A stretch of 64,000 bases of DNA from Roseivirga sp. E12 (GTDB lineage: Bacteria > Bacteroidota > Bacteroidia > Cytophagales > Cyclobacteriaceae): positions 124,001-188,000 of the forward strand of contig NZ_JAGFMD010000009.1 in the NCBI RefSeq assembly GCF_017592825.1, given 5' to 3'. Below are positions 1 to 64,000 of this stretch, piece by piece. The notes below the pieces were generated by a model that had not been told where the DNA came from, did no database searches, and was given only the letters and a program-made list of their open reading frames with translations. Both the position numbers and the translations under genes were made by a program. Numbering within the stretch: position 1 is the stretch's first letter; every line of letters begins with the position of its first letter.

Positions 1-893
1 ATATGCCCTTCCTTGAATTCGTCCATCGCATTAATACGAGAGTTCTGGCCTTTGTTGGCATGAATAACTCTTACTTGACCCAGTGATTTTCTATCTAGGT
101 AATGAGCAATGTTATCAGCTATAGTCTTAGTCTTGACAAACACAATTACTCGCTCAAAAGAATCATCTTCTAAAAAGTGAGTTAGAAGGTTAAGCTTAGT
201 TCTGAAATTTGGCACCTCATACAAGACCTGATCTATGGTTTCGGCAACTGTCGCCTGTGGAGCCACTTCCACCCTTTCTGGGAATTCTAAGAACTCCTCA
301 GTAAGCGTAACTACCTTATCATGCATTGTAGCAGAAAAGAGCATATTCTGCCTCTTGACAGGTATAAGCTCAAGGATATTTCGAATCTGGGGCATAAACC
401 CCATATCCATCATCTTATCTGCCTCGTCCAGAATAAGTGTTTTGATACCTCTCGGGTAAATTGCCCCTTTCTTATATAAGTCTAGAAAGCGGCCTGGTGT
501 GCTGATAATAATATCGACCCCTTGTTCCAGTGCTTCTAACTGAAGTTTAGGCCCAAGCCCCCCATAAAGTGTAACTACTCTTAAATCAGTGTACTTGGCA
601 AGAGAAGTGAAATGATTCGAAATCTGAATAACCAATTCGCGTGTAGGCGCTAAAACCAATGCCCTAGGGTGTTCTCCTTGAGCATATTTAGCTTTCATAA
701 TCAAAGGAGTAGCAAACGCCAGAGTTTTCCCCGTACCTGTTTGCGCTATTCCTAACAAATCATGACCTGCCAAGGCTATGGGTATTGCCTTTCTTTGAAT
801 TTCAGTTGGATTGGTAAACCCCAACTCTTCAATGGCATTCAAAATCTGCCGATTCAGCTTTAAATCTTCAAAATTTTGAATTTCTACTGCCAT
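1..893 (-). CDS. DEAD-box ATP-dependent RNA helicase, partial (C-terminus beyond the window)
   Basis: This is an RNA-unwinding ATPase, probably of the RhlE-like group that acts in ribosome assembly or RNA decay. Translation from the ATG at 893 gives about 297 residues before the window edge. The order of motifs is that of the family: a Q-motif region (GFTNPTEIQ), Walker A AQTGTGKT near residue 52, PTRELV, GG, TPGR, the DEAD box near residue 155 and SAT near residue 185, followed by the start of helicase domain 2 (VIVFVKTK). The reading frame is open throughout. It is divergently oriented from dihydroorotase with a 65-bp gap, so the two probably share a promoter region. Family assignment is firm; the subfamily is not. 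Confidence 0.93.
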   Translation of the reverse strand, partial: MAVEIQNFEDLKLNRQILNAIEELGFTNPTEIQRKAIPIALAGHDLLGIAQTGTGKTLAFATPLIMKAKYAQGEHPRALVLAPTRELVIQISNHFTSLAKYTDLRVVTLYGGLGPKLQLEALEQGVDIIISTPGRFLDLYKKGAIYPRGIKTLILDEADKMMDMGFMPQIRNILELIPVKRQNMLFSATMHDKVVTLTEEFLEFPERVEVAPQATVAETIDQVLYEVPNFRTKLNLLTHFLEDDSFERVIVFVKTKTIADNIAHYLDRKSLGQVRVIHANKGQNSRINAMDEFKEGH

Positions 894-958
894 TTTAAGT
901 GGATTCGTGTTTGTTTTACAACGCAATTACGCGAAACACTCCGCAAAATAAAATCATA

Positions 959-2299
959 ATGGCATCCATCCTCATATTGAACGGCACGCTGGTTAATGAA
1001 AACCAAATCTTTGAAGCTGACATCTTTATAAACAACCAGGTAATTGAAGCAATTGGCAAGGACCTTCAGCATAAAGAAGCTGATCGTGTAATTGATGCTA
1101 CCGGCAAAATCATTATCCCCGGTTTGATCGATGATCAGGTCCATTTCAGAGAGCCTGGGCTTACCCATAAAGCGGAGATCTATACAGAATCGAGGGCCGC
1201 TGTGGCTGGAGGAATCACCTCGTTTATGGAGATGCCTAATACGGTTCCTAATACCCTGACACAAGAGCTTCTGCAAGACAAGTATGATATTGCTGCTCGA
1301 AACAGTCTGGCCAACTATAGCTTCTATATGGGTGCCTCCAATAATAACCTCGAAGAGGTGTTGAAGACTGACCCAAAAAACATTTGTGGTGTCAAAATCT
1401 TTATGGGCTCTTCCACAGGGAATATGCTTGTGGATAATCAAAAAACTCTTGAATCCATTTTCTCCAATTCCCCTACACTCATTGCCACCCATTGCGAGTC
1501 GGAAGAGGTTATCCAAAGGAATACTGCCGCGGCAAGGGCTCAATATGGAGAAGAAGTGCCGATTGCCATGCATCCTGTAATAAGAGACGAGGAAGCTTGT
1601 TATGCCTCCTCTTCATTTGCTGTAAACCTAGCCAAGAGCACTGGTGCGAGATTACATATTTTGCATATATCCACTGCGAAAGAGTTAGAGCTTTTCGACA
1701 ACACCATCCCTCTAAAGGAGAAGAAAATAACTGCTGAGGCATGTGTACATCACTTGTGGTTTTCAGATGCAGATTATGCCGAAAAGGGCACACTCATTAA
1801 ATGGAACCCAGCGGTCAAACAGTCTACTGATAGAGATGCTGTACTTCAGGGAGTGATTAGTAACAAAATAGACGTATTAGCTACGGATCATGCGCCTCAT
1901 ACCTTAGAGGAGAAACAAAACAGTTACTTTTCAGCACCGTCTGGAGGTCCGCTTGTACAACATTGGCTTACAGCGCTGTTAGACCTCCATCACCAAGGCA
2001 AGATTACTCTGGAGAAGATTGTTGAGAAGTCTTCTCATGCGGTTGCTGACCTCTTTGATGTAGAAAGGCGAGGTTATATCAGAGAAGGCTACTATGCAGA
2101 CCTTGTATTAGTTGATTTGGCCGAACCAAGTGAGGTCACTAAAGAAAGTCTTCTTTACAAATGCCAGTGGTCTCCATTTGAGGGGCATACCTTTAAGTCT
2201 GCCGTAACTCATACAATAATCAATGGGCAGGTTGCCTACGAAGAAGGAAATTTAGTAGAAGTTGGCAGCGGTATGAGGTTGAAATTTGATAGAGACTAA
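959..2299 (+). CDS. pyrC: dihydroorotase
   Basis: This enzyme closes carbamoyl-aspartate to dihydroorotate in pyrimidine synthesis, in the cytoplasm. The ATG at 959 (product MASILILNG...) was chosen over the upstream frame start at 899, which would add 20 residues without family character. The amidohydrolase barrel signatures are present: DDQVHFREPG near residues 58-67, a candidate carboxylated lysine in CGVKIF near 146, HCE near 179, HIST near 235 and DHAPH near 305. The first metal-ligand histidine of the usual DxHxH motif is Gln60 here, a variant I recall as common in Bacteroidota dihydroorotases. Length (446 aa) fits the class I enzymes. An allantoinase or dihydropyrimidinase is the main alternative. 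Confidence 0.9.
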   Translation: MASILILNGTLVNENQIFEADIFINNQVIEAIGKDLQHKEADRVIDATGKIIIPGLIDDQVHFREPGLTHKAEIYTESRAAVAGGITSFMEMPNTVPNTLTQELLQDKYDIAARNSLANYSFYMGASNNNLEEVLKTDPKNICGVKIFMGSSTGNMLVDNQKTLESIFSNSPTLIATHCESEEVIQRNTAAARAQYGEEVPIAMHPVIRDEEACYASSSFAVNLAKSTGARLHILHISTAKELELFDNTIPLKEKKITAEACVHHLWFSDADYAEKGTLIKWNPAVKQSTDRDAVLQGVISNKIDVLATDHAPHTLEEKQNSYFSAPSGGPLVQHWLTALLDLHHQGKITLEKIVEKSSHAVADLFDVERRGYIREGYYADLVLVDLAEPSEVTKESLLYKCQWSPFEGHTFKSAVTHTIINGQVAYEEGNLVEVGSGMRLKFDRD

Positions 2300-2364
2300 A
2301 TTATCACCGGTTCTTTTGATTTGGCAGGTTAATTAGTCGTTATTAATGGCTCAAACCTTAAGAT

Positions 2365-3426
2365 ATGCCAATTAAGAGGCTCACGCTGCTCACTATATTT
2401 TTACTCTTTGGGTCCTTGGCGAGTCAAGGCCAGTCCATAATTCAATTTGAGAGATTAATCAAAAAAAACACCAAGAAAGCTGGTAAGGCATCTGTCAAAA
2501 AGAAAATTGAGAAAAGCTATACCGAGCTACAATTGACACACATATATACACTAACAAAAGAGTTAAGCAATCCAGAGTTTCCGCCAAATCGGGAAGCCCT
2601 AAAAGCTGCTTCAGGCTATAGTCTCGCTAAGGCCTTAATCAAAAAATTGTACGGCACATCACCAACTCTCAAGGGTGAAAATCAAATGCTTCAAAAAGCC
2701 GGCCTTGAGTTAGATAATTACTATTCTTCTGGCCTCCGTCTTATGAGTGAAGAAAATCAGACATCTAAGATAGTCGCTCTGTCCAACCTGAAATTCGTTC
2801 AAGCTTTAGACCCAAATTATAAAGAAGTCGAAAAAACTGTTAACAGTTTAAAAGATCAAATTTCTTATAATGTCTTGATAAAGTATGACCTAGAAGGGTT
2901 TGAGGAATTGGAACCAGTTATGTTTCAACTCAACACTGTCTTGGTCAATGATATTAAGGCATTTGGAGGCACTAAAGTAGATTACTATTTTGAGAACATA
3001 GCAAATCCGAATATGGAATTCGCCTACACAATAACGTTAGACTTTGAGTTTATTGATGTCCCACAAGTAACTACCAGAATCGATCAAAAGACCTATCACA
3101 AAAACCAAGGAAGAGTATCAATCAAGGCGCAAGTGGACAAAGAGGTTTTTGAAAGGAATATTCGGGCGTCTGGAAATGCTCTGATATTTAGTAGAGTATA
3201 TGGGGAAGAATACAGAAGTGAGCCATTCAATATTAGGATCAAGAAAAAAACTTTCAATTCACAAATCAATGGTAATCAAGATGCAATAGACGCTATCAAT
3301 TTAAGGCGAATATCTCAAGAGAAATCATCTCAGAGCAATCATGAAAAAATCTCCGATAAAGAGTTTAGAGACAAAATTTTCAATATTCTCAGAAGGCAAA
3401 TACAGGAAATTGAGTCCTACTTATAA
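2365..3426 (+). CDS. exported hypothetical protein
   Basis: I do not recognise this 353-residue protein. It begins with a clear signal peptide (basic MPIKR, hydrophobic stretch, then ASQGQS as a likely signal peptidase I site), so it should be periplasmic or outer-membrane associated. The first third is lysine-rich and helical, and the middle is predicted by eye to be beta-rich with alternating hydrophobic residues. No lipobox cysteine follows the signal. It lies 65 bp downstream of dihydroorotase in the same direction and may be co-transcribed with it, but the two have no obvious functional link. Confidence 0.65.
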   Translation: MPIKRLTLLTIFLLFGSLASQGQSIIQFERLIKKNTKKAGKASVKKKIEKSYTELQLTHIYTLTKELSNPEFPPNREALKAASGYSLAKALIKKLYGTSPTLKGENQMLQKAGLELDNYYSSGLRLMSEENQTSKIVALSNLKFVQALDPNYKEVEKTVNSLKDQISYNVLIKYDLEGFEELEPVMFQLNTVLVNDIKAFGGTKVDYYFENIANPNMEFAYTITLDFEFIDVPQVTTRIDQKTYHKNQGRVSIKAQVDKEVFERNIRASGNALIFSRVYGEEYRSEPFNIRIKKKTFNSQINGNQDAIDAINLRRISQEKSSQSNHEKISDKEFRDKIFNILRRQIQEIESYL

Positions 3427-3459
3427 TGCCTTTGAGTAACTTTTTATTAGTTATCATTC

Positions 3460-3489
3460 TTGATTTTATTTCAAAATAAATTACATTTG
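3460..3489 (+). promoter_or_regulatory. candidate promoter of tRNA-His
   Basis: A TACATTTG box (3482-3489) matches the Bacteroidota -7 consensus TAnnTTTG. A TTGA at 3460-3463 lies about 18 bp upstream, at the spacing expected for the -33 box. The tRNA begins 27 bp downstream. The match was made by eye. Confidence 0.5.
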
Positions 3490-3515
3490 CTGCCCGTTCA
3501 GCAATGAACTATCAC

Positions 3516-3590
3516 GGTGGTTGTAGCTCAGTTGGTTAGAGCATCGGTTTGTGGTACCGAGGGTCGTGGGTTCGAGTCCCATCTTCCACC
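3516..3590 (+). tRNA. tRNA-His (GTG)
   Basis: The sequence folds as a cloverleaf with D-stem GCTC/GAGC, a TCGGT/ACCGA anticodon stem, anticodon GTG at 3551-3553 and a TTCGAGT T-loop. The extra 5' G at 3516 (position -1) facing C73 at 3590 is the identity mark of tRNA-His. The acceptor stem pairs G1-C72, T2-A71, G3-C70, G4-C69 and G7-C66, but positions 5-68 and 6-67 are both U-U. The CCA end does not appear to be fully encoded. Confidence 0.93.
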
Positions 3591-3599
3591 CACCTTTCT

Positions 3600-3628
3600 G
3601 GAGAGCTTTTTAAAGCTCTCCTTTTTTT
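3600..3628 (+). terminator. Rho-independent terminator after tRNA-His
   Basis: A perfect inverted repeat, GGAGAGCTTT with its complement at 3600-3621, is followed by seven T (3622-3628). It lies 10 bp after the tRNA. Confidence 0.88.
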
Positions 3629-3871
3629 ATGCTTATTTCTTTGCTCATTATTTTCCATCCTTCGGTAAATAATTTTACTCTATTTGACCTAGTCTCTTTA
3701 TAATACTTTTTAAAGGTCTGAGATAAATCGAAATAGTACCATAAGTGTCATTTCACCTTGTCTAATGCTCATTTAAGAAATTACCTGAATAGCAGAATTC
3801 TATCGCGCCATTTGATTAATTTGAATTTGACCTACACTATTTTTGGTTTTCACTTAACTAAATTCTGAACA

Positions 3872-4216
3872 TTGAAAGGTAAACTCAATGATAGAATAAA
3901 CACACGTCCTCTACTTGATAGACTCAAAGTAGATTATAAGTTGTACCTGAAAGGCGATCTGGTACAGACCATAACTGAACAGCCAATTGATAGCTTCGAA
4001 GGAGATGAAATAGAATTCATATTCCAGCTTATAGAAGCAGAGTTAAGAGCCACTGATGCTGCACACATTAAGGAAATACTTTCTTCAATAAAAGAATCGG
4101 TTAGCGAGCGTTGGGCTTTTATATTCAATCATTCCTTAGAAATTGAAAGGGGCCGAGCTCAATCTGCCGTGAGCCATCAGCTTATCGCACTTATACAATT
4201 GACAGAGGAACACTGA
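3872..4216 (+). CDS. hypothetical protein (114 aa)
   Basis: This small open frame encodes an acidic, helix-rich soluble protein with no signal peptide or membrane segment; I do not recognise it. The only in-frame start near the 5' end is a TTG at 3872, since no ATG precedes the body of the frame, so the true start is uncertain. It lies upstream of an HTH regulator in the same orientation, 60 bp away, and could be its partner. The frame on the opposite strand here is short and looks like a shadow. Confidence 0.5.
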   Translation: MKGKLNDRINTRPLLDRLKVDYKLYLKGDLVQTITEQPIDSFEGDEIEFIFQLIEAELRATDAAHIKEILSSIKESVSERWAFIFNHSLEIERGRAQSAVSHQLIALIQLTEEH

Positions 4217-4228
4217 AACCTGGCCTAC

Positions 4229-4251
4229 TGATGAGTACTTATTGATGAGTA
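4229..4251 (+). promoter_or_regulatory. direct repeat before the HTH gene
   Basis: TGATGAGTA occurs at 4229-4237 and again at 4243-4251, a 14-bp period, 25 bp before the ATG of the HTH gene. It could be an autoregulatory operator, but this rests only on position and repetition. Confidence 0.25.
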
Positions 4252-4276
4252 ACCTAAATATTATATCTTAGTACTA

Positions 4277-4612
4277 ATGGACCTTGACCAACACCCTGGG
4301 AAAAAGATTAAATGGATCATTGAACATTTTGAGAATGGCAACACCGCTGCCTTTGCTCGAAAAGTCTTCTTGACAGCCCCAACGGTGGATGCTTATATTA
4401 AAGAAAATACTAAGCCCGGTTATGATGCAGTCCAGAACATACTTCGTGCCTATCCGGAAATAAACATTCACTGGTTTATTCTAAATCAAGGCCCTATTAA
4501 ACGAGAACTCAGTGATACGGAACTCGATGCACTGGAAGAAAATCACAGGCTACGTAAAGGTATTCAAGACTTGTACGAATTATATGTAGAAGGAAATAAA
4601 GACCAGAATTAG
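4277..4612 (+). CDS. HTH transcriptional regulator (XRE/CI-like)
   Basis: This 111-residue cytoplasmic protein has a helix-turn-helix of the XRE/phage-repressor type in residues 1-70: FARKV and TAPTVDAYIKE as the two HTH helices, then the typical Bacteroidota continuation in which an INIHWFILNQGP segment follows the DNA-binding helices. The C-terminal 35 residues are charged and probably form a dimerising helix. Its 3' end overlaps the convergent TPR gene by 4 bp. Targets are unknown; a direct repeat just upstream suggests possible autoregulation. Confidence 0.72.
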   Translation: MDLDQHPGKKIKWIIEHFENGNTAAFARKVFLTAPTVDAYIKENTKPGYDAVQNILRAYPEINIHWFILNQGPIKRELSDTELDALEENHRLRKGIQDLYELYVEGNKDQN

Positions 4613-5931
4613 TCTCTTCGAATTCTATTTAAAATCTCATCAGCAACAGTTGCTCTATCCGCCTTGAGATTGGCCACCAAAACACGCTCTCTGCGCTTGT
4701 TGAAACTCAACTGGACAACATAAACGAATAGCATGATAAGTAACAAAGCAACTACACCTAGTGGCCAATATTGTCTTAACAGCGCCAAGCGCTCGGCCTT
4801 TAAAGCTCTATCAGCAAGGATGGTATCAATACGAGAATTAAAGGCCTGAAGTGTGGGAGCTGAATCTTGTTGAGAACTTTGGACTGTCATCCAGTTCTTA
4901 AAATTGGCAGCGTATAGGTCGCTATATTCTATTGACTTATTCAGGTCCGTAGAACGGTAAGCCTTTTGGAGCAAATCATAGACGATGAACATATCTGGAT
5001 CATTCTTGATCCCATCAAATGTATTTACTGCTGTCTCCCATTTTGCTATTGCGTTAACCTGATCACCTCTTATAGAGTAAAGCTCTCCCTGATGTAATAA
5101 AGTAATAAACTGAGATCTCTTACTGGAATGCTCTTGTTTTAACTCCAGTGCTTCAGCATAATAACGATCGGCCTTAGAATAATCCTCTTGTGCAACATAA
5201 ATTTCCGCCAAGTTGTGCATGGCAATAGACCTCAAGACAGGATCAACACTCTCATTAAATGCAGCAATTGAGAAGAATTCTCCTGCTCCAGCATATTCTT
5301 TATTCTCCTGTTTTATGAGCCCTAATTCAATTACAACCTTCGCTAAAAGAACAGAATCGTCTCTAAATTCTGACTGCTCCCATAAGTCCACTAAAATTTC
5401 ACCCGCCTCTAAATATTTTCCATCATTTTTTAGCTCAGTAGCCATGTCATAAGGCAGATCAATCAAAAGCTGTAAATCCCCATATTCCTCGGCTATCTCT
5501 CTGTAATTAGTGACATATTCTTGCGCACTCTTTAAGGCCTCTCTGTAGAGATCAACTGCACCGTCATGGTCGTCATAACTAGACCTGATTATGGCAAGGT
5601 TATTTAAAATTATAGTCCTTTTAAATAAATCCACCGTATCACACTTATCTAGGTATTCAAGTGCATCACTGTAATTAATAAATGAAGACTCATAATCATT
5701 GGTGCTCATCCCAATAAATCCGAATGTCGCCTTGGCCGTGACCATACCGTACATATCAGATTTAGCCCTCGCCATATCAAATGCTTTTTGGGCAAGTTTT
5801 ATGGATTGTTCAGGATTTTCTTCAATCATGGCCTCCGCATCATACAGAAGATCATACATATCTTTTTCCTGACCAACAGCAAATAACTGAGTGCAAGTGA
5901 AAATTATTAGTATGTAAAGTGCTCTAATCAC
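4609..5931 (-). CDS. TPR-repeat membrane protein without output domain
   Basis: This 440-residue protein has an N-terminal signal peptide (MIRALYILIIFTCTQLFAVG), a long helical region of tetratricopeptide repeats (residues about 25-370, with motifs such as AMHNLAEIYVAQEDYSKADRY) and one membrane helix near residues 393-415. Only about 25 basic and charged residues follow the membrane helix. Related Bacteroidota proteins usually continue into a histidine kinase or LuxR/HTH domain in the cytoplasm, and that output domain is missing here. It probably senses or scaffolds in the periplasm. It overlaps the HTH gene by 4 bp in convergent orientation. Confidence 0.75.
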   Translation of the reverse strand: MIRALYILIIFTCTQLFAVGQEKDMYDLLYDAEAMIEENPEQSIKLAQKAFDMARAKSDMYGMVTAKATFGFIGMSTNDYESSFINYSDALEYLDKCDTVDLFKRTIILNNLAIIRSSYDDHDGAVDLYREALKSAQEYVTNYREIAEEYGDLQLLIDLPYDMATELKNDGKYLEAGEILVDLWEQSEFRDDSVLLAKVVIELGLIKQENKEYAGAGEFFSIAAFNESVDPVLRSIAMHNLAEIYVAQEDYSKADRYYAEALELKQEHSSKRSQFITLLHQGELYSIRGDQVNAIAKWETAVNTFDGIKNDPDMFIVYDLLQKAYRSTDLNKSIEYSDLYAANFKNWMTVQSSQQDSAPTLQAFNSRIDTILADRALKAERLALLRQYWPLGVVALLLIMLFVYVVQLSFNKRRERVLVANLKADRATVADEILNRIRRD

Positions 5932-6072
5932 GCCTAAAGGCTGTTTTTTATTACTTATCTAAAGACTAAAGTAATGAAAATACCAGAATTCTCAGCGTAA
6001 AACTTAATTGTTTTGCACACTCTTTTGCGTCACAAATTCTTGTGCCGTCCAAGTATGTAAGAAAATTACGAT

Positions 6073-6243
6073 TTAGCCTTTCTTGCGAAGCATACTTCTT
6101 CCCTTCTTCTCCGTCCCTTCACTCTTTTGGTCATCTAATTGTACTTCTGGGACTACAGGATCTGGCATGGTATCTTCTGAGGCATCAGCACATCCAAATG
6201 TTAAAACTGTAAGGGCGAATAATAATAGCATTGTCTTTTTCAT
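6073..6243 (-). CDS. small lipoprotein (56 aa)
   Basis: The start was set at the ATG at 6243, where a normal lipoprotein signal begins (MKKTMLLLFAL...LTFGC). The upstream in-frame ATG would place 14 polar and aromatic residues before the signal. After the lipobox cysteine the mature part is only about 36 residues: acidic and Pro-rich first, then strongly basic (KKGRSMLRKKG). It should be membrane-anchored in the periplasm. Function is unknown. Confidence 0.6.
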   Translation of the reverse strand: MKKTMLLLFALTVLTFGCADASEDTMPDPVVPEVQLDDQKSEGTEKKGRSMLRKKG

Positions 6244-6308
6244 AGTCGATTTATTTAATTGAGGGAACCAATATATTGATTTCACTCAATTGAAAGTCAA
6301 TCTATTAC

Positions 6309-6455
6309 ATGAAATGTGACACATTCGAAGTATATGCAAATGATATAAGCAAAAGCTATCCAGTAACTCTAAGAAGCCTTAAACTTGGCATTGATATAGT
6401 GCAATTAGAACAATACTATATGTTCATCAGTTACTCAGAATCATCTGACGAGTAA
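6309..6455 (+). CDS. possible small ORF (48 aa)
   Basis: An ATG at 6309 opens 48 codons ending in TAA at 6453-6455, overlapping the convergent gene by 15 bp. The composition is protein-like (mixed charged, aromatic and hydrophobic residues) with no signal peptide. There is no homology I can recall, so it may be chance. Confidence 0.25.
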   Translation: MKCDTFEVYANDISKSYPVTLRSLKLGIDIVQLEQYYMFISYSESSDE

Positions 6456-7226
6456 TGAGGAGGCATCCACATTTTGATGGTGAATTTTGGTCACTTTGTA
6501 GTTGCTAAAAGCACCGTCTCCAAATACCTCTGGATCAAAGGGGGTGTTAATAAAGTGGAGCGCACTAACAGAAGCGTCACGTGGTTGGACATTTTCAAAC
6601 CGAACTTTCGAAAGTTCAGCAGAACAACCGTCTATTAATACTACTTCGGCAGTTACATCCTTGACGGTGAATTTTGCATATTCTCCAAACGTTCCGATGT
6701 GCAGTGCCTCAGTAGTGAGGTTATTTAGGGTAATATTCTCGAACTTTTCAGGACAGATAAACACTTTCGTAGAAAACGAATTATGCTCTGGTTCCCCATT
6801 ATCAGAAATGAGACAGTCTCTTACATTATTCTCGCAACCGATGTGAATTGTTTCGTAGATGGGGTTATTCTCTATTACGATACTGTTGATGTCTGAGGAC
6901 TTGACAGTTAATTCTTTTAATTCGCTTGACTGCCCTACAGTCAAATGGTCCATAGATGATGAAACTATCTCGATATCATGAAGTCGACATTTATCGAAAG
7001 ACAGACTCCTTACTGTAGTTTCCGACATCATAATATTTCCGGAGAATCGACAATCAGTAAACACCACATCATCAAATAAACAGCTCTTGAAGTCTAAATC
7101 ATAGGGTAAATGAATGCCTGCCACGTGAATGGATTGATTCAATGTGAAGGGAAAGGGGGAAATTCTAAATTCAAGGTCTTCACCTTTAAGAATTTTCAAG
7201 AATTGCTTTACATTAATCTTTCTCAT
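6441..7226 (-). CDS. pentapeptide-like beta-helix protein, hypothetical
   Basis: This 261-residue cytoplasmic protein has no signal peptide. It consists almost wholly of short strands of alternating residues with recurring Phe/Leu/Val and small polar positions every five or so residues (for example DVVFTDCRFSGNIMMS and TVRSLSFDKCRLHDIEIV). This is the look of a pentapeptide-repeat or right-handed beta-helix fold. About the first 35 residues form a separate cap. It stands alone, with AT-rich flanks. Function cannot be assigned; beta-helical proteins of this sort often bind protein partners. Confidence 0.6.
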   Translation of the reverse strand: MRKINVKQFLKILKGEDLEFRISPFPFTLNQSIHVAGIHLPYDLDFKSCLFDDVVFTDCRFSGNIMMSETTVRSLSFDKCRLHDIEIVSSSMDHLTVGQSSELKELTVKSSDINSIVIENNPIYETIHIGCENNVRDCLISDNGEPEHNSFSTKVFICPEKFENITLNNLTTEALHIGTFGEYAKFTVKDVTAEVVLIDGCSAELSKVRFENVQPRDASVSALHFINTPFDPEVFGDGAFSNYKVTKIHHQNVDASSLLVR

Positions 7227-7510
7227 TGAGCTTGTTTAGAAAAAGACTTCATACACCCTATAACTCTAAAATTCGAAGCCTGATTTCCTTATGCATGTTA
7301 GGATTTCGTCAAGTACCTGACAATACCCACTTTTGGGTATTTTTCTAGTTATAGCCACGCTTTAGACTAATTGAATCTGGCCAATAACAGCATTCTCTTA
7401 CCCTCAAAAATTCTAATTGCTTGATTTTATGATGTTTATATGTTTAATTAACCGAACTGTTCCTGAGACAGTAGAGAAAACTTTCTCATTACTTAAGGCC
7501 CAAGCAACCC

Positions 7511-7888
7511 ATGAATTCGACTTCCGAGTTGGCTTATGCATTTGACTTTACCATTGAAAGACACTCGCTTTTCAATGAAATTCTGGACTGGATGGATTCA
7601 AATACTTTCCGCTCAGACCAAAGTTATATTTGGCAAATAGGCATCAGTTCGGAATCGACCTTGAAGAGTGTTCAAAGCAAGGTATTAGGAGATTTAGAGT
7701 GCAAACATTTCAGACACTGGAAAGCCAACTCATTCAAGAAAGCGATCGGTATATTAAGCCGACTTAATAAGCACAGTTCTGTATTCAAATCTGACCTTAG
7801 CAGCTACAGAGAAAAGGGGCATCATATCTTTATCTACAAAACATCTTGCGTCACAAAACGCCTTTTTTATCATACTCTGCATCAGTGA
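7511..7888 (+). CDS. hypothetical protein (125 aa)
   Basis: An unrecognised, soluble, basic protein with many aromatic residues and no signal peptide. It begins with an ATG at 7511 and ends 7 bp before the next small gene, with which it probably forms a two-gene unit. The 284 bp upstream (7227-7510) are AT-rich and hold no other convincing gene. Confidence 0.5.
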   Translation: MNSTSELAYAFDFTIERHSLFNEILDWMDSNTFRSDQSYIWQIGISSESTLKSVQSKVLGDLECKHFRHWKANSFKKAIGILSRLNKHSSVFKSDLSSYREKGHHIFIYKTSCVTKRLFYHTLHQ

Positions 7889-7895
7889 TTATTGG

Positions 7896-8174
7896 ATGAA
7901 TTTCTTAACTTCACTTATGTCCCAAGGCATGGAAGATTTTCTGAAATTATCTACAAGCGAACAAACACGACTGCTGTTTCTTGACGGGACTTTCATACTT
8001 TCAATTCGGTATTACGGCTATAAGGTAAATCTCTACCTCTACAAGAATGAATACTTAGAGGTTTTCTATAATCACAAGCAAGACCTGATTGAGAAGATAC
8101 AGCTACTAGACTATCAGCATACAAGAATGAAATTCTATGCTGATCAGATCAACATTAAGTCAGTCGCTAGCTGA
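7896..8174 (+). CDS. hypothetical protein (92 aa)
   Basis: A small unrecognised protein rich in Tyr and Leu (GTFILSIRYYGYKVNLYLYKNEYLEVFY) with a predicted strand-rich core. Start could be the ATG at 7896 or an internal ATG eight codons on. It follows the 125-residue unknown by 7 bp and overlaps the 3' end of convergent coaE by 15 bp. It has the feel of a small partner protein, but nothing in the sequence gives a function. Confidence 0.5.
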   Translation: MNFLTSLMSQGMEDFLKLSTSEQTRLLFLDGTFILSIRYYGYKVNLYLYKNEYLEVFYNHKQDLIEKIQLLDYQHTRMKFYADQINIKSVAS

Positions 8175-8768
8175 ATCAAGTATTCGCATATGAACTTTCA
8201 TGACTTGTGGAATTAATAAACTGTCAGAATCATTCTGAATGCTATAATCTGCCAGTTCCCTTCTAACCCCGTCACTGGTCTGCTGCCCGATTATTTGATC
8301 CACTTGCTCATGTGTTCTTTGAAGGTCCCTTAATAAGACACGCTCAACTCTAGTCTTTTTTGAAGCAAAGACACAGATGACTTTGTCAAGTGATTTGTAT
8401 GATTCTGTTTCGAAAAGCAAGGCTGCTTCTTTCAAAACATAGGGATGATTTTGATGACTTTGTACCCATTCGGCAAAATCTGTAGCTACGGCAGGGTGAA
8501 CCAGTTCATTAAGTTTTTTCAGTTCTGTGGGATTAGAGAATGCAACATCTGCCAGGTAAGATCGATTTAACTGTCCGTCCTTTGAATAGCTCTCGGCACC
8601 AAATTCTCTCTTCACACTTTCAACCAAACTGGAATTATTTGACAGGAGATATTTGCCCCGATCATCTGCGTAATAAATAGGGACACCTAGCACTTCGAAA
8701 ATCTGACAAACTGTGCTTTTACCCGAGCCAATCCCTCCTGTAATGCCAACAAGCAGTGGTCTAGTCAT
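8160..8768 (-). CDS. coaE: dephospho-CoA kinase
   Basis: This enzyme phosphorylates the 3'-hydroxyl of dephospho-CoA, the last step of coenzyme A synthesis, in the cytoplasm. The N-terminus has the P-loop GGIGSGKST near residues 10-18, followed by the family's VPIYYADD and, further on, VHP and ALLFE motifs. Length (202 aa) is standard. It is the last gene of a tight minus-strand operon that starts with nusB and overlaps the upstream YbbR gene by 8 bp. Confidence 0.95.
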   Translation of the reverse strand: MTRPLLVGITGGIGSGKSTVCQIFEVLGVPIYYADDRGKYLLSNNSSLVESVKREFGAESYSKDGQLNRSYLADVAFSNPTELKKLNELVHPAVATDFAEWVQSHQNHPYVLKEAALLFETESYKSLDKVICVFASKKTRVERVLLRDLQRTHEQVDQIIGQQTSDGVRRELADYSIQNDSDSLLIPQVMKVHMRILDSASD

Positions 8769-9735
8769 TTTTTATAACCCTAATAGTAGATGAGACGATT
8801 TCCAGTTCTTCAACGTGCTCATCACGCATACCAACCTTCAATACTATGGATGAATCAACTGGATTCATATCATTGAAATCGGCCACTATTCCGACTCTTG
8901 CAGTATCAATTGCATCAAAATAAGTCTCTGCAATTTTATAGCGAATAGCGGCAAAGGCATCTGAAGACTGCCAAGTGCTATCAGGGAAATTGAGTAAAGA
9001 AATCAGTACATTGTCACTAATATCTAACATACGGACCACTTCAAAGCTCAATAAAGCAGATTCAAGTTGCGGTACCACAAATTCAGGGGTAGTAGGAATA
9101 TCAATTTCCTCAGAGACATCTCTGTCAATTTCTGTCAAGTTAGCCTCTAAGTATATAACCCGATCTAAATCTCTAATGATGCGTTCAGGCCCAGTCCAAA
9201 CGACTGTATCAGGTTGAATACTTATTGGAGAAGAAATCCTATGACTATCATCTAAGCTGATAGAAGACGGATCTAGTGCTAATCTAAATGTTCGAGAAAC
9301 CTTCTTTTGTATATCAAACTTGATAGAATCTCTGAGAATGTAATTAATGACAACTGGGTCTAATCGAGGAGTTAATTGGCCTCTTAAAGAAGCAGTCATG
9401 ACGTGATCCGACTCATCAGGTCTATCTAGAGAGACAGTTATAGGATTCATATTGAATCCAAAAGACCTTGTCATAAGGTCCCAACCTCCTCCCGTAACTT
9501 CAATTGGAATTCTAGTAGGAAGATCCCGGGTGGCTATATAGGCTTCTTGGTCAAATTCAATTTCAATTGGGTAGTTGATTTGACTTATATAGTCCTCCTT
9601 ATTTAGTGCACTAAAAAACCAAAAGGTGGTAGATATGACTATGCATACAACTACCACCTTAACTTTTTCGTCTTTCCTACTTGGTGTATGAAAAGACTTT
9701 TTTAATTTTTCAATTATGTCTTCTGCACTTTTCAA
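8761..9735 (-). CDS. YbbR-like domain protein
   Basis: This 324-residue protein has a short cytoplasmic N-terminus, a single membrane anchor near residues 25-43 (VVVVCIVISTTFWFFSAL) and an extracytoplasmic region of repeated beta-rich YbbR-type units (for example residues about 100-190, with GPERIIRDLDRV). YbbR (CdaR) proteins of Firmicutes regulate a diadenylate cyclase. In Bacteroidota this gene usually lies between yajC and coaE as it does here, and its role is unclear. It is translationally coupled with coaE through an 8-bp overlap. Confidence 0.85.
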   Translation of the reverse strand: MKSAEDIIEKLKKSFHTPSRKDEKVKVVVVCIVISTTFWFFSALNKEDYISQINYPIEIEFDQEAYIATRDLPTRIPIEVTGGGWDLMTRSFGFNMNPITVSLDRPDESDHVMTASLRGQLTPRLDPVVINYILRDSIKFDIQKKVSRTFRLALDPSSISLDDSHRISSPISIQPDTVVWTGPERIIRDLDRVIYLEANLTEIDRDVSEEIDIPTTPEFVVPQLESALLSFEVVRMLDISDNVLISLLNFPDSTWQSSDAFAAIRYKIAETYFDAIDTARVGIVADFNDMNPVDSSIVLKVGMRDEHVEELEIVSSTIRVIKND

Positions 9736-9741
9736 GTGAGC

Positions 9742-10059
9742 TTAAGATTTATCAGTCTCACGCTTACTCGCCTCTAATGAGATGGCAGATCTTTCAAATT
9801 TGATTTTAGTGCTTTTATCAACTTCAACGGTTATCGTATCATCGTCATGCGCATACACTTTACCATGTACACCACCAATGGTTACCACTGAATCTCCCTT
9901 TTTTATTTCGTTGATAAATTTCTTCTGATCCTTCTGCTTTTTCTGCTGTGGACGAATCATAAAGAAGTAAAACACTAACGCTATACCTCCAAATAGAAGT
10001 AGTTGAGACATCCAACCACTTCCTTGGGGCTCTGCTTGGGCTAAAATTGTATATATCAT
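9742..10059 (-). CDS. yajC: preprotein translocase subunit YajC
   Basis: YajC is a small accessory subunit of the SecDF complex in the inner membrane. The protein has one N-terminal membrane helix (LLLFGGIALVFYFFMI) followed by the diagnostic RPQQKKQK and the GDSVVTIGGVHGKV segment. Its 105 residues match the family. It lies 6 bp upstream of the YbbR gene and 10 bp downstream of the DUF1573 gene within the nusB-coaE operon. Confidence 0.95.
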   Translation of the reverse strand: MIYTILAQAEPQGSGWMSQLLLFGGIALVFYFFMIRPQQKKQKDQKKFINEIKKGDSVVTIGGVHGKVYAHDDDTITVEVDKSTKIKFERSAISLEASKRETDKS

Positions 10060-10069
10060 TAAATCTGTC

Positions 10070-10591
10070 TTATGGTTGAGGTACCGCTCCTACTTGAACG
10101 AATCCTCTTAAGCTTAATCTTGTCTGTCTTGGATTGGTGTTAGCCACTATAGTGATTACAGGGCTTACCTGACCTGACTTTCCTTTACTGTCATATCTCA
10201 CAACAATCTCACCTTGCTCTCCCGGAGCAATTGGTCCTGTAGGTTTTTTAGGCACAGTACATCCACAAGAAGCTGAGGCACTTTGTACCAAAAGGTCTTC
10301 TGTACCATTGTTTGTGAATTTATAGGTGAAATTCACCACTTCGCCCTGGTTAATAGTTCCGAAGTTGTGTACCGTCTTATCCCATTGGAATGAGGCTCCT
10401 GATGAGACACTGGTTTCAATAGCCTGCGCGGATGGTGTAGGTGTTGCAGTATTCCTAACAACATTTCCGTTTTCCATCTGATTAATTCTTCTTTCAAGGT
10501 TTGCAACGCGCTTTTCAAGTTCTGCATTTCCACAACTACTAAGCATTACAATGCATGCTAGAGCACTTAGAAGTGTAATTTTAGTTTTCAT
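10070..10591 (-). CDS. DUF1573 domain lipoprotein
   Basis: A 173-residue lipoprotein with a signal ending in the lipobox LSSC, a short coiled coil (ELEKRVANLERRINQME), a Thr/Pro/Ala linker and then a DUF1573 immunoglobulin-like domain (residues about 70-165). The domain carries the signature core HNFGTINQGE, ASCGCTVP and GEIVVRYDS. DUF1573 domains are common in Bacteroidota envelope proteins; their function is not settled. It sits between the YtxH gene and yajC in the operon. Confidence 0.85.
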   Translation of the reverse strand: MKTKITLLSALACIVMLSSCGNAELEKRVANLERRINQMENGNVVRNTATPTPSAQAIETSVSSGASFQWDKTVHNFGTINQGEVVNFTYKFTNNGTEDLLVQSASASCGCTVPKKPTGPIAPGEQGEIVVRYDSKGKSGQVSPVITIVANTNPRQTRLSLRGFVQVGAVPQP

Positions 10592-10603
10592 AGTTTTAAA
10601 TTT

Positions 10604-10909
10604 TTATTCTTTCTCTCCTGATTTTATCTGACCTATCAAGTCATCAACATCGCTCAAAAGCTGTTCAGCCTTTTGACGTGCATCCGAAACCACTTTCTGA
10701 CCTTCCTTTTTGGCAGTAGAAGAAATCTCAACTTTCCCATTAATCAGGTCTTCCAATAAGTCTTCCAATTGTTTTTTATACTTATCTAACTGATAAGACA
10801 GCTTATCTCTTGTGTTAGAACCTTTATCTGGCGCATATAATATCCCCAATATGGCTCCTGTTGCAGCGCCAATCACAAATGCCAATAAACTACTTGACCC
10901 TTTACTCAT
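10604..10909 (-). CDS. YtxH domain protein
   Basis: A 101-residue membrane-associated protein. The N-terminal hydrophobic segment LAFVIGAATGAILGILYAPDKG is the YtxH signature, and the rest is a long charged amphipathic helix. YtxH proteins have been linked to stress responses in Bacillus. Here the gene is the second of the operon, 4 bp after nusB. Confidence 0.85.
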   Translation of the reverse strand: MSKGSSSLLAFVIGAATGAILGILYAPDKGSNTRDKLSYQLDKYKKQLEDLLEDLINGKVEISSTAKKEGQKVVSDARQKAEQLLSDVDDLIGQIKSGEKE

Positions 10910-10913
10910 AATC

Positions 10914-12092
10914 TTATTTGTTGTCTAACAGGCCTCTGCCCGATTTCTTCAATTGACCATTTTCTTTAAGGTCACTTGATATCACGTCCAAAATTCCATT
11001 TACAAATTGCTTGCTCTTGGGCGTGCTATAATTTTTTGAGAGCTCAATATACTCATTAATGGTCACCTTCACAGGGATGTTTCTGAAATTCATCATTTCG
11101 GAAATGGCCATTTTTAGTATTATCTGATCAGTATTTGCCAATCTATCAATCTCCCAGTTCTTGGTTTTAGCCGCAATCATTTCACTATACTCAAGATCGT
11201 GCTTTACGGTTGTGTCAAGTATCTTTTCAAAAAACTCTTTGTCTTCTTCCCAATTGTTAGAAAAGTCAGGCAGATCAAAAGTCTTTGGTTCGGTATCTTC
11301 TTCAACATCTCTGACAGATCTGGCAACCAAACTCCTGATGATAGATTTATTTTCAACCCAGTGGATATCTTGCTCTTCGAAGTAAGAAAGGATAACATCT
11401 GCTTTGAAAATGATTTGTTTGATCAAATGATCTATAATCTCTTTATCTTGATCAAAACTAGGGTTGGCCGTTCTCCGATAAGCGCTAAATGTCTCGTCTT
11501 TCTTAAGAACATCTTTGTACCAGCTTTTAAGATTATCTTCTTCGCCTTCCCAGCTCATATCCTTCTTGACAAGAGCTACTTGAACTTTTGATGACTTTCT
11601 GAAAAAGTCGATGACCTTATTCTGGGATAAATTGTAATCGCCTACCAGAAGTTTCTCAGGCGATAGCTTCTGTTTCTTGTCTGATTCAGACTTGCTTAAA
11701 TCGGACCAAGCTATGAGCAAGCTAATAACCCACAGAAAATGATCAACTAGAGACTCAGCATCTAAAATCATCGATTTCTTGAGCCGCGATAAGTCATCCT
11801 TGGTATTTGCAAGATAATTTTTGTGTGCCAGGTTGGCTGCCGACTGTGCCTCTTTTGAAACTGTCAACCCATCAGGCAATGGTCTTTGAATGATTTTTTC
11901 TGAAAGCACCGCTCTTGCTTGCTCATGATTTGCCTTTAATAGGTCATGATCTGGAGCTTCCATCGAGTTCAAGTCAGGCTGAAAAGCTTCCTCAATCTCC
12001 TTCAAGCCTATATTGTAGTTAGCCTCTTTACACTGACCGAAGGCGAAAATGGTCTGCATGGCTTTTACTCGTAATGATCTCCTGTTGAGCAT
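10914..12092 (-). CDS. nusB: transcription antitermination factor NusB, long Bacteroidota form
   Basis: NusB joins NusE in the antitermination complex on rRNA transcripts. The ATG at 12092 (MLNRRSLRVKAMQ) was chosen because the family begins with RRxLRxxAMQ; the longer frame would add a spurious hydrophobic leader. The canonical NusB core is split: the N-terminal helix is at residues 1-20 and the conserved C-terminal half is in the last 110 residues (DRLANTDQIILKMAISEM, IPVKVTINEYIELSK, KFVNGILD-like). About 200 extra helical residues lie between, giving 392 residues against about 140 in E. coli. It heads the operon. Confidence 0.9.
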   Translation of the reverse strand: MLNRRSLRVKAMQTIFAFGQCKEANYNIGLKEIEEAFQPDLNSMEAPDHDLLKANHEQARAVLSEKIIQRPLPDGLTVSKEAQSAANLAHKNYLANTKDDLSRLKKSMILDAESLVDHFLWVISLLIAWSDLSKSESDKKQKLSPEKLLVGDYNLSQNKVIDFFRKSSKVQVALVKKDMSWEGEEDNLKSWYKDVLKKDETFSAYRRTANPSFDQDKEIIDHLIKQIIFKADVILSYFEEQDIHWVENKSIIRSLVARSVRDVEEDTEPKTFDLPDFSNNWEEDKEFFEKILDTTVKHDLEYSEMIAAKTKNWEIDRLANTDQIILKMAISEMMNFRNIPVKVTINEYIELSKNYSTPKSKQFVNGILDVISSDLKENGQLKKSGRGLLDNK

Positions 12093-12127
12093 TGCAAAAA
12101 GTATAAGAACTATAAAATTAAGTAGTA

Positions 12128-12152
12128 GTGGGTAGCATTTCCAACTACCCAC
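12128..12152 (-). terminator. hairpin between leucine dehydrogenase and nusB genes
   Basis: GTGGGTAG (12128-12135) and CTACCCAC (12145-12152) form a perfect 8-bp stem with a 9-nt loop, just after the dehydrogenase stop. The T-run that follows on the minus strand is broken, so it may be a weak terminator or an attenuator rather than a full stop. Confidence 0.45.
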
Positions 12153-12158
12153 ATAATA

Positions 12159-13271
12159 TTACATTGAAAGTTTTACTCTTCCTATGTCTTCTATTCGTTT
12201 TTCTGCCAATTTCATTGCAGCATCTTGAGTTGGTATATTTTTCTCAGTTGCTAATGCAAAGATATTGTGAGTAGTATCATAGATTTTCTCTGTCCATGAA
12301 TAGGCTTGTTGCTTATTATAAGCACCCGCCAATTCACCAGAGATATTAATAATTCCACCTGCATTGATTACAAAATCAGGGGCATATAATATGCCAGCAT
12401 CAATCAGCATTTGGCCATGACGTCCCTCGTGTTCCAATTGGTTGTTAGCAGCACCAGCGATTACACTAGCTTTTAGCCTACCAATCGTATTATCATTTAA
12501 GGTAGCTCCCATAGCGCATGGTGCATAGATATCTACGTCTAAATCATAAATTTCGTCCATACCAACTACTGTCGCACCAGTGTCACTAGACACTTTAGCT
12601 AGTCTTTCTTGGTTGATATCAGTAATAGACACGATAGCTCCTTCCTTCACTAAGTGATTAACCAAGTACATTCCCACTTGGCCAACACCTTGAACAGAAA
12701 CCTTCTTGCCATTCAGGCTATCCGATCCATAGGCCTTCTTAGCAGCAGCTTTCATTCCCATATAGACACCATAGGCTGTTACAGGTGACGGATCTCCGCT
12801 ACCCCCCATTTCTACTGGAAGTCCGGTAACATGCTTAGTTTCCATACCGATATATTCCATATCGCTGGTCTTCATATTCATATCTTCAGCTGTGATATAC
12901 CTTCCTCCAAGGCTATTCACAAACTTTCCGAATCTTCGTAAAAATGCTTCGTTTTTTAGTTTGGTAACATCACCGATAATCACGGCTTTACCACCCCCTA
13001 AATTCAATCCCGAAACAGCAGCCTTATACGTCATCCCTCGAGAAAGTCTTAGTACATCAACAATGGCTTCTTCTTCAGTAGCGTAGTTCCAGAATCGCGT
13101 TCCTCCAAGCGCGGGGCCTAGTACTGTATTGTGAACACCAATGATTGCTTTAAGACCTGTTGCGTTGTCTTGGCAGAAAACGATCTGCTCATGACCCATC
13201 TTAGATGTTTGCTCAAAGATGGATATGCCACCGGCTTTTTCGGTTACATCTACTTCATCCATTACATTCAT
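12159..13271 (-). CDS. leucine dehydrogenase (Glu/Leu/Phe/Val dehydrogenase family)
   Basis: An NAD-dependent oxidative deaminase of branched-chain amino acids. The start was set at the ATG at 13271 because the longer frame adds 27 basic residues not seen in the family. The 370-residue product has the substrate-binding ALGGTRFW, the GGGKAVI region with the catalytic lysine near residues 70-80, and a Rossmann motif VQGVGQVGMYL near residue 180. Length and the LGGTR motif favour leucine dehydrogenase over glutamate dehydrogenase. It lies 66 bp upstream of nusB with a hairpin between them. Confidence 0.88.
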   Translation of the reverse strand: MNVMDEVDVTEKAGGISIFEQTSKMGHEQIVFCQDNATGLKAIIGVHNTVLGPALGGTRFWNYATEEEAIVDVLRLSRGMTYKAAVSGLNLGGGKAVIIGDVTKLKNEAFLRRFGKFVNSLGGRYITAEDMNMKTSDMEYIGMETKHVTGLPVEMGGSGDPSPVTAYGVYMGMKAAAKKAYGSDSLNGKKVSVQGVGQVGMYLVNHLVKEGAIVSITDINQERLAKVSSDTGATVVGMDEIYDLDVDIYAPCAMGATLNDNTIGRLKASVIAGAANNQLEHEGRHGQMLIDAGILYAPDFVINAGGIINISGELAGAYNKQQAYSWTEKIYDTTHNIFALATEKNIPTQDAAMKLAEKRIEDIGRVKLSM

Positions 13272-13412
13272 ATTAGAGTTTACTTTATATTTGCCTTTGA
13301 TCTGCCGAAACAGTCTTTTGACGGAGCGCAAAACTAACCAATTAATCGACATTTTCTAAAGAATAAAAGCACCCTCGGCAACCTTTAATCGGTTGTTTCT
13401 GTTAAGAATATC

Positions 13413-15206
13413 GTGAAAGAACTCAGGCACCTCAACAAGTATCTTTATAAGTACAAGCACCTTCTAATCCTGGGATTCATCTTCTTAGTGGTCTCAAACT
13501 ATTTTGCTGTTTGGCCAGCAAGGGTTGTACGTTATGCCATTGATTATGTAACTGAGAGCTTTGCCCTATATCGACTCTTCGAAGGGGGAGAGTTGAGCTC
13601 GGGAGTATTTGAACAATTGGAGATAGGTATTCTTGTTTTGGGAGCCTTAATGATTCTGATGGCCCTTTTAAGAGGATTTTTTCTCTTTTTGGTTAGGCAG
13701 ACCATCATTGTGATGTCGCGAAAAATTGAATTCGACCTTAAAAACGAAATCTTCGAACAGTATCAGAATCTGCCTCTCAGTTTTTACCGAAGGAACAATA
13801 CTGGCGATTTGATGAATCGTATTTCTGAAGACGTGAGTCGAGTAAGAATGTACCTGGGGCCGGGCATTATGTATGGAATCAACCTTTTGGTGTTGTTCCC
13901 GATGGTGATTTACGAAATGTTAAGGGTGAATGCCGAGTTGACATTTTATGCCCTCCTACCTCTGCCCATACTTTCTATCAGTATCTACTTCGTTAATAAC
14001 ATTATTAATAAACGCTCAGAAAAAATACAGGAAAGCCTTTCTGATCTATCTACAAGTGTGCAAGAAGCATTTTCAGGCATTAGGGTACTGAAAGCTTTTG
14101 TTAGAGAGCAAGATTCGACTCAGCGCTTTGAAACAGAAAGTGAAAAGTATAAGCATCGATCATTACGCCTCACGTTTGTAAACGCTCTATTCTTTCCCCT
14201 CATCATGGCCTTAATTGGACTCAGCGTTATACTGACCATTTATATAGGCGGTTCTCAAGTGATCAATGGAGAAATCACCTATGGTAACATTGCGGAGTTT
14301 GTGATCTATGTAAATATGCTAACATGGCCTGTAACGGCTCTTGGCTGGATCACTAGCATCAACCAACGTGCCGCTGCTTCTCAAAAACGGATCAATGAAT
14401 TCTTGAAAGAGAAAAACGACATTCAATCAACTGAAAACCTCGAAAAGGACATCGCTGGTGACCTAGTGTTCGACAATGTTAGCTTTACCTACCCTGATTC
14501 AGGCATTAAGGCACTGAAAAATGTGTCATTCAATGTGAAGGCAGGCCAGTCAATTGCCATCATCGGAACTACAGGATCTGGCAAGAGTACAATTGCCAAT
14601 CTTATGCTCAGATTATATGATACCACTTCCGGCTCAGTTGGTGTAGATGGTCGGGATATTAAAAAGTATAACATCCCTAGTCTACGGAGTCAAATGGGCT
14701 ATGTGCCTCAAGACATATTCCTTTTCTCTGACTCGATCAAAAATAATATTGCTTTCGGGAATGATGACATCACAGAAGAGCAAGTATTTCAGGCAGCGAA
14801 AGATGCTGACCTATATGATAATATTGCTGACTTTCCAGAAGGTTTTGAAACCATGTTAGGAGAGCGGGGCATCACACTTTCTGGAGGGCAAAAGCAAAGG
14901 GCGTCCATCGCTCGGGCAATAGTCCGAAACCCCAATATCCTTATTCTTGATGACGCCCTTTCGGCTGTAGATACAAATACTGAGAACACCATTCTGAACA
15001 GTCTGGCAAGTATTATGGAAGGCCGTACTACTGTCATCATATCGCACCGCGTATCTTCTGCCAAGTTAGCAGACAAGATCATTGTGCTGGATGATGGAGA
15101 AATCATAGAACAAGGCACAAACGAGAGTCTTCTAGCTCAAAATGGAGTGTACAAAGAATTGTATGAAAAGCAGCTAAAGCAAGAGGAATCGGCCGAGCCT
15201 ATCTAG
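13413..15206 (+). CDS. ABC transporter, ATP-binding/permease half with degenerate catalytic site
   Basis: A 597-residue ABC exporter half-transporter starting at a GTG. The transmembrane domain spans residues about 20-310 and the nucleotide-binding domain about 345-580, with Walker A GTTGSGKST near 385, Q-loop VPQD, signature LSGGQKQR near 489, Walker B ILILDD near 510 and the H-loop ISHR. The residue after Walker B is Asp instead of the catalytic Glu, while its signature motif is canonical. This complements the nearby ABC gene at 15724-17505 and suggests that the two form one heterodimeric pump. Substrate is unknown. Confidence 0.93.
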   Translation: MKELRHLNKYLYKYKHLLILGFIFLVVSNYFAVWPARVVRYAIDYVTESFALYRLFEGGELSSGVFEQLEIGILVLGALMILMALLRGFFLFLVRQTIIVMSRKIEFDLKNEIFEQYQNLPLSFYRRNNTGDLMNRISEDVSRVRMYLGPGIMYGINLLVLFPMVIYEMLRVNAELTFYALLPLPILSISIYFVNNIINKRSEKIQESLSDLSTSVQEAFSGIRVLKAFVREQDSTQRFETESEKYKHRSLRLTFVNALFFPLIMALIGLSVILTIYIGGSQVINGEITYGNIAEFVIYVNMLTWPVTALGWITSINQRAAASQKRINEFLKEKNDIQSTENLEKDIAGDLVFDNVSFTYPDSGIKALKNVSFNVKAGQSIAIIGTTGSGKSTIANLMLRLYDTTSGSVGVDGRDIKKYNIPSLRSQMGYVPQDIFLFSDSIKNNIAFGNDDITEEQVFQAAKDADLYDNIADFPEGFETMLGERGITLSGGQKQRASIARAIVRNPNILILDDALSAVDTNTENTILNSLASIMEGRTTVIISHRVSSAKLADKIIVLDDGEIIEQGTNESLLAQNGVYKELYEKQLKQEESAEPI

Positions 15207-15731
15207 CTATTTAGCCAGCATATCTATTATTATTTGATTAGCAGAAACGTATTGCTCAATAGTAAAATCCTGAAGTCGGATACTAGCTTCTGCAGCTTTT
15301 TCCCGAATGTTATTTTCGATTGTCTTAGGGCTTGGCATCACCACATTGTGTGCCTCAATACTTGCACGAACGGCCCTTTTGGTTGGAATGGTAATCCGAC
15401 TATAACCATGCGGTATAGAGGCTAGCCCTTGGTCTAATTTAATCCCGATAAACAGTTTCTGTTCATCATCGGCTAACGTAGAGTCATTGTAGTGTATCAC
15501 AACTAATGTCCCCTCAATTATTTCATCTTCGATAAATTCCTTAGCTCTAAAAAATGCTTCCTCAACTGCCGAACTGTCTGCTTTGCCTTGATAAGCAACA
15601 CCTATGAGGTTATAATCACTGACATTCTCAATTGAGTACTCAACCTTATTTAGTCCTCCTAGATAGAAATAAACGGCCGTAATAATGATGATGGCACTAA
15701 TGCCTAAAATGGTGACTTTCCCTTTACTCAT
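15207..15731 (-). CDS. membrane-anchored protein with GyrI-like domain (tentative)
   Basis: The start at 15731 (MSKGKVTILG...) is preferred because a membrane anchor follows at once (residues 6-26). The soluble part (residues 30-174) has a strand-helix pattern with YSIENVSDYNLIGVAYQGK, YNDSTL and HGYSRITIPTKRAVRASI. This is reminiscent of the GyrI/SOUL-like small-molecule-binding fold, though I cannot confirm it. The gene overlaps the upstream ABC transporter by 8 bp and so is translationally coupled to it. It abuts the convergent ABC gene with no spacer. It may be an accessory or ligand-sensing partner of the exporter. Confidence 0.6.
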   Translation of the reverse strand: MSKGKVTILGISAIIIITAVYFYLGGLNKVEYSIENVSDYNLIGVAYQGKADSSAVEEAFFRAKEFIEDEIIEGTLVVIHYNDSTLADDEQKLFIGIKLDQGLASIPHGYSRITIPTKRAVRASIEAHNVVMPSPKTIENNIREKAAEASIRLQDFTIEQYVSANQIIIDMLAK

Positions 15732-17505
15732 GAGATAAAACTTCTTTGTATTGCATTTGGTAAAGATTGGCATAGAAGCCCTTATTATCCAAGAGCTCTT
15801 GGTGATTACCGATCTCTTTAATTTCGCCCTTGTCTAAAACAATAATCTTATCGGCACCTTGAATGGTAGATAGTCTGTGCGCAATGACAATAGCCGTACG
15901 CCCCTTCATCAACTCTTCGATCGCGTGTTGAATAAGTTCTTCAGTTTCTGTGTCCACCGAGGAAGTGGCCTCATCCAAAACGATCACCTTCGGGTCGTAG
16001 ACCATGGCTCTCACAAAAGAGATAAGTTGCCTTTGTCCAACGGACAGTGTTGAACCCCTCTCCATTACATTGTAATCATACCCCCCTGGAAGCCTTTCGA
16101 TCAACTTATTGACACCCACCAACTCTGCAGCCTCAATCATCTTACTATCTGGGATGTCAGGATTGCCCAAAGTGATATTATGTCGGATTGTGTCCGAAAA
16201 GAGAAAAACATCTTGCTGAACTACCCCGATTTTCTGTCGTAGCGCACCGAGATCGAAATCTTTAACGTCTCGACCATCAATATCGATTTCGCCCTTATTA
16301 ATCTCATAAAAGCGAGACAGTAAATTGATTACAGAAGATTTACCAGCACCTGTGGCTCCTACCAAAGCAATAGTCTCTCCTTCTTTTACTTCGAATGAAA
16401 TATCTTTTAAAACATAGTCTTCATCATTGTAAGCAAACCAGACATTCTTGAAAGAAACATTTCCTTTAATCTCATCTGGTTTATAATCGCCCTCATCCGG
16501 AATATTGTCCTCGCTATCCAGTAAATCAAAAATTCGATTCGAACTCACTATTCCCATCTGAAGGGTATTAAACCGGTCAGCAATCATTCTAATCGGACGG
16601 AAGAACATTTGAATGTACATGATGAAGGCGATGATCACACCTGGACCGGTATCCGAGTTAATCAGTATGCCCCGCGCTCCGTACCATACGGCCATACCGA
16701 TGGCAATGGCTTGGATAATTTCAGCGACTGGAAAATAGATAGAATAGTATAAAACCGACTTGATATGTGCCTTGGTGTGCTCGTTATTAATGGCTTTGAA
16801 CTTGTCCATTTCACGCTTTTCAGCATTGAAAATCTGGACAATGTTCATCCCCGTCACATGTTCTTGTACAAAGGAATTTAGGTTAGAGACCGCATTCCTT
16901 ACCAAGTTGAAGGTGACCTTAATCTTCTCTTTGAAAATATAAGTACTGAAGATCAATAAGGGTAGGGTTGACAAACTCACCAATGTCAATCGCCAATCGA
17001 GATAGAACATAAATCCCATCAGGAAGACGAGTTGGAGAAGGTCGCCAATCAATGCAGCAATACCTTCACTAAAAACATTGGATAGCGTTTCGATATCAGA
17101 AACGTTTCTGGTGACCAATCTTCCGATAGGCGTTTTATCGAAGAATTTTAACCTCAATTTGAGCAAGTGCCTATAGAGTTTTACTCGAATGTCCTTAATG
17201 ATAACCTGACCTACCCAGCCAGATAAATAAGTGTGAGAATACTGAACAATGGCCAAAAGAATGATGTGGCCAATGAGAATGGTTGTCATAAAGACCAATC
17301 CATCATAATCTCCAGCCGGCACAAATTCATCAATGGCTCGCTGAACAATGTACGGTCTGATTGGCGTGAGCATTGCCAGAAAAATAGTAAGGAATACCAA
17401 CAAGTAGAATTGCTTGATATACGGCCTTGCAAACTGGAATAGCCTTTTTAATACTTGAAAATCAACCAGATTTCCGGTTTTGACTTTTACTTTCTCTTGT
17501 TCCAA
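15724..17505 (-). CDS. ABC transporter, ATP-binding/permease half with canonical catalytic site
   Basis: A 593-residue ABC exporter half. Six membrane helices occupy residues about 25-320 and the ATPase domain about 350-580, with Walker A GATGAGKSS near 381, Q-loop VQQD, Walker B VIVLDEATS with its catalytic Glu near 508, and H-loop IAHR. The signature is LSVGQRQL instead of LSGGQ. Because the partner at 13413-15206 has a normal signature but an Asp for the catalytic Glu, a heterodimer would have one canonical and one degenerate ATP site, as in known heterodimeric exporters. It follows truA by 3 bp. Confidence 0.93.
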   Translation of the reverse strand: MEQEKVKVKTGNLVDFQVLKRLFQFARPYIKQFYLLVFLTIFLAMLTPIRPYIVQRAIDEFVPAGDYDGLVFMTTILIGHIILLAIVQYSHTYLSGWVGQVIIKDIRVKLYRHLLKLRLKFFDKTPIGRLVTRNVSDIETLSNVFSEGIAALIGDLLQLVFLMGFMFYLDWRLTLVSLSTLPLLIFSTYIFKEKIKVTFNLVRNAVSNLNSFVQEHVTGMNIVQIFNAEKREMDKFKAINNEHTKAHIKSVLYYSIYFPVAEIIQAIAIGMAVWYGARGILINSDTGPGVIIAFIMYIQMFFRPIRMIADRFNTLQMGIVSSNRIFDLLDSEDNIPDEGDYKPDEIKGNVSFKNVWFAYNDEDYVLKDISFEVKEGETIALVGATGAGKSSVINLLSRFYEINKGEIDIDGRDVKDFDLGALRQKIGVVQQDVFLFSDTIRHNITLGNPDIPDSKMIEAAELVGVNKLIERLPGGYDYNVMERGSTLSVGQRQLISFVRAMVYDPKVIVLDEATSSVDTETEELIQHAIEELMKGRTAIVIAHRLSTIQGADKIIVLDKGEIKEIGNHQELLDNKGFYANLYQMQYKEVLSHE

Positions 17506-17508
17506 TCG

Positions 17509-18255
17509 TTAGAGATAAATTGACTCAGGATATTTGACTTCCGTCAAAAACAATCCGTGAGGTGGTACAGCCCTTCCCGCAACCTTGCGATCTTTGGCTT
17601 TGATAATATTAACAAAATCTTCTACGGTAATCTTCTGTTGTCCAACATCTAGTAACGTTCCAACAAGCGCCCTTACCATACCGCGCAAAAACCTGTTTGC
17701 CCTTACGTGAAAAACGAGCTGATCGTTTTCAATAATCCACTCTGCTCGTGTTACGGTGCAAATAAAGTTATTCACCTCGGTTTTTACCTTACTAAAACTT
17801 TCAAAGTCTTGCTTGCCAATTAATTCCTTCGCAGCCTCATTCATCAGATTCAAATCCAATGGCTGACTAAAGTAGTAACTCAAACCACTATAAAAGGGGG
17901 ACTTTTTCTTATTAATAAAATACTGATACGCCCTTTCGGTGGCGTCAAATCTCGCGTGAGCATCTGCTTTTACACCCCTAATCTCCTGAACTGCCGCCGT
18001 ATCTGGCAAAATACTATTCAGTTTATATGCTAAATCTTTTGTGTCTATCGGCTCATCACTTTCAAAATGGGCGATTTGCTGCTTGGCATGGACTCCTGTA
18101 TCTGTACGACCACTTCCCATAATCTCCGTTGGAACTCGCAGCACTTTGGATAGGCATTCTTGAAACTCTCCTTGGACAGTTCGAGCATTGGCCTGCACCT
18201 GCCAACCGTGATAGTTGGAGCCATTGTAGCTGATGTCGATGAAATAGCGAGCCAC
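17509..18255 (-). CDS. truA: tRNA pseudouridine synthase A
   Basis: TruA makes pseudouridine at positions 38-40 of the tRNA anticodon arm. The 248-residue protein starts MARYFIDISYNGSNYHGWQ and has the catalytic Asp in GSGRTDTGVHA near residue 52, as well as the family's RANRFLRGMVR. The start is a GTG at 18255. An in-frame TAA lies just upstream inside a heptamer array, so no longer start is possible. The gene leads into the ABC transporter (3-bp gap). Its 5' untranslated region consists almost only of the ACGAGTT tandem repeat. Confidence 0.95.
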   Translation of the reverse strand: MARYFIDISYNGSNYHGWQVQANARTVQGEFQECLSKVLRVPTEIMGSGRTDTGVHAKQQIAHFESDEPIDTKDLAYKLNSILPDTAAVQEIRGVKADAHARFDATERAYQYFINKKKSPFYSGLSYYFSQPLDLNLMNEAAKELIGKQDFESFSKVKTEVNNFICTVTRAEWIIENDQLVFHVRANRFLRGMVRALVGTLLDVGQQKITVEDFVNIIKAKDRKVAGRAVPPHGLFLTEVKYPESIYL

Positions 18256-18302
18256 GAGTTACGAGTTACGAGTTACGAGTTACGAGTTACGAGTTACGAG
18301 TT
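18254..18302. repeat. heptamer tandem repeat (ACGAGTT)7 at the truA start
   Basis: Seven perfect copies of the 7-bp unit ACGAGTT fill 18254-18302 and a partial copy follows. The array spans nearly the whole gap between the thiolase stop and the truA start codon, and the GTG start uses two bases of the last unit. Such short perfect arrays change copy number by slippage. Confidence 0.97.
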
Positions 18303-18310
18303 ACGAAAGA

Positions 18311-19510
18311 TTAACACTTTTCGAAAATGATTGCTGCACCCTGCCCTACGCCAACACACATTGTAGCAAGGCCGTATTTAGTCCCTTCCCTTTTTTGCAT
18401 CTCATGAAGTAAGGTGGCAGAGATTCTCGTACCACTTGCACCAAGTGGATGGCCAATGGCAATCGAACCACCATTGACATTCACTTTTTCGGGATCAAGT
18501 TCAAGTTCGCGCATGCAAGGAATGGCTTGTGCCGCGAAAGCTTCATTCAACTCTATTAGATCAAGGTCATTAGTCGTTAAGCCTGCTCTTTTCAAAGCCT
18601 TCTGAGTGGCCGGAATTGGTCCTACGCCCATTACTTCAGGAGATACTCCGGCAATGGCCATTGATTTCACCCGAGCCATTGGCTCTAGGTTAAGTTCTTT
18701 TAGTATTCTTTCGTTAACGACCAAGCAAGCCGCAGCACCATCATTAATTCCCGATGAATTTCCTGCAGTCACTGTCCCGCCTTCTTTAAAGGCAGGCTTC
18801 AGTGTAGACAGTTTTTCCAAGGTTGAGAGTCTTGGGTGCTCATCTTTATCAAAATGAATAGCATCAGCTCTTCGCTGAGGAACATCAACAGGAACAATCT
18901 CTTCACTAAACCTCCCTGCCTCATGGGCAGCCTGATATTTCTGTTGACTTTGATGCGCAAATTCATCTTGTGCTTCGCGACTCACCTTCCATCTTTCAGA
19001 AACGTTTTCAGCCGTTTCTCCCATGGCATATGGGTAGTGAAGTGCAGAGAGTTTAGGATTTGGAAACCTCCAACCAATAGTGGTGTCAAACATATTCGTT
19101 GCTCTAGAGAAGGCCATCTCTGACTTACCTTGAACGAAAGGCGCACGTGTCATACTTTCAGTTCCGCCTGCAATAAAGGCTTCACCATCTCCCACCATCA
19201 ATCCACGGCTAGCATCCATAATGGACTGCAATCCAGAAGCGCAAAGACGATTTACGGTAATCCCTCCAACTTCTAAAGGCAAGCCAGCCATTAAGGCCGC
19301 CATCCTGGCCACGTTCCGATTATCCTCTCCCGCTTGGTTTGCTGCACCAAAGACCACGTCCTCGAGCAGTTTGGGGTCAAAGGCTGAATTTCTTGCCATT
19401 AAAGCTTTGATCACATGTGCCGCTAGGTCATCAGGTCTGACTGAAGCGAGTGTCCCTCCAAATTTACCAATTGGGGTTCTTACAATGTCTACTATATATG
19501 CCGATTCCAT
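18311..19510 (-). CDS. acetyl-CoA C-acyltransferase (thiolase)
   Basis: This enzyme cleaves 3-ketoacyl-CoA with CoA, or condenses acetyl-CoA, in fatty-acid or aromatic degradation. The 399-residue protein has the nucleophilic Cys in [11 protein letters not shown] near residue 88, the second active-site block [15 protein letters not shown] near 345-360, and CVGVGQGAA near 385. In the latter the usual CxGGG has Val for one Gly. The length is that of degradative thiolases (FadA/PcaF type). It lies upstream of truA in the same direction; the link is probably positional only. Confidence 0.92.
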
Positions 19511-19586
19511 CTCTTAAGTTTACGCGCTACGAATTAACTCAATTTGCTTTAGCTCTGAAAACGACTTGAATCAAATCGTAGTTCCG

Positions 19587-19620
19587 TTTTCAAAATTAGC
19601 TCCGCTTTTGGCTATATTTG
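19587..19620 (+). promoter_or_regulatory. candidate promoter of the DUF4293 gene
   Basis: TATATTTG at 19613-19620 matches the Bacteroidota -7 box, and a TTTTC at 19587-19591 lies about 21 bp upstream, where a -33 box is expected. The start codon follows 19 bp downstream. Confidence 0.5.
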
Positions 19621-19639
19621 CAGCTCAAACGAGAAACTC

Positions 19640-20137
19640 ATGATTCAAAGATTTCAAACTGTTCTTTTGTTATTAGTCGCCCTTTGTATGGCCCTGATTC
19701 TTGCCTACCCTATTTGGTTTGAACAAAGCCCGGATGCCTCAAAAGGCATCATAGTCACAGCATTAAAAATGGAAGTTGTCGATTTTGGCGGAACGCCTAC
19801 TGACGGGGCGGACGACATCATTTTGGAGTCAAGAGGAACTTGGTATATAGCTGCCTTGGCTATTGCAGCTTCATTAGTTGCATTCATCTCAATTTTCCAG
19901 TTCAAAAACAGGCTGAATCAAATGAAGTTGGGTGCACTTAATGCCCTCCTTATGGCAGCGACCTTAGGTGTCTCCTTCTACAAAGTTTATCAGTTTGAAG
20001 AAATGCTGAACCCGGCACAGGGAAGTTTTTCAATCGGCTTCTTCCTTTCGGCCGTAGCTATGGTACTTAATGTATTATCTAACCGATTCATCCGAAAAGA
20101 CGAAAAACTGATTAAATCGGTAGATAGGATTAGGTAA
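19640..20137 (+). CDS. DUF4293 family membrane protein
   Basis: A 165-residue integral membrane protein with four hydrophobic segments (near residues 6-25, 66-86, 95-113 and 127-147). The start MIQRFQTVLLLLVAL is typical of the Bacteroidota DUF4293 family. Function is unknown. It stands alone between divergent thiolase and convergent FKBP-like genes. Confidence 0.85.
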   Translation: MIQRFQTVLLLLVALCMALILAYPIWFEQSPDASKGIIVTALKMEVVDFGGTPTDGADDIILESRGTWYIAALAIAASLVAFISIFQFKNRLNQMKLGALNALLMAATLGVSFYKVYQFEEMLNPAQGSFSIGFFLSAVAMVLNVLSNRFIRKDEKLIKSVDRIR

Positions 20138-20146
20138 TACCATCAC

Positions 20147-20674
20147 TCAACGCAAAATCTCAACCACCTCAAAATCCATCATCACGGGCGTGTCAGCGGG
20201 TATTCCTAATGTGTTCTGAATTAAATATGAAGGCATAAATAGTTGGATTAATGATTGCTCTTGACTTAGACTTACACCTAAAAAGCCGAAACCTAGCAAT
20301 GTCTGTTCAGACCACCCAGGGTAAGCAACAAAACTTGCTGTATCAGAGATAAACCAAAACTGATTGGCAATTGAAGAAAACTCCTCACGGTTTGAGATCA
20401 ACAAGGTGCTATCTAAATCATAAATTGAGAAGAGATACCTTACCGTATCAAAATCTTGTGGAATTATACCATTCCCTTCTGCAACTACATTAAGCCTAGC
20501 ATGATTCTCCAGGGTCTCCGTTGCAATGCCATTTCGAGATAGAAAATTGTCTATTTCGGCCAATTCAATTGCCAAATGCTCATCAAAATCAAATAGTACT
20601 TCCTCCTCGCAGGCTAATATTAGGGAAAGGCAAATACAAGCTAAAAGCCCTAATCGTTTTTTTATTTTTTCCAT
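20147..20674 (-). CDS. FKBP-like lipoprotein (second cassette copy)
   Basis: The start at 20674 gives a lipoprotein signal (LLACICLSLILAC), with a mature domain of about 155 residues. A conserved pre-domain (FDFDEHLAIELAEIDNFLSRNGI) is followed by an FKBP-like beta-barrel pattern (VRYLFSIYDLDSTLLISN, then QSLIQLFMPSYLI and the terminal VMMDFEVVEIL). The usual FKBP active-site aromatic pattern is weak, so isomerase activity is doubtful. It overlaps the upstream barrel-like gene by 13 bp. The same gene pair occurs just upstream (22000-22866 with 21441-22007). Confidence 0.65.
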   Translation of the reverse strand: MEKIKKRLGLLACICLSLILACEEEVLFDFDEHLAIELAEIDNFLSRNGIATETLENHARLNVVAEGNGIIPQDFDTVRYLFSIYDLDSTLLISNREEFSSIANQFWFISDTASFVAYPGWSEQTLLGFGFLGVSLSQEQSLIQLFMPSYLIQNTLGIPADTPVMMDFEVVEILR

Positions 20675-21438
20675 AATGCCACTCCTAATTTTAAATTCAT
20701 AATGATCGACCAATTTGAAGGTTCAGAAACTTCGAAAGCAGGGCCTATATTGACATCTAAATACGCTCTCCTTAAAATTCTAACTTGATTACCCCAACTC
20801 AAGTAAAGTGATGCAGCGGCCAAAGAAAGTTTTTCTTGTTTAGCTTCTCTGGTAATCACAGACCTACCACCGATATTACGAAACCTTGTCGCCACTTCGG
20901 TAAATTGCGCCAGACCATTCCACAGCGTGGCACCGAAGTAAGATCCATTCAAATTATTACCACCAATACCCCTAGAAAGTCTCTTATCTTGTCTGTAGTA
21001 ATACTTCACACCCAGATCTAGCTGAAATCTAATTGCACTGGAAGTGTACTCCCACTCATCCACTGATATCATAGTAGAATTGTAGAAACCAAGTGGAGTA
21101 TGAAACACACTGTTTCTCCTGAGAACACTATGGTTAGCTATATTAGTCGTTATTGACCACGGGGATTTTTTAATTTTTCTTTCATACGATAAATCGATAG
21201 AAACAAAGTTTCCATTGTTGACACTGTTCGCGAGGTTGCCACTAATGGATTGTACTCCAATACCTACCTTTAATATTTGAGATTCATCAAACAAAGGCCT
21301 TAACCTACTTGATGGTACTAAAATGAGGTTGGGGTCCCTTTCTTTGTAATATTCTTCGGAAACTTTTAGGGTATCGCTTTGTGCTTTGGCAGCATGAATC
21401 GCGAAGACGAGTATAGATAAGAGTAGATATCTAATCAT
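20662..21438 (-). CDS. exported barrel-like protein (second cassette copy)
   Basis: A 258-residue exported protein with a signal peptide ending near AKA. The rest shows alternating hydrophobic/polar strands rich in aromatic and Asn residues (for example FVSIDLSYERKIKKSPWSI) and ends in LKLGVALW, which resembles an outer-membrane or periplasmic beta-barrel. It resembles the protein at 22000-22866 in layout (KVGIGVQSI matching RVGFTPTFL; the YYRQDKRLSRGIGGNNL region matching YQQKRRLSLKASGNNF), so they are probably paralogs. It is the sixth gene of the sigma-factor operon. Confidence 0.6.
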   Translation of the reverse strand: MIRYLLLSILVFAIHAAKAQSDTLKVSEEYYKERDPNLILVPSSRLRPLFDESQILKVGIGVQSISGNLANSVNNGNFVSIDLSYERKIKKSPWSITTNIANHSVLRRNSVFHTPLGFYNSTMISVDEWEYTSSAIRFQLDLGVKYYYRQDKRLSRGIGGNNLNGSYFGATLWNGLAQFTEVATRFRNIGGRSVITREAKQEKLSLAAASLYLSWGNQVRILRRAYLDVNIGPAFEVSEPSNWSIIMNLKLGVALWKK

Positions 21439-21440
21439 AG

Positions 21441-22007
21441 TTATTGTGAAATTCGTGTGATTCTAGCCTCTAATCGAATGATCCGATTAGCATCAATTTT
21501 AATATTTCTTACACCATTGATTCCACCGATACTGTTTCTATATCCGGTAAGACCAAAGGCCATGTTAGAAGGAATAAAGGCCTCGACTTCTCCCCGTAAA
21601 CCAATTAACTGGGCAATATCATAAATAGCTTCTAATGGCCTTTTATTAGGAAAATCATAAACTCTAATCCGATACGGGTTAGAGTAGTATGGTGGCTTAA
21701 TACCTTCTCTCAGCTCAACACTCCTATCAGTACTAAAATAGAGTGTCCCGTCTAGGTCATAGACACTAAGATCAAATTCAACCCAATCCAAATCCTGAGC
21801 CCGCATATCATCATTACCCTCCGAAATAACTTTGTAAAAGAACCCTTTGGGGTGCTCTTCTACAGACAGATCATTCTCCTGAAGGTAGTTTTGAATCATT
21901 GCGGTTTCTTCCGACAGCAATCGATCAAAGTCATATATCTCTTCGGTTCCACAAGCAGTAATCAGGAGCCAGAGAAAAGTCAGGTTGAATAGGGGTTTCT
22001 TAGTCAT
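21441..22007 (-). CDS. FKBP-like lipoprotein (first cassette copy)
   Basis: The start at 22007 was chosen because MTKKPLFNLTFLWLLITAC is a lipoprotein signal; the longer frame adds 32 residues inside the upstream gene. The mature part starts with YDFDRLLSEETAMIQNYLQENDL, close to the pre-domain of the copy at 20147-20674. It continues into an FKBP-like domain (FDLSVYDLDGTLYFSTD, GEVEAFIPSNMAFGLTGYRNS, RIIRLEARI). The FIPSNMAFG stretch fits the FKBP substrate-pocket strand. It is periplasmic, overlaps the upstream gene by 8 bp and is 2 bp from the next gene. Confidence 0.72.
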   Translation of the reverse strand: MTKKPLFNLTFLWLLITACGTEEIYDFDRLLSEETAMIQNYLQENDLSVEEHPKGFFYKVISEGNDDMRAQDLDWVEFDLSVYDLDGTLYFSTDRSVELREGIKPPYYSNPYRIRVYDFPNKRPLEAIYDIAQLIGLRGEVEAFIPSNMAFGLTGYRNSIGGINGVRNIKIDANRIIRLEARITRISQ

Positions 22008-22866
22008 TTTTAATACGTTTTCTTTTACTAAAATCGAATCCAATAAAGAGATTGAACTCATATACAGCATCTTTATGGAAGTGTCTGAAGTCAGTATCAA
22101 CACCAGGTAATCGCCCCCCTATGCCCAATTGTAATTCGGCCCATAAGGAGCCTAGCAGCGGCCTTTGGACACCCCAGCCGATCATATAGTAGGCTGGCCT
22201 TACCATTAGCCTTCTATCATCAGTAATATTTATCAACTGACCATTGCCTAGTTCTGATGTAGGTGGTGAAATATTAAATATTCTTTCACGTGTGAAGGCG
22301 AATGCATCTTTAATTTTGAATGAGAAGTAGGGACTTGTAAAATTGTTACCACTGGCTTTTAGAGACAATCGTCTTTTCTGCTGATAAAAGAATTTGAAGT
22401 AAAGATCAGTAGTAAATATGTTGGTGAAATATGATCCATGGTTCCAGGAGGACCCAAAAAGATGCACTTGCCTTCCCAGCTCACCAGCAGTTAAGCGGTA
22501 ATCATAACCTTTATTACCAACCCCATAGAGTCTAAGTACCCCCTCAGCTCCAATGGCAAACTGCGGACTAAATATTTTCCTATCGTATCTTAATAACAAC
22601 CTCAAACCCGGGCTTTCTACTCTGGTATCGCCAGGTATAGTCAAAAATGTTGGAGTAAATCCTACTCTGAAAAGTTCTTTGCGCTCCCACCTACTCGTAT
22701 ACTTGAATATTTGCTTTAAGCGATATTCAACCCTTGAACCTTCTGCTTTATCCATAAGGTTAGAAGACAGGATAACCTCCTCCTTCTTTTTCAAGGTGTC
22801 CTGCTGTGAAAAGCAATTACACAAAATGACCACTAGCATAATGGACGTATATAAAAAGCTTCTCAT
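22000..22866 (-). CDS. exported barrel-like protein (first cassette copy)
   Basis: A 288-residue protein with a signal peptide (MRSFLYTSIMLVVILCNCFS) and a beta-rich body (SPGLRLLLRYDRKIFSPQFAIGAEG, WAELQLGIGGRLPG, FNLFIGFDF), which suggests a small outer-membrane barrel. It is paired with the FKBP-like lipoprotein that overlaps its 3' end by 8 bp. The pair is repeated immediately downstream. Function is unknown; the operon position behind a sigma/anti-sigma pair points to envelope stress. Confidence 0.6.
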   Translation of the reverse strand: MRSFLYTSIMLVVILCNCFSQQDTLKKKEEVILSSNLMDKAEGSRVEYRLKQIFKYTSRWERKELFRVGFTPTFLTIPGDTRVESPGLRLLLRYDRKIFSPQFAIGAEGVLRLYGVGNKGYDYRLTAGELGRQVHLFGSSWNHGSYFTNIFTTDLYFKFFYQQKRRLSLKASGNNFTSPYFSFKIKDAFAFTRERIFNISPPTSELGNGQLINITDDRRLMVRPAYYMIGWGVQRPLLGSLWAELQLGIGGRLPGVDTDFRHFHKDAVYEFNLFIGFDFSKRKRIKND

Positions 22867-22869
22867 ATT

Positions 22870-23796
22870 CTAATTATTGCTTTGGTTAAAGGCCATTATG
22901 GATACAGGATATAGCAAATTGGTGATGTTGATATTTGCCTTATTTAATCCATTTCGTTTTTGGAAGTGAAATTCACTTTTGCTCTCATTCGACTTGACAA
23001 AATTAGATTCGGTATTCGGCAAGTTGATATAAGAAGAGTTAACTCTTACATCGTAGTTGAAGGCATTGAGCGAGTTGACAAATACGTCTACTTTGCCATG
23101 TCTTGACTCTACTCCCAATGACTTGAGCATAGGTGATGGATGAAGTTGAATATCCCCATAGTTGTTCTTAATATCTGCCTGCCCGGCAAACTCTTTGAAC
23201 TCGATATCACTCCTCTTCACATTGACACTTAGTAATGCATCAAAATTTTTACCTCTGAACTCACTGTATTCACCCTTTGCAATTATTTCCCCAAAGAGTC
23301 TTTCAAAATTTACATCGCAGAATTTAACATCGAAAAGTATGCTATTGAACAGATTTGCCGCACTGACAGTACCATACTGGTTATTGATCACCACTTTGGT
23401 ATTAATGGGTACAAAAATCCTATATACTACACTCAGACTACTTTTAATTCTTGATCTAGTACGGTTTGAAAAGAAAGAATTCTCAATGATATAACGTTCA
23501 TCCTTTTTTGAAATCTTGTACTGAATGTATTCAAGCTCTTCCCTTGCTATTTCAAGCTTGGAATGCTTCGCCACCAAATCCATCTCAACCTTGATAAAGC
23601 TTTCGGCCCAGCCCATCACTTGCACTTCTGCTTTTTTGCCTTGAACCAGAATACCAGAGTCAAGTGGAGTTTCTAAGCGCTGTGAAATGGTCTTGGTCAC
23701 TACTTTCACCATCTTTTGGGCCAGTCCTTCTGAAAGGGTCAAAAGCATCAAAAAAGTTGTTAACACAAATAGAAAAGATATATTTCGAACTCTCAT
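22870..23796 (-). CDS. exported adhesin-like beta-helix protein (DUF4097-like)
   Basis: A 308-residue exported protein with an N-terminal signal ending near GLAQ. The mature part is a run of short strands with repeated turns (TKVVINNQYGTVSAANLFNSILFDVKF, IEFKEFAGQADIKNNYGDIQLH, VESRHGKVDVFVNSL). This is the pattern of DUF4097/GIN-domain proteins that often follow ECF sigma/anti-sigma pairs in Bacteroidota. It is 1 bp downstream of the anti-sigma gene. It may be an envelope target or sensor of the sigma system. Confidence 0.7.
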   Translation of the reverse strand: MRVRNISFLFVLTTFLMLLTLSEGLAQKMVKVVTKTISQRLETPLDSGILVQGKKAEVQVMGWAESFIKVEMDLVAKHSKLEIAREELEYIQYKISKKDERYIIENSFFSNRTRSRIKSSLSVVYRIFVPINTKVVINNQYGTVSAANLFNSILFDVKFCDVNFERLFGEIIAKGEYSEFRGKNFDALLSVNVKRSDIEFKEFAGQADIKNNYGDIQLHPSPMLKSLGVESRHGKVDVFVNSLNAFNYDVRVNSSYINLPNTESNFVKSNESKSEFHFQKRNGLNKANINITNLLYPVSIMAFNQSNN

Positions 23797-23797
23797 T

Positions 23798-24322
23798 TCA
23801 CCCTCTTAACAATGCCATAATTTCTCTTTTCACCTGAGCATTTTCACGCTCCAAACGACTCTTTGCCTTTATAAGGTATTGGTCATACCCTGTGTCATTA
23901 ATTAACTCAACCATCTCCATGGCCTCTGACCGTAATGCCTGTAGTTGATCAAGCAATTGATGAAGACTTTCATCCTCACAAACTGCCTTTGTGTCTGCGC
24001 ACTCCTCTGCCAAAAACTCGTCAAACGCTACATCTTCTATTAAGTCTTCAGGCAAGAAACCTTCGAAAACACCCAACTCTTCCGAAAATTGAATATTTGC
24101 ATCAGTCGAATCCCCATACCTCCAAAGGCCATAAGCAGAGACCAAAACCATCAATATCACGGCAGCAACAGCTCTATATGGCAACACCCTTTTTGTAGGG
24201 ACCTCCATGCCCTTCAACTCCATTTCTATGCTTTCCCAAGTACCTTCTCTGGGAGATAAAACTGGTAAGTCTTCCACTGACTTCTTTAGGTTCTTATCCT
24301 TTGTTGTGTAATCCATAACCAC
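23798..24322 (-). CDS. anti-sigma factor-like membrane protein
   Basis: A 174-residue single-pass membrane protein. The cytoplasmic part (residues 1-45, with SPREGTWESIEMELKG) would bind the sigma factor. A membrane helix follows at about 50-66 (VAAVILMVLVSAYGLW), and the periplasmic part is acidic and helical. It has no zinc-binding HxxxCxxC motif. The gene overlaps the 3' end of the sigma-factor gene by 29 bp, and an internal ATG two codons on is an alternative start. Role is inferred from this coupling and the topology. Confidence 0.75.
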   Translation of the reverse strand: MVMDYTTKDKNLKKSVEDLPVLSPREGTWESIEMELKGMEVPTKRVLPYRAVAAVILMVLVSAYGLWRYGDSTDANIQFSEELGVFEGFLPEDLIEDVAFDEFLAEECADTKAVCEDESLHQLLDQLQALRSEAMEMVELINDTGYDQYLIKAKSRLERENAQVKREIMALLRG

Positions 24323-24833
24323 TGTTATAAAGACTCCTTTTCAATAATTTTTTCGCATAGTGCAGCTGAGATTTCACAGTACCAATTTGAACGTTGATCA
24401 TCTCCGAAACTTCCTTTTGTGAATATCCTTCTACCTCGATAAGACAAAAGACTGCCCTACACTTATCAGGCAACGAAGCCATCATCTTGGCAAGCATTTC
24501 ACCAGTGAGTGTATCATCAAACTGCACCGGATCCTCGATGTTCTCGTCCACCTCTAAATGAAGGTGCAACCCTCTAAGCTCCTTAAGCGCAGAACGAACG
24601 ACAATTGTCTTAATCCATCCTGCCAGAGAGCCATTACCCTTGTATTTCGATAAGTTGATGAATACCTTGACGAAGGCTTCTTGAAGCACGTCATGTGCAA
24701 CATCGACATCGTTTGTGATCCTATACGCTGTAGAGAACATTGCTACTTTGTATTGCTCATAAAGTACGCGTTGCCCCATCCGATCATTCCGGATGCACTT
24801 TTTTATAAGACGTTTTTCTTCAACAGGTGTCAC
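24294..24833 (-). CDS. ECF-type sigma-70 family RNA polymerase sigma factor
   Basis: A 179-residue ECF sigma factor. Region 2 is near residues 20-85 (YEQYKVAMFSTAYRITNDVDVAHDVLQEAFVKVF) and region 4 near 115-170 (LPDKCRAVFCLIEVEGYSQKEVSEMINVQIGTVKSQLHYAKKLL), with the HTH intact. It heads a seven-gene minus-strand operon extending to 20147: sigma, anti-sigma, adhesin-like protein and two cassettes of barrel-like plus FKBP-like proteins. Such systems usually autoregulate; no promoter was proven here. Confidence 0.92.
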   Translation of the reverse strand: MTPVEEKRLIKKCIRNDRMGQRVLYEQYKVAMFSTAYRITNDVDVAHDVLQEAFVKVFINLSKYKGNGSLAGWIKTIVVRSALKELRGLHLHLEVDENIEDPVQFDDTLTGEMLAKMMASLPDKCRAVFCLIEVEGYSQKEVSEMINVQIGTVKSQLHYAKKLLKRSLYNSGYGLHNKG

Positions 24834-24907
24834 TCAACTATGCTTTCTAATAGCAAGTGTATTATAGCGAGTAAAAGGTTGGAAAGGAAATTGGGATTTT
24901 TGGAAAA

Positions 24908-25495
24908 TCAGTGCAAAGCAGGCCTAATCTTTAAACCAGCCAAAATCTTAGCTTCTTTCTGCATAAGGTCTTCGAGCTTAGTGTAGACTAGATCTTCATC
25001 AAAGTAGTTCAGTGCAAGTTTAACGTAGATATTGCCGTGCTTAGCTTCTGATATCCAGAGCTCTTTGTAAAACTTTTTTAAGACAGGATCTTCGATATTA
25101 TCTGCAACCAACTTAAACCGTTCGCAACCGCGACATTCAATTACTGAACCCAACAGAAGTCGTATTAAGAAACGAGAATCAGAAGAGCCTCCCTTAGCTT
25201 CTTCCATCAATTGATGTATGTATATGTCAGGCTCCATTTTAGCAGGTAATGGCACATTCTTCTGTTTCATCACCTCATAAACTTGCTGAAAGTGTTCTAA
25301 CTCTTCCAAAGCTGTATCGATGAGATCAGGAATGATGAAGTCTCTATCGGGGTATTTGGCAATAAGACTCATAGCCATTGCCGAGGCCTTCCGCTCACAA
25401 TCAGCGTGGTCTTGCAAAAAGGAAGGGAAATCATTCATTACTGCATCAACCCACGCTTGTGATGATGCGCTTAATACTTCAACAGAATACTTCAT
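24908..25495 (-). CDS. miaE: tRNA-(ms2io6A)-hydroxylase
   Basis: MiaE is a non-heme di-iron hydroxylase acting on the modified adenosine at tRNA position 37. The 195-residue helical protein has the iron-binding carboxylate and His pattern of the family: DCERKASAMAMSLI near residues 32-45, ALEELEHFQQV near 67-77, SVIECRGCERF near 115-125 and EAKHGNIYVKLA near 149-160. It stands between the sigma operon and an FKBP-like gene. Confidence 0.9.
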   Translation of the reverse strand: MKYSVEVLSASSQAWVDAVMNDFPSFLQDHADCERKASAMAMSLIAKYPDRDFIIPDLIDTALEELEHFQQVYEVMKQKNVPLPAKMEPDIYIHQLMEEAKGGSSDSRFLIRLLLGSVIECRGCERFKLVADNIEDPVLKKFYKELWISEAKHGNIYVKLALNYFDEDLVYTKLEDLMQKEAKILAGLKIRPALH

Positions 25496-25557
25496 TCAAT
25501 TATAGGATTGCTCCGAGGTATATAAAGCCCAACTCGGAAGAATAAATGTAATTGAAA

Positions 25558-26073
25558 TCAGAATATTTCTAGCACTTTAAGTCTTATCCTGAGTATCGCA
25601 TTACTTTCCAAACCAAAACCAGGGGTGTTTCTATAGGCTAGTGTGGACGGAACATAGAATGTGCCTTCGGCATTTGTATTTAAAAGTCTAGTTGCTATTT
25701 CATAGCCGTCAATTATGTAACCACCTCCGAGTAGAAATTCAAAGCGATCGTAAGTTTTACCAGGTGTGTAGATGCCATTGGCTCGAGCGAGATCTTCATT
25801 TGTCGTATCTATAAGTCGGCCTTCTAGCGTGTAAATATCATATTGGGTAGCTACAGAATCTTCTGCTACCGGAAAGTCTCCCTGTCCCGGGTTGTCAATG
25901 GTATATCTAATTCCACTAGGGTGAATAACCACTGCTTGACCATTATTAGCTAAGTGTGCATCTATTAAATTCAGGTCCGTTTGTAACTGTACAATTGGAT
26001 CATAAGGTTCGGCATCATCATTATTGCAAGAGTATATTAGAACCAGGCTAGCGATTAACAGTAGTTTTTTCAT
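25558..26073 (-). CDS. FKBP-type peptidyl-prolyl isomerase-like lipoprotein
   Basis: A 171-residue lipoprotein (MKKLLLIASLVLIYSC signal) with an FKBP domain over residues about 60-170: ATQYDIYTLEGRLIDTTNE, FEFLLGGGYIIDGYEIATRLL, FYVPSTLAYRNTPG and NAILRIRLKVLEIF. It is the most canonical of the three FKBP-like lipoproteins in this region, although the second-strand Tyr/Phe/Asp active-site set is only partly visible. It should fold or chaperone proteins in the periplasm. It is monocistronic by position. Confidence 0.8.
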   Translation of the reverse strand: MKKLLLIASLVLIYSCNNDDAEPYDPIVQLQTDLNLIDAHLANNGQAVVIHPSGIRYTIDNPGQGDFPVAEDSVATQYDIYTLEGRLIDTTNEDLARANGIYTPGKTYDRFEFLLGGGYIIDGYEIATRLLNTNAEGTFYVPSTLAYRNTPGFGLESNAILRIRLKVLEIF

Positions 26074-26189
26074 TGCGTTTTGTTTTGATTACGAATTGAA
26101 GTACGCTAATCTCGTTTTTGATCATCAATGGTATAGCGTTAAACTTTGTAAATGGAACTGTTAAAAAAAGTCAATTTGGTTGGACATAA

Positions 26190-27434
26190 ATGAGTACTCC
26201 GAACAAGGTCCATATCGACAATTACTTCAAAAGGTTTGCAGTTAGAGCACCAATCATTCTGGAGCCATTGTCCTCACTTTGTCAAATGATCATTGTGATT
26301 CCCTGTCATAATGAGTCCGATTTGATAGGAACGCTTCGATCCTTACTAGATAGCGATCGACCAAGTTTCCCAGTAGAGGTAATCACTATTGTCAACCAAA
26401 GTGTTGACTGTCAAAATCATGAAGTGGTCCAACAGAACCGTAATACCATCAAAGCATTTACAGAATGGAACAAGTCTGTTAATAGAGATGACATTACATT
26501 CCAAATCATTAAAGCGCTGGACATGCCGAAAAAGCAGGCGGGGGTTGGGCTAGCCAGAAAGATAGGAATGGATGAAGCTCTGAGACGATTCGACTCTATC
26601 GGTGTCAATGGAACCATAGTATGCCTAGATGCTGACTGTAGGGTATCAAAAAATTATTTAAGTGAAATAGAAAAGCAGTTCACTAATTCTAATGCAGGGC
26701 TGGGCGAAGTTCATTTCGAACACCAATTCGAGCATGAAAGCAATGATAAGCTCAGAAAAGGGATCATCAATTATGAGCTCTTTTTATACTACTATGTAGA
26801 AGGACTGAAGTTTTCGGGTTATCCTTTCGCTATCCAAACTATTGGTTCATGTATGCTAGTAAAAGCATCTACTTACGCCAAGCATGGTGGCATGAACAAA
26901 CGTAAGGCGGGAGAAGACTTTTACTTTTTACATAAAATTATACCTCATGAAAAATTTGTCGAGGTAATGGGAGCATCTGTTTATCCCTCATGTAGAACCT
27001 CTGATCGCGTACCTTTTGGTACAGGTAAAGCTCAACAAGATTGGCTTGACCAAGCATCTGAAGATTATCTCACCTATGATCCCAAAGTATTTGATGAACT
27101 CAAGACTTTGATCGATTCAGTAGATCAGTTTTTTGAAAGTGCAGTCATGACTGTAATAAAGCAACTCCCCTCAATTCCGAGGGCCTTTGTGCAAACACAT
27201 GAATTTGAAGCCAAGATTGAGTTGATCAAATCAAACTGCAAGGATATAGGACAGTTTAGAAAACAGTTCTTCATCTGGTTTGACGGCTTTCTGTGTATGA
27301 AGTTCGTTCACTTTGTGAGGGATAGTTATTATGAGAATATTCCGATCGTCTTTGCTGCTAATAGGTTATTGAAATTAGACTTGGACAATGAAATTATGCT
27401 TCTTACGCAATTTCGGGAACAAGCTCTTCACTAA
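26190..27434 (+). CDS. family 2 glycosyltransferase
   Basis: A 414-residue protein with a GT-A fold N-terminal domain: MIIVIPCHNESDLIGTLRSLL near residues 32-52 and a DAD metal-binding motif in IVCLDADCRV near 145-154. The rest includes GEDFYFLHKI near 250, similar to the ED acceptor motif of GT2 enzymes. No membrane segment is evident. The sugar and acceptor are unknown. Its 3' end overlaps the convergent RND permease by 32 bp, and it may make a cell-surface glycan. Confidence 0.8.
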   Translation: MSTPNKVHIDNYFKRFAVRAPIILEPLSSLCQMIIVIPCHNESDLIGTLRSLLDSDRPSFPVEVITIVNQSVDCQNHEVVQQNRNTIKAFTEWNKSVNRDDITFQIIKALDMPKKQAGVGLARKIGMDEALRRFDSIGVNGTIVCLDADCRVSKNYLSEIEKQFTNSNAGLGEVHFEHQFEHESNDKLRKGIINYELFLYYYVEGLKFSGYPFAIQTIGSCMLVKASTYAKHGGMNKRKAGEDFYFLHKIIPHEKFVEVMGASVYPSCRTSDRVPFGTGKAQQDWLDQASEDYLTYDPKVFDELKTLIDSVDQFFESAVMTVIKQLPSIPRAFVQTHEFEAKIELIKSNCKDIGQFRKQFFIWFDGFLCMKFVHFVRDSYYENIPIVFAANRLLKLDLDNEIMLLTQFREQALH

Positions 27435-30400
27435 CCGAAGACTTTGATTTCTTCCTTGAAAGAAAAACTGGGAGACAAACAAACACTGCAATTATAGAGA
27501 AGATAAGCCCCCCTATCGTACCGATGGCCAGTGAAAACCAAAAGACTTCATTTTCACCTTCAAGTAAGAACGGAATCAGGCCAAAACAAGTGGAGAGAAT
27601 TGTGAGAAGTATAGGCTGGGCCTTTCCCACAACCGCTTTCAGAATAGCCCTATTCTCATTCTTTAATCTCGAATTATTGAAATCATTAACGATAAAAATT
27701 GAGGCATTGACAACCAAACCACCTAGCAATATAAAGGCAGCATAACCGCCATTGTCCATAGGAAAATCAAAGAGGCTAAAAATCAAAAACAGGCCAATAA
27801 AGGAAATAGGAATAGTTACGATGATGTTAAACGGCTGCTTTAGGTTTTCGAAAAGAATGGAGCAAATGAAGAAGATACCAACGATCAGTACTAATAAAAT
27901 CCCATATTGTCTTTTTTCTCTCTGAAAACTGAAGTAGTTATCCTGCGTTTCAACGACATAACCCACGGGAATTTCAGCATTCATTTCTTTAATCTTTTCA
28001 TCTCGATGCCTTTGAGCAAACTTGAAAGAACCATTATAATCATAGGTGAGTGCTCTTAAATACTGTCTGTCTTCTTTGTGAATTTCATTTGCTGTTCGCT
28101 CAAAAGACAAGGAAGCGTAGTCTTTTATTTTAATAAACCGTCCTGTGTCCAATGGAAGAGACTGCTCGGTCAAGTCATATTTTGAAAAGGCTTCGGCATT
28201 ACTAGCCTTGATATAAACTGGCAATCTTTCATTGTTATAATTGGCGGCTGCCGAAGAATTACCAGGCATAGGCTCTGTTAAGTCAGATAACATTCTTAAA
28301 ATATCTCCTCTATTGATGCCAGCCGTTGCCAAGCGATCGATATCAAAATCAAGGACATACTCACTGGTATTTTGGCTACGCCAGCTGACCTGTGCGTTAG
28401 TATTGACCTCATTGACTCGAATATGTTCTTCGAGTTTATCAGCCATCAATTCCGCCTGTCTTTCGAGTTCATCGAAATTGTATCCTTTCATTTTAACACG
28501 CATACTCGGTGTTTCACCCCGCTCTCCTCCGGCACTAAAACCTTGTCCCACACCTGTAATGGACCACGCTACACCTGTGAGATCGATAGATCGCGCCTGG
28601 AGTCTTCCCTTTAATTGATAAGGTAAGGCCGAGGTTTCATATGCATCGGTAAAAGTGATTTGGGTAGTCGCATAACCTCGAGAAACGTTGGTAATGAATT
28701 TATCAACCCCCTCAATTCCGACTAGATACTCCTCTACTTTTGAGATTACAAAGTTGGCATCGTCCAAGGTAGTACCGAAAGGCAGTCTGGCACTGACGTT
28801 GAGTCTGGTTTGCTGAGGAGAACCATATCTAAAACCGGCATATACTTCGTTGACGAACTTACGTAGTGCACCACCTAATACTTTGTCGGTGACAGGTCTA
28901 ATCTCATCTTGATACTTGTCGCTTCCAATCGTTTTATTATACCACTCTTGACCTTCCCATTGTACCGGTAGCTTAAACACAGGTAAGCCAAAACCCAAGA
29001 CTACAATGACAATGAATGCTTTCCTGTATTTTACCACAAAAGCAATTGATTTCATATAAGCCTTAAACCACCTTACCTTTCTTCGAAGTCTATGATAAGT
29101 CTGAATACGGCCCATGGAGAGTCGTTCTTTGAAAAGAAGGGTGTAAAGTGAAGGAGTAAAGAATAAAGCGATGAGTAATGAGACACCAAGATTGATCGCC
29201 ACTACTATTGAGAAATCGGTCAAATCTCTTCGTTCATCTTCTGGCAGTAACAATACGAGTAAAAGGGCCATAATAGTAGTCAACGATGCGGCTAAAAGAG
29301 CCAGGAAAATCTTAGCATTCTTTTTTCGGTGCATGTGGTCTAACATCACTATAGCATTGTCCACAATCAGACCAAAGGAAATGGTAACACCAGCAATGGA
29401 GTACATGTGCAGCTCCACTTTCAATGCGTAAACAATAATGACAGTCAGACACAAGTTGACAATGATTCCTAAAAAGAGAGTGAAGAGGTATTTGGGGTTT
29501 CGGTTAATCAAAAAGATGAAGACAACCAGAATGAGTACTGAAAGGCCTGTCCTTATATAGATTTTGTTCATCTCCTTGGCCAAAAACTCAGTATCATCGT
29601 TTTCTAAAATAATTTCAACCCCTTCAGGTAAACCATCCTCCAATTGATTGATCGTCTCCTTAACTTCTGCCGCCAGCAAAACTTTATTTACCCCTTCTCT
29701 AGCATATATACTCAGATAAACAGCATTTCGGCCATTTATTCGTCTGTAGGAGTTTGGCTTTTGTTCCTCTAAATACAAGCGAGCAACATCCTTCAATGCG
29801 ATTGCCTTGCCCTCGATAATTGCTATATCAATGCTCTCTAATGCCTGCATATCTGGAATTTGACCAGAGGTTTTCAAGAAGTATTGCTGCCCATTAGACA
29901 TTGCTGCCATCCCTGCATAAACAGCATCATTCATTGAATTAAGTGCAGTAGTAATCTGAGCTTTGGTCAGGTTATACCGAATCAAGGTAGGCACATCAAA
30001 GTCAATCGTGATTTGCAAAGAATTGCCATCCGTCACATCCACCTGTTTCAAATCTCTGAGCTGTGAAAGTGGCTTCTTCACAAACTCTTCTACATCCTGC
30101 TGCAACTTATAAGAAGCGTATGGCCCGTTGATAGAATAGGAAAGTATGGCTCGTTCAGCCTCGTTCTGATTCTCACCACCCCGCTGTTCAATACGAGGAT
30201 AGGACATGTTTTCGGGAAGCTTCCTGTAAATATTCCTGATGATGGTGCTTACCTCAAATTTTCTAAAGTCAACATCAACGCCCTTATCGAAGGATATTTC
30301 TATTGACCCTCCATTATATTTAGACACGCTCGTCACCTTATTGGTCCCTTCAAGCTGCGAAAGCGCATTTTCCAAAGGTGAGGTAGCAAGCCGCTCCACA

Positions 30401-30561
30401 ATATCCGGGGAGGAGTTAGGGAGGCTGTAAGTAATTGTAATTGCTGGTTTGACGTAAGTCGGTGTAAAATTAACACTCAGTCTAGGAATCAAGGCAATTC
30501 CTATAATGGCCAAAACCAAAAAAGCAACAATAACTCTGAAAGGCCGATTAATAAAAGGCAT
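27403..30561 (-). CDS. RND efflux permease (first)
   Basis: A 1052-residue inner-membrane proton antiporter of the AcrB/CzcA superfamily. Twelve membrane helices with two large periplasmic loops are visible, and the helix-4 motif ISFGLIVDNAIVMLDH contains the proton-relay Asp. The N-terminus MPFINRPFRVIVAFLVLAI is typical. It is divergent from the adaptor gene 62 bp away, whereas a second permease follows that adaptor, so two pumps may share one adaptor. No TolC-type gene lies nearby. Substrate is unknown. Confidence 0.9.
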   Translation of the reverse strand: MPFINRPFRVIVAFLVLAIIGIALIPRLSVNFTPTYVKPAITITYSLPNSSPDIVERLATSPLENALSQLEGTNKVTSVSKYNGGSIEISFDKGVDVDFRKFEVSTIIRNIYRKLPENMSYPRIEQRGGENQNEAERAILSYSINGPYASYKLQQDVEEFVKKPLSQLRDLKQVDVTDGNSLQITIDFDVPTLIRYNLTKAQITTALNSMNDAVYAGMAAMSNGQQYFLKTSGQIPDMQALESIDIAIIEGKAIALKDVARLYLEEQKPNSYRRINGRNAVYLSIYAREGVNKVLLAAEVKETINQLEDGLPEGVEIILENDDTEFLAKEMNKIYIRTGLSVLILVVFIFLINRNPKYLFTLFLGIIVNLCLTVIIVYALKVELHMYSIAGVTISFGLIVDNAIVMLDHMHRKKNAKIFLALLAASLTTIMALLLVLLLPEDERRDLTDFSIVVAINLGVSLLIALFFTPSLYTLLFKERLSMGRIQTYHRLRRKVRWFKAYMKSIAFVVKYRKAFIVIVVLGFGLPVFKLPVQWEGQEWYNKTIGSDKYQDEIRPVTDKVLGGALRKFVNEVYAGFRYGSPQQTRLNVSARLPFGTTLDDANFVISKVEEYLVGIEGVDKFITNVSRGYATTQITFTDAYETSALPYQLKGRLQARSIDLTGVAWSITGVGQGFSAGGERGETPSMRVKMKGYNFDELERQAELMADKLEEHIRVNEVNTNAQVSWRSQNTSEYVLDFDIDRLATAGINRGDILRMLSDLTEPMPGNSSAAANYNNERLPVYIKASNAEAFSKYDLTEQSLPLDTGRFIKIKDYASLSFERTANEIHKEDRQYLRALTYDYNGSFKFAQRHRDEKIKEMNAEIPVGYVVETQDNYFSFQREKRQYGILLVLIVGIFFICSILFENLKQPFNIIVTIPISFIGLFLIFSLFDFPMDNGGYAAFILLGGLVVNASIFIVNDFNNSRLKNENRAILKAVVGKAQPILLTILSTCFGLIPFLLEGENEVFWFSLAIGTIGGLIFSIIAVFVCLPVFLSRKKSKSSVSEELVPEIA

Positions 30562-30623
30562 CAGGTAATTTTACCGAAAAAATTGGTTTTTATTTCATTG
30601 GTTTAGCACTATTTTTAACCAAT

Positions 30624-31682
30624 ATGTTTAAAAAACTACTCTTAGGTTTTCTTGTCATTTCTATTTGTGGATGTAAGACTCAAAAGACTGAGTTCGAAGA
30701 ACCAGATGTTGAATCTTTAAGAAAGGATATTCAACCAACATCTGTCGCCATAGCAACCGCCACTTATCGTCCTTTTGAGTTCCTAATCAACTCATCGGGA
30801 ACAATCAGCTCTGAAAACGAGCTAAAAATCTCATTCCAGAGCTCTGGCTATTTGGAAAGGCTCAGTATTAAGAATGGAGACCGAGTAAGTAAAGGGCAAG
30901 TGATTGGAGAACTTGAAAACACCCAACAGGAGTTTGCCAAAGAAAAAGCTCAAGTCGCTTATGAAAAAGCCTATATCACGTTTAGAGATGACTCTTTGGG
31001 TCGGTTGAGCAATATGAACGATGTGGTGGTCAATACTATGACTTTAAAAGCTGGCCTTAGAGATGCGGAAATTAATCTTCGTGAAGCACAGATCAACCTA
31101 GACAACACCATTATAAAGTCTCCAATTGATGGAATTGTGGCCGAAATGAAAGAAAAGAAGGGAGATGTAATCAGCGCAGGAAAAGAACTCTGCGTAGTCT
31201 ACGATGACAAAAACCTTGAACTAACGGCCAAAATCCTCGAATCAGACTACAAGCATTTAAAATTAGGTTTGATCGCAGACATCTATCCATTAGCCTTCAA
31301 AAATCAATCATTTGAGGCCTACCTAAAAGAAGTCAATCCAAAGGTCGATGAGAATGGCATGATAGAACTGAAACTCAAGCTTAGAGAAACACAAGGTTTA
31401 TTACCCGGAATGAATGCCAATGCAATTATTCGGGTTCCCCAGGCGAAAAACATCATAGTACCTAGAGAGGCCTTGGTTATCAAATCTCGAAGGCAGGTCG
31501 TATTTACTTATGAAAATGGATTTGCCAAGTGGAAGTATGTGGAAGTGGGTTTAGACAACGGAGTTGACATTGAAATTCTAAGCGGTCTTAATGATGGTGA
31601 TCAGGTCATCGTTTCTGAAAACCTTCAGTTGGCGCATGATGCTCAAGTTTCCATAGCCACTGAAATTGGCAATAACAACTAA
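30624..31682 (+). CDS. RND efflux periplasmic adaptor (membrane-fusion) lipoprotein
   Basis: A 352-residue lipoprotein (MFKKLLLGFLVISICGC signal). Its order is that of membrane-fusion proteins: a first half-lipoyl motif (residues about 55-95, with GDRVSKGQVIGELE), an alpha-helical hairpin (about 95-155), a second half-lipoyl segment (NTIIKSPIDGIVAEMKEKKGDVI) and a beta-barrel. It links permease and outer-membrane channel. It is 5 bp upstream of the second permease and divergent from the first, with both promoters in a 62-bp gap. Confidence 0.9.
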   Translation: MFKKLLLGFLVISICGCKTQKTEFEEPDVESLRKDIQPTSVAIATATYRPFEFLINSSGTISSENELKISFQSSGYLERLSIKNGDRVSKGQVIGELENTQQEFAKEKAQVAYEKAYITFRDDSLGRLSNMNDVVVNTMTLKAGLRDAEINLREAQINLDNTIIKSPIDGIVAEMKEKKGDVISAGKELCVVYDDKNLELTAKILESDYKHLKLGLIADIYPLAFKNQSFEAYLKEVNPKVDENGMIELKLKLRETQGLLPGMNANAIIRVPQAKNIIVPREALVIKSRRQVVFTYENGFAKWKYVEVGLDNGVDIEILSGLNDGDQVIVSENLQLAHDAQVSIATEIGNNN

Positions 31683-31687
31683 GGCTG

Positions 31688-34600
31688 ATGGTAAGATTCC
31701 TGATCCAAAGACCCATTGCCGTCTTTTTGTCCTTTATAGGTATACTATTTTTTAGTGTACTCGCCATTAGGAATCTTCCTGTTTCACTACTACCAAGCAT
31801 TGAAGTACCCTCGGTAGTTATCAAAGTCGACTACCCAAACAATCCGGCACAGATTATTGAAAACAGTATTCTAAAGTCCATTCGGAGCGAGTTAAACTCA
31901 CTGAATAACCTAAAATCCATTGAAAGTACAGCTAGCAGCGAAACAGGATTGATTAAGCTTCAATTCGACTATGGTACTCGAATGGATTTGGCCTATATAG
32001 AAATCAATGAAAAAGTCGATCGTCTTCAGGAATCTCTCCCTCGTGATATGGATCGACCAAGAATTATTCGGATCAATACATCCGACATCCCGATCATTAG
32101 GATACAGGTTTTGCCCAAGAATGATTCTGATCTAGTCGCTTTATCACAACTCTCCGAACGGGTTTTAAAAAAGCGAATCGAACAGATTGAAGGCGTATCC
32201 ATTGTAGATATTAATGGCTATCGCGAGCAATTCATCTCGATAGAACCCAACGCTGCACAGCTTTCTGCACTGAACATATCTGAGTCCCAAATCGAAAGCG
32301 TGCTCAATAGCGCCAACAGAGAGCTTGGTCAACTTTCGATTAAAGATGGCCAGTACCGATACTTTGTTCGAATGGCCAATCGACTGGATGACATTGAAGA
32401 AATTAAAAAGCTACCGTTATCTACTCCAAATGGAGAAGTGGTGAGCCTTGAACAATTAGCCGATGTCAAGTTCGAGACAGAAAAAGTTCTGAGTTACCAC
32501 CTTTTTGGCCAACAAGAAGGACTGGTCATTACTGTTCACAAGCAGAATAGCGCTAAGATGACTGAGCTCGTTCCTTTGGTCTACGAAGCAATTGAAATAT
32601 TCAAAACTGATTATCCTGATGTCGATTTCGAACTGACCCAAGACCAATCCACCTTACTCAATGCCGGCATTGACAATTTGACTACCAGCTTGATCTATGG
32701 TGGCATTTTCGCATTTGGAGTGCTCTTTCTGTTCATGGGCAATTTCAAAATGCCAATCATTATGGGGATTACCCTTCCAGTCTCCTTGGTGATTAGCTTC
32801 CTGCTTTTTAGAGCAGTAGGACTGACGATAAATATTATCTCCTTAAGTGGACTTGCACTTGGACTAGGAATGCTTATCGACAATGCAATCATTGTCATCG
32901 ATAACATTACTCGAAAACGAAAGGACGGGCTTGACATCATCGAAGCCTGCATAAGTGGAGTGAATGAAGTAATGGCACCACTGATCAGTTCGGTATTAAC
33001 CACTTTGGCGGTTTTTGTTCCTCTCGTTTTCTTAAATGGTCTGTCTGGGGCGCTCTTCTATGACCAAGCAGTTTCTGTTGCAATAATCCTGGGCACTTCC
33101 TTAATGGTTGCGTTCATCTTGTTACCCCTGCTCTATCGCATATTCTTTCAAAAATCTAAAGGACAAGTCAAAGAAGACAGCTTATTCTTCAGGCTTATAT
33201 TAAAGGTTTATAAAGCCTTTTACAATCTGATCTGGAAATTCAAAGTCATAAGCTTTATCCTTTTGATCGGCTTGATACCGCTTACCTATTTTATCCTAAT
33301 CGGGTTTGAAAAAACGGGCCTTCCAGATATTGAAAAAACGGAAACCCTTCTAACTATCAATTGGAATGAACCGATCGATGCTGAAGTCAATAAAACCAGA
33401 GTCGGTGATTTGATTGATGCCCTAGAGGTAGAGGCTATTACGGAATCTGATATTGGTATCAGTCAGTTTCTATTGGCTGTCGAAGATGGCAGAGTCGAGA
33501 ATGCTCAAGTCTATTTGAAATTCAGCACACGCGAAGAGAAAGTCGAGACCGAGCAATGGATCTCCAATTTCTTCCTGCAAAGGCACCCCAATGCTTCAAC
33601 AGAAATCGAAGATGCCCCCAATGCTTTTGACCAAATATTTAAATCTCAAGGACAATATTTTGTTGCTAAATGGAAGAACCTAGGTCAAGGTGAGCTGATG
33701 AGTGAAGATGATCTATCGTCATTACAGCAAGACGTTCTAGAACTCACTAACACTCCAGCCCAAGGGGGTAAAGGCTTTCTTTTTGAAGAGTCTCTTGAAG
33801 CTACAATTGACAATGAGGCCCTGGCATTTTATGGTATTCCTGAGGGCACCTTCAAAAGCGCACTAGCCAATGCATTGGATGGCTTTTTAGTAACGGAGAT
33901 CAGGCGTTTTGGAGAAGTTATTCCAATTAAGATTCAAAGGTCAAAAGGAGACCTACAACAGCAACTAAGAGATGTTTATGTCACTGGTAGGGAAAGACAA
34001 CAATATCCTCTTTCTCAATTCATCAAGGTTGAGTTTATCAAGGTTGAAAAGAACATCACCGCAGATAGAACTGGGCCTTATCAATCTTTGGAATGGGAGT
34101 CATTATCTGATAACGACATAGAAAAACTCACCAATGAACTGCCAAAAGTCGCAGCCAAATATGGCTTAGTAGTTGACTTTAGCGGCACCTTTTTTGAAGA
34201 TCAGGAGAACCTTCGCCAGTTGATTTTTATTCTTGTTATCTCTGTGGCGCTGCTCTATTTTATTTTGGCAGCTCAGTTTGAGTCATTGGTGCAACCTCTG
34301 ATTGTCATCTTTACGCTCCCACTTGGTATTCTAGGGGCTTTGCTGGTGCTTCAGCTTGCTGGTGTTACATTAAACGTAATGTCTGCCATTGGCATTATCG
34401 TTATGCTGGGCATCATGGTGAATGATGCAATTCTGAAAATCGATACCATCAACCGACTCAGAGTAGTCCCTAACCAAAAGAGTTCTTCTAAAGAAATTCT
34501 ATCAGTAGCAATTGCAAAAACAGGTCAGATCAGACTCAAGCCAATTCTGATGACTTCCATCACTACCATTCTAGCCTTATTACCTGTGATCTTTTCTTCA

Positions 34601-34723
34601 GGTATTGGTGCTGACCTGCAAAGACCACTAGTATTCTCAGTAATTGGGGGCTTAACGATTGGTACTTTCACAGCACTATACTTTGTGCCGCTGGCGTATT
34701 GGTTTGTGAGTAGCAAAAAATGA
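31688..34723 (+). CDS. RND efflux permease (second)
   Basis: A 1011-residue AcrB/MexB-family permease with twelve membrane helices. The helix-4 motif LALGLGMLIDNAIIVIDNI carries the relay Asp. Its C-terminus reads ALYFVPLAYWFVSSKK, and the DNA of this last stretch recurs in damaged form twice downstream, at 37613-37675 and 40220-40289. It forms an operon with the adaptor. Substrate is unknown. Confidence 0.92.
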   Translation: MVRFLIQRPIAVFLSFIGILFFSVLAIRNLPVSLLPSIEVPSVVIKVDYPNNPAQIIENSILKSIRSELNSLNNLKSIESTASSETGLIKLQFDYGTRMDLAYIEINEKVDRLQESLPRDMDRPRIIRINTSDIPIIRIQVLPKNDSDLVALSQLSERVLKKRIEQIEGVSIVDINGYREQFISIEPNAAQLSALNISESQIESVLNSANRELGQLSIKDGQYRYFVRMANRLDDIEEIKKLPLSTPNGEVVSLEQLADVKFETEKVLSYHLFGQQEGLVITVHKQNSAKMTELVPLVYEAIEIFKTDYPDVDFELTQDQSTLLNAGIDNLTTSLIYGGIFAFGVLFLFMGNFKMPIIMGITLPVSLVISFLLFRAVGLTINIISLSGLALGLGMLIDNAIIVIDNITRKRKDGLDIIEACISGVNEVMAPLISSVLTTLAVFVPLVFLNGLSGALFYDQAVSVAIILGTSLMVAFILLPLLYRIFFQKSKGQVKEDSLFFRLILKVYKAFYNLIWKFKVISFILLIGLIPLTYFILIGFEKTGLPDIEKTETLLTINWNEPIDAEVNKTRVGDLIDALEVEAITESDIGISQFLLAVEDGRVENAQVYLKFSTREEKVETEQWISNFFLQRHPNASTEIEDAPNAFDQIFKSQGQYFVAKWKNLGQGELMSEDDLSSLQQDVLELTNTPAQGGKGFLFEESLEATIDNEALAFYGIPEGTFKSALANALDGFLVTEIRRFGEVIPIKIQRSKGDLQQQLRDVYVTGRERQQYPLSQFIKVEFIKVEKNITADRTGPYQSLEWESLSDNDIEKLTNELPKVAAKYGLVVDFSGTFFEDQENLRQLIFILVISVALLYFILAAQFESLVQPLIVIFTLPLGILGALLVLQLAGVTLNVMSAIGIIVMLGIMVNDAILKIDTINRLRVVPNQKSSSKEILSVAIAKTGQIRLKPILMTSITTILALLPVIFSSGIGADLQRPLVFSVIGGLTIGTFTALYFVPLAYWFVSSKK

Positions 34724-35110
34724 ATGGTGTGAGTAATGGATGTCACCTCCTTTACGCAAATAGCAAAAATGAAAAACTTCGAATTTGTCATAGCGTAAGG
34801 TCCAGAATGAACAGTTTCTTCAAACCATATTTACTCATCTCTGATAACCACAATGTAAATATCAAAATGAAGAATTGAATTCGGAAGGAATAGAAAGTAT
34901 TTTAAAGTACAGGCAAAACTTAACCTCAATCAAATCACAGACAAGAAAACCTCAGCTTTTGAGCTGAGGTTTAAAATACTTCAAATTTGAAGCCGTATAT
35001 ACAGAAACTGTTCAAAGGGTGCACCTACAAAATTTCAACTTTATAGTTCAATTTATCTATTGCGAGCCCTACAGACAGCTCAAATTCAACGATGTGAACC
35101 GAGCCATTAC
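34724..35110. other. intergenic region between RND permease and first peptide gene
   Basis: These 387 bp hold no gene I can support. They are AT-rich and contain one hairpin (34947-34972) listed separately. The rest shows no clear promoter, and the flanking genes are convergent. Confidence 0.6.
34947..34972 (+). terminator. bidirectional-type terminator hairpin
   Basis: AAACCTCAGCT (34947-34957) pairs perfectly with AGCTGAGGTTT (34962-34972) around a 4-nt loop, with A-rich and T-rich flanks. It separates the convergent permease and peptide genes. Confidence 0.7.
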
Positions 35111-35335
35111 TTACTCAATCTCAGGATCTATTACGCAGTCCTGGCTTTCGACACACGGTCCATTAGGATCTACCTTATTACAGGTAAAACCAATACCGCC
35201 CTCATTGTCAACGCAAAAACGAATCTTATATCTATCACCCTCAAAAGCCTGAGCTTCAAAAGGACTAAATAACAACAGTCCAAATGCACAAAGCATTAGC
35301 ATGGACATAAATCTAATTTTTATTTTTCTTTTCAT
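35111..35335 (-). CDS. small secreted Cys-containing peptide, type A1
   Basis: A 74-residue precursor (start at 35335, since MKRKIKIRF begins the signal; an ATG three codons earlier is possible). The signal ends at FEAQA near residue 30. The mature part is about 44 residues with four Cys, and its core GDRYKIRFC...DPNGPC...DC, ending DPEIE, is shared with the neighbouring peptide. It is not a family I can name firmly; the layout recalls the NVEALA-type small peptides of Bacteroidales. It lies 2 bp downstream of peptide A2 (11 bp from its stop with the preferred start). Confidence 0.7.
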   Translation of the reverse strand: MKRKIKIRFMSMLMLCAFGLLLFSPFEAQAFEGDRYKIRFCVDNEGGIGFTCNKVDPNGPCVESQDCVIDPEIE

Positions 35336-35346
35336 GATATTCACAT

Positions 35347-35565
35347 TTACTCAATTGTTGGGGTTTCACATACTGTCTGTTCATCACAGGGACCTGAAGG
35401 ATCTGTCGCTCCACATTTTCCACCCATTTTGCCTTCATCTGTGGTACACTTCTCAATTTTGTAACGGTCACCAAACTCATATGCCTTCACCTGATTTGGA
35501 CTAAGCATCAATGCTCCTACGCTCAACAACATGGCTGCAGAAAGCATTTTCATATTTTTATTCAT
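35347..35565 (-). CDS. small secreted Cys-containing peptide, type A2
   Basis: A 72-residue precursor with a signal peptide ending near NQVKA (residue 28). The mature part starts YEFGDRYKIEKC and has four Cys, a DPSGPC motif and the C-terminus ETPTIE. It is a clear paralog of the next peptide downstream (GDRYKI, C, DEG, G, C, DP-GPC, C). It is exported by Sec and probably released or surface-bound. It is preceded by a short element that also precedes the peptide genes of the other two modules. Confidence 0.72.
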   Translation of the reverse strand: MNKNMKMLSAAMLLSVGALMLSPNQVKAYEFGDRYKIEKCTTDEGKMGGKCGATDPSGPCDEQTVCETPTIE

Positions 35566-35586
35566 AATAAAACGATTTATTTATCC

Positions 35587-35629
35587 CTACTCTATTCATG
35601 GGTTTTCGGAATCCCCAATGCTATACCTT
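35587..35629 (-). pseudogene. remnant of a peptide 3' end, or conserved leader (module A)
   Basis: Read on the minus strand, this segment gives YSIGDSENP, stop, IE, stop. It resembles the C-termini of the neighbouring peptides (DPEIE, SIGEN) and the parallel segments at 39965 and 42842. The shared DNA core is CCTACTCT plus GGTTTTCGG on the plus strand. It lies 21 bp before the peptide start codon. The alternative is a structured leader, because a 4-bp stem flanking TTTTCGG is kept in all three copies. Confidence 0.4.
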
Positions 35630-36112
35630 TTATATTCTTTTCAAAAAATCATCATAACTGGCCTTCCCGAAAATGTCTATAAACTCAATCTTTCCGTTCT
35701 TATAGAGGATGTATTTATCTGAGGCATATACTAATCCTAATGACTCAAATAGGCCCTCATTGTCAATTAAATAATGAGCATCCGAGTCGTCTAAGACCCC
35801 TTTAAACTCAGTCCATAAATCATGTCCACTTGGATTTTTTATTATAAAAAATGTTGATTCATTTAATTCATGAACCCTTTCTGATAAAAATGCTATGTTT
35901 TCCTTAACACACCCGCACTCCCTCAAAATCAAATACACAACGTTTTTAGGTACAAAACCATCTGACACTATATAATCACTATATACCTTGTTCAACTGAT
36001 TAATTTCTTCCGGACTTATACTATCTAAATTATTGTTATCAACGCTAGAACCGCATGACCAACATAAGGTCAAAAACAACAATCCAATCATATTCCATCG
36101 AATAATTCTCAT
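35630..36112 (-). CDS. thioredoxin-like lipoprotein, CGC type (module A)
   Basis: A 160-residue lipoprotein (signal to LCWSC, with ATGs at 36112 and 36091 as possible starts). The body resembles a thioredoxin-fold protein: VVYLILRECGCVKENIAFL near residues 58-76 puts a CGC in place of a CxxC, then FFIIKNP, AHYLIDNEGLFESLGL, YILYKNGKIEFI. Compared with its counterparts in modules B and C (CSTC) the active site is altered. It follows the propeller gene by 12 bp. Periplasmic thiol chemistry on the Cys peptides is a reasonable inference. Confidence 0.6.
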   Translation of the reverse strand: MRIIRWNMIGLLFLTLCWSCGSSVDNNNLDSISPEEINQLNKVYSDYIVSDGFVPKNVVYLILRECGCVKENIAFLSERVHELNESTFFIIKNPSGHDLWTEFKGVLDDSDAHYLIDNEGLFESLGLVYASDKYILYKNGKIEFIDIFGKASYDDFLKRI

Positions 36113-36124
36113 ATTAATTCCTTA

Positions 36125-37285
36125 TTAAATTGTAACTTTAAAAAACTTGCATACCCCTTGTTCATTAACAAAAAACTGAACCCAGATTTCACTCTTAATT
36201 GAAAACGCCAAATTGTGATTAACCATACTGAAGGGAAGTTGCCATTCGGAAAACGTAGAATTTTCAAGGTCAATAACCGATAGATTTACAGGCTTCTTTC
36301 TATTGGCATCTCTGAAATCTGAATTGTTATTTGGAAAATTAGATCTAAAAAGCCTCACCAACTTCCTGTCTACTAAGGGCAATAAAATCCCATAATCGGG
36401 ACTCATTATAGCATGCCTCATTTTAGCATCTTCTTGCACAGTTTGGTCGAAATCCATTTTTTGCGTCTCATCTTCGATATACTCAGAACTCATAGTAAAT
36501 ATTCTTTCCGTTTCCTGATCCCTATCAAATTCAAAAACCTTTGATAGAGCTGGAAAACTGGCATATGACTTAGATCCAATATGACTGATTACTGGTTGAT
36601 CTAGATATCCATAGTAATACTCGCGATACTCATCAGGAAAAGTGAAAGGAAGCACTTTCATTTCTGAAGAAGAAAGTTCATATTTCCCAATCAAGCTAGT
36701 TCCATAAAATTCCTCAGGACTGGCTGTCCCAGAAATACTGGTACTATATAAGCCCATTAGAAAGCTTTTGTCTGTGTCGTCATATGAGAAACTTGAATTC
36801 CCATATCCATCAAACATGTAACGATTGGAAAAACGGTCTTCTCCATATCTGAAATCCCATTTATTCAACAGATCACCCGTTGCATTCAATAAGTAGATGG
36901 AATAATCTGAGAGAATAAAAATACTATCTCTAGAATAGTAATCTATCGCATTGACCGTCCGAATCCCTTTAGGTCCTTCTTGTTCTAGACTAAGCGAGGA
37001 CAAATATTCTTGCTGCGATAAGGAAAAGAAAGATATTGCATGAACTCTTTCATGGTACCCAGCATAAAAAGCACCTTCAGAATCTTCAAGAATAGAAAGT
37101 ATTGGAAAGTACTCTGGAACACCTTCAGGGACCGAAATTTCGACAACTTGGGTTTTTACCGTCATCTTCTTCCCGGACTCTCTCAATAATATAGGTTCAA
37201 TAAACCCTTTCTCTCTCTCCCTACAAGCTGAAAAGAGTATAACATAAAAAATCAGGCAAGCGATTGAAAACCTCACTCTATTCAT
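36125..37285 (-). CDS. six-bladed beta-propeller-type lipoprotein (module A)
   Basis: A 386-residue lipoprotein (MNRVRFSIACLIFYVILFSAC). The mature chain shows repeated four-strand units of the kind in Bacteroidota DUF4221/BF3164-type six-bladed propellers (for example VNAIDYYSRDSIFILSDYSIYLLNATGDLLNKWDF written here in part as SIFILSDYSIYLLNATG). It lies first in its module and is followed by the thioredoxin-like gene. It should sit in the periplasm or outer membrane; binding to the peptides is a guess from linkage. Confidence 0.7.
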   Translation of the reverse strand: MNRVRFSIACLIFYVILFSACREREKGFIEPILLRESGKKMTVKTQVVEISVPEGVPEYFPILSILEDSEGAFYAGYHERVHAISFFSLSQQEYLSSLSLEQEGPKGIRTVNAIDYYSRDSIFILSDYSIYLLNATGDLLNKWDFRYGEDRFSNRYMFDGYGNSSFSYDDTDKSFLMGLYSTSISGTASPEEFYGTSLIGKYELSSSEMKVLPFTFPDEYREYYYGYLDQPVISHIGSKSYASFPALSKVFEFDRDQETERIFTMSSEYIEDETQKMDFDQTVQEDAKMRHAIMSPDYGILLPLVDRKLVRLFRSNFPNNNSDFRDANRKKPVNLSVIDLENSTFSEWQLPFSMVNHNLAFSIKSEIWVQFFVNEQGVCKFFKVTI

Positions 37286-37720
37286 GGTAAACAGTTAATA
37301 ATTTCAACTCTTGCGATAAATATAAATACTTTTTTGAATTATTAAAATACTTTCTAGTACTTCTTTTATGCTCTTTACTAATTCTAATCTAATTTTGTCA
37401 TAGAATTAATCTTCAATGCTTTTATTAAAAAAAAAAGCTCTTAACTATATTCTATACATAATCTAAAACATATTAATTTACTCTGAGGTATTTTCTTTGA
37501 CTCGATTACACACCAAGACTAATAGTCATTATCATTCACAACCATGATAAAGCCCACTCTGACATCATGCCATCTTACCTCCATTGGTATAACTGATTAT
37601 TGTAGCCCACCCATTGACACTTTCGCAGCCCTCTACTTTGTGCCTTTGGCTTATTGGTTTGTCAGTAGGAAGTGAGAAAAGCAAAAAGAACTTACCAACC
37701 TATTAGCCCACACCATGTGA
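37286..37720. other. intergenic region between modules A and B
   Basis: These 435 bp hold no intact gene. The left 215 bp are very AT-rich and should contain the promoter of the module A propeller gene (minus strand). The right part contains the duplication junction described at 37501-37675. Confidence 0.7.
37501..37675 (+). repeat. duplication junction: htpG-promoter-like segment fused to RND permease tail
   Basis: The part 37501-37600 matches the htpG upstream region 43161-43241 by eye (CTCGATTA, CACCAAG-like, GACATCATGCCA, CTTAC, TTGGTAT). The part 37613-37675 encodes PIDTFAALYFVPLAYWFVSRK followed by TGA in fragments, i.e. DTFAALYFVPLAYWFV, almost identical to the RND permease C-terminus at 34656-34723. 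The same fusion recurs at 40141-40289. It is best read as the junction left by tandem duplication. Confidence 0.75.
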
Positions 37721-38281
37721 TTACCTGTGAGCCATTAGCTCATGATATTCACGACTTCTATTAGGAGTAGAAATACTTGCAAAAAATACTGCTCGTGGGC
37801 TTTCACCACCTCCCAAAATAAAAAAAGTCGGATTCGTAAATCGAGTTAGAAGGTTTGACAGCGTGGAATGAATCATATAAGTAGGGAATTCAAAATCCCT
37901 TAATAATAAATACAGTTTTAAGTCTCTCATAGAGCTGTAATTGGCAAAGAGAATAAATTCTTCTTTCCCATAAACCTCTTTTATCAGTTCAAGTTCTTGA
38001 TCAATGCAGGTGGAACATTGTATATCCGATATATAACCAATTACCCTGTTTTCTAAGTCAAGATGTTCTAGTCTCAATTCTAAACCTGTTGAAAGCTCCA
38101 TTATTTTAGCACTCATTATCAGCGATTCCGTTTCGAAGGCATAAGTCAATGAATCCAAAATACTTAAGCCATCCAACTCTTCTAAATAGTCAGGATCTAC
38201 CATCTTATTCTCAAGGCCGCCATTATGCTCGCAGGAAACTAAGAGTGTCAAAAGCAATACCTTGACTACCGAATTTCGCAT
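37721..38281 (-). CDS. thioredoxin-like lipoprotein, CSTC type (module B)
   Basis: A 186-residue lipoprotein (MRNSVVKVLLLTLLVSC). Near residue 90 the strand-plus-CxxC pattern RVIGYISDIQCSTCIDQEL marks a thioredoxin/TlpA-like fold. It continues with EEFILFANY and NPTFFILGGG. It overlaps the propeller gene of the same module by 16 bp, so the two are translationally coupled. Periplasmic disulfide handling is inferred from the motif and from the Cys-bearing peptide gene in the module. Confidence 0.65.
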   Translation of the reverse strand: MRNSVVKVLLLTLLVSCEHNGGLENKMVDPDYLEELDGLSILDSLTYAFETESLIMSAKIMELSTGLELRLEHLDLENRVIGYISDIQCSTCIDQELELIKEVYGKEEFILFANYSSMRDLKLYLLLRDFEFPTYMIHSTLSNLLTRFTNPTFFILGGGESPRAVFFASISTPNRSREYHELMAHR

Positions 38282-39495
38282 TTCATTATAATTGGATTGC
38301 TTAATTCATTGACCCCCTCCAACAACCTAAACACTTCTGGTCGAGCACTCTTCAATTCCCTAAGCAGTTTTTTGTCCTTGACTCCGGAGAGCTCTTTTTT
38401 TACTGCATACAACTGTTCTACTTCTAATGGAATGTAGAAATGATTGTCCTTCACGTAAATCGGAAAGTCGCTTACTCCGCCATACAACAGGTCGTCACTG
38501 ATACCATTGTAACCACTGAATTTGTTTGTGCTTTTATCATGAATGAGGGTGAGTATTGCCCCCTTGTGAAGGACCCTAAACAAAACATGTTTTTGGGACT
38601 CTAGAATTGGCCAATTAAAAAGAAATGTATATTCATGTTGCCGAGACTCTAAATTTCTGCCCTCTTGCAGGAGAAAAGTTGGCACTTGATTATCCGAGAC
38701 AATTTTGTATCTCAACTCCACGGAATCACCAGACATTTGAAAAATGTCCACTCCCCATGGTTGAAAAAACAAGAAAGAATCTTGATGAACCGACTGGTTA
38801 GAAGTTAGAGGCTGTGAAGTGTACTTTGACATGGCAGTACCCTCATTCCTAAGAAACCTATCCGAGATTTTGGGGCCCTCTAAAAAGATTATCTGATAAT
38901 TCAAATCGCCATAACCTGTCGTATTATTACTGAAAGCCATTTTTCCATCTTCAAACAAAAACATTGAGTGACTAAAAAAGGGGATCTCACTCCTAGCTAT
39001 AAAACGATTATTTAGGTCATATTCAGACACTCTAAAGCCTCGATCCATTAGTAATATTCTAGAATCTCTAAACTCAATGTCTATAAGTTCATCATGTTCG
39101 TCTGGTCCTTGACCTTGTACGCCCACCTCAAACAGGAAATCTCCATTTTCCCTGAACAGGAATGCCGATTTTGAAATTCTGTCGTCTAGGATTAGAATGT
39201 ATCCGTTAGACATCTTCATTTTAGAAACCCTTCCAATTATAATATGACTTGGAGTATTTAATTCAATGTAACTTCGGTTTAAAAATACTTCCGATACATT
39301 TCCAAAGGTGCGATCAATCTGCGAAGGGTATAATTCAACAGCTTCTGAAGTAATTAACTTGCGTGGAGAACTCGCCACCAAGGTAAAATTCTTCATCCTT
39401 TCTGTGTTTAATCTATCATCTATATTATTACCGCTATAACAGCCAGCAATCAGTGATGTGGAAACAAGAATGGCATAGAATGTCTTTCTAGTCAT
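38266..39495 (-). CDS. six-bladed beta-propeller-type lipoprotein (module B)
   Basis: A 409-residue lipoprotein (signal to SLIAGC). The mature chain is built of repeated strand units such as YILILDDRISKSAFLF, IEFRDSRILLMDRGFRV and MAFSNNTTGYGDLNYQ, with the GxGPDE pattern (GVQGQGPDEHDELID) that recurs in Bacteroidota six-bladed propellers. Module C has the same motif as GVKGFGPNE. It lies downstream of the module B peptide, separated by two hairpins, and is coupled to the CSTC protein. Ligand is unknown. Confidence 0.75.
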   Translation of the reverse strand: MTRKTFYAILVSTSLIAGCYSGNNIDDRLNTERMKNFTLVASSPRKLITSEAVELYPSQIDRTFGNVSEVFLNRSYIELNTPSHIIIGRVSKMKMSNGYILILDDRISKSAFLFRENGDFLFEVGVQGQGPDEHDELIDIEFRDSRILLMDRGFRVSEYDLNNRFIARSEIPFFSHSMFLFEDGKMAFSNNTTGYGDLNYQIIFLEGPKISDRFLRNEGTAMSKYTSQPLTSNQSVHQDSFLFFQPWGVDIFQMSGDSVELRYKIVSDNQVPTFLLQEGRNLESRQHEYTFLFNWPILESQKHVLFRVLHKGAILTLIHDKSTNKFSGYNGISDDLLYGGVSDFPIYVKDNHFYIPLEVEQLYAVKKELSGVKDKKLLRELKSARPEVFRLLEGVNELSNPIIMKCEIR

Positions 39496-39509
39496 ATGGT
39501 TGAATTAGA

Positions 39510-39554
39510 GGTCTGAAGAGTCATCAGACCTTAACCCCTATTCAAAGGGTTAAG
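39510..39554 (-). promoter_or_regulatory. double hairpin between peptide and propeller genes (module B)
   Basis: GGTCTGA/TCAGACC (39510-39530) and CCTTAACCC/GGGTTAAGG (about 39528-39555) form two adjacent stems sharing a boundary. No T-run follows, so they are more likely processing or partial-termination structures that let the peptide be made in excess. Confidence 0.55.
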
Positions 39555-39582
39555 GCTGAACTCAATATAAAAGTGAAGAGTA

Positions 39583-39942
39583 TTAAGTATGGTTTACTAC
39601 TTCACCAGCCGAGCCAGACTCCCTATTTGGACAAGGCTGAATGGGTGTAGTATTTGTTATTTCCGGTATGGCACCAGCATCATAGCAACCCCATGCCCAG
39701 CCAGGGCAAGATTTGATTCTGCCAGAGTAATGAGCATAGACCACATTGCCCGAACCTGTAATTGAAGCACCGCCTCCACCCGGGGTAACTTCACCAGAGA
39801 CCCCTCCTGAGCCACTAACTGAACACTCGATTTTGATTATTGTTGTAGTGTATGTCTCTGTGCCAAAAAGGCCATAACTGGTATTTACAAAGAAGGCACT
39901 AAGCATCAAAATTGCTGATACTAAGAATAGTCGTTTTATCAT
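39583..39942 (-). CDS. secreted Gly-rich peptide (module B)
   Basis: A 119-residue precursor with a signal ending near SYG (residue 24). The mature chain of about 95 residues begins with Thr-rich TETYTTTIIKIEC, has a Gly/Ser block (SGSGGVSGEVTPGGGGASITGSG) and a C-terminal part with four more Cys (SCPGWAWGCYD, PCPN). It is larger than and unlike the module A and C peptides but takes the same position, with the same upstream element. I do not recognise a family. Confidence 0.65.
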   Translation of the reverse strand: MIKRLFLVSAILMLSAFFVNTSYGLFGTETYTTTIIKIECSVSGSGGVSGEVTPGGGGASITGSGNVVYAHYSGRIKSCPGWAWGCYDAGAIPEITNTTPIQPCPNRESGSAGEVVNHT

Positions 39943-39964
39943 TTGATTATGATTGAATCACTAC

Positions 39965-40057
39965 CTACTCTATTTCTGGATTTTCGGCACCCTCCATGAT
40001 AAAAGAACCGCCAGCAAACACAAGATGGATGATTATATTATTTATATCAAATATTTT
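39965..40057 (-). pseudogene. remnant of a peptide gene 3' end, or conserved leader (module B)
   Basis: Thirty codons are open on the minus strand, with no upstream start, and end in LVFAGGSFIMEGAENPEIE-stop. The GGS and the ENPEIE tail resemble the C-termini of the module C (GGSIGEN) and module A (DPEIE) peptides. The stop lies 22 bp before the ATG of the module B peptide. It parallels the segments at 35587 and 42842. Confidence 0.45.
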
Positions 40058-40140
40058 TTATGATTTTTTCTTCTAAATAATGAAATACAATCTAAGAATC
40101 ACTTGGAACAATCATCAGTGATTTGCGATCATCATTTTAG

Positions 40141-40289
40141 TCTTTCTCCTTTAATCAGATCTTGATGACATTCTACCACCCATTCTCTCTTTGTATAACG
40201 TTTGATTATTGTGACCTATCCATCGGCACCTTAACAGCACCTTACCCTGTGCCCTTGACGTATTGGCTTGTGAGTAGGAACAGGAGTGA
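40141..40289 (+). repeat. second duplication junction (htpG-promoter-like plus RND tail)
   Basis: It aligns by eye with 37561-37675 over its full length: GATGACATT, TTTGTATAAC, GATTATTGT, then a decayed tail encoding SIGTLTAPYPVPLTYWLVSR and a stop at 40287-40289. The tail matches the RND permease C-terminus but with more changes (F to P, A to T, F to L), as expected of unselected sequence. Confidence 0.72.
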
Positions 40290-40402
40290 CTAAGGAAAGA
40301 GAAGAATAAATATCTAAATCACTAGAAAGTACTTTGCCCGTCAAGACTTGTAAGAAAACAAAAATGTTATAGCAGGGCTAATGACAGGCAAGCACCAGAT
40401 TG

Positions 40403-40894
40403 TTAATTTGACTTTAGAATTAGTGATTTGAATTTATTGCTCCTTGAAGACGTTCCCACAGGATTTCCTCGCTCAATAATTCGACCATTACTATTCAGTA
40501 ACAAGGTCTGATGATCCTTATTGGCACTGATCTGGTTATCATCAAAAAATTTATATTCCAAATCGTAAAAATAACTGACCTTAAATTCCGACTTATGAAA
40601 GACATAATCTATGTCAATTCTATCTCTTCCACTTACAACAAAGAGTATATCCATTCTACTACTAAGATCATTCTTTATCACAAAATCTTTCCACAGCTCC
40701 ATTTCCACAAAGCATGTTGAACAGCCCGAATTCAGGTACTTTACTAAAGTAAAATGACCCTTAGGAAATTGCAATAATTCCGGTTTTACCTGAATGTTTT
40801 GATCTAAAAACTGTTTGGACACTATAATTTCATCTACACTCTGAAATTGAGTGATAAGCAAAATTGATAAACCGATTATGAGCTTGTTAGGCAT
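40403..40894 (-). CDS. thioredoxin-like exported protein, CSTC type (module C)
   Basis: The start at 40894 gives MPNKLIIGLSILLITQF, a signal or anchor. The longer frame lies inside the propeller gene. The 163-residue protein has HFTLVKYLNSGCSTCFVEMELW, a strand followed by CSTC at the start of a helix, as in thioredoxin-like folds. It continues with DILFVVSG, a YFYDLEYKFF stretch and TLLLNSNGRIIERG, which resembles the last two strands of TlpA-type proteins. It overlaps the propeller gene by 8 bp. Confidence 0.68.
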   Translation of the reverse strand: MPNKLIIGLSILLITQFQSVDEIIVSKQFLDQNIQVKPELLQFPKGHFTLVKYLNSGCSTCFVEMELWKDFVIKNDLSSRMDILFVVSGRDRIDIDYVFHKSEFKVSYFYDLEYKFFDDNQISANKDHQTLLLNSNGRIIERGNPVGTSSRSNKFKSLILKSN

Positions 40895-42008
40895 CTCCGT
40901 ATTTATATTCAAATTGAACAATGTCTGGCAATTCACTAGCAGAAACCCCATAGATATAGCCATTCTTTTCGTCTACAGTTATGCTCCTTATTAATTGGTC
41001 TAACACAAGTTTTTCAACTACATATCCCTCCTTGTTAAATACATAAATCTCATTGCACAATTCTTTGCCATTTGGATTTCCATCCCATTTCTTACCTGAA
41101 AACAGACCATATACAAACTGTTCTCCAACATAAACATCCATATACCCATGGTGAGTCTCTTTCGGGTCAATTGCTAACACATTGCTTCCTTGGACTCGAG
41201 CTACCTCAAATCTAGGTTCTATATCCAGGGGACCGACTATTTCAATGATTTCATTGTCATCTATATTGAGTAATTCAAGTTGATCAATATAAATGGAGGA
41301 ATGTGCAAAAAGAGTGTTTTCTGAATTGGCTCTTAGGAGGCCTTGATAAAACTGTGCCCACACTCCCTTAGGATATTTTTGACTGAGCGGCTCATCATAG
41401 TCTCCATACCTTTTCAATTCATTGCCCAGTGTATCATACTCAGTGAATCTCGAAAGCCCATCTACTGTTAAACCAATAAGTGTACTTCTATTAGACCACC
41501 CTACACGAAAGCTGGTAAAATCTCCTTCCCTAAAAGTATATTGCTTTTCGGCCAGGCCTGAGACATTATTTTTGGACAAGTCAAACTTAGAAAACCGCCT
41601 TTGCTGTAAATCATAAGACCACACGTAGCCAGGGTTTGAACTGTTTAAACTTAGGGCCTTGCTTGCCGTCATGATTTCGTTGGGCCCAAAACCTTTAACT
41701 CCGAGAGATTTAACATATTTTTTGTCAGAAGCATTGACCACATGAATGAGGCTATCAGCATTTAGATCGCTGATAATTAGATAAGGGTCATTGTACATCA
41801 CAGACATCGGAAAAACCACATGCTCAGCCAGATCGAGTGGTTTTGCCTCTAACTTTTTGACTACTGTGACAAGGTCATCTGTAAACTTAATGGTCTTCAC
41901 CGTGGTGAATCCATCACTTGATTTTCTAGTTTGAACATCAAAACTGGCTGTATTCTTACAACCAACAATGATGAGTATTAAAAAGAGTAATGAAAGTTTC
42001 TTTATCAT
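40887..42008 (-). CDS. six-bladed beta-propeller-type lipoprotein (module C)
   Basis: A 373-residue lipoprotein (MIKKLSLLFLILIIVGC) of the Bacteroidota six-bladed propeller type, with DPYLIISDLNADSLIHVVN, SLGVKGFGPNEIMTASKALS, a GYVWSYDLQQRRFSKFDL blade and a final NGYIYGVSASELPDIVQFEY. It follows the three peptide genes of module C, separated by one strong hairpin, and is coupled to the CSTC gene. Linkage suggests it acts on, or is acted on by, the peptides; this is inference. Confidence 0.78.
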   Translation of the reverse strand: MIKKLSLLFLILIIVGCKNTASFDVQTRKSSDGFTTVKTIKFTDDLVTVVKKLEAKPLDLAEHVVFPMSVMYNDPYLIISDLNADSLIHVVNASDKKYVKSLGVKGFGPNEIMTASKALSLNSSNPGYVWSYDLQQRRFSKFDLSKNNVSGLAEKQYTFREGDFTSFRVGWSNRSTLIGLTVDGLSRFTEYDTLGNELKRYGDYDEPLSQKYPKGVWAQFYQGLLRANSENTLFAHSSIYIDQLELLNIDDNEIIEIVGPLDIEPRFEVARVQGSNVLAIDPKETHHGYMDVYVGEQFVYGLFSGKKWDGNPNGKELCNEIYVFNKEGYVVEKLVLDQLIRSITVDEKNGYIYGVSASELPDIVQFEYKYGDA

Positions 42009-42032
42009 AATTTGCTATTGCTATTGATTGAG

Positions 42033-42062
42033 ATGGAGGTTATACCGAAGTACAACCTCCAT
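42033..42062 (-). promoter_or_regulatory. hairpin between peptide and propeller genes (module C)
   Basis: ATGGAGGTT (42033-42041) and AACCTCCAT (42054-42062) form a perfect 9-bp stem with a 12-nt loop, 30 bp after the last peptide gene. It takes the same place as the module B hairpins. No T-run follows on the minus strand. Confidence 0.6.
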
Positions 42063-42091
42063 TGTTGGTGTTAAACCTATTTGGAGTGAAA

Positions 42092-42325
42092 TTAATTTTC
42101 CCCAATAGAGCCTCCTCCTCCACTACCAGGGCAGTCACCTTCAGATAGGTAATAAGCGTTGTCTACCATATAGAATAGCACAAAACAAATAGCACCCGAC
42201 TGCGTAGGGCAGCAAGTGCCGTTAGTTGGAGGTGGTGTTGTTTGCGCCTGAGACTGTTTGGGTGCCACCATAGTCAGTGCTAATAGCACGACCGACATTA
42301 TTGATATTGCAATTTTACTTCGCAT
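42092..42325 (-). CDS. small secreted Cys-rich peptide, type C3
   Basis: A 77-residue precursor with a signal ending near QSQAQ (residue 28). The mature peptide has a Thr/Pro-rich head, then GTCCPTQSGAICFV, YYLSEGDCPG and the tail GGGGSIGEN. The pattern CC-x7-C-x17-C gives four Cys, enough for two disulfides. It shares about half of its mature residues with the two upstream peptides. It is secreted by Sec, and the propeller follows after a hairpin. Confidence 0.8.
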   Translation of the reverse strand: MRSKIAISIMSVVLLALTMVAPKQSQAQTTPPPTNGTCCPTQSGAICFVLFYMVDNAYYLSEGDCPGSGGGGSIGEN

Positions 42326-42350
42326 AATTTTATCTATTTGTTAAACATCA

Positions 42351-42578
42351 TTAATTCTCACCGATGGTTCCACCACCTCCACCTCCGGGATTAGGACAAT
42401 CACCGCTCGACAGGTAATAATAATTCTCGAGCATATTAGTGCCAACTATACATATAGCACCTGACTGAGTAGGGCAGCAAGTACCCGAAGGAGGTGTCTG
42501 AGCTTCTACCTTAACGGTCGAAAACATTGCAACACCGATAAACATTAAACTGAGTAATCCTATTATCTTTTTTTTCAT
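42351..42578 (-). CDS. small secreted Cys-rich peptide, type C2
   Basis: A 75-residue precursor with a signal ending near KVEAQ (residue 27). The mature part is TPPSGTCCPTQSG, AICIVG, then YYYLSSGDCPN and a six-Gly tail ending TIGEN. It is the middle copy of three tandem paralogs. The KVEA cleavage region is reminiscent of the NVEALA motif of Bacteroidales small peptides, though the match is short. Confidence 0.8.
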   Translation of the reverse strand: MKKKIIGLLSLMFIGVAMFSTVKVEAQTPPSGTCCPTQSGAICIVGTNMLENYYYLSSGDCPNPGGGGGGTIGEN

Positions 42579-42591
42579 TTTGTTTTAAGTT

Positions 42592-42819
42592 TTAATTTTC
42601 TCCAATACTTCCTCCACCACCATTACCGGGGCAGTCACCTTCTGTTAAATAGTAATAACCTACTTTATAAAGAAGTCCTACAAAGCAGATTGCTCCAGAA
42701 TCCGTTGGGCAACAAGTTCCTGTTGGAGGGGCTTGTTGAGCCTTTAGACTGCTTGAGCCGGCCATCGACACTCCCACAATTGCAATTGCAAGCAGGCTTG
42801 TTTTAATTTTTTTTAACAT
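42592..42819 (-). CDS. small secreted Cys-rich peptide, type C1
   Basis: A 75-residue precursor, first of the module C operon, with a signal ending near LKAQQ (residue 28). The mature part is APPTGTCCPTDSGAICFVG, then GYYYLTEGDCPG and GNGGGGSIGEN. It has the same four-Cys frame as C2 and C3. It starts 22 bp after the peptide-tail remnant, and the AT-rich region upstream should hold the operon promoter. Confidence 0.8.
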   Translation of the reverse strand: MLKKIKTSLLAIAIVGVSMAGSSSLKAQQAPPTGTCCPTDSGAICFVGLLYKVGYYYLTEGDCPGNGGGGSIGEN

Positions 42820-42841
42820 GTGTATGATTTTAAATTTTCAC

Positions 42842-42901
42842 CTACTCTGTTTTAGGGTTTTCGGTATTCCCCTTCGACAATTTGCAAATCTTGAATTGAT
42901 A
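42842..42901 (-). pseudogene. remnant of a peptide gene 3' end, or conserved leader (module C)
   Basis: Nineteen codons between two stops read YQFKICKLSKGNTENPKTE on the minus strand. The ENPKTE end matches the ENPEIE of module B and SENP of module A. There is no start codon. It lies 22 bp before the first peptide gene, as in the other modules. Confidence 0.42.
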
Positions 42902-43160
42902 TTAAACATAATCTGGTATTATTTCAAGTTAATATTTTACTTATGTATGTATAAAACATTTTTAATGATCTGAAATAATAATTTTATAATCTTTTTAAAA
43001 TTGGTTTATTAATTTCATATATAATAAACTGTTTATGTAATAACTTACATACTTTTTATTTCGTGAATTATCAAGTATAAACCCTAATACTGTCCCCAAC
43101 TCCATTCAGATCATTTTAAAAGGGAGGCAAAGCAATTCTAACAAGAGGGGTCAGGCAGAG

Positions 43161-43241
43161 CTCGATTAAACATCAATCTTTAGTCAAGAATGACATCATG
43201 TCACCTTACATTCCTTGGTATGGCATTTGATATTGTCGCTA
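43161..43241 (+). repeat. htpG upstream segment, source of the junction repeats
   Basis: This segment contains CTCGATTA, GACATCATG and TTGGTATGGCATTTGATA. Diverged copies lie at 37501-37600 and 40141-40217. It ends 26 bp before the htpG start codon and probably includes its promoter; the TTGG-N8-TTTGA spacing resembles a -24/-12 element, but a housekeeping promoter is equally possible. Confidence 0.65.
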
Positions 43242-43267
43242 CAGATTAAAACAATGACAAAATAGCT

Positions 43268-45163
43268 ATGCAAGAAAAAGGTACTATCTCGATTCACACC
43301 GAGAACATTTTTCCCATCATTAAGAAGTTCCTCTACTCTGACCATGAAATCTTTTTGAGAGAGCTTGTTTCCAATGCAGTGGATGCTACTCAGAAACTCA
43401 AAAGGTTAGCATCACTAGGAGAATATACCGGAGAGGTTGGCGAAACAAGGGTTGAAGTAGCTGTCGATAAGAAGAAAAAGACCATCACCATTAGTGATAG
43501 TGGTATTGGTATGACGGCCGAAGAAATTAAAAAGTATATCAACCAAATCGCTTTTTCAGGCGCAACTGAATTCGTTGAGAAGTTCAAAGATGCCGGAGAC
43601 GCCAAAGAGATCATCGGTAAGTTTGGTCTTGGCTTTTACTCTGCCTTTATGGTAGCCGGCAAAGTTGAAATAGACAGTTTGTCATATCAAGAAGGCGCAG
43701 AGCCAGCCAAATGGATTTGTGATGGCAGCACTGAGTTTGAGATCAAGGCAGGCAAAAGAAAGACACGTGGTACTACCATTATTCTACATGTGAATGATGA
43801 TTCTGAGGAATTCTTGGAAGACATGCGTATTCAGAACATACTTGACAAATACGCTAAGTTCTTACCGATTGAGGTGAAATTTGGTGAGAAGGACGAGTCT
43901 GTTGAAGATGGCGAGGATAAAGAGGGCAAGAAAAAATATAAAACCATTAAGGTTGATAACATCATCAACAATACGACTCCTATCTGGACAAAGTCACCTT
44001 CTGAGCTCTCGGACGAGGACTACCTAAAATTCTACAAAGAACTTTATCCGTTCTCAGAAGAGCCATTATTCTGGATTCATCTGAATGTAGATTATCCCTT
44101 TGAACTAACAGGTATTCTTTATTTCCCTAAAATTAAGAATGACTTTGAAGTTCAGAAGAACAAAATCCAACTCTACTCTCGTCAGGTGTTTATTACGGAT
44201 GAGGTAAAGGATGTTGTACCTGAGTTCTTGATGCTATTACATGGTATCATCGATTCGCCAGACATTCCACTTAACGTTTCGAGAAGTTACTTGCAGTCTG
44301 ATGGAAACGTGAAAAAGATCAATGCCTACATCACAAAGAAAGTGGCAGACAAGCTGGGTGAGCTCTTCAAAAAAGAGAGAGAGTCATACGAGAGTAAGTG
44401 GGATGATATAGGACTCTTTGTTAAGTATGGAATGCTTTCTGAAGAGAAATTCTATGACAAGGCGAAGGACTTCGGCCTAGTGAAAAATACTGAAGGCAAA
44501 CACTTTACAATAGACGAGTACCAAAAGCATATTGAGACCAACCAGACAGACAAAGACAAGAACAGAATCTGGTTATACGCTTCAAACCCAGCTAAGCAAG
44601 ACAGCTTTATTGCTGCAGCAAAAGACAAGGGATATGATGTTATCGTTTTCGATACACCAATCGATAGTCACTTCATTAATCACATGGAGACTAAGCTTGA
44701 GAATACACAAATCAAGCGTGTTGATGCCGACAATGTTGACAAGCTGATCGATAAAGACGAAAAGCGTGAATTGGTTATTTCTGAAGAGCAAAAAGAAAAC
44801 CTAAAAGGTGTTTTCGAAAAGGCAATTGATAATGGTACATATAAAGTTTCCATAGAGCCATTGTCTCCTTCTGATGCCCCAGTAACAGTAACTATGCCTG
44901 AATTCATGAGAAGAATGAAGGAAATGCAAGCTACAGGTGGCGGAGGGGGATTCAACATGTTCGGATCCATGCCAGATACATATGATGTCTCAGTAAATGG
45001 CAACCACCCATTAGCGGATAAAATCATCAGTGCGAAAACAGATAAGACAAAAGAGAAAGTAGCGAAGCAAGCTTTTGATTTAGCACTTTTATCTCAGGGA
45101 CTTCTAGAAGGGAAAGACCTAACAGATTTTATCAAAAGAAGTACCGACCTTTTGAGTAAGTAA
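43268..45163 (+). CDS. htpG: molecular chaperone HtpG (Hsp90)
   Basis: HtpG is the bacterial Hsp90, a cytosolic ATP-dependent chaperone. The 631-residue protein has the N-terminal GHKL ATPase motifs (FLRELVSNAVDA near residue 28-39, DSGIGMT near 78, GKFGLGFYSAF near 119-129, GTTIILH), the middle domain with RQVFITDEV and NVSRSYLQ, and a C-terminal domain with a Gly-rich ATGGGGGFNMFGSM linker near 555. Length fits. It is monocistronic, with a terminator 19 bp after the stop. Confidence 0.96.
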   Translation: MQEKGTISIHTENIFPIIKKFLYSDHEIFLRELVSNAVDATQKLKRLASLGEYTGEVGETRVEVAVDKKKKTITISDSGIGMTAEEIKKYINQIAFSGATEFVEKFKDAGDAKEIIGKFGLGFYSAFMVAGKVEIDSLSYQEGAEPAKWICDGSTEFEIKAGKRKTRGTTIILHVNDDSEEFLEDMRIQNILDKYAKFLPIEVKFGEKDESVEDGEDKEGKKKYKTIKVDNIINNTTPIWTKSPSELSDEDYLKFYKELYPFSEEPLFWIHLNVDYPFELTGILYFPKIKNDFEVQKNKIQLYSRQVFITDEVKDVVPEFLMLLHGIIDSPDIPLNVSRSYLQSDGNVKKINAYITKKVADKLGELFKKERESYESKWDDIGLFVKYGMLSEEKFYDKAKDFGLVKNTEGKHFTIDEYQKHIETNQTDKDKNRIWLYASNPAKQDSFIAAAKDKGYDVIVFDTPIDSHFINHMETKLENTQIKRVDADNVDKLIDKDEKRELVISEEQKENLKGVFEKAIDNGTYKVSIEPLSPSDAPVTVTMPEFMRRMKEMQATGGGGGFNMFGSMPDTYDVSVNGNHPLADKIISAKTDKTKEKVAKQAFDLALLSQGLLEGKDLTDFIKRSTDLLSK

Positions 45164-45182
45164 TAGTTTTGAAATATACTTG

Positions 45183-45212
45183 AAGGCCACTCTTAAAAGG
45201 GTGGCCTTTTTT
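45183..45212 (+). terminator. Rho-independent terminator of htpG
   Basis: AAGGCCAC (45183-45190) pairs with GTGGCCTT (45201-45208) and a T-run follows to 45212. Confidence 0.88.
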
Positions 45213-45216
45213 GATT

Positions 45217-45254
45217 CCGACCGCCAGCGAACACTCCCGTCCTTATAAGGACAG
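45217..45254 (+). promoter_or_regulatory. putative activator site upstream of first FtsX permease
   Basis: CCGACCGCCAGCGAACACT (45217-45235) is followed by the palindrome GTCCTTATAAGGAC (45239-45252). The same 19-mer and a similar palindrome recur at 47898-47935. Both lie about 97 bp upstream of a -24/-12-like element, the usual distance of a sigma-54 enhancer site. Confidence 0.55.
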
Positions 45255-45313
45255 CACAAAACCTGAAAGAAATTCAAAATCAGCCATTAGTCAACTCAGA
45301 GATACATTACCCA

Positions 45314-45330
45314 TTGGCATCCTATTTGAC
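45314..45330 (+). promoter_or_regulatory. candidate sigma-54 promoter of first FtsX permease
   Basis: TTGGCATCCTATTTGA has GG and GA separated by 10 bp, the -24/-12 spacing, with TTGGCA matching the -24 box well and TTGA the -12 box partly. It lies 34 bp before the start codon. Confidence 0.5.
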
Positions 45331-45363
45331 TTAGCTGCCCTAGAATTCCTAAATTGATCTGCC

Positions 45364-47865
45364 ATGCTTATTAATATGCTTACCATCGCTTGGAGAAGTG
45401 CCACCAGACACAAGCAATTTACTTTGCTCAATATCCTCGGTCTGTCCATTGGCATAACAGCTTCACTGCTTATCGGACTCTATGTATTGGAGGAAATGTC
45501 TTATGACAATTTTCATACAAAAGGAGATCGAATATACCGCATTAACCAATCAATGATATGGGGCGATTGGAAAGACGAGTTTGGTTCAACTGGTCCCAAT
45601 TTAGCCGTAGCACTAAGGTCTGATGTGCCTGAATTTGAGGAGGTAACAAGACTTAGATCTCCTGGGAGACAATTGGTATCCTATCAAGCAGACGAAGGTA
45701 AACTTGTCTCATTTCGAGAGCGTGGAATTTTGATTGCTGAACAAAATTTCTTCAATATCTTCTCTCTTCCTCTCTTAGAAGGAAGTGTCGATCAGGCACT
45801 ATTAACCCCCCTGAGCGTGGTCATCACAGAAAAAATGGCATTAAAATATTTCGGTGATGAAGAACCTATTGGTAAAACTTTAAAAATCGATGAAGAAAGA
45901 GGAGAGGTAAGATCCTTCATCGTCACAGCTGTTATGGCCAATATGCCTACCAATTCACATATCCAGTTCGATATGCTGACCTCGATGAGCAGCTATCCAA
46001 ATATTAAAAGACGAGAATATCAGTGGATGTGGACGCAATTTGGCACCTATGGCCTTGTGCTTCCAGACACCGATATCGAGTCACTAGAAGCAAAAATCCA
46101 GGCCATACCACCTAAATGGGCCGGTGTACGTGCACTTGGAAAGACCTTCGATGAATTTGTGGAAGGAAAAGAATGGTCATTATTCATGCAACCTATCAGA
46201 GATGTTTATATGCAGTCTGCTTCAAGCGGCAACAGGTTTGGCCCATCAGGCGACCGTGTGTATGTTCAAATATTCGGGGCTGTGGGGCTGCTTATCTTGC
46301 TGCTCTCGAGCATCAACTTTATGAATTTGTCAACGGCTCGTTCTGCAAATCGGGCCAAAGAAGTCGGTATCCGAAAGACTCTCGGATCTCCAAAAAGGGC
46401 ACTTATAAGGCAATTTATGTTTGAGTCAATCATGTTTGTGCTAGTAAGTACTATCATTGCCTTAGTGGCAACAGAAGTCTCCCTTAGTGCCTTTAACACA
46501 CTAGCCAATACGAGTCTTTCACTCTACTCCAAATTGGTCAATCCATCATTCATAGCACTTTTAGGAGGGTTCATTTTGTTCCTGGGTATAGCTACCGGAA
46601 GCTACCCCGCTTTTTACCTCTCTTCCTTCAACCCTATCGAAGTGCTGAAAGGAAAGTTGAGTACTGGTTTTAAAGGGAAATCTGTAAGAAACGGACTTGT
46701 AGTCTTTCAATTTACAATCACGATTGCCTTAATCATCTGTGCGCTATTTGTACAGAAGCAATTAGACTATGCATCAAATGAGAACTTAGGATTTGATAGT
46801 GATAACATCTTACAAATCCATAACATCGAGTTGCTTAACAGTAATAATCAAGAAACTTTTCAAACCTTATTGAAGTCGAATACTGCCTTTGAAGAAATAG
46901 GCCTTTCGGACGCTGTGCCTCCCAACATATGGGGAGAAGATAACTATAGACCAGCTGATGACACGGAAAACAAAGGCATAAACCTCAACAGACTTAGGGC
47001 CTCGGAGGAGTATTTGAACATGTTGGATTTAGAATTTTCAACTGGGCGCAGTTTTGATAAAACGTTAGAGACTGACAAATATAAAATCATCCTGAATGAG
47101 ACCGCTGTTAGAGATTTTGGATGGGGAATTAAGGAAAATTATACTGAAGATTCACCCATTGGAAAACAGATTACTTTCGTAGATAATAATGAAGTCATTC
47201 TTTTCGAGGTAATCGGTGTTGTAAAAGACTTCAATTTTAACTCGGTGAAGTATGAAATTGGCCCACTGCTGATTGTTCATGAAGACAATGATCTCATGTG
47301 GGAAAGTGGCCGTGACTTCATCTCCATCAGACTAAACAAGGACTTTGTTCAAAAGACATCAGATCTATCCGCTCTACTGAAGGATGTTGAAAGCAAATTA
47401 TCGGATATCAATCCAGGAGTACCTTTCGAGTACTCTCTGATGGATCAAAACTTTGAAGCCCAATTCAGAACCGAACAACAAATGGGTCAAGTACTCAATG
47501 TATTCACAGTAATGGCATTAAGCATTGCCTGTCTTGGATTGTTCGGCTTGGCCGCTTTCTCTGCAGAACAAAGGAAAAAGGAGCTTGGTGTAAGGAAGAT
47601 ACTGGGTGCATCGGTATACAGATTGATGTATGTATTCACGGCTGAATTTACAGTGCTGGTTTTCATAGCACTCCTTATTGCGAGTCCTCTTGCCTACCTT
47701 TTTGTAAAAGACTGGTTGACTAATTTTGCGTACACCACTCCAATCACACCAGTAGTGTTTATTGGAGCTGCCATCGGATCGCTCGGTTTAGCGTGGATTA
47801 CGATAGGCCTTCAATCGCTAAGAGCGGCTAACACAAATCCTGTAGAGGTATTAAGAGATGAATAA
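45364..47865 (+). CDS. FtsX/MacB-type ABC transporter permease (first of a tandem pair)
   Basis: An 833-residue membrane protein with two MacB-type periplasmic domains and two FtsX-like membrane bundles. Membrane segments lie near residues 20-40, 300-320, 355-375, 395-415, 440-460, 705-725, 755-775 and 795-815. The cytoplasmic motif RAKEVGIRKTLGS recurs as KKELGVRKILGAS near the C-terminus, and the protein ends in the family signature ANTNPVEVLRDE. Such large permeases export or extrude envelope molecules with a separate ATPase, which is not in the window. A paralog follows 182 bp downstream. Confidence 0.92.
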   Translation: MLINMLTIAWRSATRHKQFTLLNILGLSIGITASLLIGLYVLEEMSYDNFHTKGDRIYRINQSMIWGDWKDEFGSTGPNLAVALRSDVPEFEEVTRLRSPGRQLVSYQADEGKLVSFRERGILIAEQNFFNIFSLPLLEGSVDQALLTPLSVVITEKMALKYFGDEEPIGKTLKIDEERGEVRSFIVTAVMANMPTNSHIQFDMLTSMSSYPNIKRREYQWMWTQFGTYGLVLPDTDIESLEAKIQAIPPKWAGVRALGKTFDEFVEGKEWSLFMQPIRDVYMQSASSGNRFGPSGDRVYVQIFGAVGLLILLLSSINFMNLSTARSANRAKEVGIRKTLGSPKRALIRQFMFESIMFVLVSTIIALVATEVSLSAFNTLANTSLSLYSKLVNPSFIALLGGFILFLGIATGSYPAFYLSSFNPIEVLKGKLSTGFKGKSVRNGLVVFQFTITIALIICALFVQKQLDYASNENLGFDSDNILQIHNIELLNSNNQETFQTLLKSNTAFEEIGLSDAVPPNIWGEDNYRPADDTENKGINLNRLRASEEYLNMLDLEFSTGRSFDKTLETDKYKIILNETAVRDFGWGIKENYTEDSPIGKQITFVDNNEVILFEVIGVVKDFNFNSVKYEIGPLLIVHEDNDLMWESGRDFISIRLNKDFVQKTSDLSALLKDVESKLSDINPGVPFEYSLMDQNFEAQFRTEQQMGQVLNVFTVMALSIACLGLFGLAAFSAEQRKKELGVRKILGASVYRLMYVFTAEFTVLVFIALLIASPLAYLFVKDWLTNFAYTTPITPVVFIGAAIGSLGLAWITIGLQSLRAANTNPVEVLRDE

Positions 47866-47897
47866 AGAATTATTCTAAAATCCACCCTCATTTATAA

Positions 47898-47935
47898 CCG
47901 ACCGCCAGCGAACACTACTGTTCTTGAGGGAACAG
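47898..47935 (+). promoter_or_regulatory. putative activator site upstream of second FtsX permease
   Basis: The 19-mer CCGACCGCCAGCGAACACT (47898-47916) is identical to the one at 45217. It is followed by CTGTTC (47918-47923) and GAACAG (47930-47935), an inverted repeat with changed sequence but kept symmetry. Confidence 0.55.
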
Positions 47936-47993
47936 AGTATTCAAATTTCAAAACCAAAAATGCCCCTTACTATCTTAAAATGTACATTTTCTT

Positions 47994-48009
47994 TTGGCAT
48001 TGCTTTTGG
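47994..48009 (+). promoter_or_regulatory. candidate sigma-54 promoter of second FtsX permease
   Basis: TTGGCATTGCTTTTGG has GG and GG separated by 10 bp, with a full TTGGCA -24 box and TTGG as -12 box. It lies 38 bp before the ATG and 96 bp after the start of the activator site, mirroring the first copy. Confidence 0.5.
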
Positions 48010-48047
48010 AAAGCATTATCTGATTTAGAATAATTAAATTGATTGCG

Positions 48048-50555
48048 ATGTTAAAGAACATGTTCAAAATAGCCTGGAGAAATGCCAAAAGACAAAAGCA
48101 ATTTACGCTTTTGAACGTCCTTGGACTATCTATAGGAATTACCGCTTGTCTCCTCATTGGGTTATATGCTCAGGATGAAATGTCATATGATAAATTTCAT
48201 GAAAAAGGAGATCGCATCTATCGCATTAACCAATCAATGATATGGGGAGACTGGAATGATCAGTTCGCCTCTACTGGCCCAAACCTTGCCGTTGCCTTGA
48301 AAACTGACCTACCTGAATTTGAACAGGTGACTCGTATTCATGAAAGTGGTGACCAAATCGTCACTTATAAACCTCACAATGGAAGGCAAAGAACTTTCAA
48401 CGAGCGAGAGTTTTATATCGCAGAAGAAAATTTCTTTGACATCTTTTCATTTAATCTTCTGGAAGGTGACCCAAAAACGGCATTAAAAAATCCATCAAGC
48501 ATTGTGATCACAAAAGAGATGGCGATTAAATACTTTGATGATCAAGACGCCATGGGCAAAACGCTAGAAGTACAACAGGGTCAGGAAATCCTTCCTTTTA
48601 CGGTTTCCGGAATTGTTGAAGAGGTCCCAAAGCATTCTCATCTTCAGTTTGATATGCTTGCCTCCATGAGCACTTATCAGCATATCAAGCAACGAGAGTG
48701 GACTTGGATTTGGACCACTTTTGTCACCTATGGGTTGGTAAATGAAGGTACTGACATACAAGCGTTGGAGGAAAAACTACAAGCCATCCCTCCCAAATGG
48801 ACAGCCGCTACCATGAAACGCGTATTTGGTCAAACATATGAGCAGTACATGTCGGACGGGAGAACTTGGGACTTATACCTGCAACCAGTTGACGAGGCTT
48901 ATCTTTATTCTCCTCCTTCAGGAAACAGGCTTGGTCCGGTTGGGGATGTTGCCTATGTCAGAATTTTCCTAGCGGTAGGTTTCCTTATCCTAGTCTTGTC
49001 AAGTATTAATTTTATGAATTTATCTACTGCAAGATCAAGCAACCGTGCCAAAGAAGTGGGAATTCGAAAAGTGCTGGGCTCAGAAAAGAGAGCACTTGTC
49101 CAGCAATTTATTTTTGAGGCCGTTTTGTTCACTTCACTCAGCACTGTTCTGGCCATGGTATTAACAGAATTCAGCCTTAACAGTTTCAATCAAATCGCCA
49201 ACAAAGAACTTAGTCTGTATGCTCAATTAGGTAATCCTATCTTCTTGGCCGTTATAGTTGGTTTCATGTTGATACTTGGAATATTGTCAGGCAGCTATCC
49301 AGCGTTTTATCTTTCCTCATTCAGACCAATCGAAGTGCTAAAGGGAAAAATAACTGCTGGTTTTAAGGGTAAAGGCATTAGAAATACACTAGTGGTTTTC
49401 CAGTTCGCGATCTCAGTAGCATTGATCATCAGTACATTCTTTGTACAAAGGCAACTAAACTATGCGACCACCTTTGACATTGGCTTTGATAGGGAAAATG
49501 TTCTACAGATTCACAACATATATGGTCTAAACCAAGCTGAGCTTGAAACTTTTCAAAACAACCTTCTGGATAAACCGGCTTTTAGCCACGTAGGGTTCTC
49601 AGACGTTGTTCCTCCGAATGTCTGGAACGAGGATAAATACAAAGCCCATGGCCCAGACAATGAGCCTCTGACGCTTAATCGACTAAGAGCGAATGAGGGA
49701 TATGTTGATTTAATTGCGCCCAAGTTTTTAGCTGGTAGGAATTTTGACAAAACCAGAGGCACCGATAAATATGCGATTATACTCAATGCGGCTAGCGTCA
49801 AGGCTTTGGGTTGGGGAACTCCTGACACGTATCATGAAGATTCTCCAATCGGAAAACATGTGACCTATCCCACAAGTACAAAGGCACTATTCGAAGTGAT
49901 TGGAGTAGTAGACGATTTTAATTTTAACAGTTTGAAAGTGGATATCAACCCATTGATCCTTATTAATGAGCACAATGACATCGAATGGACGAATACCAGG
50001 GAAAGTTATGTATCCATGCGTATCAACCCCCAAGCCATCAGCGATGCAGCATCATTAAAGGCCATAATTCAGACCGTTCAAAATGAATTAGAAGCATTGG
50101 ACCCCGCATTGCCTTTTGAGTATAGCTTTATGGATCAGGTTTTCGAAAATAGTTTTCGAAGTGAGCAGCGAATGGGGAAAGTACTCAACATATTTACGGT
50201 GATGGCCTTGACCATTGCTTCTCTGGGACTTTTTGGCTTGGCTGCATTCTCTGCAGAGCAAAGGATAAAAGAGCTTGGGGTGAGGAAGGTACTTGGCGCA
50301 AAAACCACTGACTTGATCATTTCATTTTCGTCAGAGTTTACAAAGCTGGTAGTCATTGCTTTAATCATCGCAATACCTCTAGCCTATTTTGCGGTAAATT
50401 CCTGGTTGGCTGATTTTCCGTACAAAACACCTATGGAACCACTAGTCTTTATCACTGCCGGTCTCTCAGCCTTAGTCATATCCTGGCTGACCATAAGTTA
50501 TCAGTCTTTTAAAGCAGCAAATAGAAATCCGATAGAAGCATTGAGGGATCAATAA
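48048..50555 (+). CDS. FtsX/MacB-type ABC transporter permease (second of a tandem pair)
   Basis: An 835-residue paralog of the preceding permease, similar along its whole length (QKQFTLLNVLGLSIGIT, YRINQSMIWGDWND, RAKEVGIRKVLGS, KELGVRKVLGA, NPIEALRDQ). The ATG at 48048 (MLKNMFKIAWRN) aligns with the start of the first copy (MLINMLTIAWRS); an upstream TTG would add three residues. Topology is as for the first copy. The intergenic control region is duplicated along with the gene, so both are probably induced together by one activator. No ATPase partner gene is nearby. Confidence 0.92.
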   Translation: MLKNMFKIAWRNAKRQKQFTLLNVLGLSIGITACLLIGLYAQDEMSYDKFHEKGDRIYRINQSMIWGDWNDQFASTGPNLAVALKTDLPEFEQVTRIHESGDQIVTYKPHNGRQRTFNEREFYIAEENFFDIFSFNLLEGDPKTALKNPSSIVITKEMAIKYFDDQDAMGKTLEVQQGQEILPFTVSGIVEEVPKHSHLQFDMLASMSTYQHIKQREWTWIWTTFVTYGLVNEGTDIQALEEKLQAIPPKWTAATMKRVFGQTYEQYMSDGRTWDLYLQPVDEAYLYSPPSGNRLGPVGDVAYVRIFLAVGFLILVLSSINFMNLSTARSSNRAKEVGIRKVLGSEKRALVQQFIFEAVLFTSLSTVLAMVLTEFSLNSFNQIANKELSLYAQLGNPIFLAVIVGFMLILGILSGSYPAFYLSSFRPIEVLKGKITAGFKGKGIRNTLVVFQFAISVALIISTFFVQRQLNYATTFDIGFDRENVLQIHNIYGLNQAELETFQNNLLDKPAFSHVGFSDVVPPNVWNEDKYKAHGPDNEPLTLNRLRANEGYVDLIAPKFLAGRNFDKTRGTDKYAIILNAASVKALGWGTPDTYHEDSPIGKHVTYPTSTKALFEVIGVVDDFNFNSLKVDINPLILINEHNDIEWTNTRESYVSMRINPQAISDAASLKAIIQTVQNELEALDPALPFEYSFMDQVFENSFRSEQRMGKVLNIFTVMALTIASLGLFGLAAFSAEQRIKELGVRKVLGAKTTDLIISFSSEFTKLVVIALIIAIPLAYFAVNSWLADFPYKTPMEPLVFITAGLSALVISWLTISYQSFKAANRNPIEALRDQ

Positions 50556-50566
50556 CCTTCAGGGGT

Positions 50567-51481
50567 CTAAATGGCCTCCGCTTCACTTCTGGTATATTTC
50601 CATCTTTTATGTGACCATAAATAATCAGATGGACTTTGAAGGACAGTCTGCGACAGTCGTCTGACATATTCTTCAATAATTCCTGTATCACTCTTTTGAT
50701 AAGGAGGGGAGGCGATTTGCTCAAAAGTAATTTCGTAGTGACCCCTCTTCTTTCTTTTGATATCTGCATAAAACACTGGATAGCCTGCCATCTTAGCGAT
50801 ACGTTCGGAACCTGCATAGAATGCGGTTTCCCTATTAAGAAAATCGAACCATTGTTTATCAGCCTTAATGGTCGGCAACTGGTCCGCAACAATGCCAATA
50901 ACTCTAGGTTGATTTCTTCTCTTAAAAATCTCTTTAAGAGAATCTTCTTTTGATACTGCCATCCCTCCATGTTTTGTCCTAAGCTGGAGCATGATCTTGT
51001 CGAAGTAGATACTCCCCATTGGCTTGTAAATAAACTCCAAGGGGTAATCCAATTGCTGACTTACAGAAAATGCCGGCCATTCCCAATGAGCCGCATGTGT
51101 GCCCATAATTATTACTGCCTGTCCATTTCTGAGGTATTCCTCGATCTGATCTAAATTGACCAATGGGGCGTGTTTTGACCAGTCTTTTCTCTTAAAACTA
51201 TAAGCAAAAATCATTTCCAGAAAAACCTGACAAAATTGACGGTAAAAACGCCTTGCGACCTGATTGATCTCCTTCTTTGACTTTTGTGGAAAAGAGACCC
51301 TTAGATTCTCCAATACAACCTTTTTACGATAGCTTAGAATGTGATACCCTAGAAAAGCTGCCGCTTCCGCAAAAGGGTATAAAAGCCAATGAGGTAAAAG
51401 AGAGAGTATTCTGATAAAGAGCATTCTGAGTTTTGGTGCGAATTTAAGCAGACAACGATATACTAATCTCATTAGATTCAA
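50567..51481 (-). CDS. LpxL/HtrB-type lysophospholipid or lipid A acyltransferase
   Basis: A 304-residue inner-membrane acyltransferase. The HxxxxE catalytic motif lies in MGTHAAHWEW near residues 126-135, and the substrate block FIYKPMGSIYFDKIM near 149-163 and a GIVADQLP segment near 193 fit the family. A hydrophobic N-terminal segment (near 20-45) anchors it. In Bacteroidota these enzymes may act on lipid A or on aminolipids. An ATG three codons in is an alternative start. It converges with the second permease with an 11-bp gap. Confidence 0.85.
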   Translation of the reverse strand: MNLMRLVYRCLLKFAPKLRMLFIRILSLLPHWLLYPFAEAAAFLGYHILSYRKKVVLENLRVSFPQKSKKEINQVARRFYRQFCQVFLEMIFAYSFKRKDWSKHAPLVNLDQIEEYLRNGQAVIIMGTHAAHWEWPAFSVSQQLDYPLEFIYKPMGSIYFDKIMLQLRTKHGGMAVSKEDSLKEIFKRRNQPRVIGIVADQLPTIKADKQWFDFLNRETAFYAGSERIAKMAGYPVFYADIKRKKRGHYEITFEQIASPPYQKSDTGIIEEYVRRLSQTVLQSPSDYLWSHKRWKYTRSEAEAI

Positions 51482-51490
51482 AAAGACATA

Positions 51491-51518
51491 AAAAAAGACA
51501 CCATAAGGTGCCTTTTTT
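51491..51518 (-). terminator. Rho-independent terminator of the SnoaL-like gene
   Basis: AAAAAAGACACC (51491-51502) pairs with GGTGCCTTTTTT (51507-51518) around ATAA. The one imperfect pair is a G-U wobble on the minus strand, so the structure favours that direction. Confidence 0.8.
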
Positions 51519-51534
51519 CATTTGTCGTCTTCAA

Positions 51535-51894
51535 CTACGCATGGTAGAATCGCTCTGAAACGATTTTACCATCTTCCCACTTATCGACAACTGTTTGTTC
51601 AACTTTTACATGTACTCCATCTTTTTGGATGTACTCCATTACTCCTTCATAGAAGCTTACGTTACCGTTTACGGCAGTGTTAAAGGCTTCATATCTGATA
51701 AATTCTCCTACCCCTGACAATACCTCTTTCTCTTGAGCTATCACATTAGCTTTACCTGATTTGGGAGTATCGTTGCCCTCTGCTAGAGTGACATTTTCCG
51801 ATAGATATTTCTCTTGCGCTTCAATGAATTGACCCTGACTTAAAAGTGATAAAAGGTCTTTTAAATTTTCTTCGATGTTTGATTGCTGTGACAT
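51535..51894 (-). CDS. SnoaL-like / NTF2-fold protein
   Basis: A 119-residue cytoplasmic protein with the helix-then-curved-sheet pattern of the NTF2/SnoaL superfamily: LLSLLSQGQFIEAQEKYLSENVTLAEG, then NVSFYEGVMEYIQKDG and VEQTVVDKWEDGKIVSERFYHA. Such proteins may be small enzymes or binding proteins, and no catalytic set can be named. It is monocistronic, with a terminator 17 bp after its stop. Confidence 0.75.
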   Translation of the reverse strand: MSQQSNIEENLKDLLSLLSQGQFIEAQEKYLSENVTLAEGNDTPKSGKANVIAQEKEVLSGVGEFIRYEAFNTAVNGNVSFYEGVMEYIQKDGVHVKVEQTVVDKWEDGKIVSERFYHA

Positions 51895-51986
51895 GATTTT
51901 GATTGTTTAAAAATTTCAATGTTACAACATTAATATATTCAAAATAAGTTCACCAAAGCAAAAATTAATTTTCAACTATCAGGAAA

Positions 51987-52817
51987 TCATCGATTAAAGA
52001 GCCACAGAACAGCTTCTGAAAATTCTGATCGCCAGAACTTTTCATTGTGCTCACCTTCAGGATTAATTTTAGAGGTGAGCTGATCGTCCGGATGGCCCTT
52101 ATCTAGAATTTTTTCGACCATCTGCTGCATAGGCACAACCATAACCGCACCCTCTTTTTCTCCCATAAGGAAATTTAGCCTGGCATCGGAGGGCAAACCT
52201 GTCCTCTCTACTTGCTCAAATGGGCCAGTCCCCCACCAATAAGAAGGCGAGAATACACCAGCCTTACTGAAAACTTCTGGGTACTTATAGATTGCATAAT
52301 GTGAGATCAGACCTCCCAATGAACTTCCCATAACCCCAGTATTCGGTCTGTCAGGTTTGGTTCTAAAGTTTTCATCCATATAAGGCTTAACAACATCGAC
52401 TAGAAAACTCATATAAGCCTCACCTTCTGCTTTACCATACTGTGGATGATCCCAGGCGGTTAGTTCATGAATTCTATTCTCACCACCATTATCAATACCA
52501 ACGACTATTAGATCAAAGTTGGATGTATTGCTTAATGAATCAAGTGTTTCGTCAATCCCCCATTCACCCGCAAATGAAGTTGAATCTTCAAATAGGTTCT
52601 GACCATCGTGCATATACAGCACAGGATATCTCTCATCACTATCCGTATAACCAGGTGGTGTATAGACACGAATTGTTCTCGGTTCATCCTGACCTGGAAT
52701 CACACCAATATTCTCTATTACGGTCAATTTACCTGATGTCTCAACTCGGGTTGCATTCTTGTACGATTGACAAGAAAACAACACTATGGACATGATAAAC
52801 AACAGTATGCTTTTCAT
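51987..52817 (-). CDS. alpha/beta-hydrolase esterase lipoprotein
   Basis: The start at 52817 gives the lipoprotein signal MKSILLFIMSIVLFSC; an upstream in-frame ATG would add 14 polar residues. The 276-residue protein is an esterase of the EsteraseD/Fes type: RTIRVYTPPGY near 45, PVLYMHDGQNLF near 63-74, the nucleophile in GVMGSSLGGLISHYA near 155-169, and the likely catalytic His in PEGEHNEKFW near 258. It is periplasmic or surface-anchored. It could cleave siderophore esters or carbohydrate esters; the sequence does not decide. Confidence 0.82.
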   Translation of the reverse strand: MKSILLFIMSIVLFSCQSYKNATRVETSGKLTVIENIGVIPGQDEPRTIRVYTPPGYTDSDERYPVLYMHDGQNLFEDSTSFAGEWGIDETLDSLSNTSNFDLIVVGIDNGGENRIHELTAWDHPQYGKAEGEAYMSFLVDVVKPYMDENFRTKPDRPNTGVMGSSLGGLISHYAIYKYPEVFSKAGVFSPSYWWGTGPFEQVERTGLPSDARLNFLMGEKEGAVMVVPMQQMVEKILDKGHPDDQLTSKINPEGEHNEKFWRSEFSEAVLWLFNR

Positions 52818-53019
52818 AAATCGGATTTGAGAGAAAGATATCCGTTTTGAATTAATCATTGAAGTCTAACGCTGAAATATCTTATTCCATTACTACTTGT
52901 GGCCGCAGTCTACATCCCACGAGCATCATTTCACAGAACAGCTAGGCTATTCTACAACTCAGCCAAAAACTACTTCCTCGTGCATGGTTATAGACGTCTA
53001 ATAGACAAAACCAACTATT

Positions 53020-53415
53020 ATGAAAAAACTCATCACACTCTTATTTTTTGCTTTTCTCGGCACAAGCGTTTTTGCCCAAGACCTTTCAAAACCTCAAAAA
53101 GGAAATGCAATTCGACTTAAAGACTATACCATCACACTAAAACAGGGTGAGGAAGCCACTTTCGACATGTGGGTGGTTAAAGCCAGGAAATATAAACTCA
53201 ACCTTGGAGCTCCAACGGCCAAGGGTAAGGCGGGTATCGATTTTTGGTTCAATTCAAAAGCTCAAGAGCCTATTACTTATAGTGTTAAGGTTAAAGTAGA
53301 CGATTCCACACCAGTGGGCGACCATATGTTTGTGCTTAAGGTGCCAGGCAACGGTCGCAATGCTGTAAAGAGTACGACCTTAATGGTCAAAGTGGTGGAA
53401 TCACAAGAACAATAA
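53020..53415 (+). CDS. exported hypothetical protein (131 aa)
   Basis: A small exported protein with a clear signal (MKKLITLLFFAFLGTSVFAQ). The mature part of about 110 residues is beta-rich, with TITLKQGEEATFDMWVVKARKYKL, ITYSVKVKVDDSTPVGDHMFVLKV and STTLMVKVVE. This resembles an immunoglobulin-like or cohesin-like sandwich fold. I do not recognise the family. It is followed by its own terminator and then a LytS/LytTR pair. Confidence 0.65.
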   Translation: MKKLITLLFFAFLGTSVFAQDLSKPQKGNAIRLKDYTITLKQGEEATFDMWVVKARKYKLNLGAPTAKGKAGIDFWFNSKAQEPITYSVKVKVDDSTPVGDHMFVLKVPGNGRNAVKSTTLMVKVVESQEQ

Positions 53416-53434
53416 TTCAAGTTCATCATTTAAA

Positions 53435-53464
53435 AGTCTGGTAGCATCAGCTACCGGGCTTTTT
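53435..53464 (+). terminator. Rho-independent terminator
   Basis: An 11-bp stem (53435-53445 with 53450-53460, three G-T pairs) with a 4-nt loop, followed by TTTTT. Confidence 0.8.
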
Positions 53465-53476
53465 GTATATTCAGGC

Positions 53477-54517
53477 ATGTCGAAAAGCACGATTTATTTA
53501 CTGAGAATAGGCATAGGGCTTTTCGTATTCCTATTCTTTAAGCTTTCTTCTGGACATTATTATGACTGGCAGCCAGTTACTTTCGTATCGCTAGCCTATA
53601 CCGTTTTAGTCGTTCTCGTTGTCTTCGAAATCTTAGATTATACGGCCAAACACCTTATTAAGCATTACAAGACCCGACTCACTGAGCATAAGACACTTTT
53701 CAAGTTCTATTGGGGAAACTGTTTTGTTACAGCACCTGTAGTTATTATAGCATCATATATTCACACTGAACTACTGATACCGCAGTTCCCCTGTTGTGCG
53801 GACGACTGGGAACCTGGTTTGACCACTACCATTGCCCAAGGCCTTGTGCTTTCTTGGCTGATTATTATGGCCAAAACCTTTATGATTTACTTTGAATACA
53901 GTCGGATTTCCGAACGAGAAAAAAGTCTATTACAAAAGGAATTGGCTCAGTCAAAATTTGAAAGTCTCAAAGATCAAATAAAACCTCATTTTCTCTTCAA
54001 TAGCTTCAGCGTGCTGACAACTATTATCGAAGATGACCCAAAGTTAGCAGTCGAGTTTGTATCGAAGCTTTCGAAAATCTATCGTTATGTATTAGACACT
54101 GGTAACCAGTTGGTACCTCTAGAAACCGAATTGGAGTATCTTGATCACTACATCTTCTTACTAAAGGCTCGGCATGGAGACAGTCTCATTGTCAACATGG
54201 AACTTGACATCGAAGCAGACAAGTCTCAAATTCCGATATTATCGATGCAGATGCTCATCGAGAATGCACTGAAGCATAATTACTTCTCTAAAGAGAACTC
54301 ACTGACCATTGATATCTATAGTGAGAATAACGACTACATCGTAGTTCGTAATAATATCAACAAGCGATCGGCCTTAGAAAAGCCAACAAAAATTGGCCTT
54401 AACAACATCAATAATCGTTATCAGATGCTGGTCAATAAGAGCATTGATATATCGCAAGAGAACGGGTTTTTTACCGTTAAGCTACCTTTAATTAATAAAG
54501 AAACAGTCATTCAATGA
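53477..54517 (+). CDS. LytS-family sensor histidine kinase
   Basis: A 346-residue inner-membrane kinase. Four membrane segments lie near residues 5-20, 32-55, 77-95 and 110-135, followed by a coiled linker and the His_kinase domain with the phospho-acceptor His in LKDQIKPHFLFNSF near 170. The ATPase part has the N-box MQMLIENALKHNYFS near 258 and a G-box GLNNINNRYQML. Its stop overlaps the start of the LytTR regulator by 4 bp (ATGA), so the pair is translationally coupled. Confidence 0.92.
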   Translation: MSKSTIYLLRIGIGLFVFLFFKLSSGHYYDWQPVTFVSLAYTVLVVLVVFEILDYTAKHLIKHYKTRLTEHKTLFKFYWGNCFVTAPVVIIASYIHTELLIPQFPCCADDWEPGLTTTIAQGLVLSWLIIMAKTFMIYFEYSRISEREKSLLQKELAQSKFESLKDQIKPHFLFNSFSVLTTIIEDDPKLAVEFVSKLSKIYRYVLDTGNQLVPLETELEYLDHYIFLLKARHGDSLIVNMELDIEADKSQIPILSMQMLIENALKHNYFSKENSLTIDIYSENNDYIVVRNNINKRSALEKPTKIGLNNINNRYQMLVNKSIDISQENGFFTVKLPLINKETVIQ

Positions 54518-55266
54518 GGGCAGTTATTATAGAAGACGAAGCGCTTTCGGCTAAAAGATTAGCCAAACTCCTTAAAGAGACATTTCCGCTTATTGAGGTT
54601 GTCGCCATGCTTGAATCTGTCAACGAGTCGCTCTCATGGTTTCATGACAATGATTACCCCGACCTTGTCTTCCTAGATATTCAGTTAAACGATGGTACAG
54701 GATTCGAAATCCTTAGAAAACTCGATGGCTACCCTCATATTATTTTTACTACTGCTTACGAACAATATGCTCTTGATGCCTTCAAATTCAATAGTATAGA
54801 CTACCTATTGAAACCTATCGATAAGGAGGAATTGTTGGCTGCGATCAACAAATTGGAGCAAATCCATAAAAGTGAAGAGAGCAATTATCAAGAGAAAATT
54901 AAGGCGCTCGGACAGCACTTTATGCCCTCTTTTCGAGAGCGTTTTCTGGTGAAAGTCGGACTACAATTCAAAAGCATTCTTACTCAGGAAGTTGCTTATT
55001 TCTCTTACAAGGACGGACTGAGTTATTTACATACGATTGATCAATGTTTGCCGATCGACTACACCCTTGATCATTTGATTGAAGAACTAGACCCTAAAGA
55101 ATTCTTTAGAATAAACAGACAGTACATTGTAAGCTTAAAATCAGTGAATGAAATTCATTCCTACTTTAATAGCCGACTATTGCTAGCCCTCTCACCCACC
55201 ACTGATGAAGAGGTTATTGTCAGCCGAGAAAGAGTCCTCAACTTTAAAATTTGGGCTGGCATGTAA
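54514..55266 (+). CDS. LytTR-family response regulator
   Basis: A 250-residue regulator with a receiver domain (residues 1-118; acidic EDE at 8-10, the phosphoryl Asp in DLVFLDIQL near 54, TTAYEQYALDAF, and the Lys in YLLKPID near 105). A LytTR DNA-binding domain follows (about 145-248; VKVGLQFKSILTQEVAYFSYKDG, YTLDHLIEELDPKEFFRINRQYIV). It is the partner of the LytS kinase. Targets cannot be named. Confidence 0.93.
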   Translation: MRAVIIEDEALSAKRLAKLLKETFPLIEVVAMLESVNESLSWFHDNDYPDLVFLDIQLNDGTGFEILRKLDGYPHIIFTTAYEQYALDAFKFNSIDYLLKPIDKEELLAAINKLEQIHKSEESNYQEKIKALGQHFMPSFRERFLVKVGLQFKSILTQEVAYFSYKDGLSYLHTIDQCLPIDYTLDHLIEELDPKEFFRINRQYIVSLKSVNEIHSYFNSRLLLALSPTTDEEVIVSRERVLNFKIWAGM

Positions 55267-55300
55267 TGCGTCTTGTTAGATCGAGCCTATGGTAAGCTCG

Positions 55301-56314
55301 TTACTCTTTCTCATCTTCAGTAGATCCAATACCCAAATCTGGAATCGGTATATCGATGGTTTGTGCTAAGGTTTGATCAACTTGGTTCAAAATGTCCTGA
55401 GAAACGCCTTTATCCATTAACTGTTGCTTTAGTGTCAACAAGCTATTGGCTGTAGTGGATTTGATAAGGTGTTCATTGGCTGCAGCAGCTGTCTCCAGTT
55501 CATTCTGCTTATTCGCTATTAGCTCATCGGTAGATCCTTTGAAAAGCGACTCGACCGTATCGATTAACTTGTTCAAAATGCGATATACCAGATTGGCTGA
55601 AAAACCTCCAAGGATGGCCAATATGGGCTTAATGAGGTAAGGGGCTGATGTTAGTGGAGCCTGATCGTTTGAAGTTGCAGGTTGAGGGTTTGCAGGAAGC
55701 GTCTCGATAAAGACCACAAAGAGTTCAGATAATAGCACACCTGCCACTAAGCCAAGCACATACCTTGACCAGTAGGTAGTGGCATATTTCATGTCGAATG
55801 TACCCTGTTGGATATACCCATTCATTTTAAAGAGTGCATAGAAAGAAGCACCGACACTCGAGGCAGCAAGCAAAAACATAAGTCTTTCAAACTGCGACCA
55901 TCCCGAACCCTGCAACATACTATACTGCATAGTGATGTTGTCTACTTGTGGAAAGAGACTTATTGCAATCAAGGAGAACAATGAGATTATTGCCACCACC
56001 ATAAACCACCTGACTATTGGTAGTGGCCCCAGTTTCTTAAACCTTGAATTGCTCTGTCGATTCTTTTCAAATAGTAGTAGTGTGCCTGGCATTGCAGGTT
56101 TTACTAGGTTAGACAGGTAATTAAATACCGTCAATAATTCTTCCTGACTAAGCTCCTCATATTCCTTTTTAAGAGGTATCACCAATTTGCCATCTATGGT
56201 CTTGCCCATTTTTAATGCATAGTCAAACATAACTTTGCATTGATCATGAAGAGACTTTTTAATTGAGTTGAACATTAGGCCAGAGCGGCCTGAACTCTCT
56301 TGTGATTGTTCCAT
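55301..56314 (-). CDS. hypothetical membrane protein (337 aa)
   Basis: Unrecognised. The N-terminal 105 residues are soluble. Four membrane segments follow (near 108-130, 149-167, 187-210 and 232-252), and then about 85 helical residues with a heptad-like pattern (ELETAAAANEHLIKSTTANSLLTLKQQLMDKG). Topology suggests an inner-membrane protein with a cytoplasmic coiled-coil tail. It is 57 bp downstream of the DUF6090-like gene in the same direction and may belong to that operon. Confidence 0.6.
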   Translation of the reverse strand: MEQSQESSGRSGLMFNSIKKSLHDQCKVMFDYALKMGKTIDGKLVIPLKKEYEELSQEELLTVFNYLSNLVKPAMPGTLLLFEKNRQSNSRFKKLGPLPIVRWFMVVAIISLFSLIAISLFPQVDNITMQYSMLQGSGWSQFERLMFLLAASSVGASFYALFKMNGYIQQGTFDMKYATTYWSRYVLGLVAGVLLSELFVVFIETLPANPQPATSNDQAPLTSAPYLIKPILAILGGFSANLVYRILNKLIDTVESLFKGSTDELIANKQNELETAAAANEHLIKSTTANSLLTLKQQLMDKGVSQDILNQVDQTLAQTIDIPIPDLGIGSTEDEKE

Positions 56315-56371
56315 AGTCTAGTAGTGTCTGTTATAAAACTAATGGTTAAGGAGCAATAAACTAAATCGTCA

Positions 56372-57028
56372 CTAGTTTTTTGCGCTAGCGGTCAACTCAT
56401 TATCTACTTCAATCAGTGCATCTCTATAAACACTAAGGAGATAATGTTCTTGCTTAGAAAGTGTTTGAATCAGGCTTTTCAAAATAGTGAGTTGGTTCAT
56501 TCTACTCGACTCATTGGTATCAACCTGCTCATGCATTTTTGCAAAAAGAAAATCCCGGGTTTGTGTTATCTGCTCATGCGATTCGTAGCAATGAGTGAGG
56601 TTATAAGTGGTGAGGTATTCGAAATAAGAGACAACTTTTGTAGAATGAGCTGTTTGCCACGCGGTGCTTTGTAAGAGGTAAGAAATATTGGGTTCGGCAA
56701 CGAGTTTTTCGAACGAAGATTCTTTTACAAAGTCAAATGTGGCACTCTGGTTTTCTATCTGTTCATCAAGCCTTACCAGAAGGGTGTCGTGATAACTCAT
56801 CCACTCCAAAAGAATACTTCGATTACTGATGAGCTCGTTCTGAAGATTCTGTAATACTACGGTAGTATCACGTTCTAACTTATTCTGAGCCTTCCAACTG
56901 TCGATACCAAAAGCTAGCAATACCCCAAAAGCTATCATCACCGATTCAATTACCAGTTTAGGCATAGATGCGCGTAACCTGACAAGAGTCGCAATAACTT
57001 GCCTCGATCTTGGAACTTGCCTATCCAT
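56372..57028 (-). CDS. single-pass membrane protein, DUF6090-like
   Basis: A 218-residue protein with one membrane helix near residues 24-43 (VIESVMIAFGVLLAFGIDSW) followed by a periplasmic helical domain. The FGIDSWK after the helix recalls the FQIDNWN motif of Bacteroidota DUF6090 proteins. It follows the PadR-linked permease by 5 bp and should be co-transcribed with it. Function is unknown. Confidence 0.65.
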   Translation of the reverse strand: MDRQVPRSRQVIATLVRLRASMPKLVIESVMIAFGVLLAFGIDSWKAQNKLERDTTVVLQNLQNELISNRSILLEWMSYHDTLLVRLDEQIENQSATFDFVKESSFEKLVAEPNISYLLQSTAWQTAHSTKVVSYFEYLTTYNLTHCYESHEQITQTRDFLFAKMHEQVDTNESSRMNQLTILKSLIQTLSKQEHYLLSVYRDALIEVDNELTASAKN

Positions 57029-57033
57029 GCTGT

Positions 57034-59658
57034 CTATTCTTCCTTAAGTACATCGACCGGATTGGCAACGGCTGCCCTCATGGATTGAATACTTATGGTT
57101 AGAAAAGCAATGAGAGAAGTCATCAACAAAGCCAGCACCACTGGTACGAAGCCGATGGAAATTCTATATTCAAAGGACCTGAGCCAACCATTCATTGTAA
57201 AAAAGGCTAGGGGAACAGAAATTACAAATGCAATTAGTACCAATTTGGCAAAGTCACGGTTGAGTAATAAGACAAGACTGCTTACGGAAGCTCCCAGAAC
57301 TTTCCTTACTCCTATTTCTCTGGCCTTCTGAATCGTAGCAAATGAGATCAAGCCCAGTAAACCGAAGCAGGCAATGAAAATCCCAAGGATTGCAAAAACG
57401 CCAAACAGTTTGCTCAATTTACTTTCAGCACTGTAGAGCGCATTGTATTCGTTTTCGATAAAGTCATATTCGAAAGGCACATTCGGAGCAATTCTCCTCC
57501 ACCGAGCCTGAATTTTTGATATCGTGTTCTCAACATTTTGGCCACTAATTCTCACTAGTACACTATTGAAGTCTTGGTCAGACATAAACACCATGGGCTT
57601 AATCTTCTCTCTCAGGGATTCAAAGTGAAAATCTTGAACCACCCCCCTGATAACCCCGTTTCGGCCATTCATAAATGCTCTCTTTCCGATAATCTCTTCT
57701 GCAGACAAGTCAAATTCTGCCAAGGCCTGCTCATTCAAAACAAAACCAAATGTCTTTTCATCAAATGGTAAATCTGAGGCTACGCTCTTGGCGTCAACAT
57801 CTGTCATAAATGTGCCTGAGATCAATTTCATCTGAAAGGCGTCCAAAAAGTCAATGTCTGTTCTTAAACCAGCCACCATTACTTCTTTTTCCACATCAAC
57901 ATCTTTTAATATCATGCTATAGCCGGCATCGATTTTAGTTGGACTCTCAGAAGACAGTGTCATATCTAGTACACCCGGTTCTCTCAGCATTTCCGCTTTG
58001 AAGGCAGGATAGTTCTTTCTTATTCCTGACGTTAGGGGAAGTAAGACTACATTTTGGTTATTGTAACCCAGATCCTTGTTCTGCATATAACTAAGCTGTT
58101 CAAAAACCACAACAGTGCCAATAATCAGCGAAATGGAAATAACGAATTGCCCTGTCACTAAAAACTTTCTAACGACTACCCCGCTTTTGGAATTCTTGAA
58201 ACTTCCTTTTAAAACGGTAATAGGCCTAAAACCTGAAAGCACAATAGCTGGATAAATTCCGGCAAGCAAGCCAACAAATAATGCAATGAGTAATACCCCC
58301 GCTATTGGCTCGAACTGCCATAAATCTGCTATAACAAATTGTCGATCCGCCAAGGCATTGAAGTAAGGTATTGTGAGCATTGCCAAGACAATGGCGAGCA
58401 AGGCAGAAATAAAGACTATCAAGAGAGACTCACTCATAAATTGGTAGAAAAGGTTATGTCTATAAGCACCCATTACCTTACGCATACCGATCTCCTTAGC
58501 TCTAAACACAGCTCTGGCAGTGGCCAGATTGGTGTAATTGATCGAGGCAATAGAGAGTATCAAAATTCCGATGAAGCCAAATATGTACAGATACTTCATC
58601 TCATTCTGAGGCTGGGGATCAAAGTCGACTCCCAAACTAGATAAATGAATGTCCAAGAGTGGCTCTAAGGTATACTCAGGCAACCCCTCCTCGTCAGTCG
58701 ACCTTTTGACCAGATCAGGGATTTTTGCCTCTACATCTTCTGGTTTTACCCCCTCTTTCAATACCAGATAAGTTGTAAAAGAGGCACTGTTCCACCTTGG
58801 AATTTTAAAGAAGTTGGAAGTGAGACTCGTGTAAGAAGTCAAGAAGTCAAATTGTATATGGGAGTTCGAGGGAATATCTTTCAAGACTCCCGTGACCTGA
58901 TAATCTCTTCGGTTATCAATTTTCAACACCTTTCCCATTGGGTCTTCCTGACCAAAGTATTTACTGGCCATCTCTTCTGTCAGTACAATCGAATAAGGTT
59001 GGTTCAAGCATGTTTCAGGGTTACCAGCCAAGAGTTCAAAAGAGAATACTTTGAAAAAGGTGCTATCGACATAAAAGAGATCAACCTCCTTAAATACATT
59101 CTCCTTGTACTGAACCGTATAGGCATTAAAAGCGCCTCTGCTTTGAAACCTGACTCCTGCCTCTACTTCTGGAAACTCCGCTTGAAGCGAAGGAGAAAGA
59201 GCACTTGGAGTACTAGAAACCGTCAAATTGGCCGGCGTAAAAGTGGAATGAGCAACATACGTCCTATTCGCCTTTTCATGAAAGCGATCAAAACTGAGCT
59301 CATGAAGCGAATAGACAAGGATTAATACTGCGCAGGCCATTCCAACACCCAAGCCCATAATGTTCATTGCAGTATAGCCTTTGTTCTTGGTCATGTTGCG
59401 GAAGGCAATCTTTAGATAGTTAGTCCACATATCGAAAATGTTTTGTGAGTTTCCTGAAGTATTTCTTCTGGTGATGAAGTACCAATTGAAGTGCTTAAAC
59501 ACATCGCCCCAGTAGCGCCTTCTAGCCTTTTTCAGGCCAAATGACTCTAGGTTGTGTTCGAATAATTCGTCTAAATCTCCTTCTACCTCCTCATGAAAGT
59601 GAGGGTCGCACAATAGCTTGAGTAAAAACCGAGCTGACTTTGGTGGCGCGTTATTCAT
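57034..59658 (-). CDS. FtsX/MacB-type permease with N-terminal prefix domain
   Basis: An 874-residue ABC permease. A cytoplasmic prefix of about 85 residues (SARFLLKLLCDPHFHEEVEGDLDELFEHNL, the permease prefix domain type) precedes the usual body of YLKIAFRNMTKNKGYTAMN, two MacB-like periplasmic domains, RAKEIGMRKVMGA, REIGVRKVLGAS and the C-terminus VANPVDVLKEE. It is coupled to a PadR regulator through a 1-bp TAATG overlap and to the DUF6090-like gene by a 5-bp gap, so the three form one regulated unit. Confidence 0.92.
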   Translation of the reverse strand: MNNAPPKSARFLLKLLCDPHFHEEVEGDLDELFEHNLESFGLKKARRRYWGDVFKHFNWYFITRRNTSGNSQNIFDMWTNYLKIAFRNMTKNKGYTAMNIMGLGVGMACAVLILVYSLHELSFDRFHEKANRTYVAHSTFTPANLTVSSTPSALSPSLQAEFPEVEAGVRFQSRGAFNAYTVQYKENVFKEVDLFYVDSTFFKVFSFELLAGNPETCLNQPYSIVLTEEMASKYFGQEDPMGKVLKIDNRRDYQVTGVLKDIPSNSHIQFDFLTSYTSLTSNFFKIPRWNSASFTTYLVLKEGVKPEDVEAKIPDLVKRSTDEEGLPEYTLEPLLDIHLSSLGVDFDPQPQNEMKYLYIFGFIGILILSIASINYTNLATARAVFRAKEIGMRKVMGAYRHNLFYQFMSESLLIVFISALLAIVLAMLTIPYFNALADRQFVIADLWQFEPIAGVLLIALFVGLLAGIYPAIVLSGFRPITVLKGSFKNSKSGVVVRKFLVTGQFVISISLIIGTVVVFEQLSYMQNKDLGYNNQNVVLLPLTSGIRKNYPAFKAEMLREPGVLDMTLSSESPTKIDAGYSMILKDVDVEKEVMVAGLRTDIDFLDAFQMKLISGTFMTDVDAKSVASDLPFDEKTFGFVLNEQALAEFDLSAEEIIGKRAFMNGRNGVIRGVVQDFHFESLREKIKPMVFMSDQDFNSVLVRISGQNVENTISKIQARWRRIAPNVPFEYDFIENEYNALYSAESKLSKLFGVFAILGIFIACFGLLGLISFATIQKAREIGVRKVLGASVSSLVLLLNRDFAKLVLIAFVISVPLAFFTMNGWLRSFEYRISIGFVPVVLALLMTSLIAFLTISIQSMRAAVANPVDVLKEE

Positions 59659-59999
59659 TAAAAAGAGGTTTTGATAGAAAAGGCTGATGGGTCAATCTGC
59701 GCCCACATGTTCTTACGCAAGTCCATGGCCATTTTAAGTGCTTTCTGCCCGTAGATCGTTACGGTATAGTATTTTTTTCTTTTACCCCCACGCTCCTTGG
59801 TCTTTACTCCGAATTCCGATTCCAGATAACCCTTCTCTTCAAGCCTGTTGGTAGAGGCGTGCACTGCACCAATGCTGATTTTTCTATTCGCCTGCTTTTC
59901 GAGCTCCAACTTAATCGCTACACCATAAGCACCTTCTCCTAGGATGCCAACCGTAAGTAGTATCAATTCCTCGAACTCCCCTAAGTAAGTACCTTTCAT
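59658..59999 (-). CDS. PadR-family transcriptional regulator
   Basis: A winged-helix repressor of 114 residues (start at 59999, MKGTYLGEFEELILLTVGIL; the longer frame adds 40 residues not typical of the family). It has the HTH and wing of PadR: GAYGVAIKLELEKQANRKISIGAVHASTNRLEEKGYLES and KKYYTVTIYGQKAL. PadR proteins repress transport genes until a ligand binds. It is fused by TAATG to the permease gene that it probably controls, and a near-perfect palindrome lies just upstream. Confidence 0.9.
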   Translation of the reverse strand: MKGTYLGEFEELILLTVGILGEGAYGVAIKLELEKQANRKISIGAVHASTNRLEEKGYLESEFGVKTKERGGKRKKYYTVTIYGQKALKMAMDLRKNMWAQIDPSAFSIKTSF

Positions 60000-60010
60000 G
60001 AGTTGATTAT

Positions 60011-60031
60011 TATATATTTCATAAATGTATA
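60011..60031. promoter_or_regulatory. candidate PadR operator
   Basis: TATATATTT CAT AAATGTATA is a 21-bp palindrome centred at 60021 with one mismatched pair. It lies 12 bp upstream of the PadR start codon in an AT-rich promoter region, which fits an autorepression site. AT-rich DNA makes chance palindromes likely. Confidence 0.35.
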
Positions 60032-60100
60032 TAATATTAATAAAAAAATAAATCGCATATATGAGTGATTGAATTAATCCGAAAAGGTTGCAGCGGATAA

Positions 60101-60349
60101 TCAGAAACCTCTCTCCCACTTACTGGCTTCTTGCTTACGTTTCATCTCGCCAGAGTCGATCATTTCCTGAAGTCTGGAGTTGCGTTCTGAAGCTTTACTG
60201 GTCAGGTGCCAGTGACCACAATGGTCGCATTCGTATACATTTTGAGGACCCTCGTGAGGCAAGAATCCCTTGTAGATATGCTGATCGATCAGAGCCGTTT
60301 CGGCCAGGTCTTGGGTGTAATATTGATATTTACGAGTTGAGCAGGACAT
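60101..60349 (-). CDS. small zinc-ribbon-like protein
   Basis: The start at 60349 gives an 82-residue protein. The centre has VYECDHCGHWHLTSK, a CxxC plus HxH arrangement that looks zinc-binding. It is preceded by MSCSTRKYQYYTQDLAETAL and followed by a charged helical tail. I have no firm family name. It is divergent from the helicase gene, 97 bp away. Confidence 0.6.
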   Translation of the reverse strand: MSCSTRKYQYYTQDLAETALIDQHIYKGFLPHEGPQNVYECDHCGHWHLTSKASERNSRLQEMIDSGEMKRKQEASKWERGF

Positions 60350-60446
60350 CTTATGATACAATAGTATTGAGTACTTTGTATCAAGACAAGCCAGAAGGTC
60401 TAATTATTCGATGGAAAACGACATCTTTGGATAACTAATCGATCCT

Positions 60447-62648
60447 ATGTCATTTGAGTTAAGCGAACTCGCTAAAGTTACAGCCGATTATATCAACACC
60501 ACCGATAGGCATATATTCCTGACGGGAAAAGCGGGTACAGGAAAAACCACTTTTCTCAAATACATAGTAGCCAATTCTCACAAGAAAACAGTAGTGGCCG
60601 CCCCAACAGGTATTGCAGCAATTAACGCTGAAGGCGTCACCCTCCACTCACTTTTACAACTGCCTTTCGGTGCATTTATTCCCGAGAGGGTTCAACCTCC
60701 GAATGTAAATGCACAAATAACAACGCTCTTTAATCTCTTTTCAAATCTGAGATTTAATGCCTCCAAGCGAAACTTGATCAACGAGATTGAACTATTGATC
60801 ATAGATGAAGTCAGTATGCTACGTGCCGATCTTTTGGACTGCATCGACCATATGCTGCGATTCCTTAGAAAGAGGAAGTATGAGCCTTTTGGTGGACTTC
60901 AGATGCTATTTATCGGAGACTTATTGCAGCTTCCTCCCGTTGTAAAGGACAATGAGTGGCAGGTGCTTTCTAACTATTATGGAAGCAGCTACTTTTTCGA
61001 AGCGCATGCGCTGAAAGACAATCCACCTATCAATGTAGAATTAGACAAGGTCTATCGACAAAGCGATCAGCGCTTCATTAATATTCTCAATCGCTTTCGC
61101 GAAAATGAGCAAAGTGCCGAAGATATTTCGGCACTCAATCAACACTTTCGTGAAGATTACCAAAGCCTATCGAGCCAAGGTTATATCCACCTAACCACAC
61201 ATAATCGTAAGGCGGACGAAATCAATACAACCCGTTTAGCAGAACTTACCACCAAGCCAAAGTCTTATCGCGCCAAAATCCAGGGAGAATATCCTGAGAA
61301 TCTATTCGCCACGGCCGATAGCATGGAATTGAAAGAAGGCGCGCAGGTCATGTTTATTAAAAACGATCCCAGTGGTGAGGGTCAGTTTTTCAATGGCAAG
61401 ATCGGCCATATCACAAGGCTTGAAGCCGATGACATTCGGGTAACCTTTGAAGATGGTAACGAAGTACAAGTCCCCTTCTACATTTGGGAAAACAAGCGCT
61501 ATACACTCAACAAAGAAACCAATGAAATTGACGAAAAAGTACTCGGCAGTTTTGAGCAATATCCACTTAAGTTGGCTTGGGCAGTAACGGTTCATAAAAG
61601 TCAGGGACTCACTTTCGAAAAGGCCATTCTCGACTTGACCGATGCCTTCGCACAAGGACAGGTCTATGTAGCACTATCGCGATTGACCTCATTAGAGGGT
61701 TTAGTGCTCTCCTCCAAAATCCCTGAGTCAAATTTTGATCTGAGCGAATCCATGAAGGCTTTTGCCCAGTCAAAAGCTTCAGTGGACTCTCTGTCAAATA
61801 ACCTTGCTTCGGATAGAAAGCAATATCTACAAAAGCTTATTAGCAGCACCTTTAATTTTGGAGGACTGATTTATGAGTTGCAAACCCATGAAAGAAGTTT
61901 TGATAAGCAAGAAAATCGTTCGGCCAAGCAGCAACACCATATTTGGACCAAGGCCTTAATCGAAGAAGTGTTGCCCGTTAAAACCGTTGGCGACAGTTTT
62001 GTAAAGCAAGCTCAGGGTATCGTCAGTCGAGAGGATGATTATTTGCAACAGTTAACTGATCGGGTAGATAAGGCCACTGCCTACTTCACGCCTATATTGT
62101 CAAAGGCTTCCAAAGATTTAAAAAGTCATGATGCCAATCTCAAAGAAAAAACAAAGCTTAAGACTTATCGCAAAGAGCTAAAAGCCTTAGAGCAGGCTTT
62201 CTTTAACAAGGTACTGGCCTTGCAAAAAGTATCATTGCTGGTTAAGTCTATGGCGGAAGACAAAGTGCTGACCAAAGAAGATTTAGAAGCCAATGACCTA
62301 CATAAGGCTCGGAAAATCGAGCTCAAGGTTAAGAAAAAGGACAAAACGCCAACAGCAGAAATCTCCTTCAACCTATACAAAGAGGGTAAGACCATAGAAG
62401 AGATTGCCGAAGCCAGAAGTTTGGTACCTAGCACGATTGAAAGCCACCTGTGCCAATATGTAGAAACTGGTGACATCGACCCTTTCGAGATTGTCGACAA
62501 AGAAAAGCTCAATAACATTCTCTCACTGATCACTCCAGAGACCTCTGGTTCAGGAGAAATTAAAGCGCAATTAGGGGATGAATATTCTTGGGGAGAAGTG
62601 AAGATGGGAATAGTTTACTATCGTCTTAAAAACCTTAAAAAGGATTAG
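60447..62648 (+). CDS. Pif1/RecD-like DNA helicase with C-terminal HTH domain
   Basis: A 733-residue superfamily-1 helicase: Walker A GKAGTGKTT near residues 26-34, APTGIAAINAEGVTLHSL (motif Ia), Walker B LIIDEVSMLRAD near 113-124, GDLLQLPPV (motif III), a Q-V-Y-R motif (LDKVYRQ) near 205 and the C-terminal WAVTVHKSQGLTFE near 395 with VALSRLTSLEGL. Residues about 640-720 form an HTH_40-type domain (ISFNLYKEGKTIEEIAEARSLVPSTIESHL). This is the usual Bacteroidota Pif1-like architecture. It probably acts in replication-fork or G-quadruplex processing. Confidence 0.9.
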   Translation: MSFELSELAKVTADYINTTDRHIFLTGKAGTGKTTFLKYIVANSHKKTVVAAPTGIAAINAEGVTLHSLLQLPFGAFIPERVQPPNVNAQITTLFNLFSNLRFNASKRNLINEIELLIIDEVSMLRADLLDCIDHMLRFLRKRKYEPFGGLQMLFIGDLLQLPPVVKDNEWQVLSNYYGSSYFFEAHALKDNPPINVELDKVYRQSDQRFINILNRFRENEQSAEDISALNQHFREDYQSLSSQGYIHLTTHNRKADEINTTRLAELTTKPKSYRAKIQGEYPENLFATADSMELKEGAQVMFIKNDPSGEGQFFNGKIGHITRLEADDIRVTFEDGNEVQVPFYIWENKRYTLNKETNEIDEKVLGSFEQYPLKLAWAVTVHKSQGLTFEKAILDLTDAFAQGQVYVALSRLTSLEGLVLSSKIPESNFDLSESMKAFAQSKASVDSLSNNLASDRKQYLQKLISSTFNFGGLIYELQTHERSFDKQENRSAKQQHHIWTKALIEEVLPVKTVGDSFVKQAQGIVSREDDYLQQLTDRVDKATAYFTPILSKASKDLKSHDANLKEKTKLKTYRKELKALEQAFFNKVLALQKVSLLVKSMAEDKVLTKEDLEANDLHKARKIELKVKKKDKTPTAEISFNLYKEGKTIEEIAEARSLVPSTIESHLCQYVETGDIDPFEIVDKEKLNNILSLITPETSGSGEIKAQLGDEYSWGEVKMGIVYYRLKNLKKD

Positions 62649-62773
62649 TCTACTCTGAAAACCCTTCCTTGCTGGTCAGCTACCAATTCATTTTTTAGCT
62701 GATTTCTGCTAGCATACCTGCCAGCTTCTTTAGTACTTTCAACAAACCACTTAGGACTATTTAACACTGACCC

Positions 62774-64000
62774 ATGAGCACACCACAGACGATTCCAGGT
62801 TACATCAAAGTGACCATTATCAACAACTCAAAAATTAATGAAAACGAGCTTTACATATTTTTGCAAAGTCAAACCCAGATTTATCAAATTTCGAAAACTG
62901 ACCAGAAGGCTAGTATTGCATCACCTCCGAGTTCTACCAGTGGTAAGGCCACAACTTCTGATGCACCATCAATTAGTCTAGCTTCTCTAAAGAAAAACGG
63001 AGAATACGCTTTTTACATTGATCAGTCTCAAAAGTTGAAATCAGGTAGAATGTATTTCAGTGACTCTGCATCTGCAGTGCAAATCACTAGCACCAATGGC
63101 GTACTGGGCTCTATCAATGGACCTTCACCCACGGCACCGTTTATTTTTGATTTCGTAGAACTGACCATCAAAGGAAACGAAGAAGTTAACCTTGACACTA
63201 CCCAGATCGATCAATTCGGCATTCCCATCACTGTTCAAGTCACGCCTGGTGATGCAAACTTCCCTAATGGTACAGGCATCGTGTCGGGTACGAAAAGATC
63301 AACTGTTATATCGAATTTCACGGCACTTTGTGCTAATACAGCGTTTGCTCCCTACAAAGACTGTATGCAGCCAATTGCTGCAAGAGCGGCAGTTCCTGCT
63401 AAAGGCAGCACTCCGGCAAAAGCCGCAATTCCAGCATCTCACCGCTTAATTGGTCCGCAGCACCTTATTGATACTTTCATCGTACCAAACCAGTACAAAG
63501 GAGATGTCAGTAATGCTACTTCTGGCACACCTAATACAGCTACATTCACACTCACCACACCAAATCAGAATTTTGGATCCATCACTGGATGGGTGGCCTC
63601 AGGGCCAGGTGTACCTCCCGGGGCAACGGTAAAATCAGTTGCTACTAATACGGTAACGCTGGAAAGCAGTAAGGGCAAATTTGTGAACATAAGCGGGAGT
63701 CAACTTTGGTTTTATAAGAAGTCGTCCGCTGACATCATCAGCAGTATGGATGATGCCATCTATCAGATGTTTAAATACTATCAAACGCACAAACTTTATA
63801 TGGTTGCCAACGGCACCAATAGCGGTACTGAAGTTTACGAAGGTGAGGTCATCACTGACTTTGTACTACCTAACAATCTTCCGGATGTCAATGACAATGT
63901 CGGGACGAAATACACGGTATTCCAATTCACAGGAACAGGCTACAGATACGATGATGCGTCAAATGTGCTTACCCCAGTACCAGGTTTGGCAGCAGGCGAA
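62774..64000 (+). CDS. GH64/thaumatin-like beta-1,3-glucanase family protein, partial
   Basis: Starts at an ATG at 62774 and stays open to the window edge (409 codons seen). The strongest sign is FDFVELTIKGNEEVNL with TTQIDQFGIPITVQV near residues 124-155, which matches the N-terminal region of GH64-like glucanases (a D-x-V/F-E-T segment, then VDxFxIPI). It continues with a long Ala/Pro-rich insert (ARAAVPAKGSTPAKAAIPASHR) and a DIISSMDDAIYQMFKYYQTHKL stretch. No signal peptide is visible, so export may be by another route. The frame is open and codon use looks coding. Confidence 0.75.
   Translation, partial: MSTPQTIPGYIKVTIINNSKINENELYIFLQSQTQIYQISKTDQKASIASPPSSTSGKATTSDAPSISLASLKKNGEYAFYIDQSQKLKSGRMYFSDSASAVQITSTNGVLGSINGPSPTAPFIFDFVELTIKGNEEVNLDTTQIDQFGIPITVQVTPGDANFPNGTGIVSGTKRSTVISNFTALCANTAFAPYKDCMQPIAARAAVPAKGSTPAKAAIPASHRLIGPQHLIDTFIVPNQYKGDVSNATSGTPNTATFTLTTPNQNFGSITGWVASGPGVPPGATVKSVATNTVTLESSKGKFVNISGSQLWFYKKSSADIISSMDDAIYQMFKYYQTHKLYMVANGTNSGTEVYEGEVITDFVLPNNLPDVNDNVGTKYTVFQFTGTGYRYDDASNVLTPVPGLAAGE

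What the first reader, a model, noticed from the sequence alone, without database searches (positions are those of the whole stretch)
35111..42819. Three-module locus: secreted small peptides + propeller lipoprotein + thioredoxin-like protein
Sequence: six short precursors with signal peptides (74-119 aa) lie beside three propeller-type lipoproteins and three thioredoxin-like proteins, always on the minus strand and with overlaps of 8-16 bp between propeller and thiol gene in modules B and C. Knowledge: Bacteroidales carry NVEALA-type small peptides next to six-bladed propeller lipoproteins. Inference: a secreted peptide is folded or oxidised by the thiol protein and handled or presented by the propeller lipoprotein, perhaps as a signal, antimicrobial or surface coat. 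The combination of CC-type peptides with a dedicated CSTC protein looks undescribed.
Basis: partly seen in the sequence, partly recalled or inferred. Interest (0 to 1): 0.85.

Follow-up and report, generated by a model that had tools for sequence, protein, structure and literature searches.

The report
Swappable secreted-peptide cassettes beside efflux pump
A Roseivirga-like bacterium carries interchangeable gene cassettes, each making small disulfide-rich secreted peptides plus a partner lipoprotein, next to a conserved membrane pump; related bacteria keep the pump but carry quite different cassettes, as expected of strain-specific weapons or signals.

Summary
The reported genes are there: six signal-peptide precursors, three propeller lipoproteins, two plausible thioredoxin-like proteins and one doubtful third. 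(1) Each peptide group is preceded by a DUF805b RNA (Rfam RF02914); the genome has four above cut-off, each before a secreted-peptide gene. (2) The modules lie between RND2, a permease of an RND1-MFP-RND2 efflux locus, and htpG. Of 80 RND2 loci elsewhere, 59 hold a propeller in the DNA fetched and 29 have one directly before MFP-RND2. (3) The cassettes are hypervariable. At the RND2-htpG site, propellers of five genomes are 19-28% identical between genomes while RND2 is 67-88% and HtpG 83-95%. Before MFP, the five pairs with 95-97% identical RND2 carry 19-27% identical propellers; in the pairs compared as DNA the flanks align and the cassette does not. One relative has an empty site. Peptide and propeller are inherited together. 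NVEALA peptides (PF14055) elsewhere in the class show the same order. My reading: strain-specific, disulfide-bonded peptides with a cognate propeller (immunity or binding partner), probably exported by the RND pump. Cassette exchange is shown; linkage to the pump is supported; export, immunity and activity are inferred.

The parts
27403..30561 (-). RND1, RND efflux permease (1052 aa), divergent from MFP
   Evidence: ORF; NF033617 E 4.7e-93, 313 bits, below that model's curated cut-off
30624..31682 (+). MFP, RND periplasmic adaptor (352 aa)
   Evidence: TIGR01730 E 3e-51, above cut-off
31688..34723 (+). RND2, RND efflux permease (1011 aa); conserved anchor of the hot-spot
   Evidence: PF00873 E 2.4e-165; 80 relatives
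35111..35344 (-). Precursor C2, 77 aa, signal peptide, 4 Cys in mature part
   Evidence: aligned with C1; the C1-C2 profile matches only this genome among 245 of its family at E<=0.001
35347..35565 (-). Precursor C1, 72 aa, signal peptide, 4 Cys
35584..35618 (-). DUF805b RNA, 18 nt before the C1 start codon
   Evidence: RF02914, 36.7 bits, gathering 35.6; distance
35630..36112 (-). 160-aa protein with signal-like start and CGC motif; thioredoxin-like nature unproven
   Evidence: pLDDT 52; no hit at E<=0.001
36125..37285 (-). Propeller lipoprotein C (386 aa)
   Evidence: PF13970 DUF4221 E 5.5e-12
37613..37671 (+). Remnant of an RND2 3' end between modules C and B
   Evidence: 83% over 59 bases to 34658-34716, E 5e-11
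37721..38281 (-). Thioredoxin-like lipoprotein B (186 aa, CSTC)
   Evidence: profile; fold match to ResA/TlpA-type proteins, low-confidence model
38266..39495 (-). Propeller lipoprotein B (409 aa)
   Evidence: PF17170 DUF5128 E 8.4e-25
39583..39942 (-). Precursor B, 119 aa, signal peptide, 4 Cys
   Evidence: not searched in other genomes
39962..39997 (-). DUF805b RNA, 19 nt before precursor B
   Evidence: 45.1 bits; distance
40222..40280 (+). Remnant of an RND2 3' end between modules B and A
   Evidence: 78% over 59 bases, E 1e-6
40403..40894 (-). Thioredoxin-like protein A (163 aa from the ATG at 40894; CSTC), 8 bp overlap with the propeller gene
   Evidence: assignment by motif, position and signal-like start only, no profile match
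40887..42008 (-). Propeller lipoprotein A (373 aa)
   Evidence: PF15869 TolB_like E 5.8e-32
42092..42325 (-). Precursor A3, 77 aa, GTCCP..SGAIC core
42351..42578 (-). Precursor A2, 75 aa
42592..42819 (-). Precursor A1, 75 aa
   Evidence: the A1-A3 profile matches only this genome among 245 of its family at E<=0.001
42839..42874 (-). DUF805b RNA, 19 nt before precursor A1
   Evidence: 44.8 bits; distance
43182..43267 (+). htpG leader: far boundary of the cassette array; matches the empty site of L164
   Evidence: 82% to L164 13007-13092, at the very end of RND2 there

Best explanation
The locus is an array of exchangeable cassettes parked at a fixed hot-spot beside an RND1-MFP-RND2 efflux locus. 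Each cassette makes one to three small Sec-exported disulfide-rich peptides and a propeller lipoprotein inherited with them, sometimes with a thioredoxin-like exported protein. Most likely the peptide enters the periplasm through Sec, gets its disulfides there with help of the thioredoxin-like protein, is bound by its own propeller lipoprotein, and is pumped out by MFP-RND2 with an outer-membrane channel. Outside it acts between strains (antagonism or kin discrimination), the propeller being the producer's immunity or binding protein. In this genome and some near relatives a 35-nt DUF805b pseudoknot RNA just before the first peptide gene sets expression. Shown: gene content, co-inheritance, hypervariability with conserved flanks, empty site, covarying RNA pseudoknot. 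Supported but not proven: functional link to the RND pump, thioredoxin fold. Inferred: disulfide formation by that protein, regulation by the RNA, export route, immunity, antagonism.
For: Hypervariability: at the RND2-htpG site, propellers of five genomes (window, L154, L160, L225, G192) are 19-28% identical between genomes against RND2 67-88% and HtpG 83-95%. Directly before MFP, 29 of 80 RND2 loci have a propeller; of 131 pairs with RND2 at 70% or more, 116 have propellers below 30%; extreme pairs RND2/MFP/propeller 97/96/19, 96/96/21, 96/94/24, 95/94/27, 95/94/23. In L198/L203 the DNA aligns at 85% and 91% on the two sides and not over 7289-8884 / 6835-8885, which holds the cassette. Empty site L164 and RND2 3'-end remnants between modules. 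Co-inheritance: Mantel r 0.67 over 64 automatic peptide-propeller pairs, 0.29 without similar propellers; 0.78 and 0.38 over the 57 pairs left after dropping seven doubtful ones, 0.88 and 0.48 over 47 without the NVEALA loci; 0 of 500 permutations each. One cassette type lies at different chromosomal places in two genomes: mature peptides 34 of 54 identical, propellers 48%. Even Cys in 47 of 51 peptide families. A full set of RND permease, adaptor and outer-membrane channel lies about 3 kb from an NVEALA peptide gene in L253. DUF805b also stands before pinensin-type lanthipeptide precursors. Precursors A1-A3 and C1-C2 match no other of 245 family genomes.
Against: No activity, export or binding is tested. 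Mature peptides are mildly acidic (median net charge -2), unlike many membrane-active bacteriocins (recalled). Fifteen of the 131 pairs have propellers at 30-92%, among them the pairs with RND2 at 98-99%. Twenty-one of 80 RND2 loci have no propeller in the DNA held; of 205 propellers of 300 aa or more collected, 125 plus 22 in arrays have no flagged peptide, some by failure of the crude screen. Linkage to RND2 in whole genomes is weaker than it looks: 5 of 7 genomes, chance 4e-5, but the window's genome and two chosen for a cassette-like hit are in that set; in the four other same-genus genomes with RND2 it is 3 of 4, chance 0.005. A thioredoxin-like gene follows only 7 of 121 propellers by the strict test. 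No outer-membrane channel gene was looked for beside RND2 in the window. DUF805b was not found at gathering score in 7 sources (six around NVEALA hits, and L325) nor in 6 from Algoriphagus and Marivirga, so it is not part of the general system. The Mantel result shows inheritance as a unit, not binding.
Confidence: 0.4

Rival explanations
1. Pheromone types: the peptide is a strain-specific signal and the propeller its periplasmic or surface binding partner; polymorphism keeps signalling private, as in known pherotype loci.
For: Hypervariable, co-inherited peptide and partner; acidic Cys-paired peptides; a leader RNA before the peptides in this genome.
Against: Pfam scans of the three window propellers and eight others show no transducing domain above cut-off (one sub-cut-off CHASE4 match in L175). 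Neighbours were not annotated for sensor kinases or other regulators, so this is weak.
Confidence: 0.22
2. Neutral hot-spot: the RND operon is just a tolerant place for gene exchange and has no functional tie to the cassettes.
For: Propellers also occur far from RND2 and in peptide-less arrays; 21 of 80 RND2 loci have none in the DNA held; L157 and L164 have RND2 but no propeller; whole-genome linkage is modest.
Against: Two different sites, before MFP and behind RND2, hold the same kind of cargo; the one same-genus genome of the eight searched without a close RND2 also has no propeller hit (G149).
Confidence: 0.2
3. Diversifying envelope proteins (antigenic variation or phage evasion), the peptides being modulators of the propeller.
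For: Extreme divergence between close relatives; predicted lipoproteins.
Against: Does not explain the short Cys-paired secreted peptides or the pump; surface exposure was not tested.
Confidence: 0.12

Closest known systems
NVEALA peptide (PF14055) plus propeller lipoprotein gene pairs (Bacteroidales by recall)
   Same: Short signal-anchored Cys-rich precursor directly before a 6-bladed propeller gene, often tandem, once followed by a CxxC protein alignable with that of module B (L248-L253)
   Different: No NVEALA leader here (0 PF14055 matches in this genome), different peptides, DUF805b RNA and RND2 hot-spot instead
Hypervariable bacteriocin-immunity region of blp type in streptococci (recalled, no call)
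   Same: Fixed exporter with swapped small-peptide and partner cassettes
   Different: Sec signal peptides and an RND pump here rather than double-glycine leaders and an ABC exporter; lipoprotein propeller partner; activity unknown
DUF805b RNA, RF02914
   Same: All three elements and a fourth in the genome reach the Rfam gathering score; pseudoknot covaries
   Different: Downstream genes here are secreted peptide-propeller cassettes; what Rfam's authors reported downstream was not read
NHLRC2 (human; PMC6107167, start of abstract seen in a search listing)
   Same: Thioredoxin-like and NHL propeller domains found together
   Different: There one fused protein; here separate exported proteins

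Membership tests
NVEALA peptides (PF14055) | NVEALA leader recognised by the Pfam model | tested here: not met
   none in own genome at E<=0.001; 4 of 295 class genomes match
NVEALA peptides (PF14055) | Peptide gene directly before a propeller lipoprotein gene | tested here: met
   (modules A and B; module C differs); same order in L248-L252
DUF805b RNA (RF02914) | Score above curated cut-off | tested here: met
   45.1, 44.8, 36.7 bits against 35.6
DUF805b RNA (RF02914) | Conserved pseudoknot with covariation | tested here: met
   101 distinct of 103 sites; P1 pairs 91, 98, 91, 75% formed against 42, 97, 57, 49% shuffled; third P2 pair 93% against 45%, 0 of 1000; the two inner P2 pairs hardly vary; a fourth P2 pair is not supported (38% against 41%). 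Sites were picked by the Rfam model, which favours the helix it scores
6-bladed propeller lipoproteins (PF15869, PF17170, PF13970) | Curated model score and lipobox | tested here: met
   for all three window proteins (over cut-off); lipobox by eye and by script
Thioredoxin-like (ResA/TlpA type) | CxxC at the start of the first helix in a thioredoxin fold | tested here: inconclusive
   module B: six PDB hits at E<=0.001, named thiol-disulfide oxidoreductase, ResA or putative thioredoxin, but model pLDDT 52 and no Pfam match; A by motif only; C not supported
Tripartite RND exporter | Permease and adaptor | tested here: met
Tripartite RND exporter | Outer-membrane channel encoded alongside | not tested
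   not searched in the window; present beside the RND pair of L253 (PF02321)
Bacteriocin-immunity locus | Swapped peptide-partner cargo beside a fixed exporter | tested here: met
   (exporter role of RND2 inferred)
Bacteriocin-immunity locus | Antibacterial activity and specific immunity | not testable with these tools
   needs bench work
Double-glycine-leader peptides (pinensin or other RiPP) | GG-type leader model | tested here: not met
   no such NCBIfam match for precursors C2, C1, B and A3; A1 and A2 not scanned

The most novel reading that the evidence does not exclude
Bacteroidota carry an undescribed class of strain-specific secreted-peptide systems: Sec-exported disulfide peptides, each with a cognate propeller lipoprotein and sometimes its own oxidoreductase, released by a dedicated RND pump and traded between strains as whole cassettes; NVEALA loci are the same system in other families of the class, and DUF805b is a leader RNA of secreted and modified peptides in part of the phylum.
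Probability: 0.3. Interest if true: 0.9.

Novelty: new variant of a known kind. Interest (0 to 1): 0.75.

Why it matters
Many small Cys-rich peptides and propeller lipoproteins of Bacteroidota have no known function. A hypervariable cassette beside a constant RND pump turns them into a testable system of strain-to-strain interaction, would give an RND pump a natural folded-peptide substrate, and links an orphan Rfam RNA to secreted-peptide genes. The NVEALA connection would carry it to gut bacteria (habitat by recall).

Tried and rejected
NVEALA membership by Pfam: rejected. Module C 160-aa protein as thioredoxin: not supported. Amidating-lyase idea (some peptides end in Gly): only 6 of 51 families end in G, and in the propeller alignment only the lipobox Cys and one Pro are nearly invariant; dropped. 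Orphan-immunity reading of the tandem propeller arrays in G118, G171 and G192: array members are only 28% (median best) identical to cassette propellers, so not supported. DUF805b as a marker of this system alone: rejected, since at 103 sites examined it precedes many gene kinds (25 short with signal-like start, 32 short with a GG motif, 15 other short, 15 long exported, 12 long other, 4 without an ATG ORF within 120 nt; crude script classes) and it was not found in the Algoriphagus, Marivirga and NVEALA sources scanned. Thioredoxin protein B as single query: 8 of 196 genomes at E<=0.01, weak. Its profile A3: 40 of 395 at E<=1e-4, but only four at E<1e-15, and two of these (own genome, G300) were rows of the profile; the two new ones, G570 and G547, both lie directly behind a propeller; many weaker hits are larger open frames of 475-494 aa and were not followed. 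The L304 CSWC and L303 CGDC proteins, first flagged by script as thioredoxin-like, were dropped (motif in the signal region; the peptide itself). Paper searches on DUF805b, NVEALA, DUF805, propeller plus peptide, the propeller DUF names, structured RNAs, propeller plus RND, propeller plus bacteriocin, pinensin, and propeller plus thioredoxin gave no description of such a system in the library held, which lacks most subscription papers; I saw only listings and starts of abstracts, and two passages of PMC10434189. The 2017 paper that I recall as the source of DUF805b was not held.

Caveats on method: propeller profiles were grown by iteration on the fetched loci, window included, so counts lean on them; an independent Pfam check of the 29 propellers before MFP gave 11 DUF5128, 6 DUF4221 and 5 TolB_like matches at E<=0.001 (overlap between families not shown, so at most 22 of 29), and of eight proteins of four extreme pairs two had no Pfam match at 0.01. 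The 24-nt pattern was drawn from the three sites it finds. The 100 fetched DUF805b loci are a part of the sites listed over cut-off, plus the contig 5 site. Seven of 64 peptide-propeller pairs were dropped by hand or length before the Cys count (57, then 51 clusters); the Mantel test was run with and without them. Part of the NVEALA leader was counted as mature peptide. Propeller hits were merged into genes by hand.


Full report
What is there. The window lies in an unnamed 4.7-Mb genome whose RND2 is 68-82% identical to those of records named Roseivirga. On the minus strand between RND2 (31688-34723) and htpG (43268) lie six precursors of 72-119 aa with signal peptides, three propeller lipoproteins from three Pfam families, two CSTC proteins and one 160-aa CGC protein. 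Modules A and B run peptide(s), propeller, CxxC protein; module C runs propeller, 160-aa protein, RNA, two peptides. A further cassette sits on contig 5 (80-aa precursor, 378-aa propeller).

A shared leader RNA. The three peptide groups are preceded by a common element that scores as Rfam DUF805b (RF02914). The genome has four DUF805b above cut-off, each 18-19 nt before a secreted-peptide gene. In 118 family genomes 50 have a site over the cut-off; in 296 genomes of the phylum 59 have. I read 103 sites (100 fetched, including the contig 5 site, and three in the window; not all sites listed): the median distance to the first ATG is 21 nt and the RNA is a covarying H-type pseudoknot with P1 of 4 bp and P2 of 3 bp. 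Its downstream genes are mixed but rich in short ORFs (72 of 103 with a first ORF of 150 aa or less), including pinensin-type lanthipeptide precursors (3 of 8 hand-picked DUF805b-led proteins above the model cut-off, one just below). At gathering score it is present at the RND2-htpG cassettes of L160, L225 and G192 (L316) and before an L155 cassette; in L154 there is only a pattern match. It was not found in 7 sources (six around NVEALA hits, and L325) or 6 from Algoriphagus and Marivirga.

The pump. RND2 was used to fetch 80 relatives with up to 10-kb flanks. Of these, 59 hold at least one propeller in the DNA held (135 profile hits in 1778 kb); the 100 DUF805b loci hold 5 in 764 kb, in three loci. 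In 29 of 80 a propeller stands within 1.7 kb before MFP-RND2 in the same direction, 16 of them with a flagged peptide ORF in front, at least two of which look spurious (L169, L190). In eight whole genomes, five of the seven with an RND2 relative at 44% identity or more carry a propeller within 10 kb of it, chance 4e-5; the eighth, G149, has neither. This set is not neutral: it includes the window's genome and two chosen for a cassette-like hit. In the four remaining same-genus genomes it is 3 of 4, chance 0.005; singly, G118 and G171 would be unremarkable (P 0.21 and 0.14).

Hypervariable cargo. At the RND2-htpG site the window, L154 and L225 (named Roseivirga), L160 (a Cytophagales MAG) and G192 (same genus, unnamed) carry propellers 19-28% identical between genomes while RND2 is 67-88% and HtpG 83-95% identical. 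L154 and L225 have unrelated cassettes (propellers 23%) although RND2 is 88% and HtpG 95% identical; their DNA aligns up to the RND2 stop and again from the htpG leader. L164 has the bare junction: RND2 stop, about 75 nt, htpG. In the window, RND2 3'-end remnants lie between the modules, as expected if cassettes were added or duplicated at that end. Before MFP, 116 of 131 pairs with RND2 at 70% identity or more have propellers under 30% identical; the other 15, among them the pairs with RND2 at 98-99%, have 30-92%. All five pairs with RND2 at 95-97% have propellers 19-27% identical. In the pairs compared as DNA, the blocks that fail to align take in the peptide-propeller(-CxxC) cassettes (cleanest in L198/L203, L190/L191, L191/L229). 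One extreme pair even differs in Pfam family (L175 TolB_like, L205 DUF5128). Precursors A1-A3 and C1-C2 have no relative in the other 244 of 245 family genomes searched; precursor B was not searched.

Peptide and propeller travel together. Over 64 automatically paired genes, peptide similarity follows propeller similarity (Mantel r 0.67; 0.29 without similar propellers); with seven doubtful pairs removed r is 0.78 and 0.38, and without NVEALA loci 0.88 and 0.48; 0 of 500 permutations in each test. The cassette on contig 5 here and the one at the RND2-htpG site of G192 are one type: mature peptides 34 of 54 identical, propellers 48%, at different chromosomal places. This shows inheritance as a unit; it does not prove binding.

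The thiol protein. Profile A3 gives matches at E<1e-15 in four of 395 class genomes. Two of them, this genome and G300, were rows of the profile; the two new ones, G570 and G547, lie directly behind a propeller, the latter with a Cys-rich ORF in front. The G300 protein lies in an NVEALA cassette. Weaker hits were not followed. The module B model is of low confidence, but its six PDB hits at E<=0.001 are thiol-disulfide oxidoreductases, ResA and a putative thioredoxin. The gene is optional: 7 of 121 propellers have it by the strict test.

Wider family. NVEALA peptides occur in 4 of 295 class genomes and in none of this family's members of that sample. Where they occur (L248-L253) the order is mostly peptide then propeller, and in L253 an RND permease, adaptor and outer-membrane channel lie in a row about 3 kb from the peptide. 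So the window system and the NVEALA loci share an architecture while the peptides differ.

Interpretation. Constant pump, swapped cargo, peptide and partner as a unit, paired cysteines and an oxidoreductase fit best a strain-specific secreted-peptide system in which the propeller protects or escorts. The Sec signal places the peptide where an RND pump takes its substrates, the periplasm (general knowledge). I give this mechanism 0.4. A signalling reading (0.22), a neutral hot-spot (0.2) and envelope diversification (0.12) remain. That the cassettes are real, conserved in kind and exchangeable I hold at about 0.85.

Noticed in passing
L051, L059, L078 (DUF805b sites): DUF805b RNA stands directly before pinensin-type lanthipeptide precursors; this hints at a leader RNA for secreted or modified peptides.
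   Followed up: partly
L045, L047, L050, L077, L082, L092: DUF805b-led 79-97 aa signal-like precursors beside a 437-454 aa gene and, further on, a larger gene (873-1073 aa) on the opposite strand (SusD/SusC-like by size only).
   Followed up: no
L310, L314, L317: Tandem runs of 6 to 9 propeller genes, nearly all without a credible peptide, in three same-genus genomes; distinct from cassette propellers.
   Followed up: partly
L089, L091: DUF805b 23-24 nt before a 499-aa aldehyde dehydrogenase-like gene, unlike the peptide genes elsewhere (gene name by recall).
   Followed up: no
window 45364-50555: Two consecutive 833- and 838-aa genes with similar starts downstream of htpG, ABC-permease-like by recall.
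   Followed up: no
L190 7400-8791 versus L229: Propeller 90% identical but no intact matching peptide detected in L190, an apparent peptide loss with the propeller kept.
   Followed up: no
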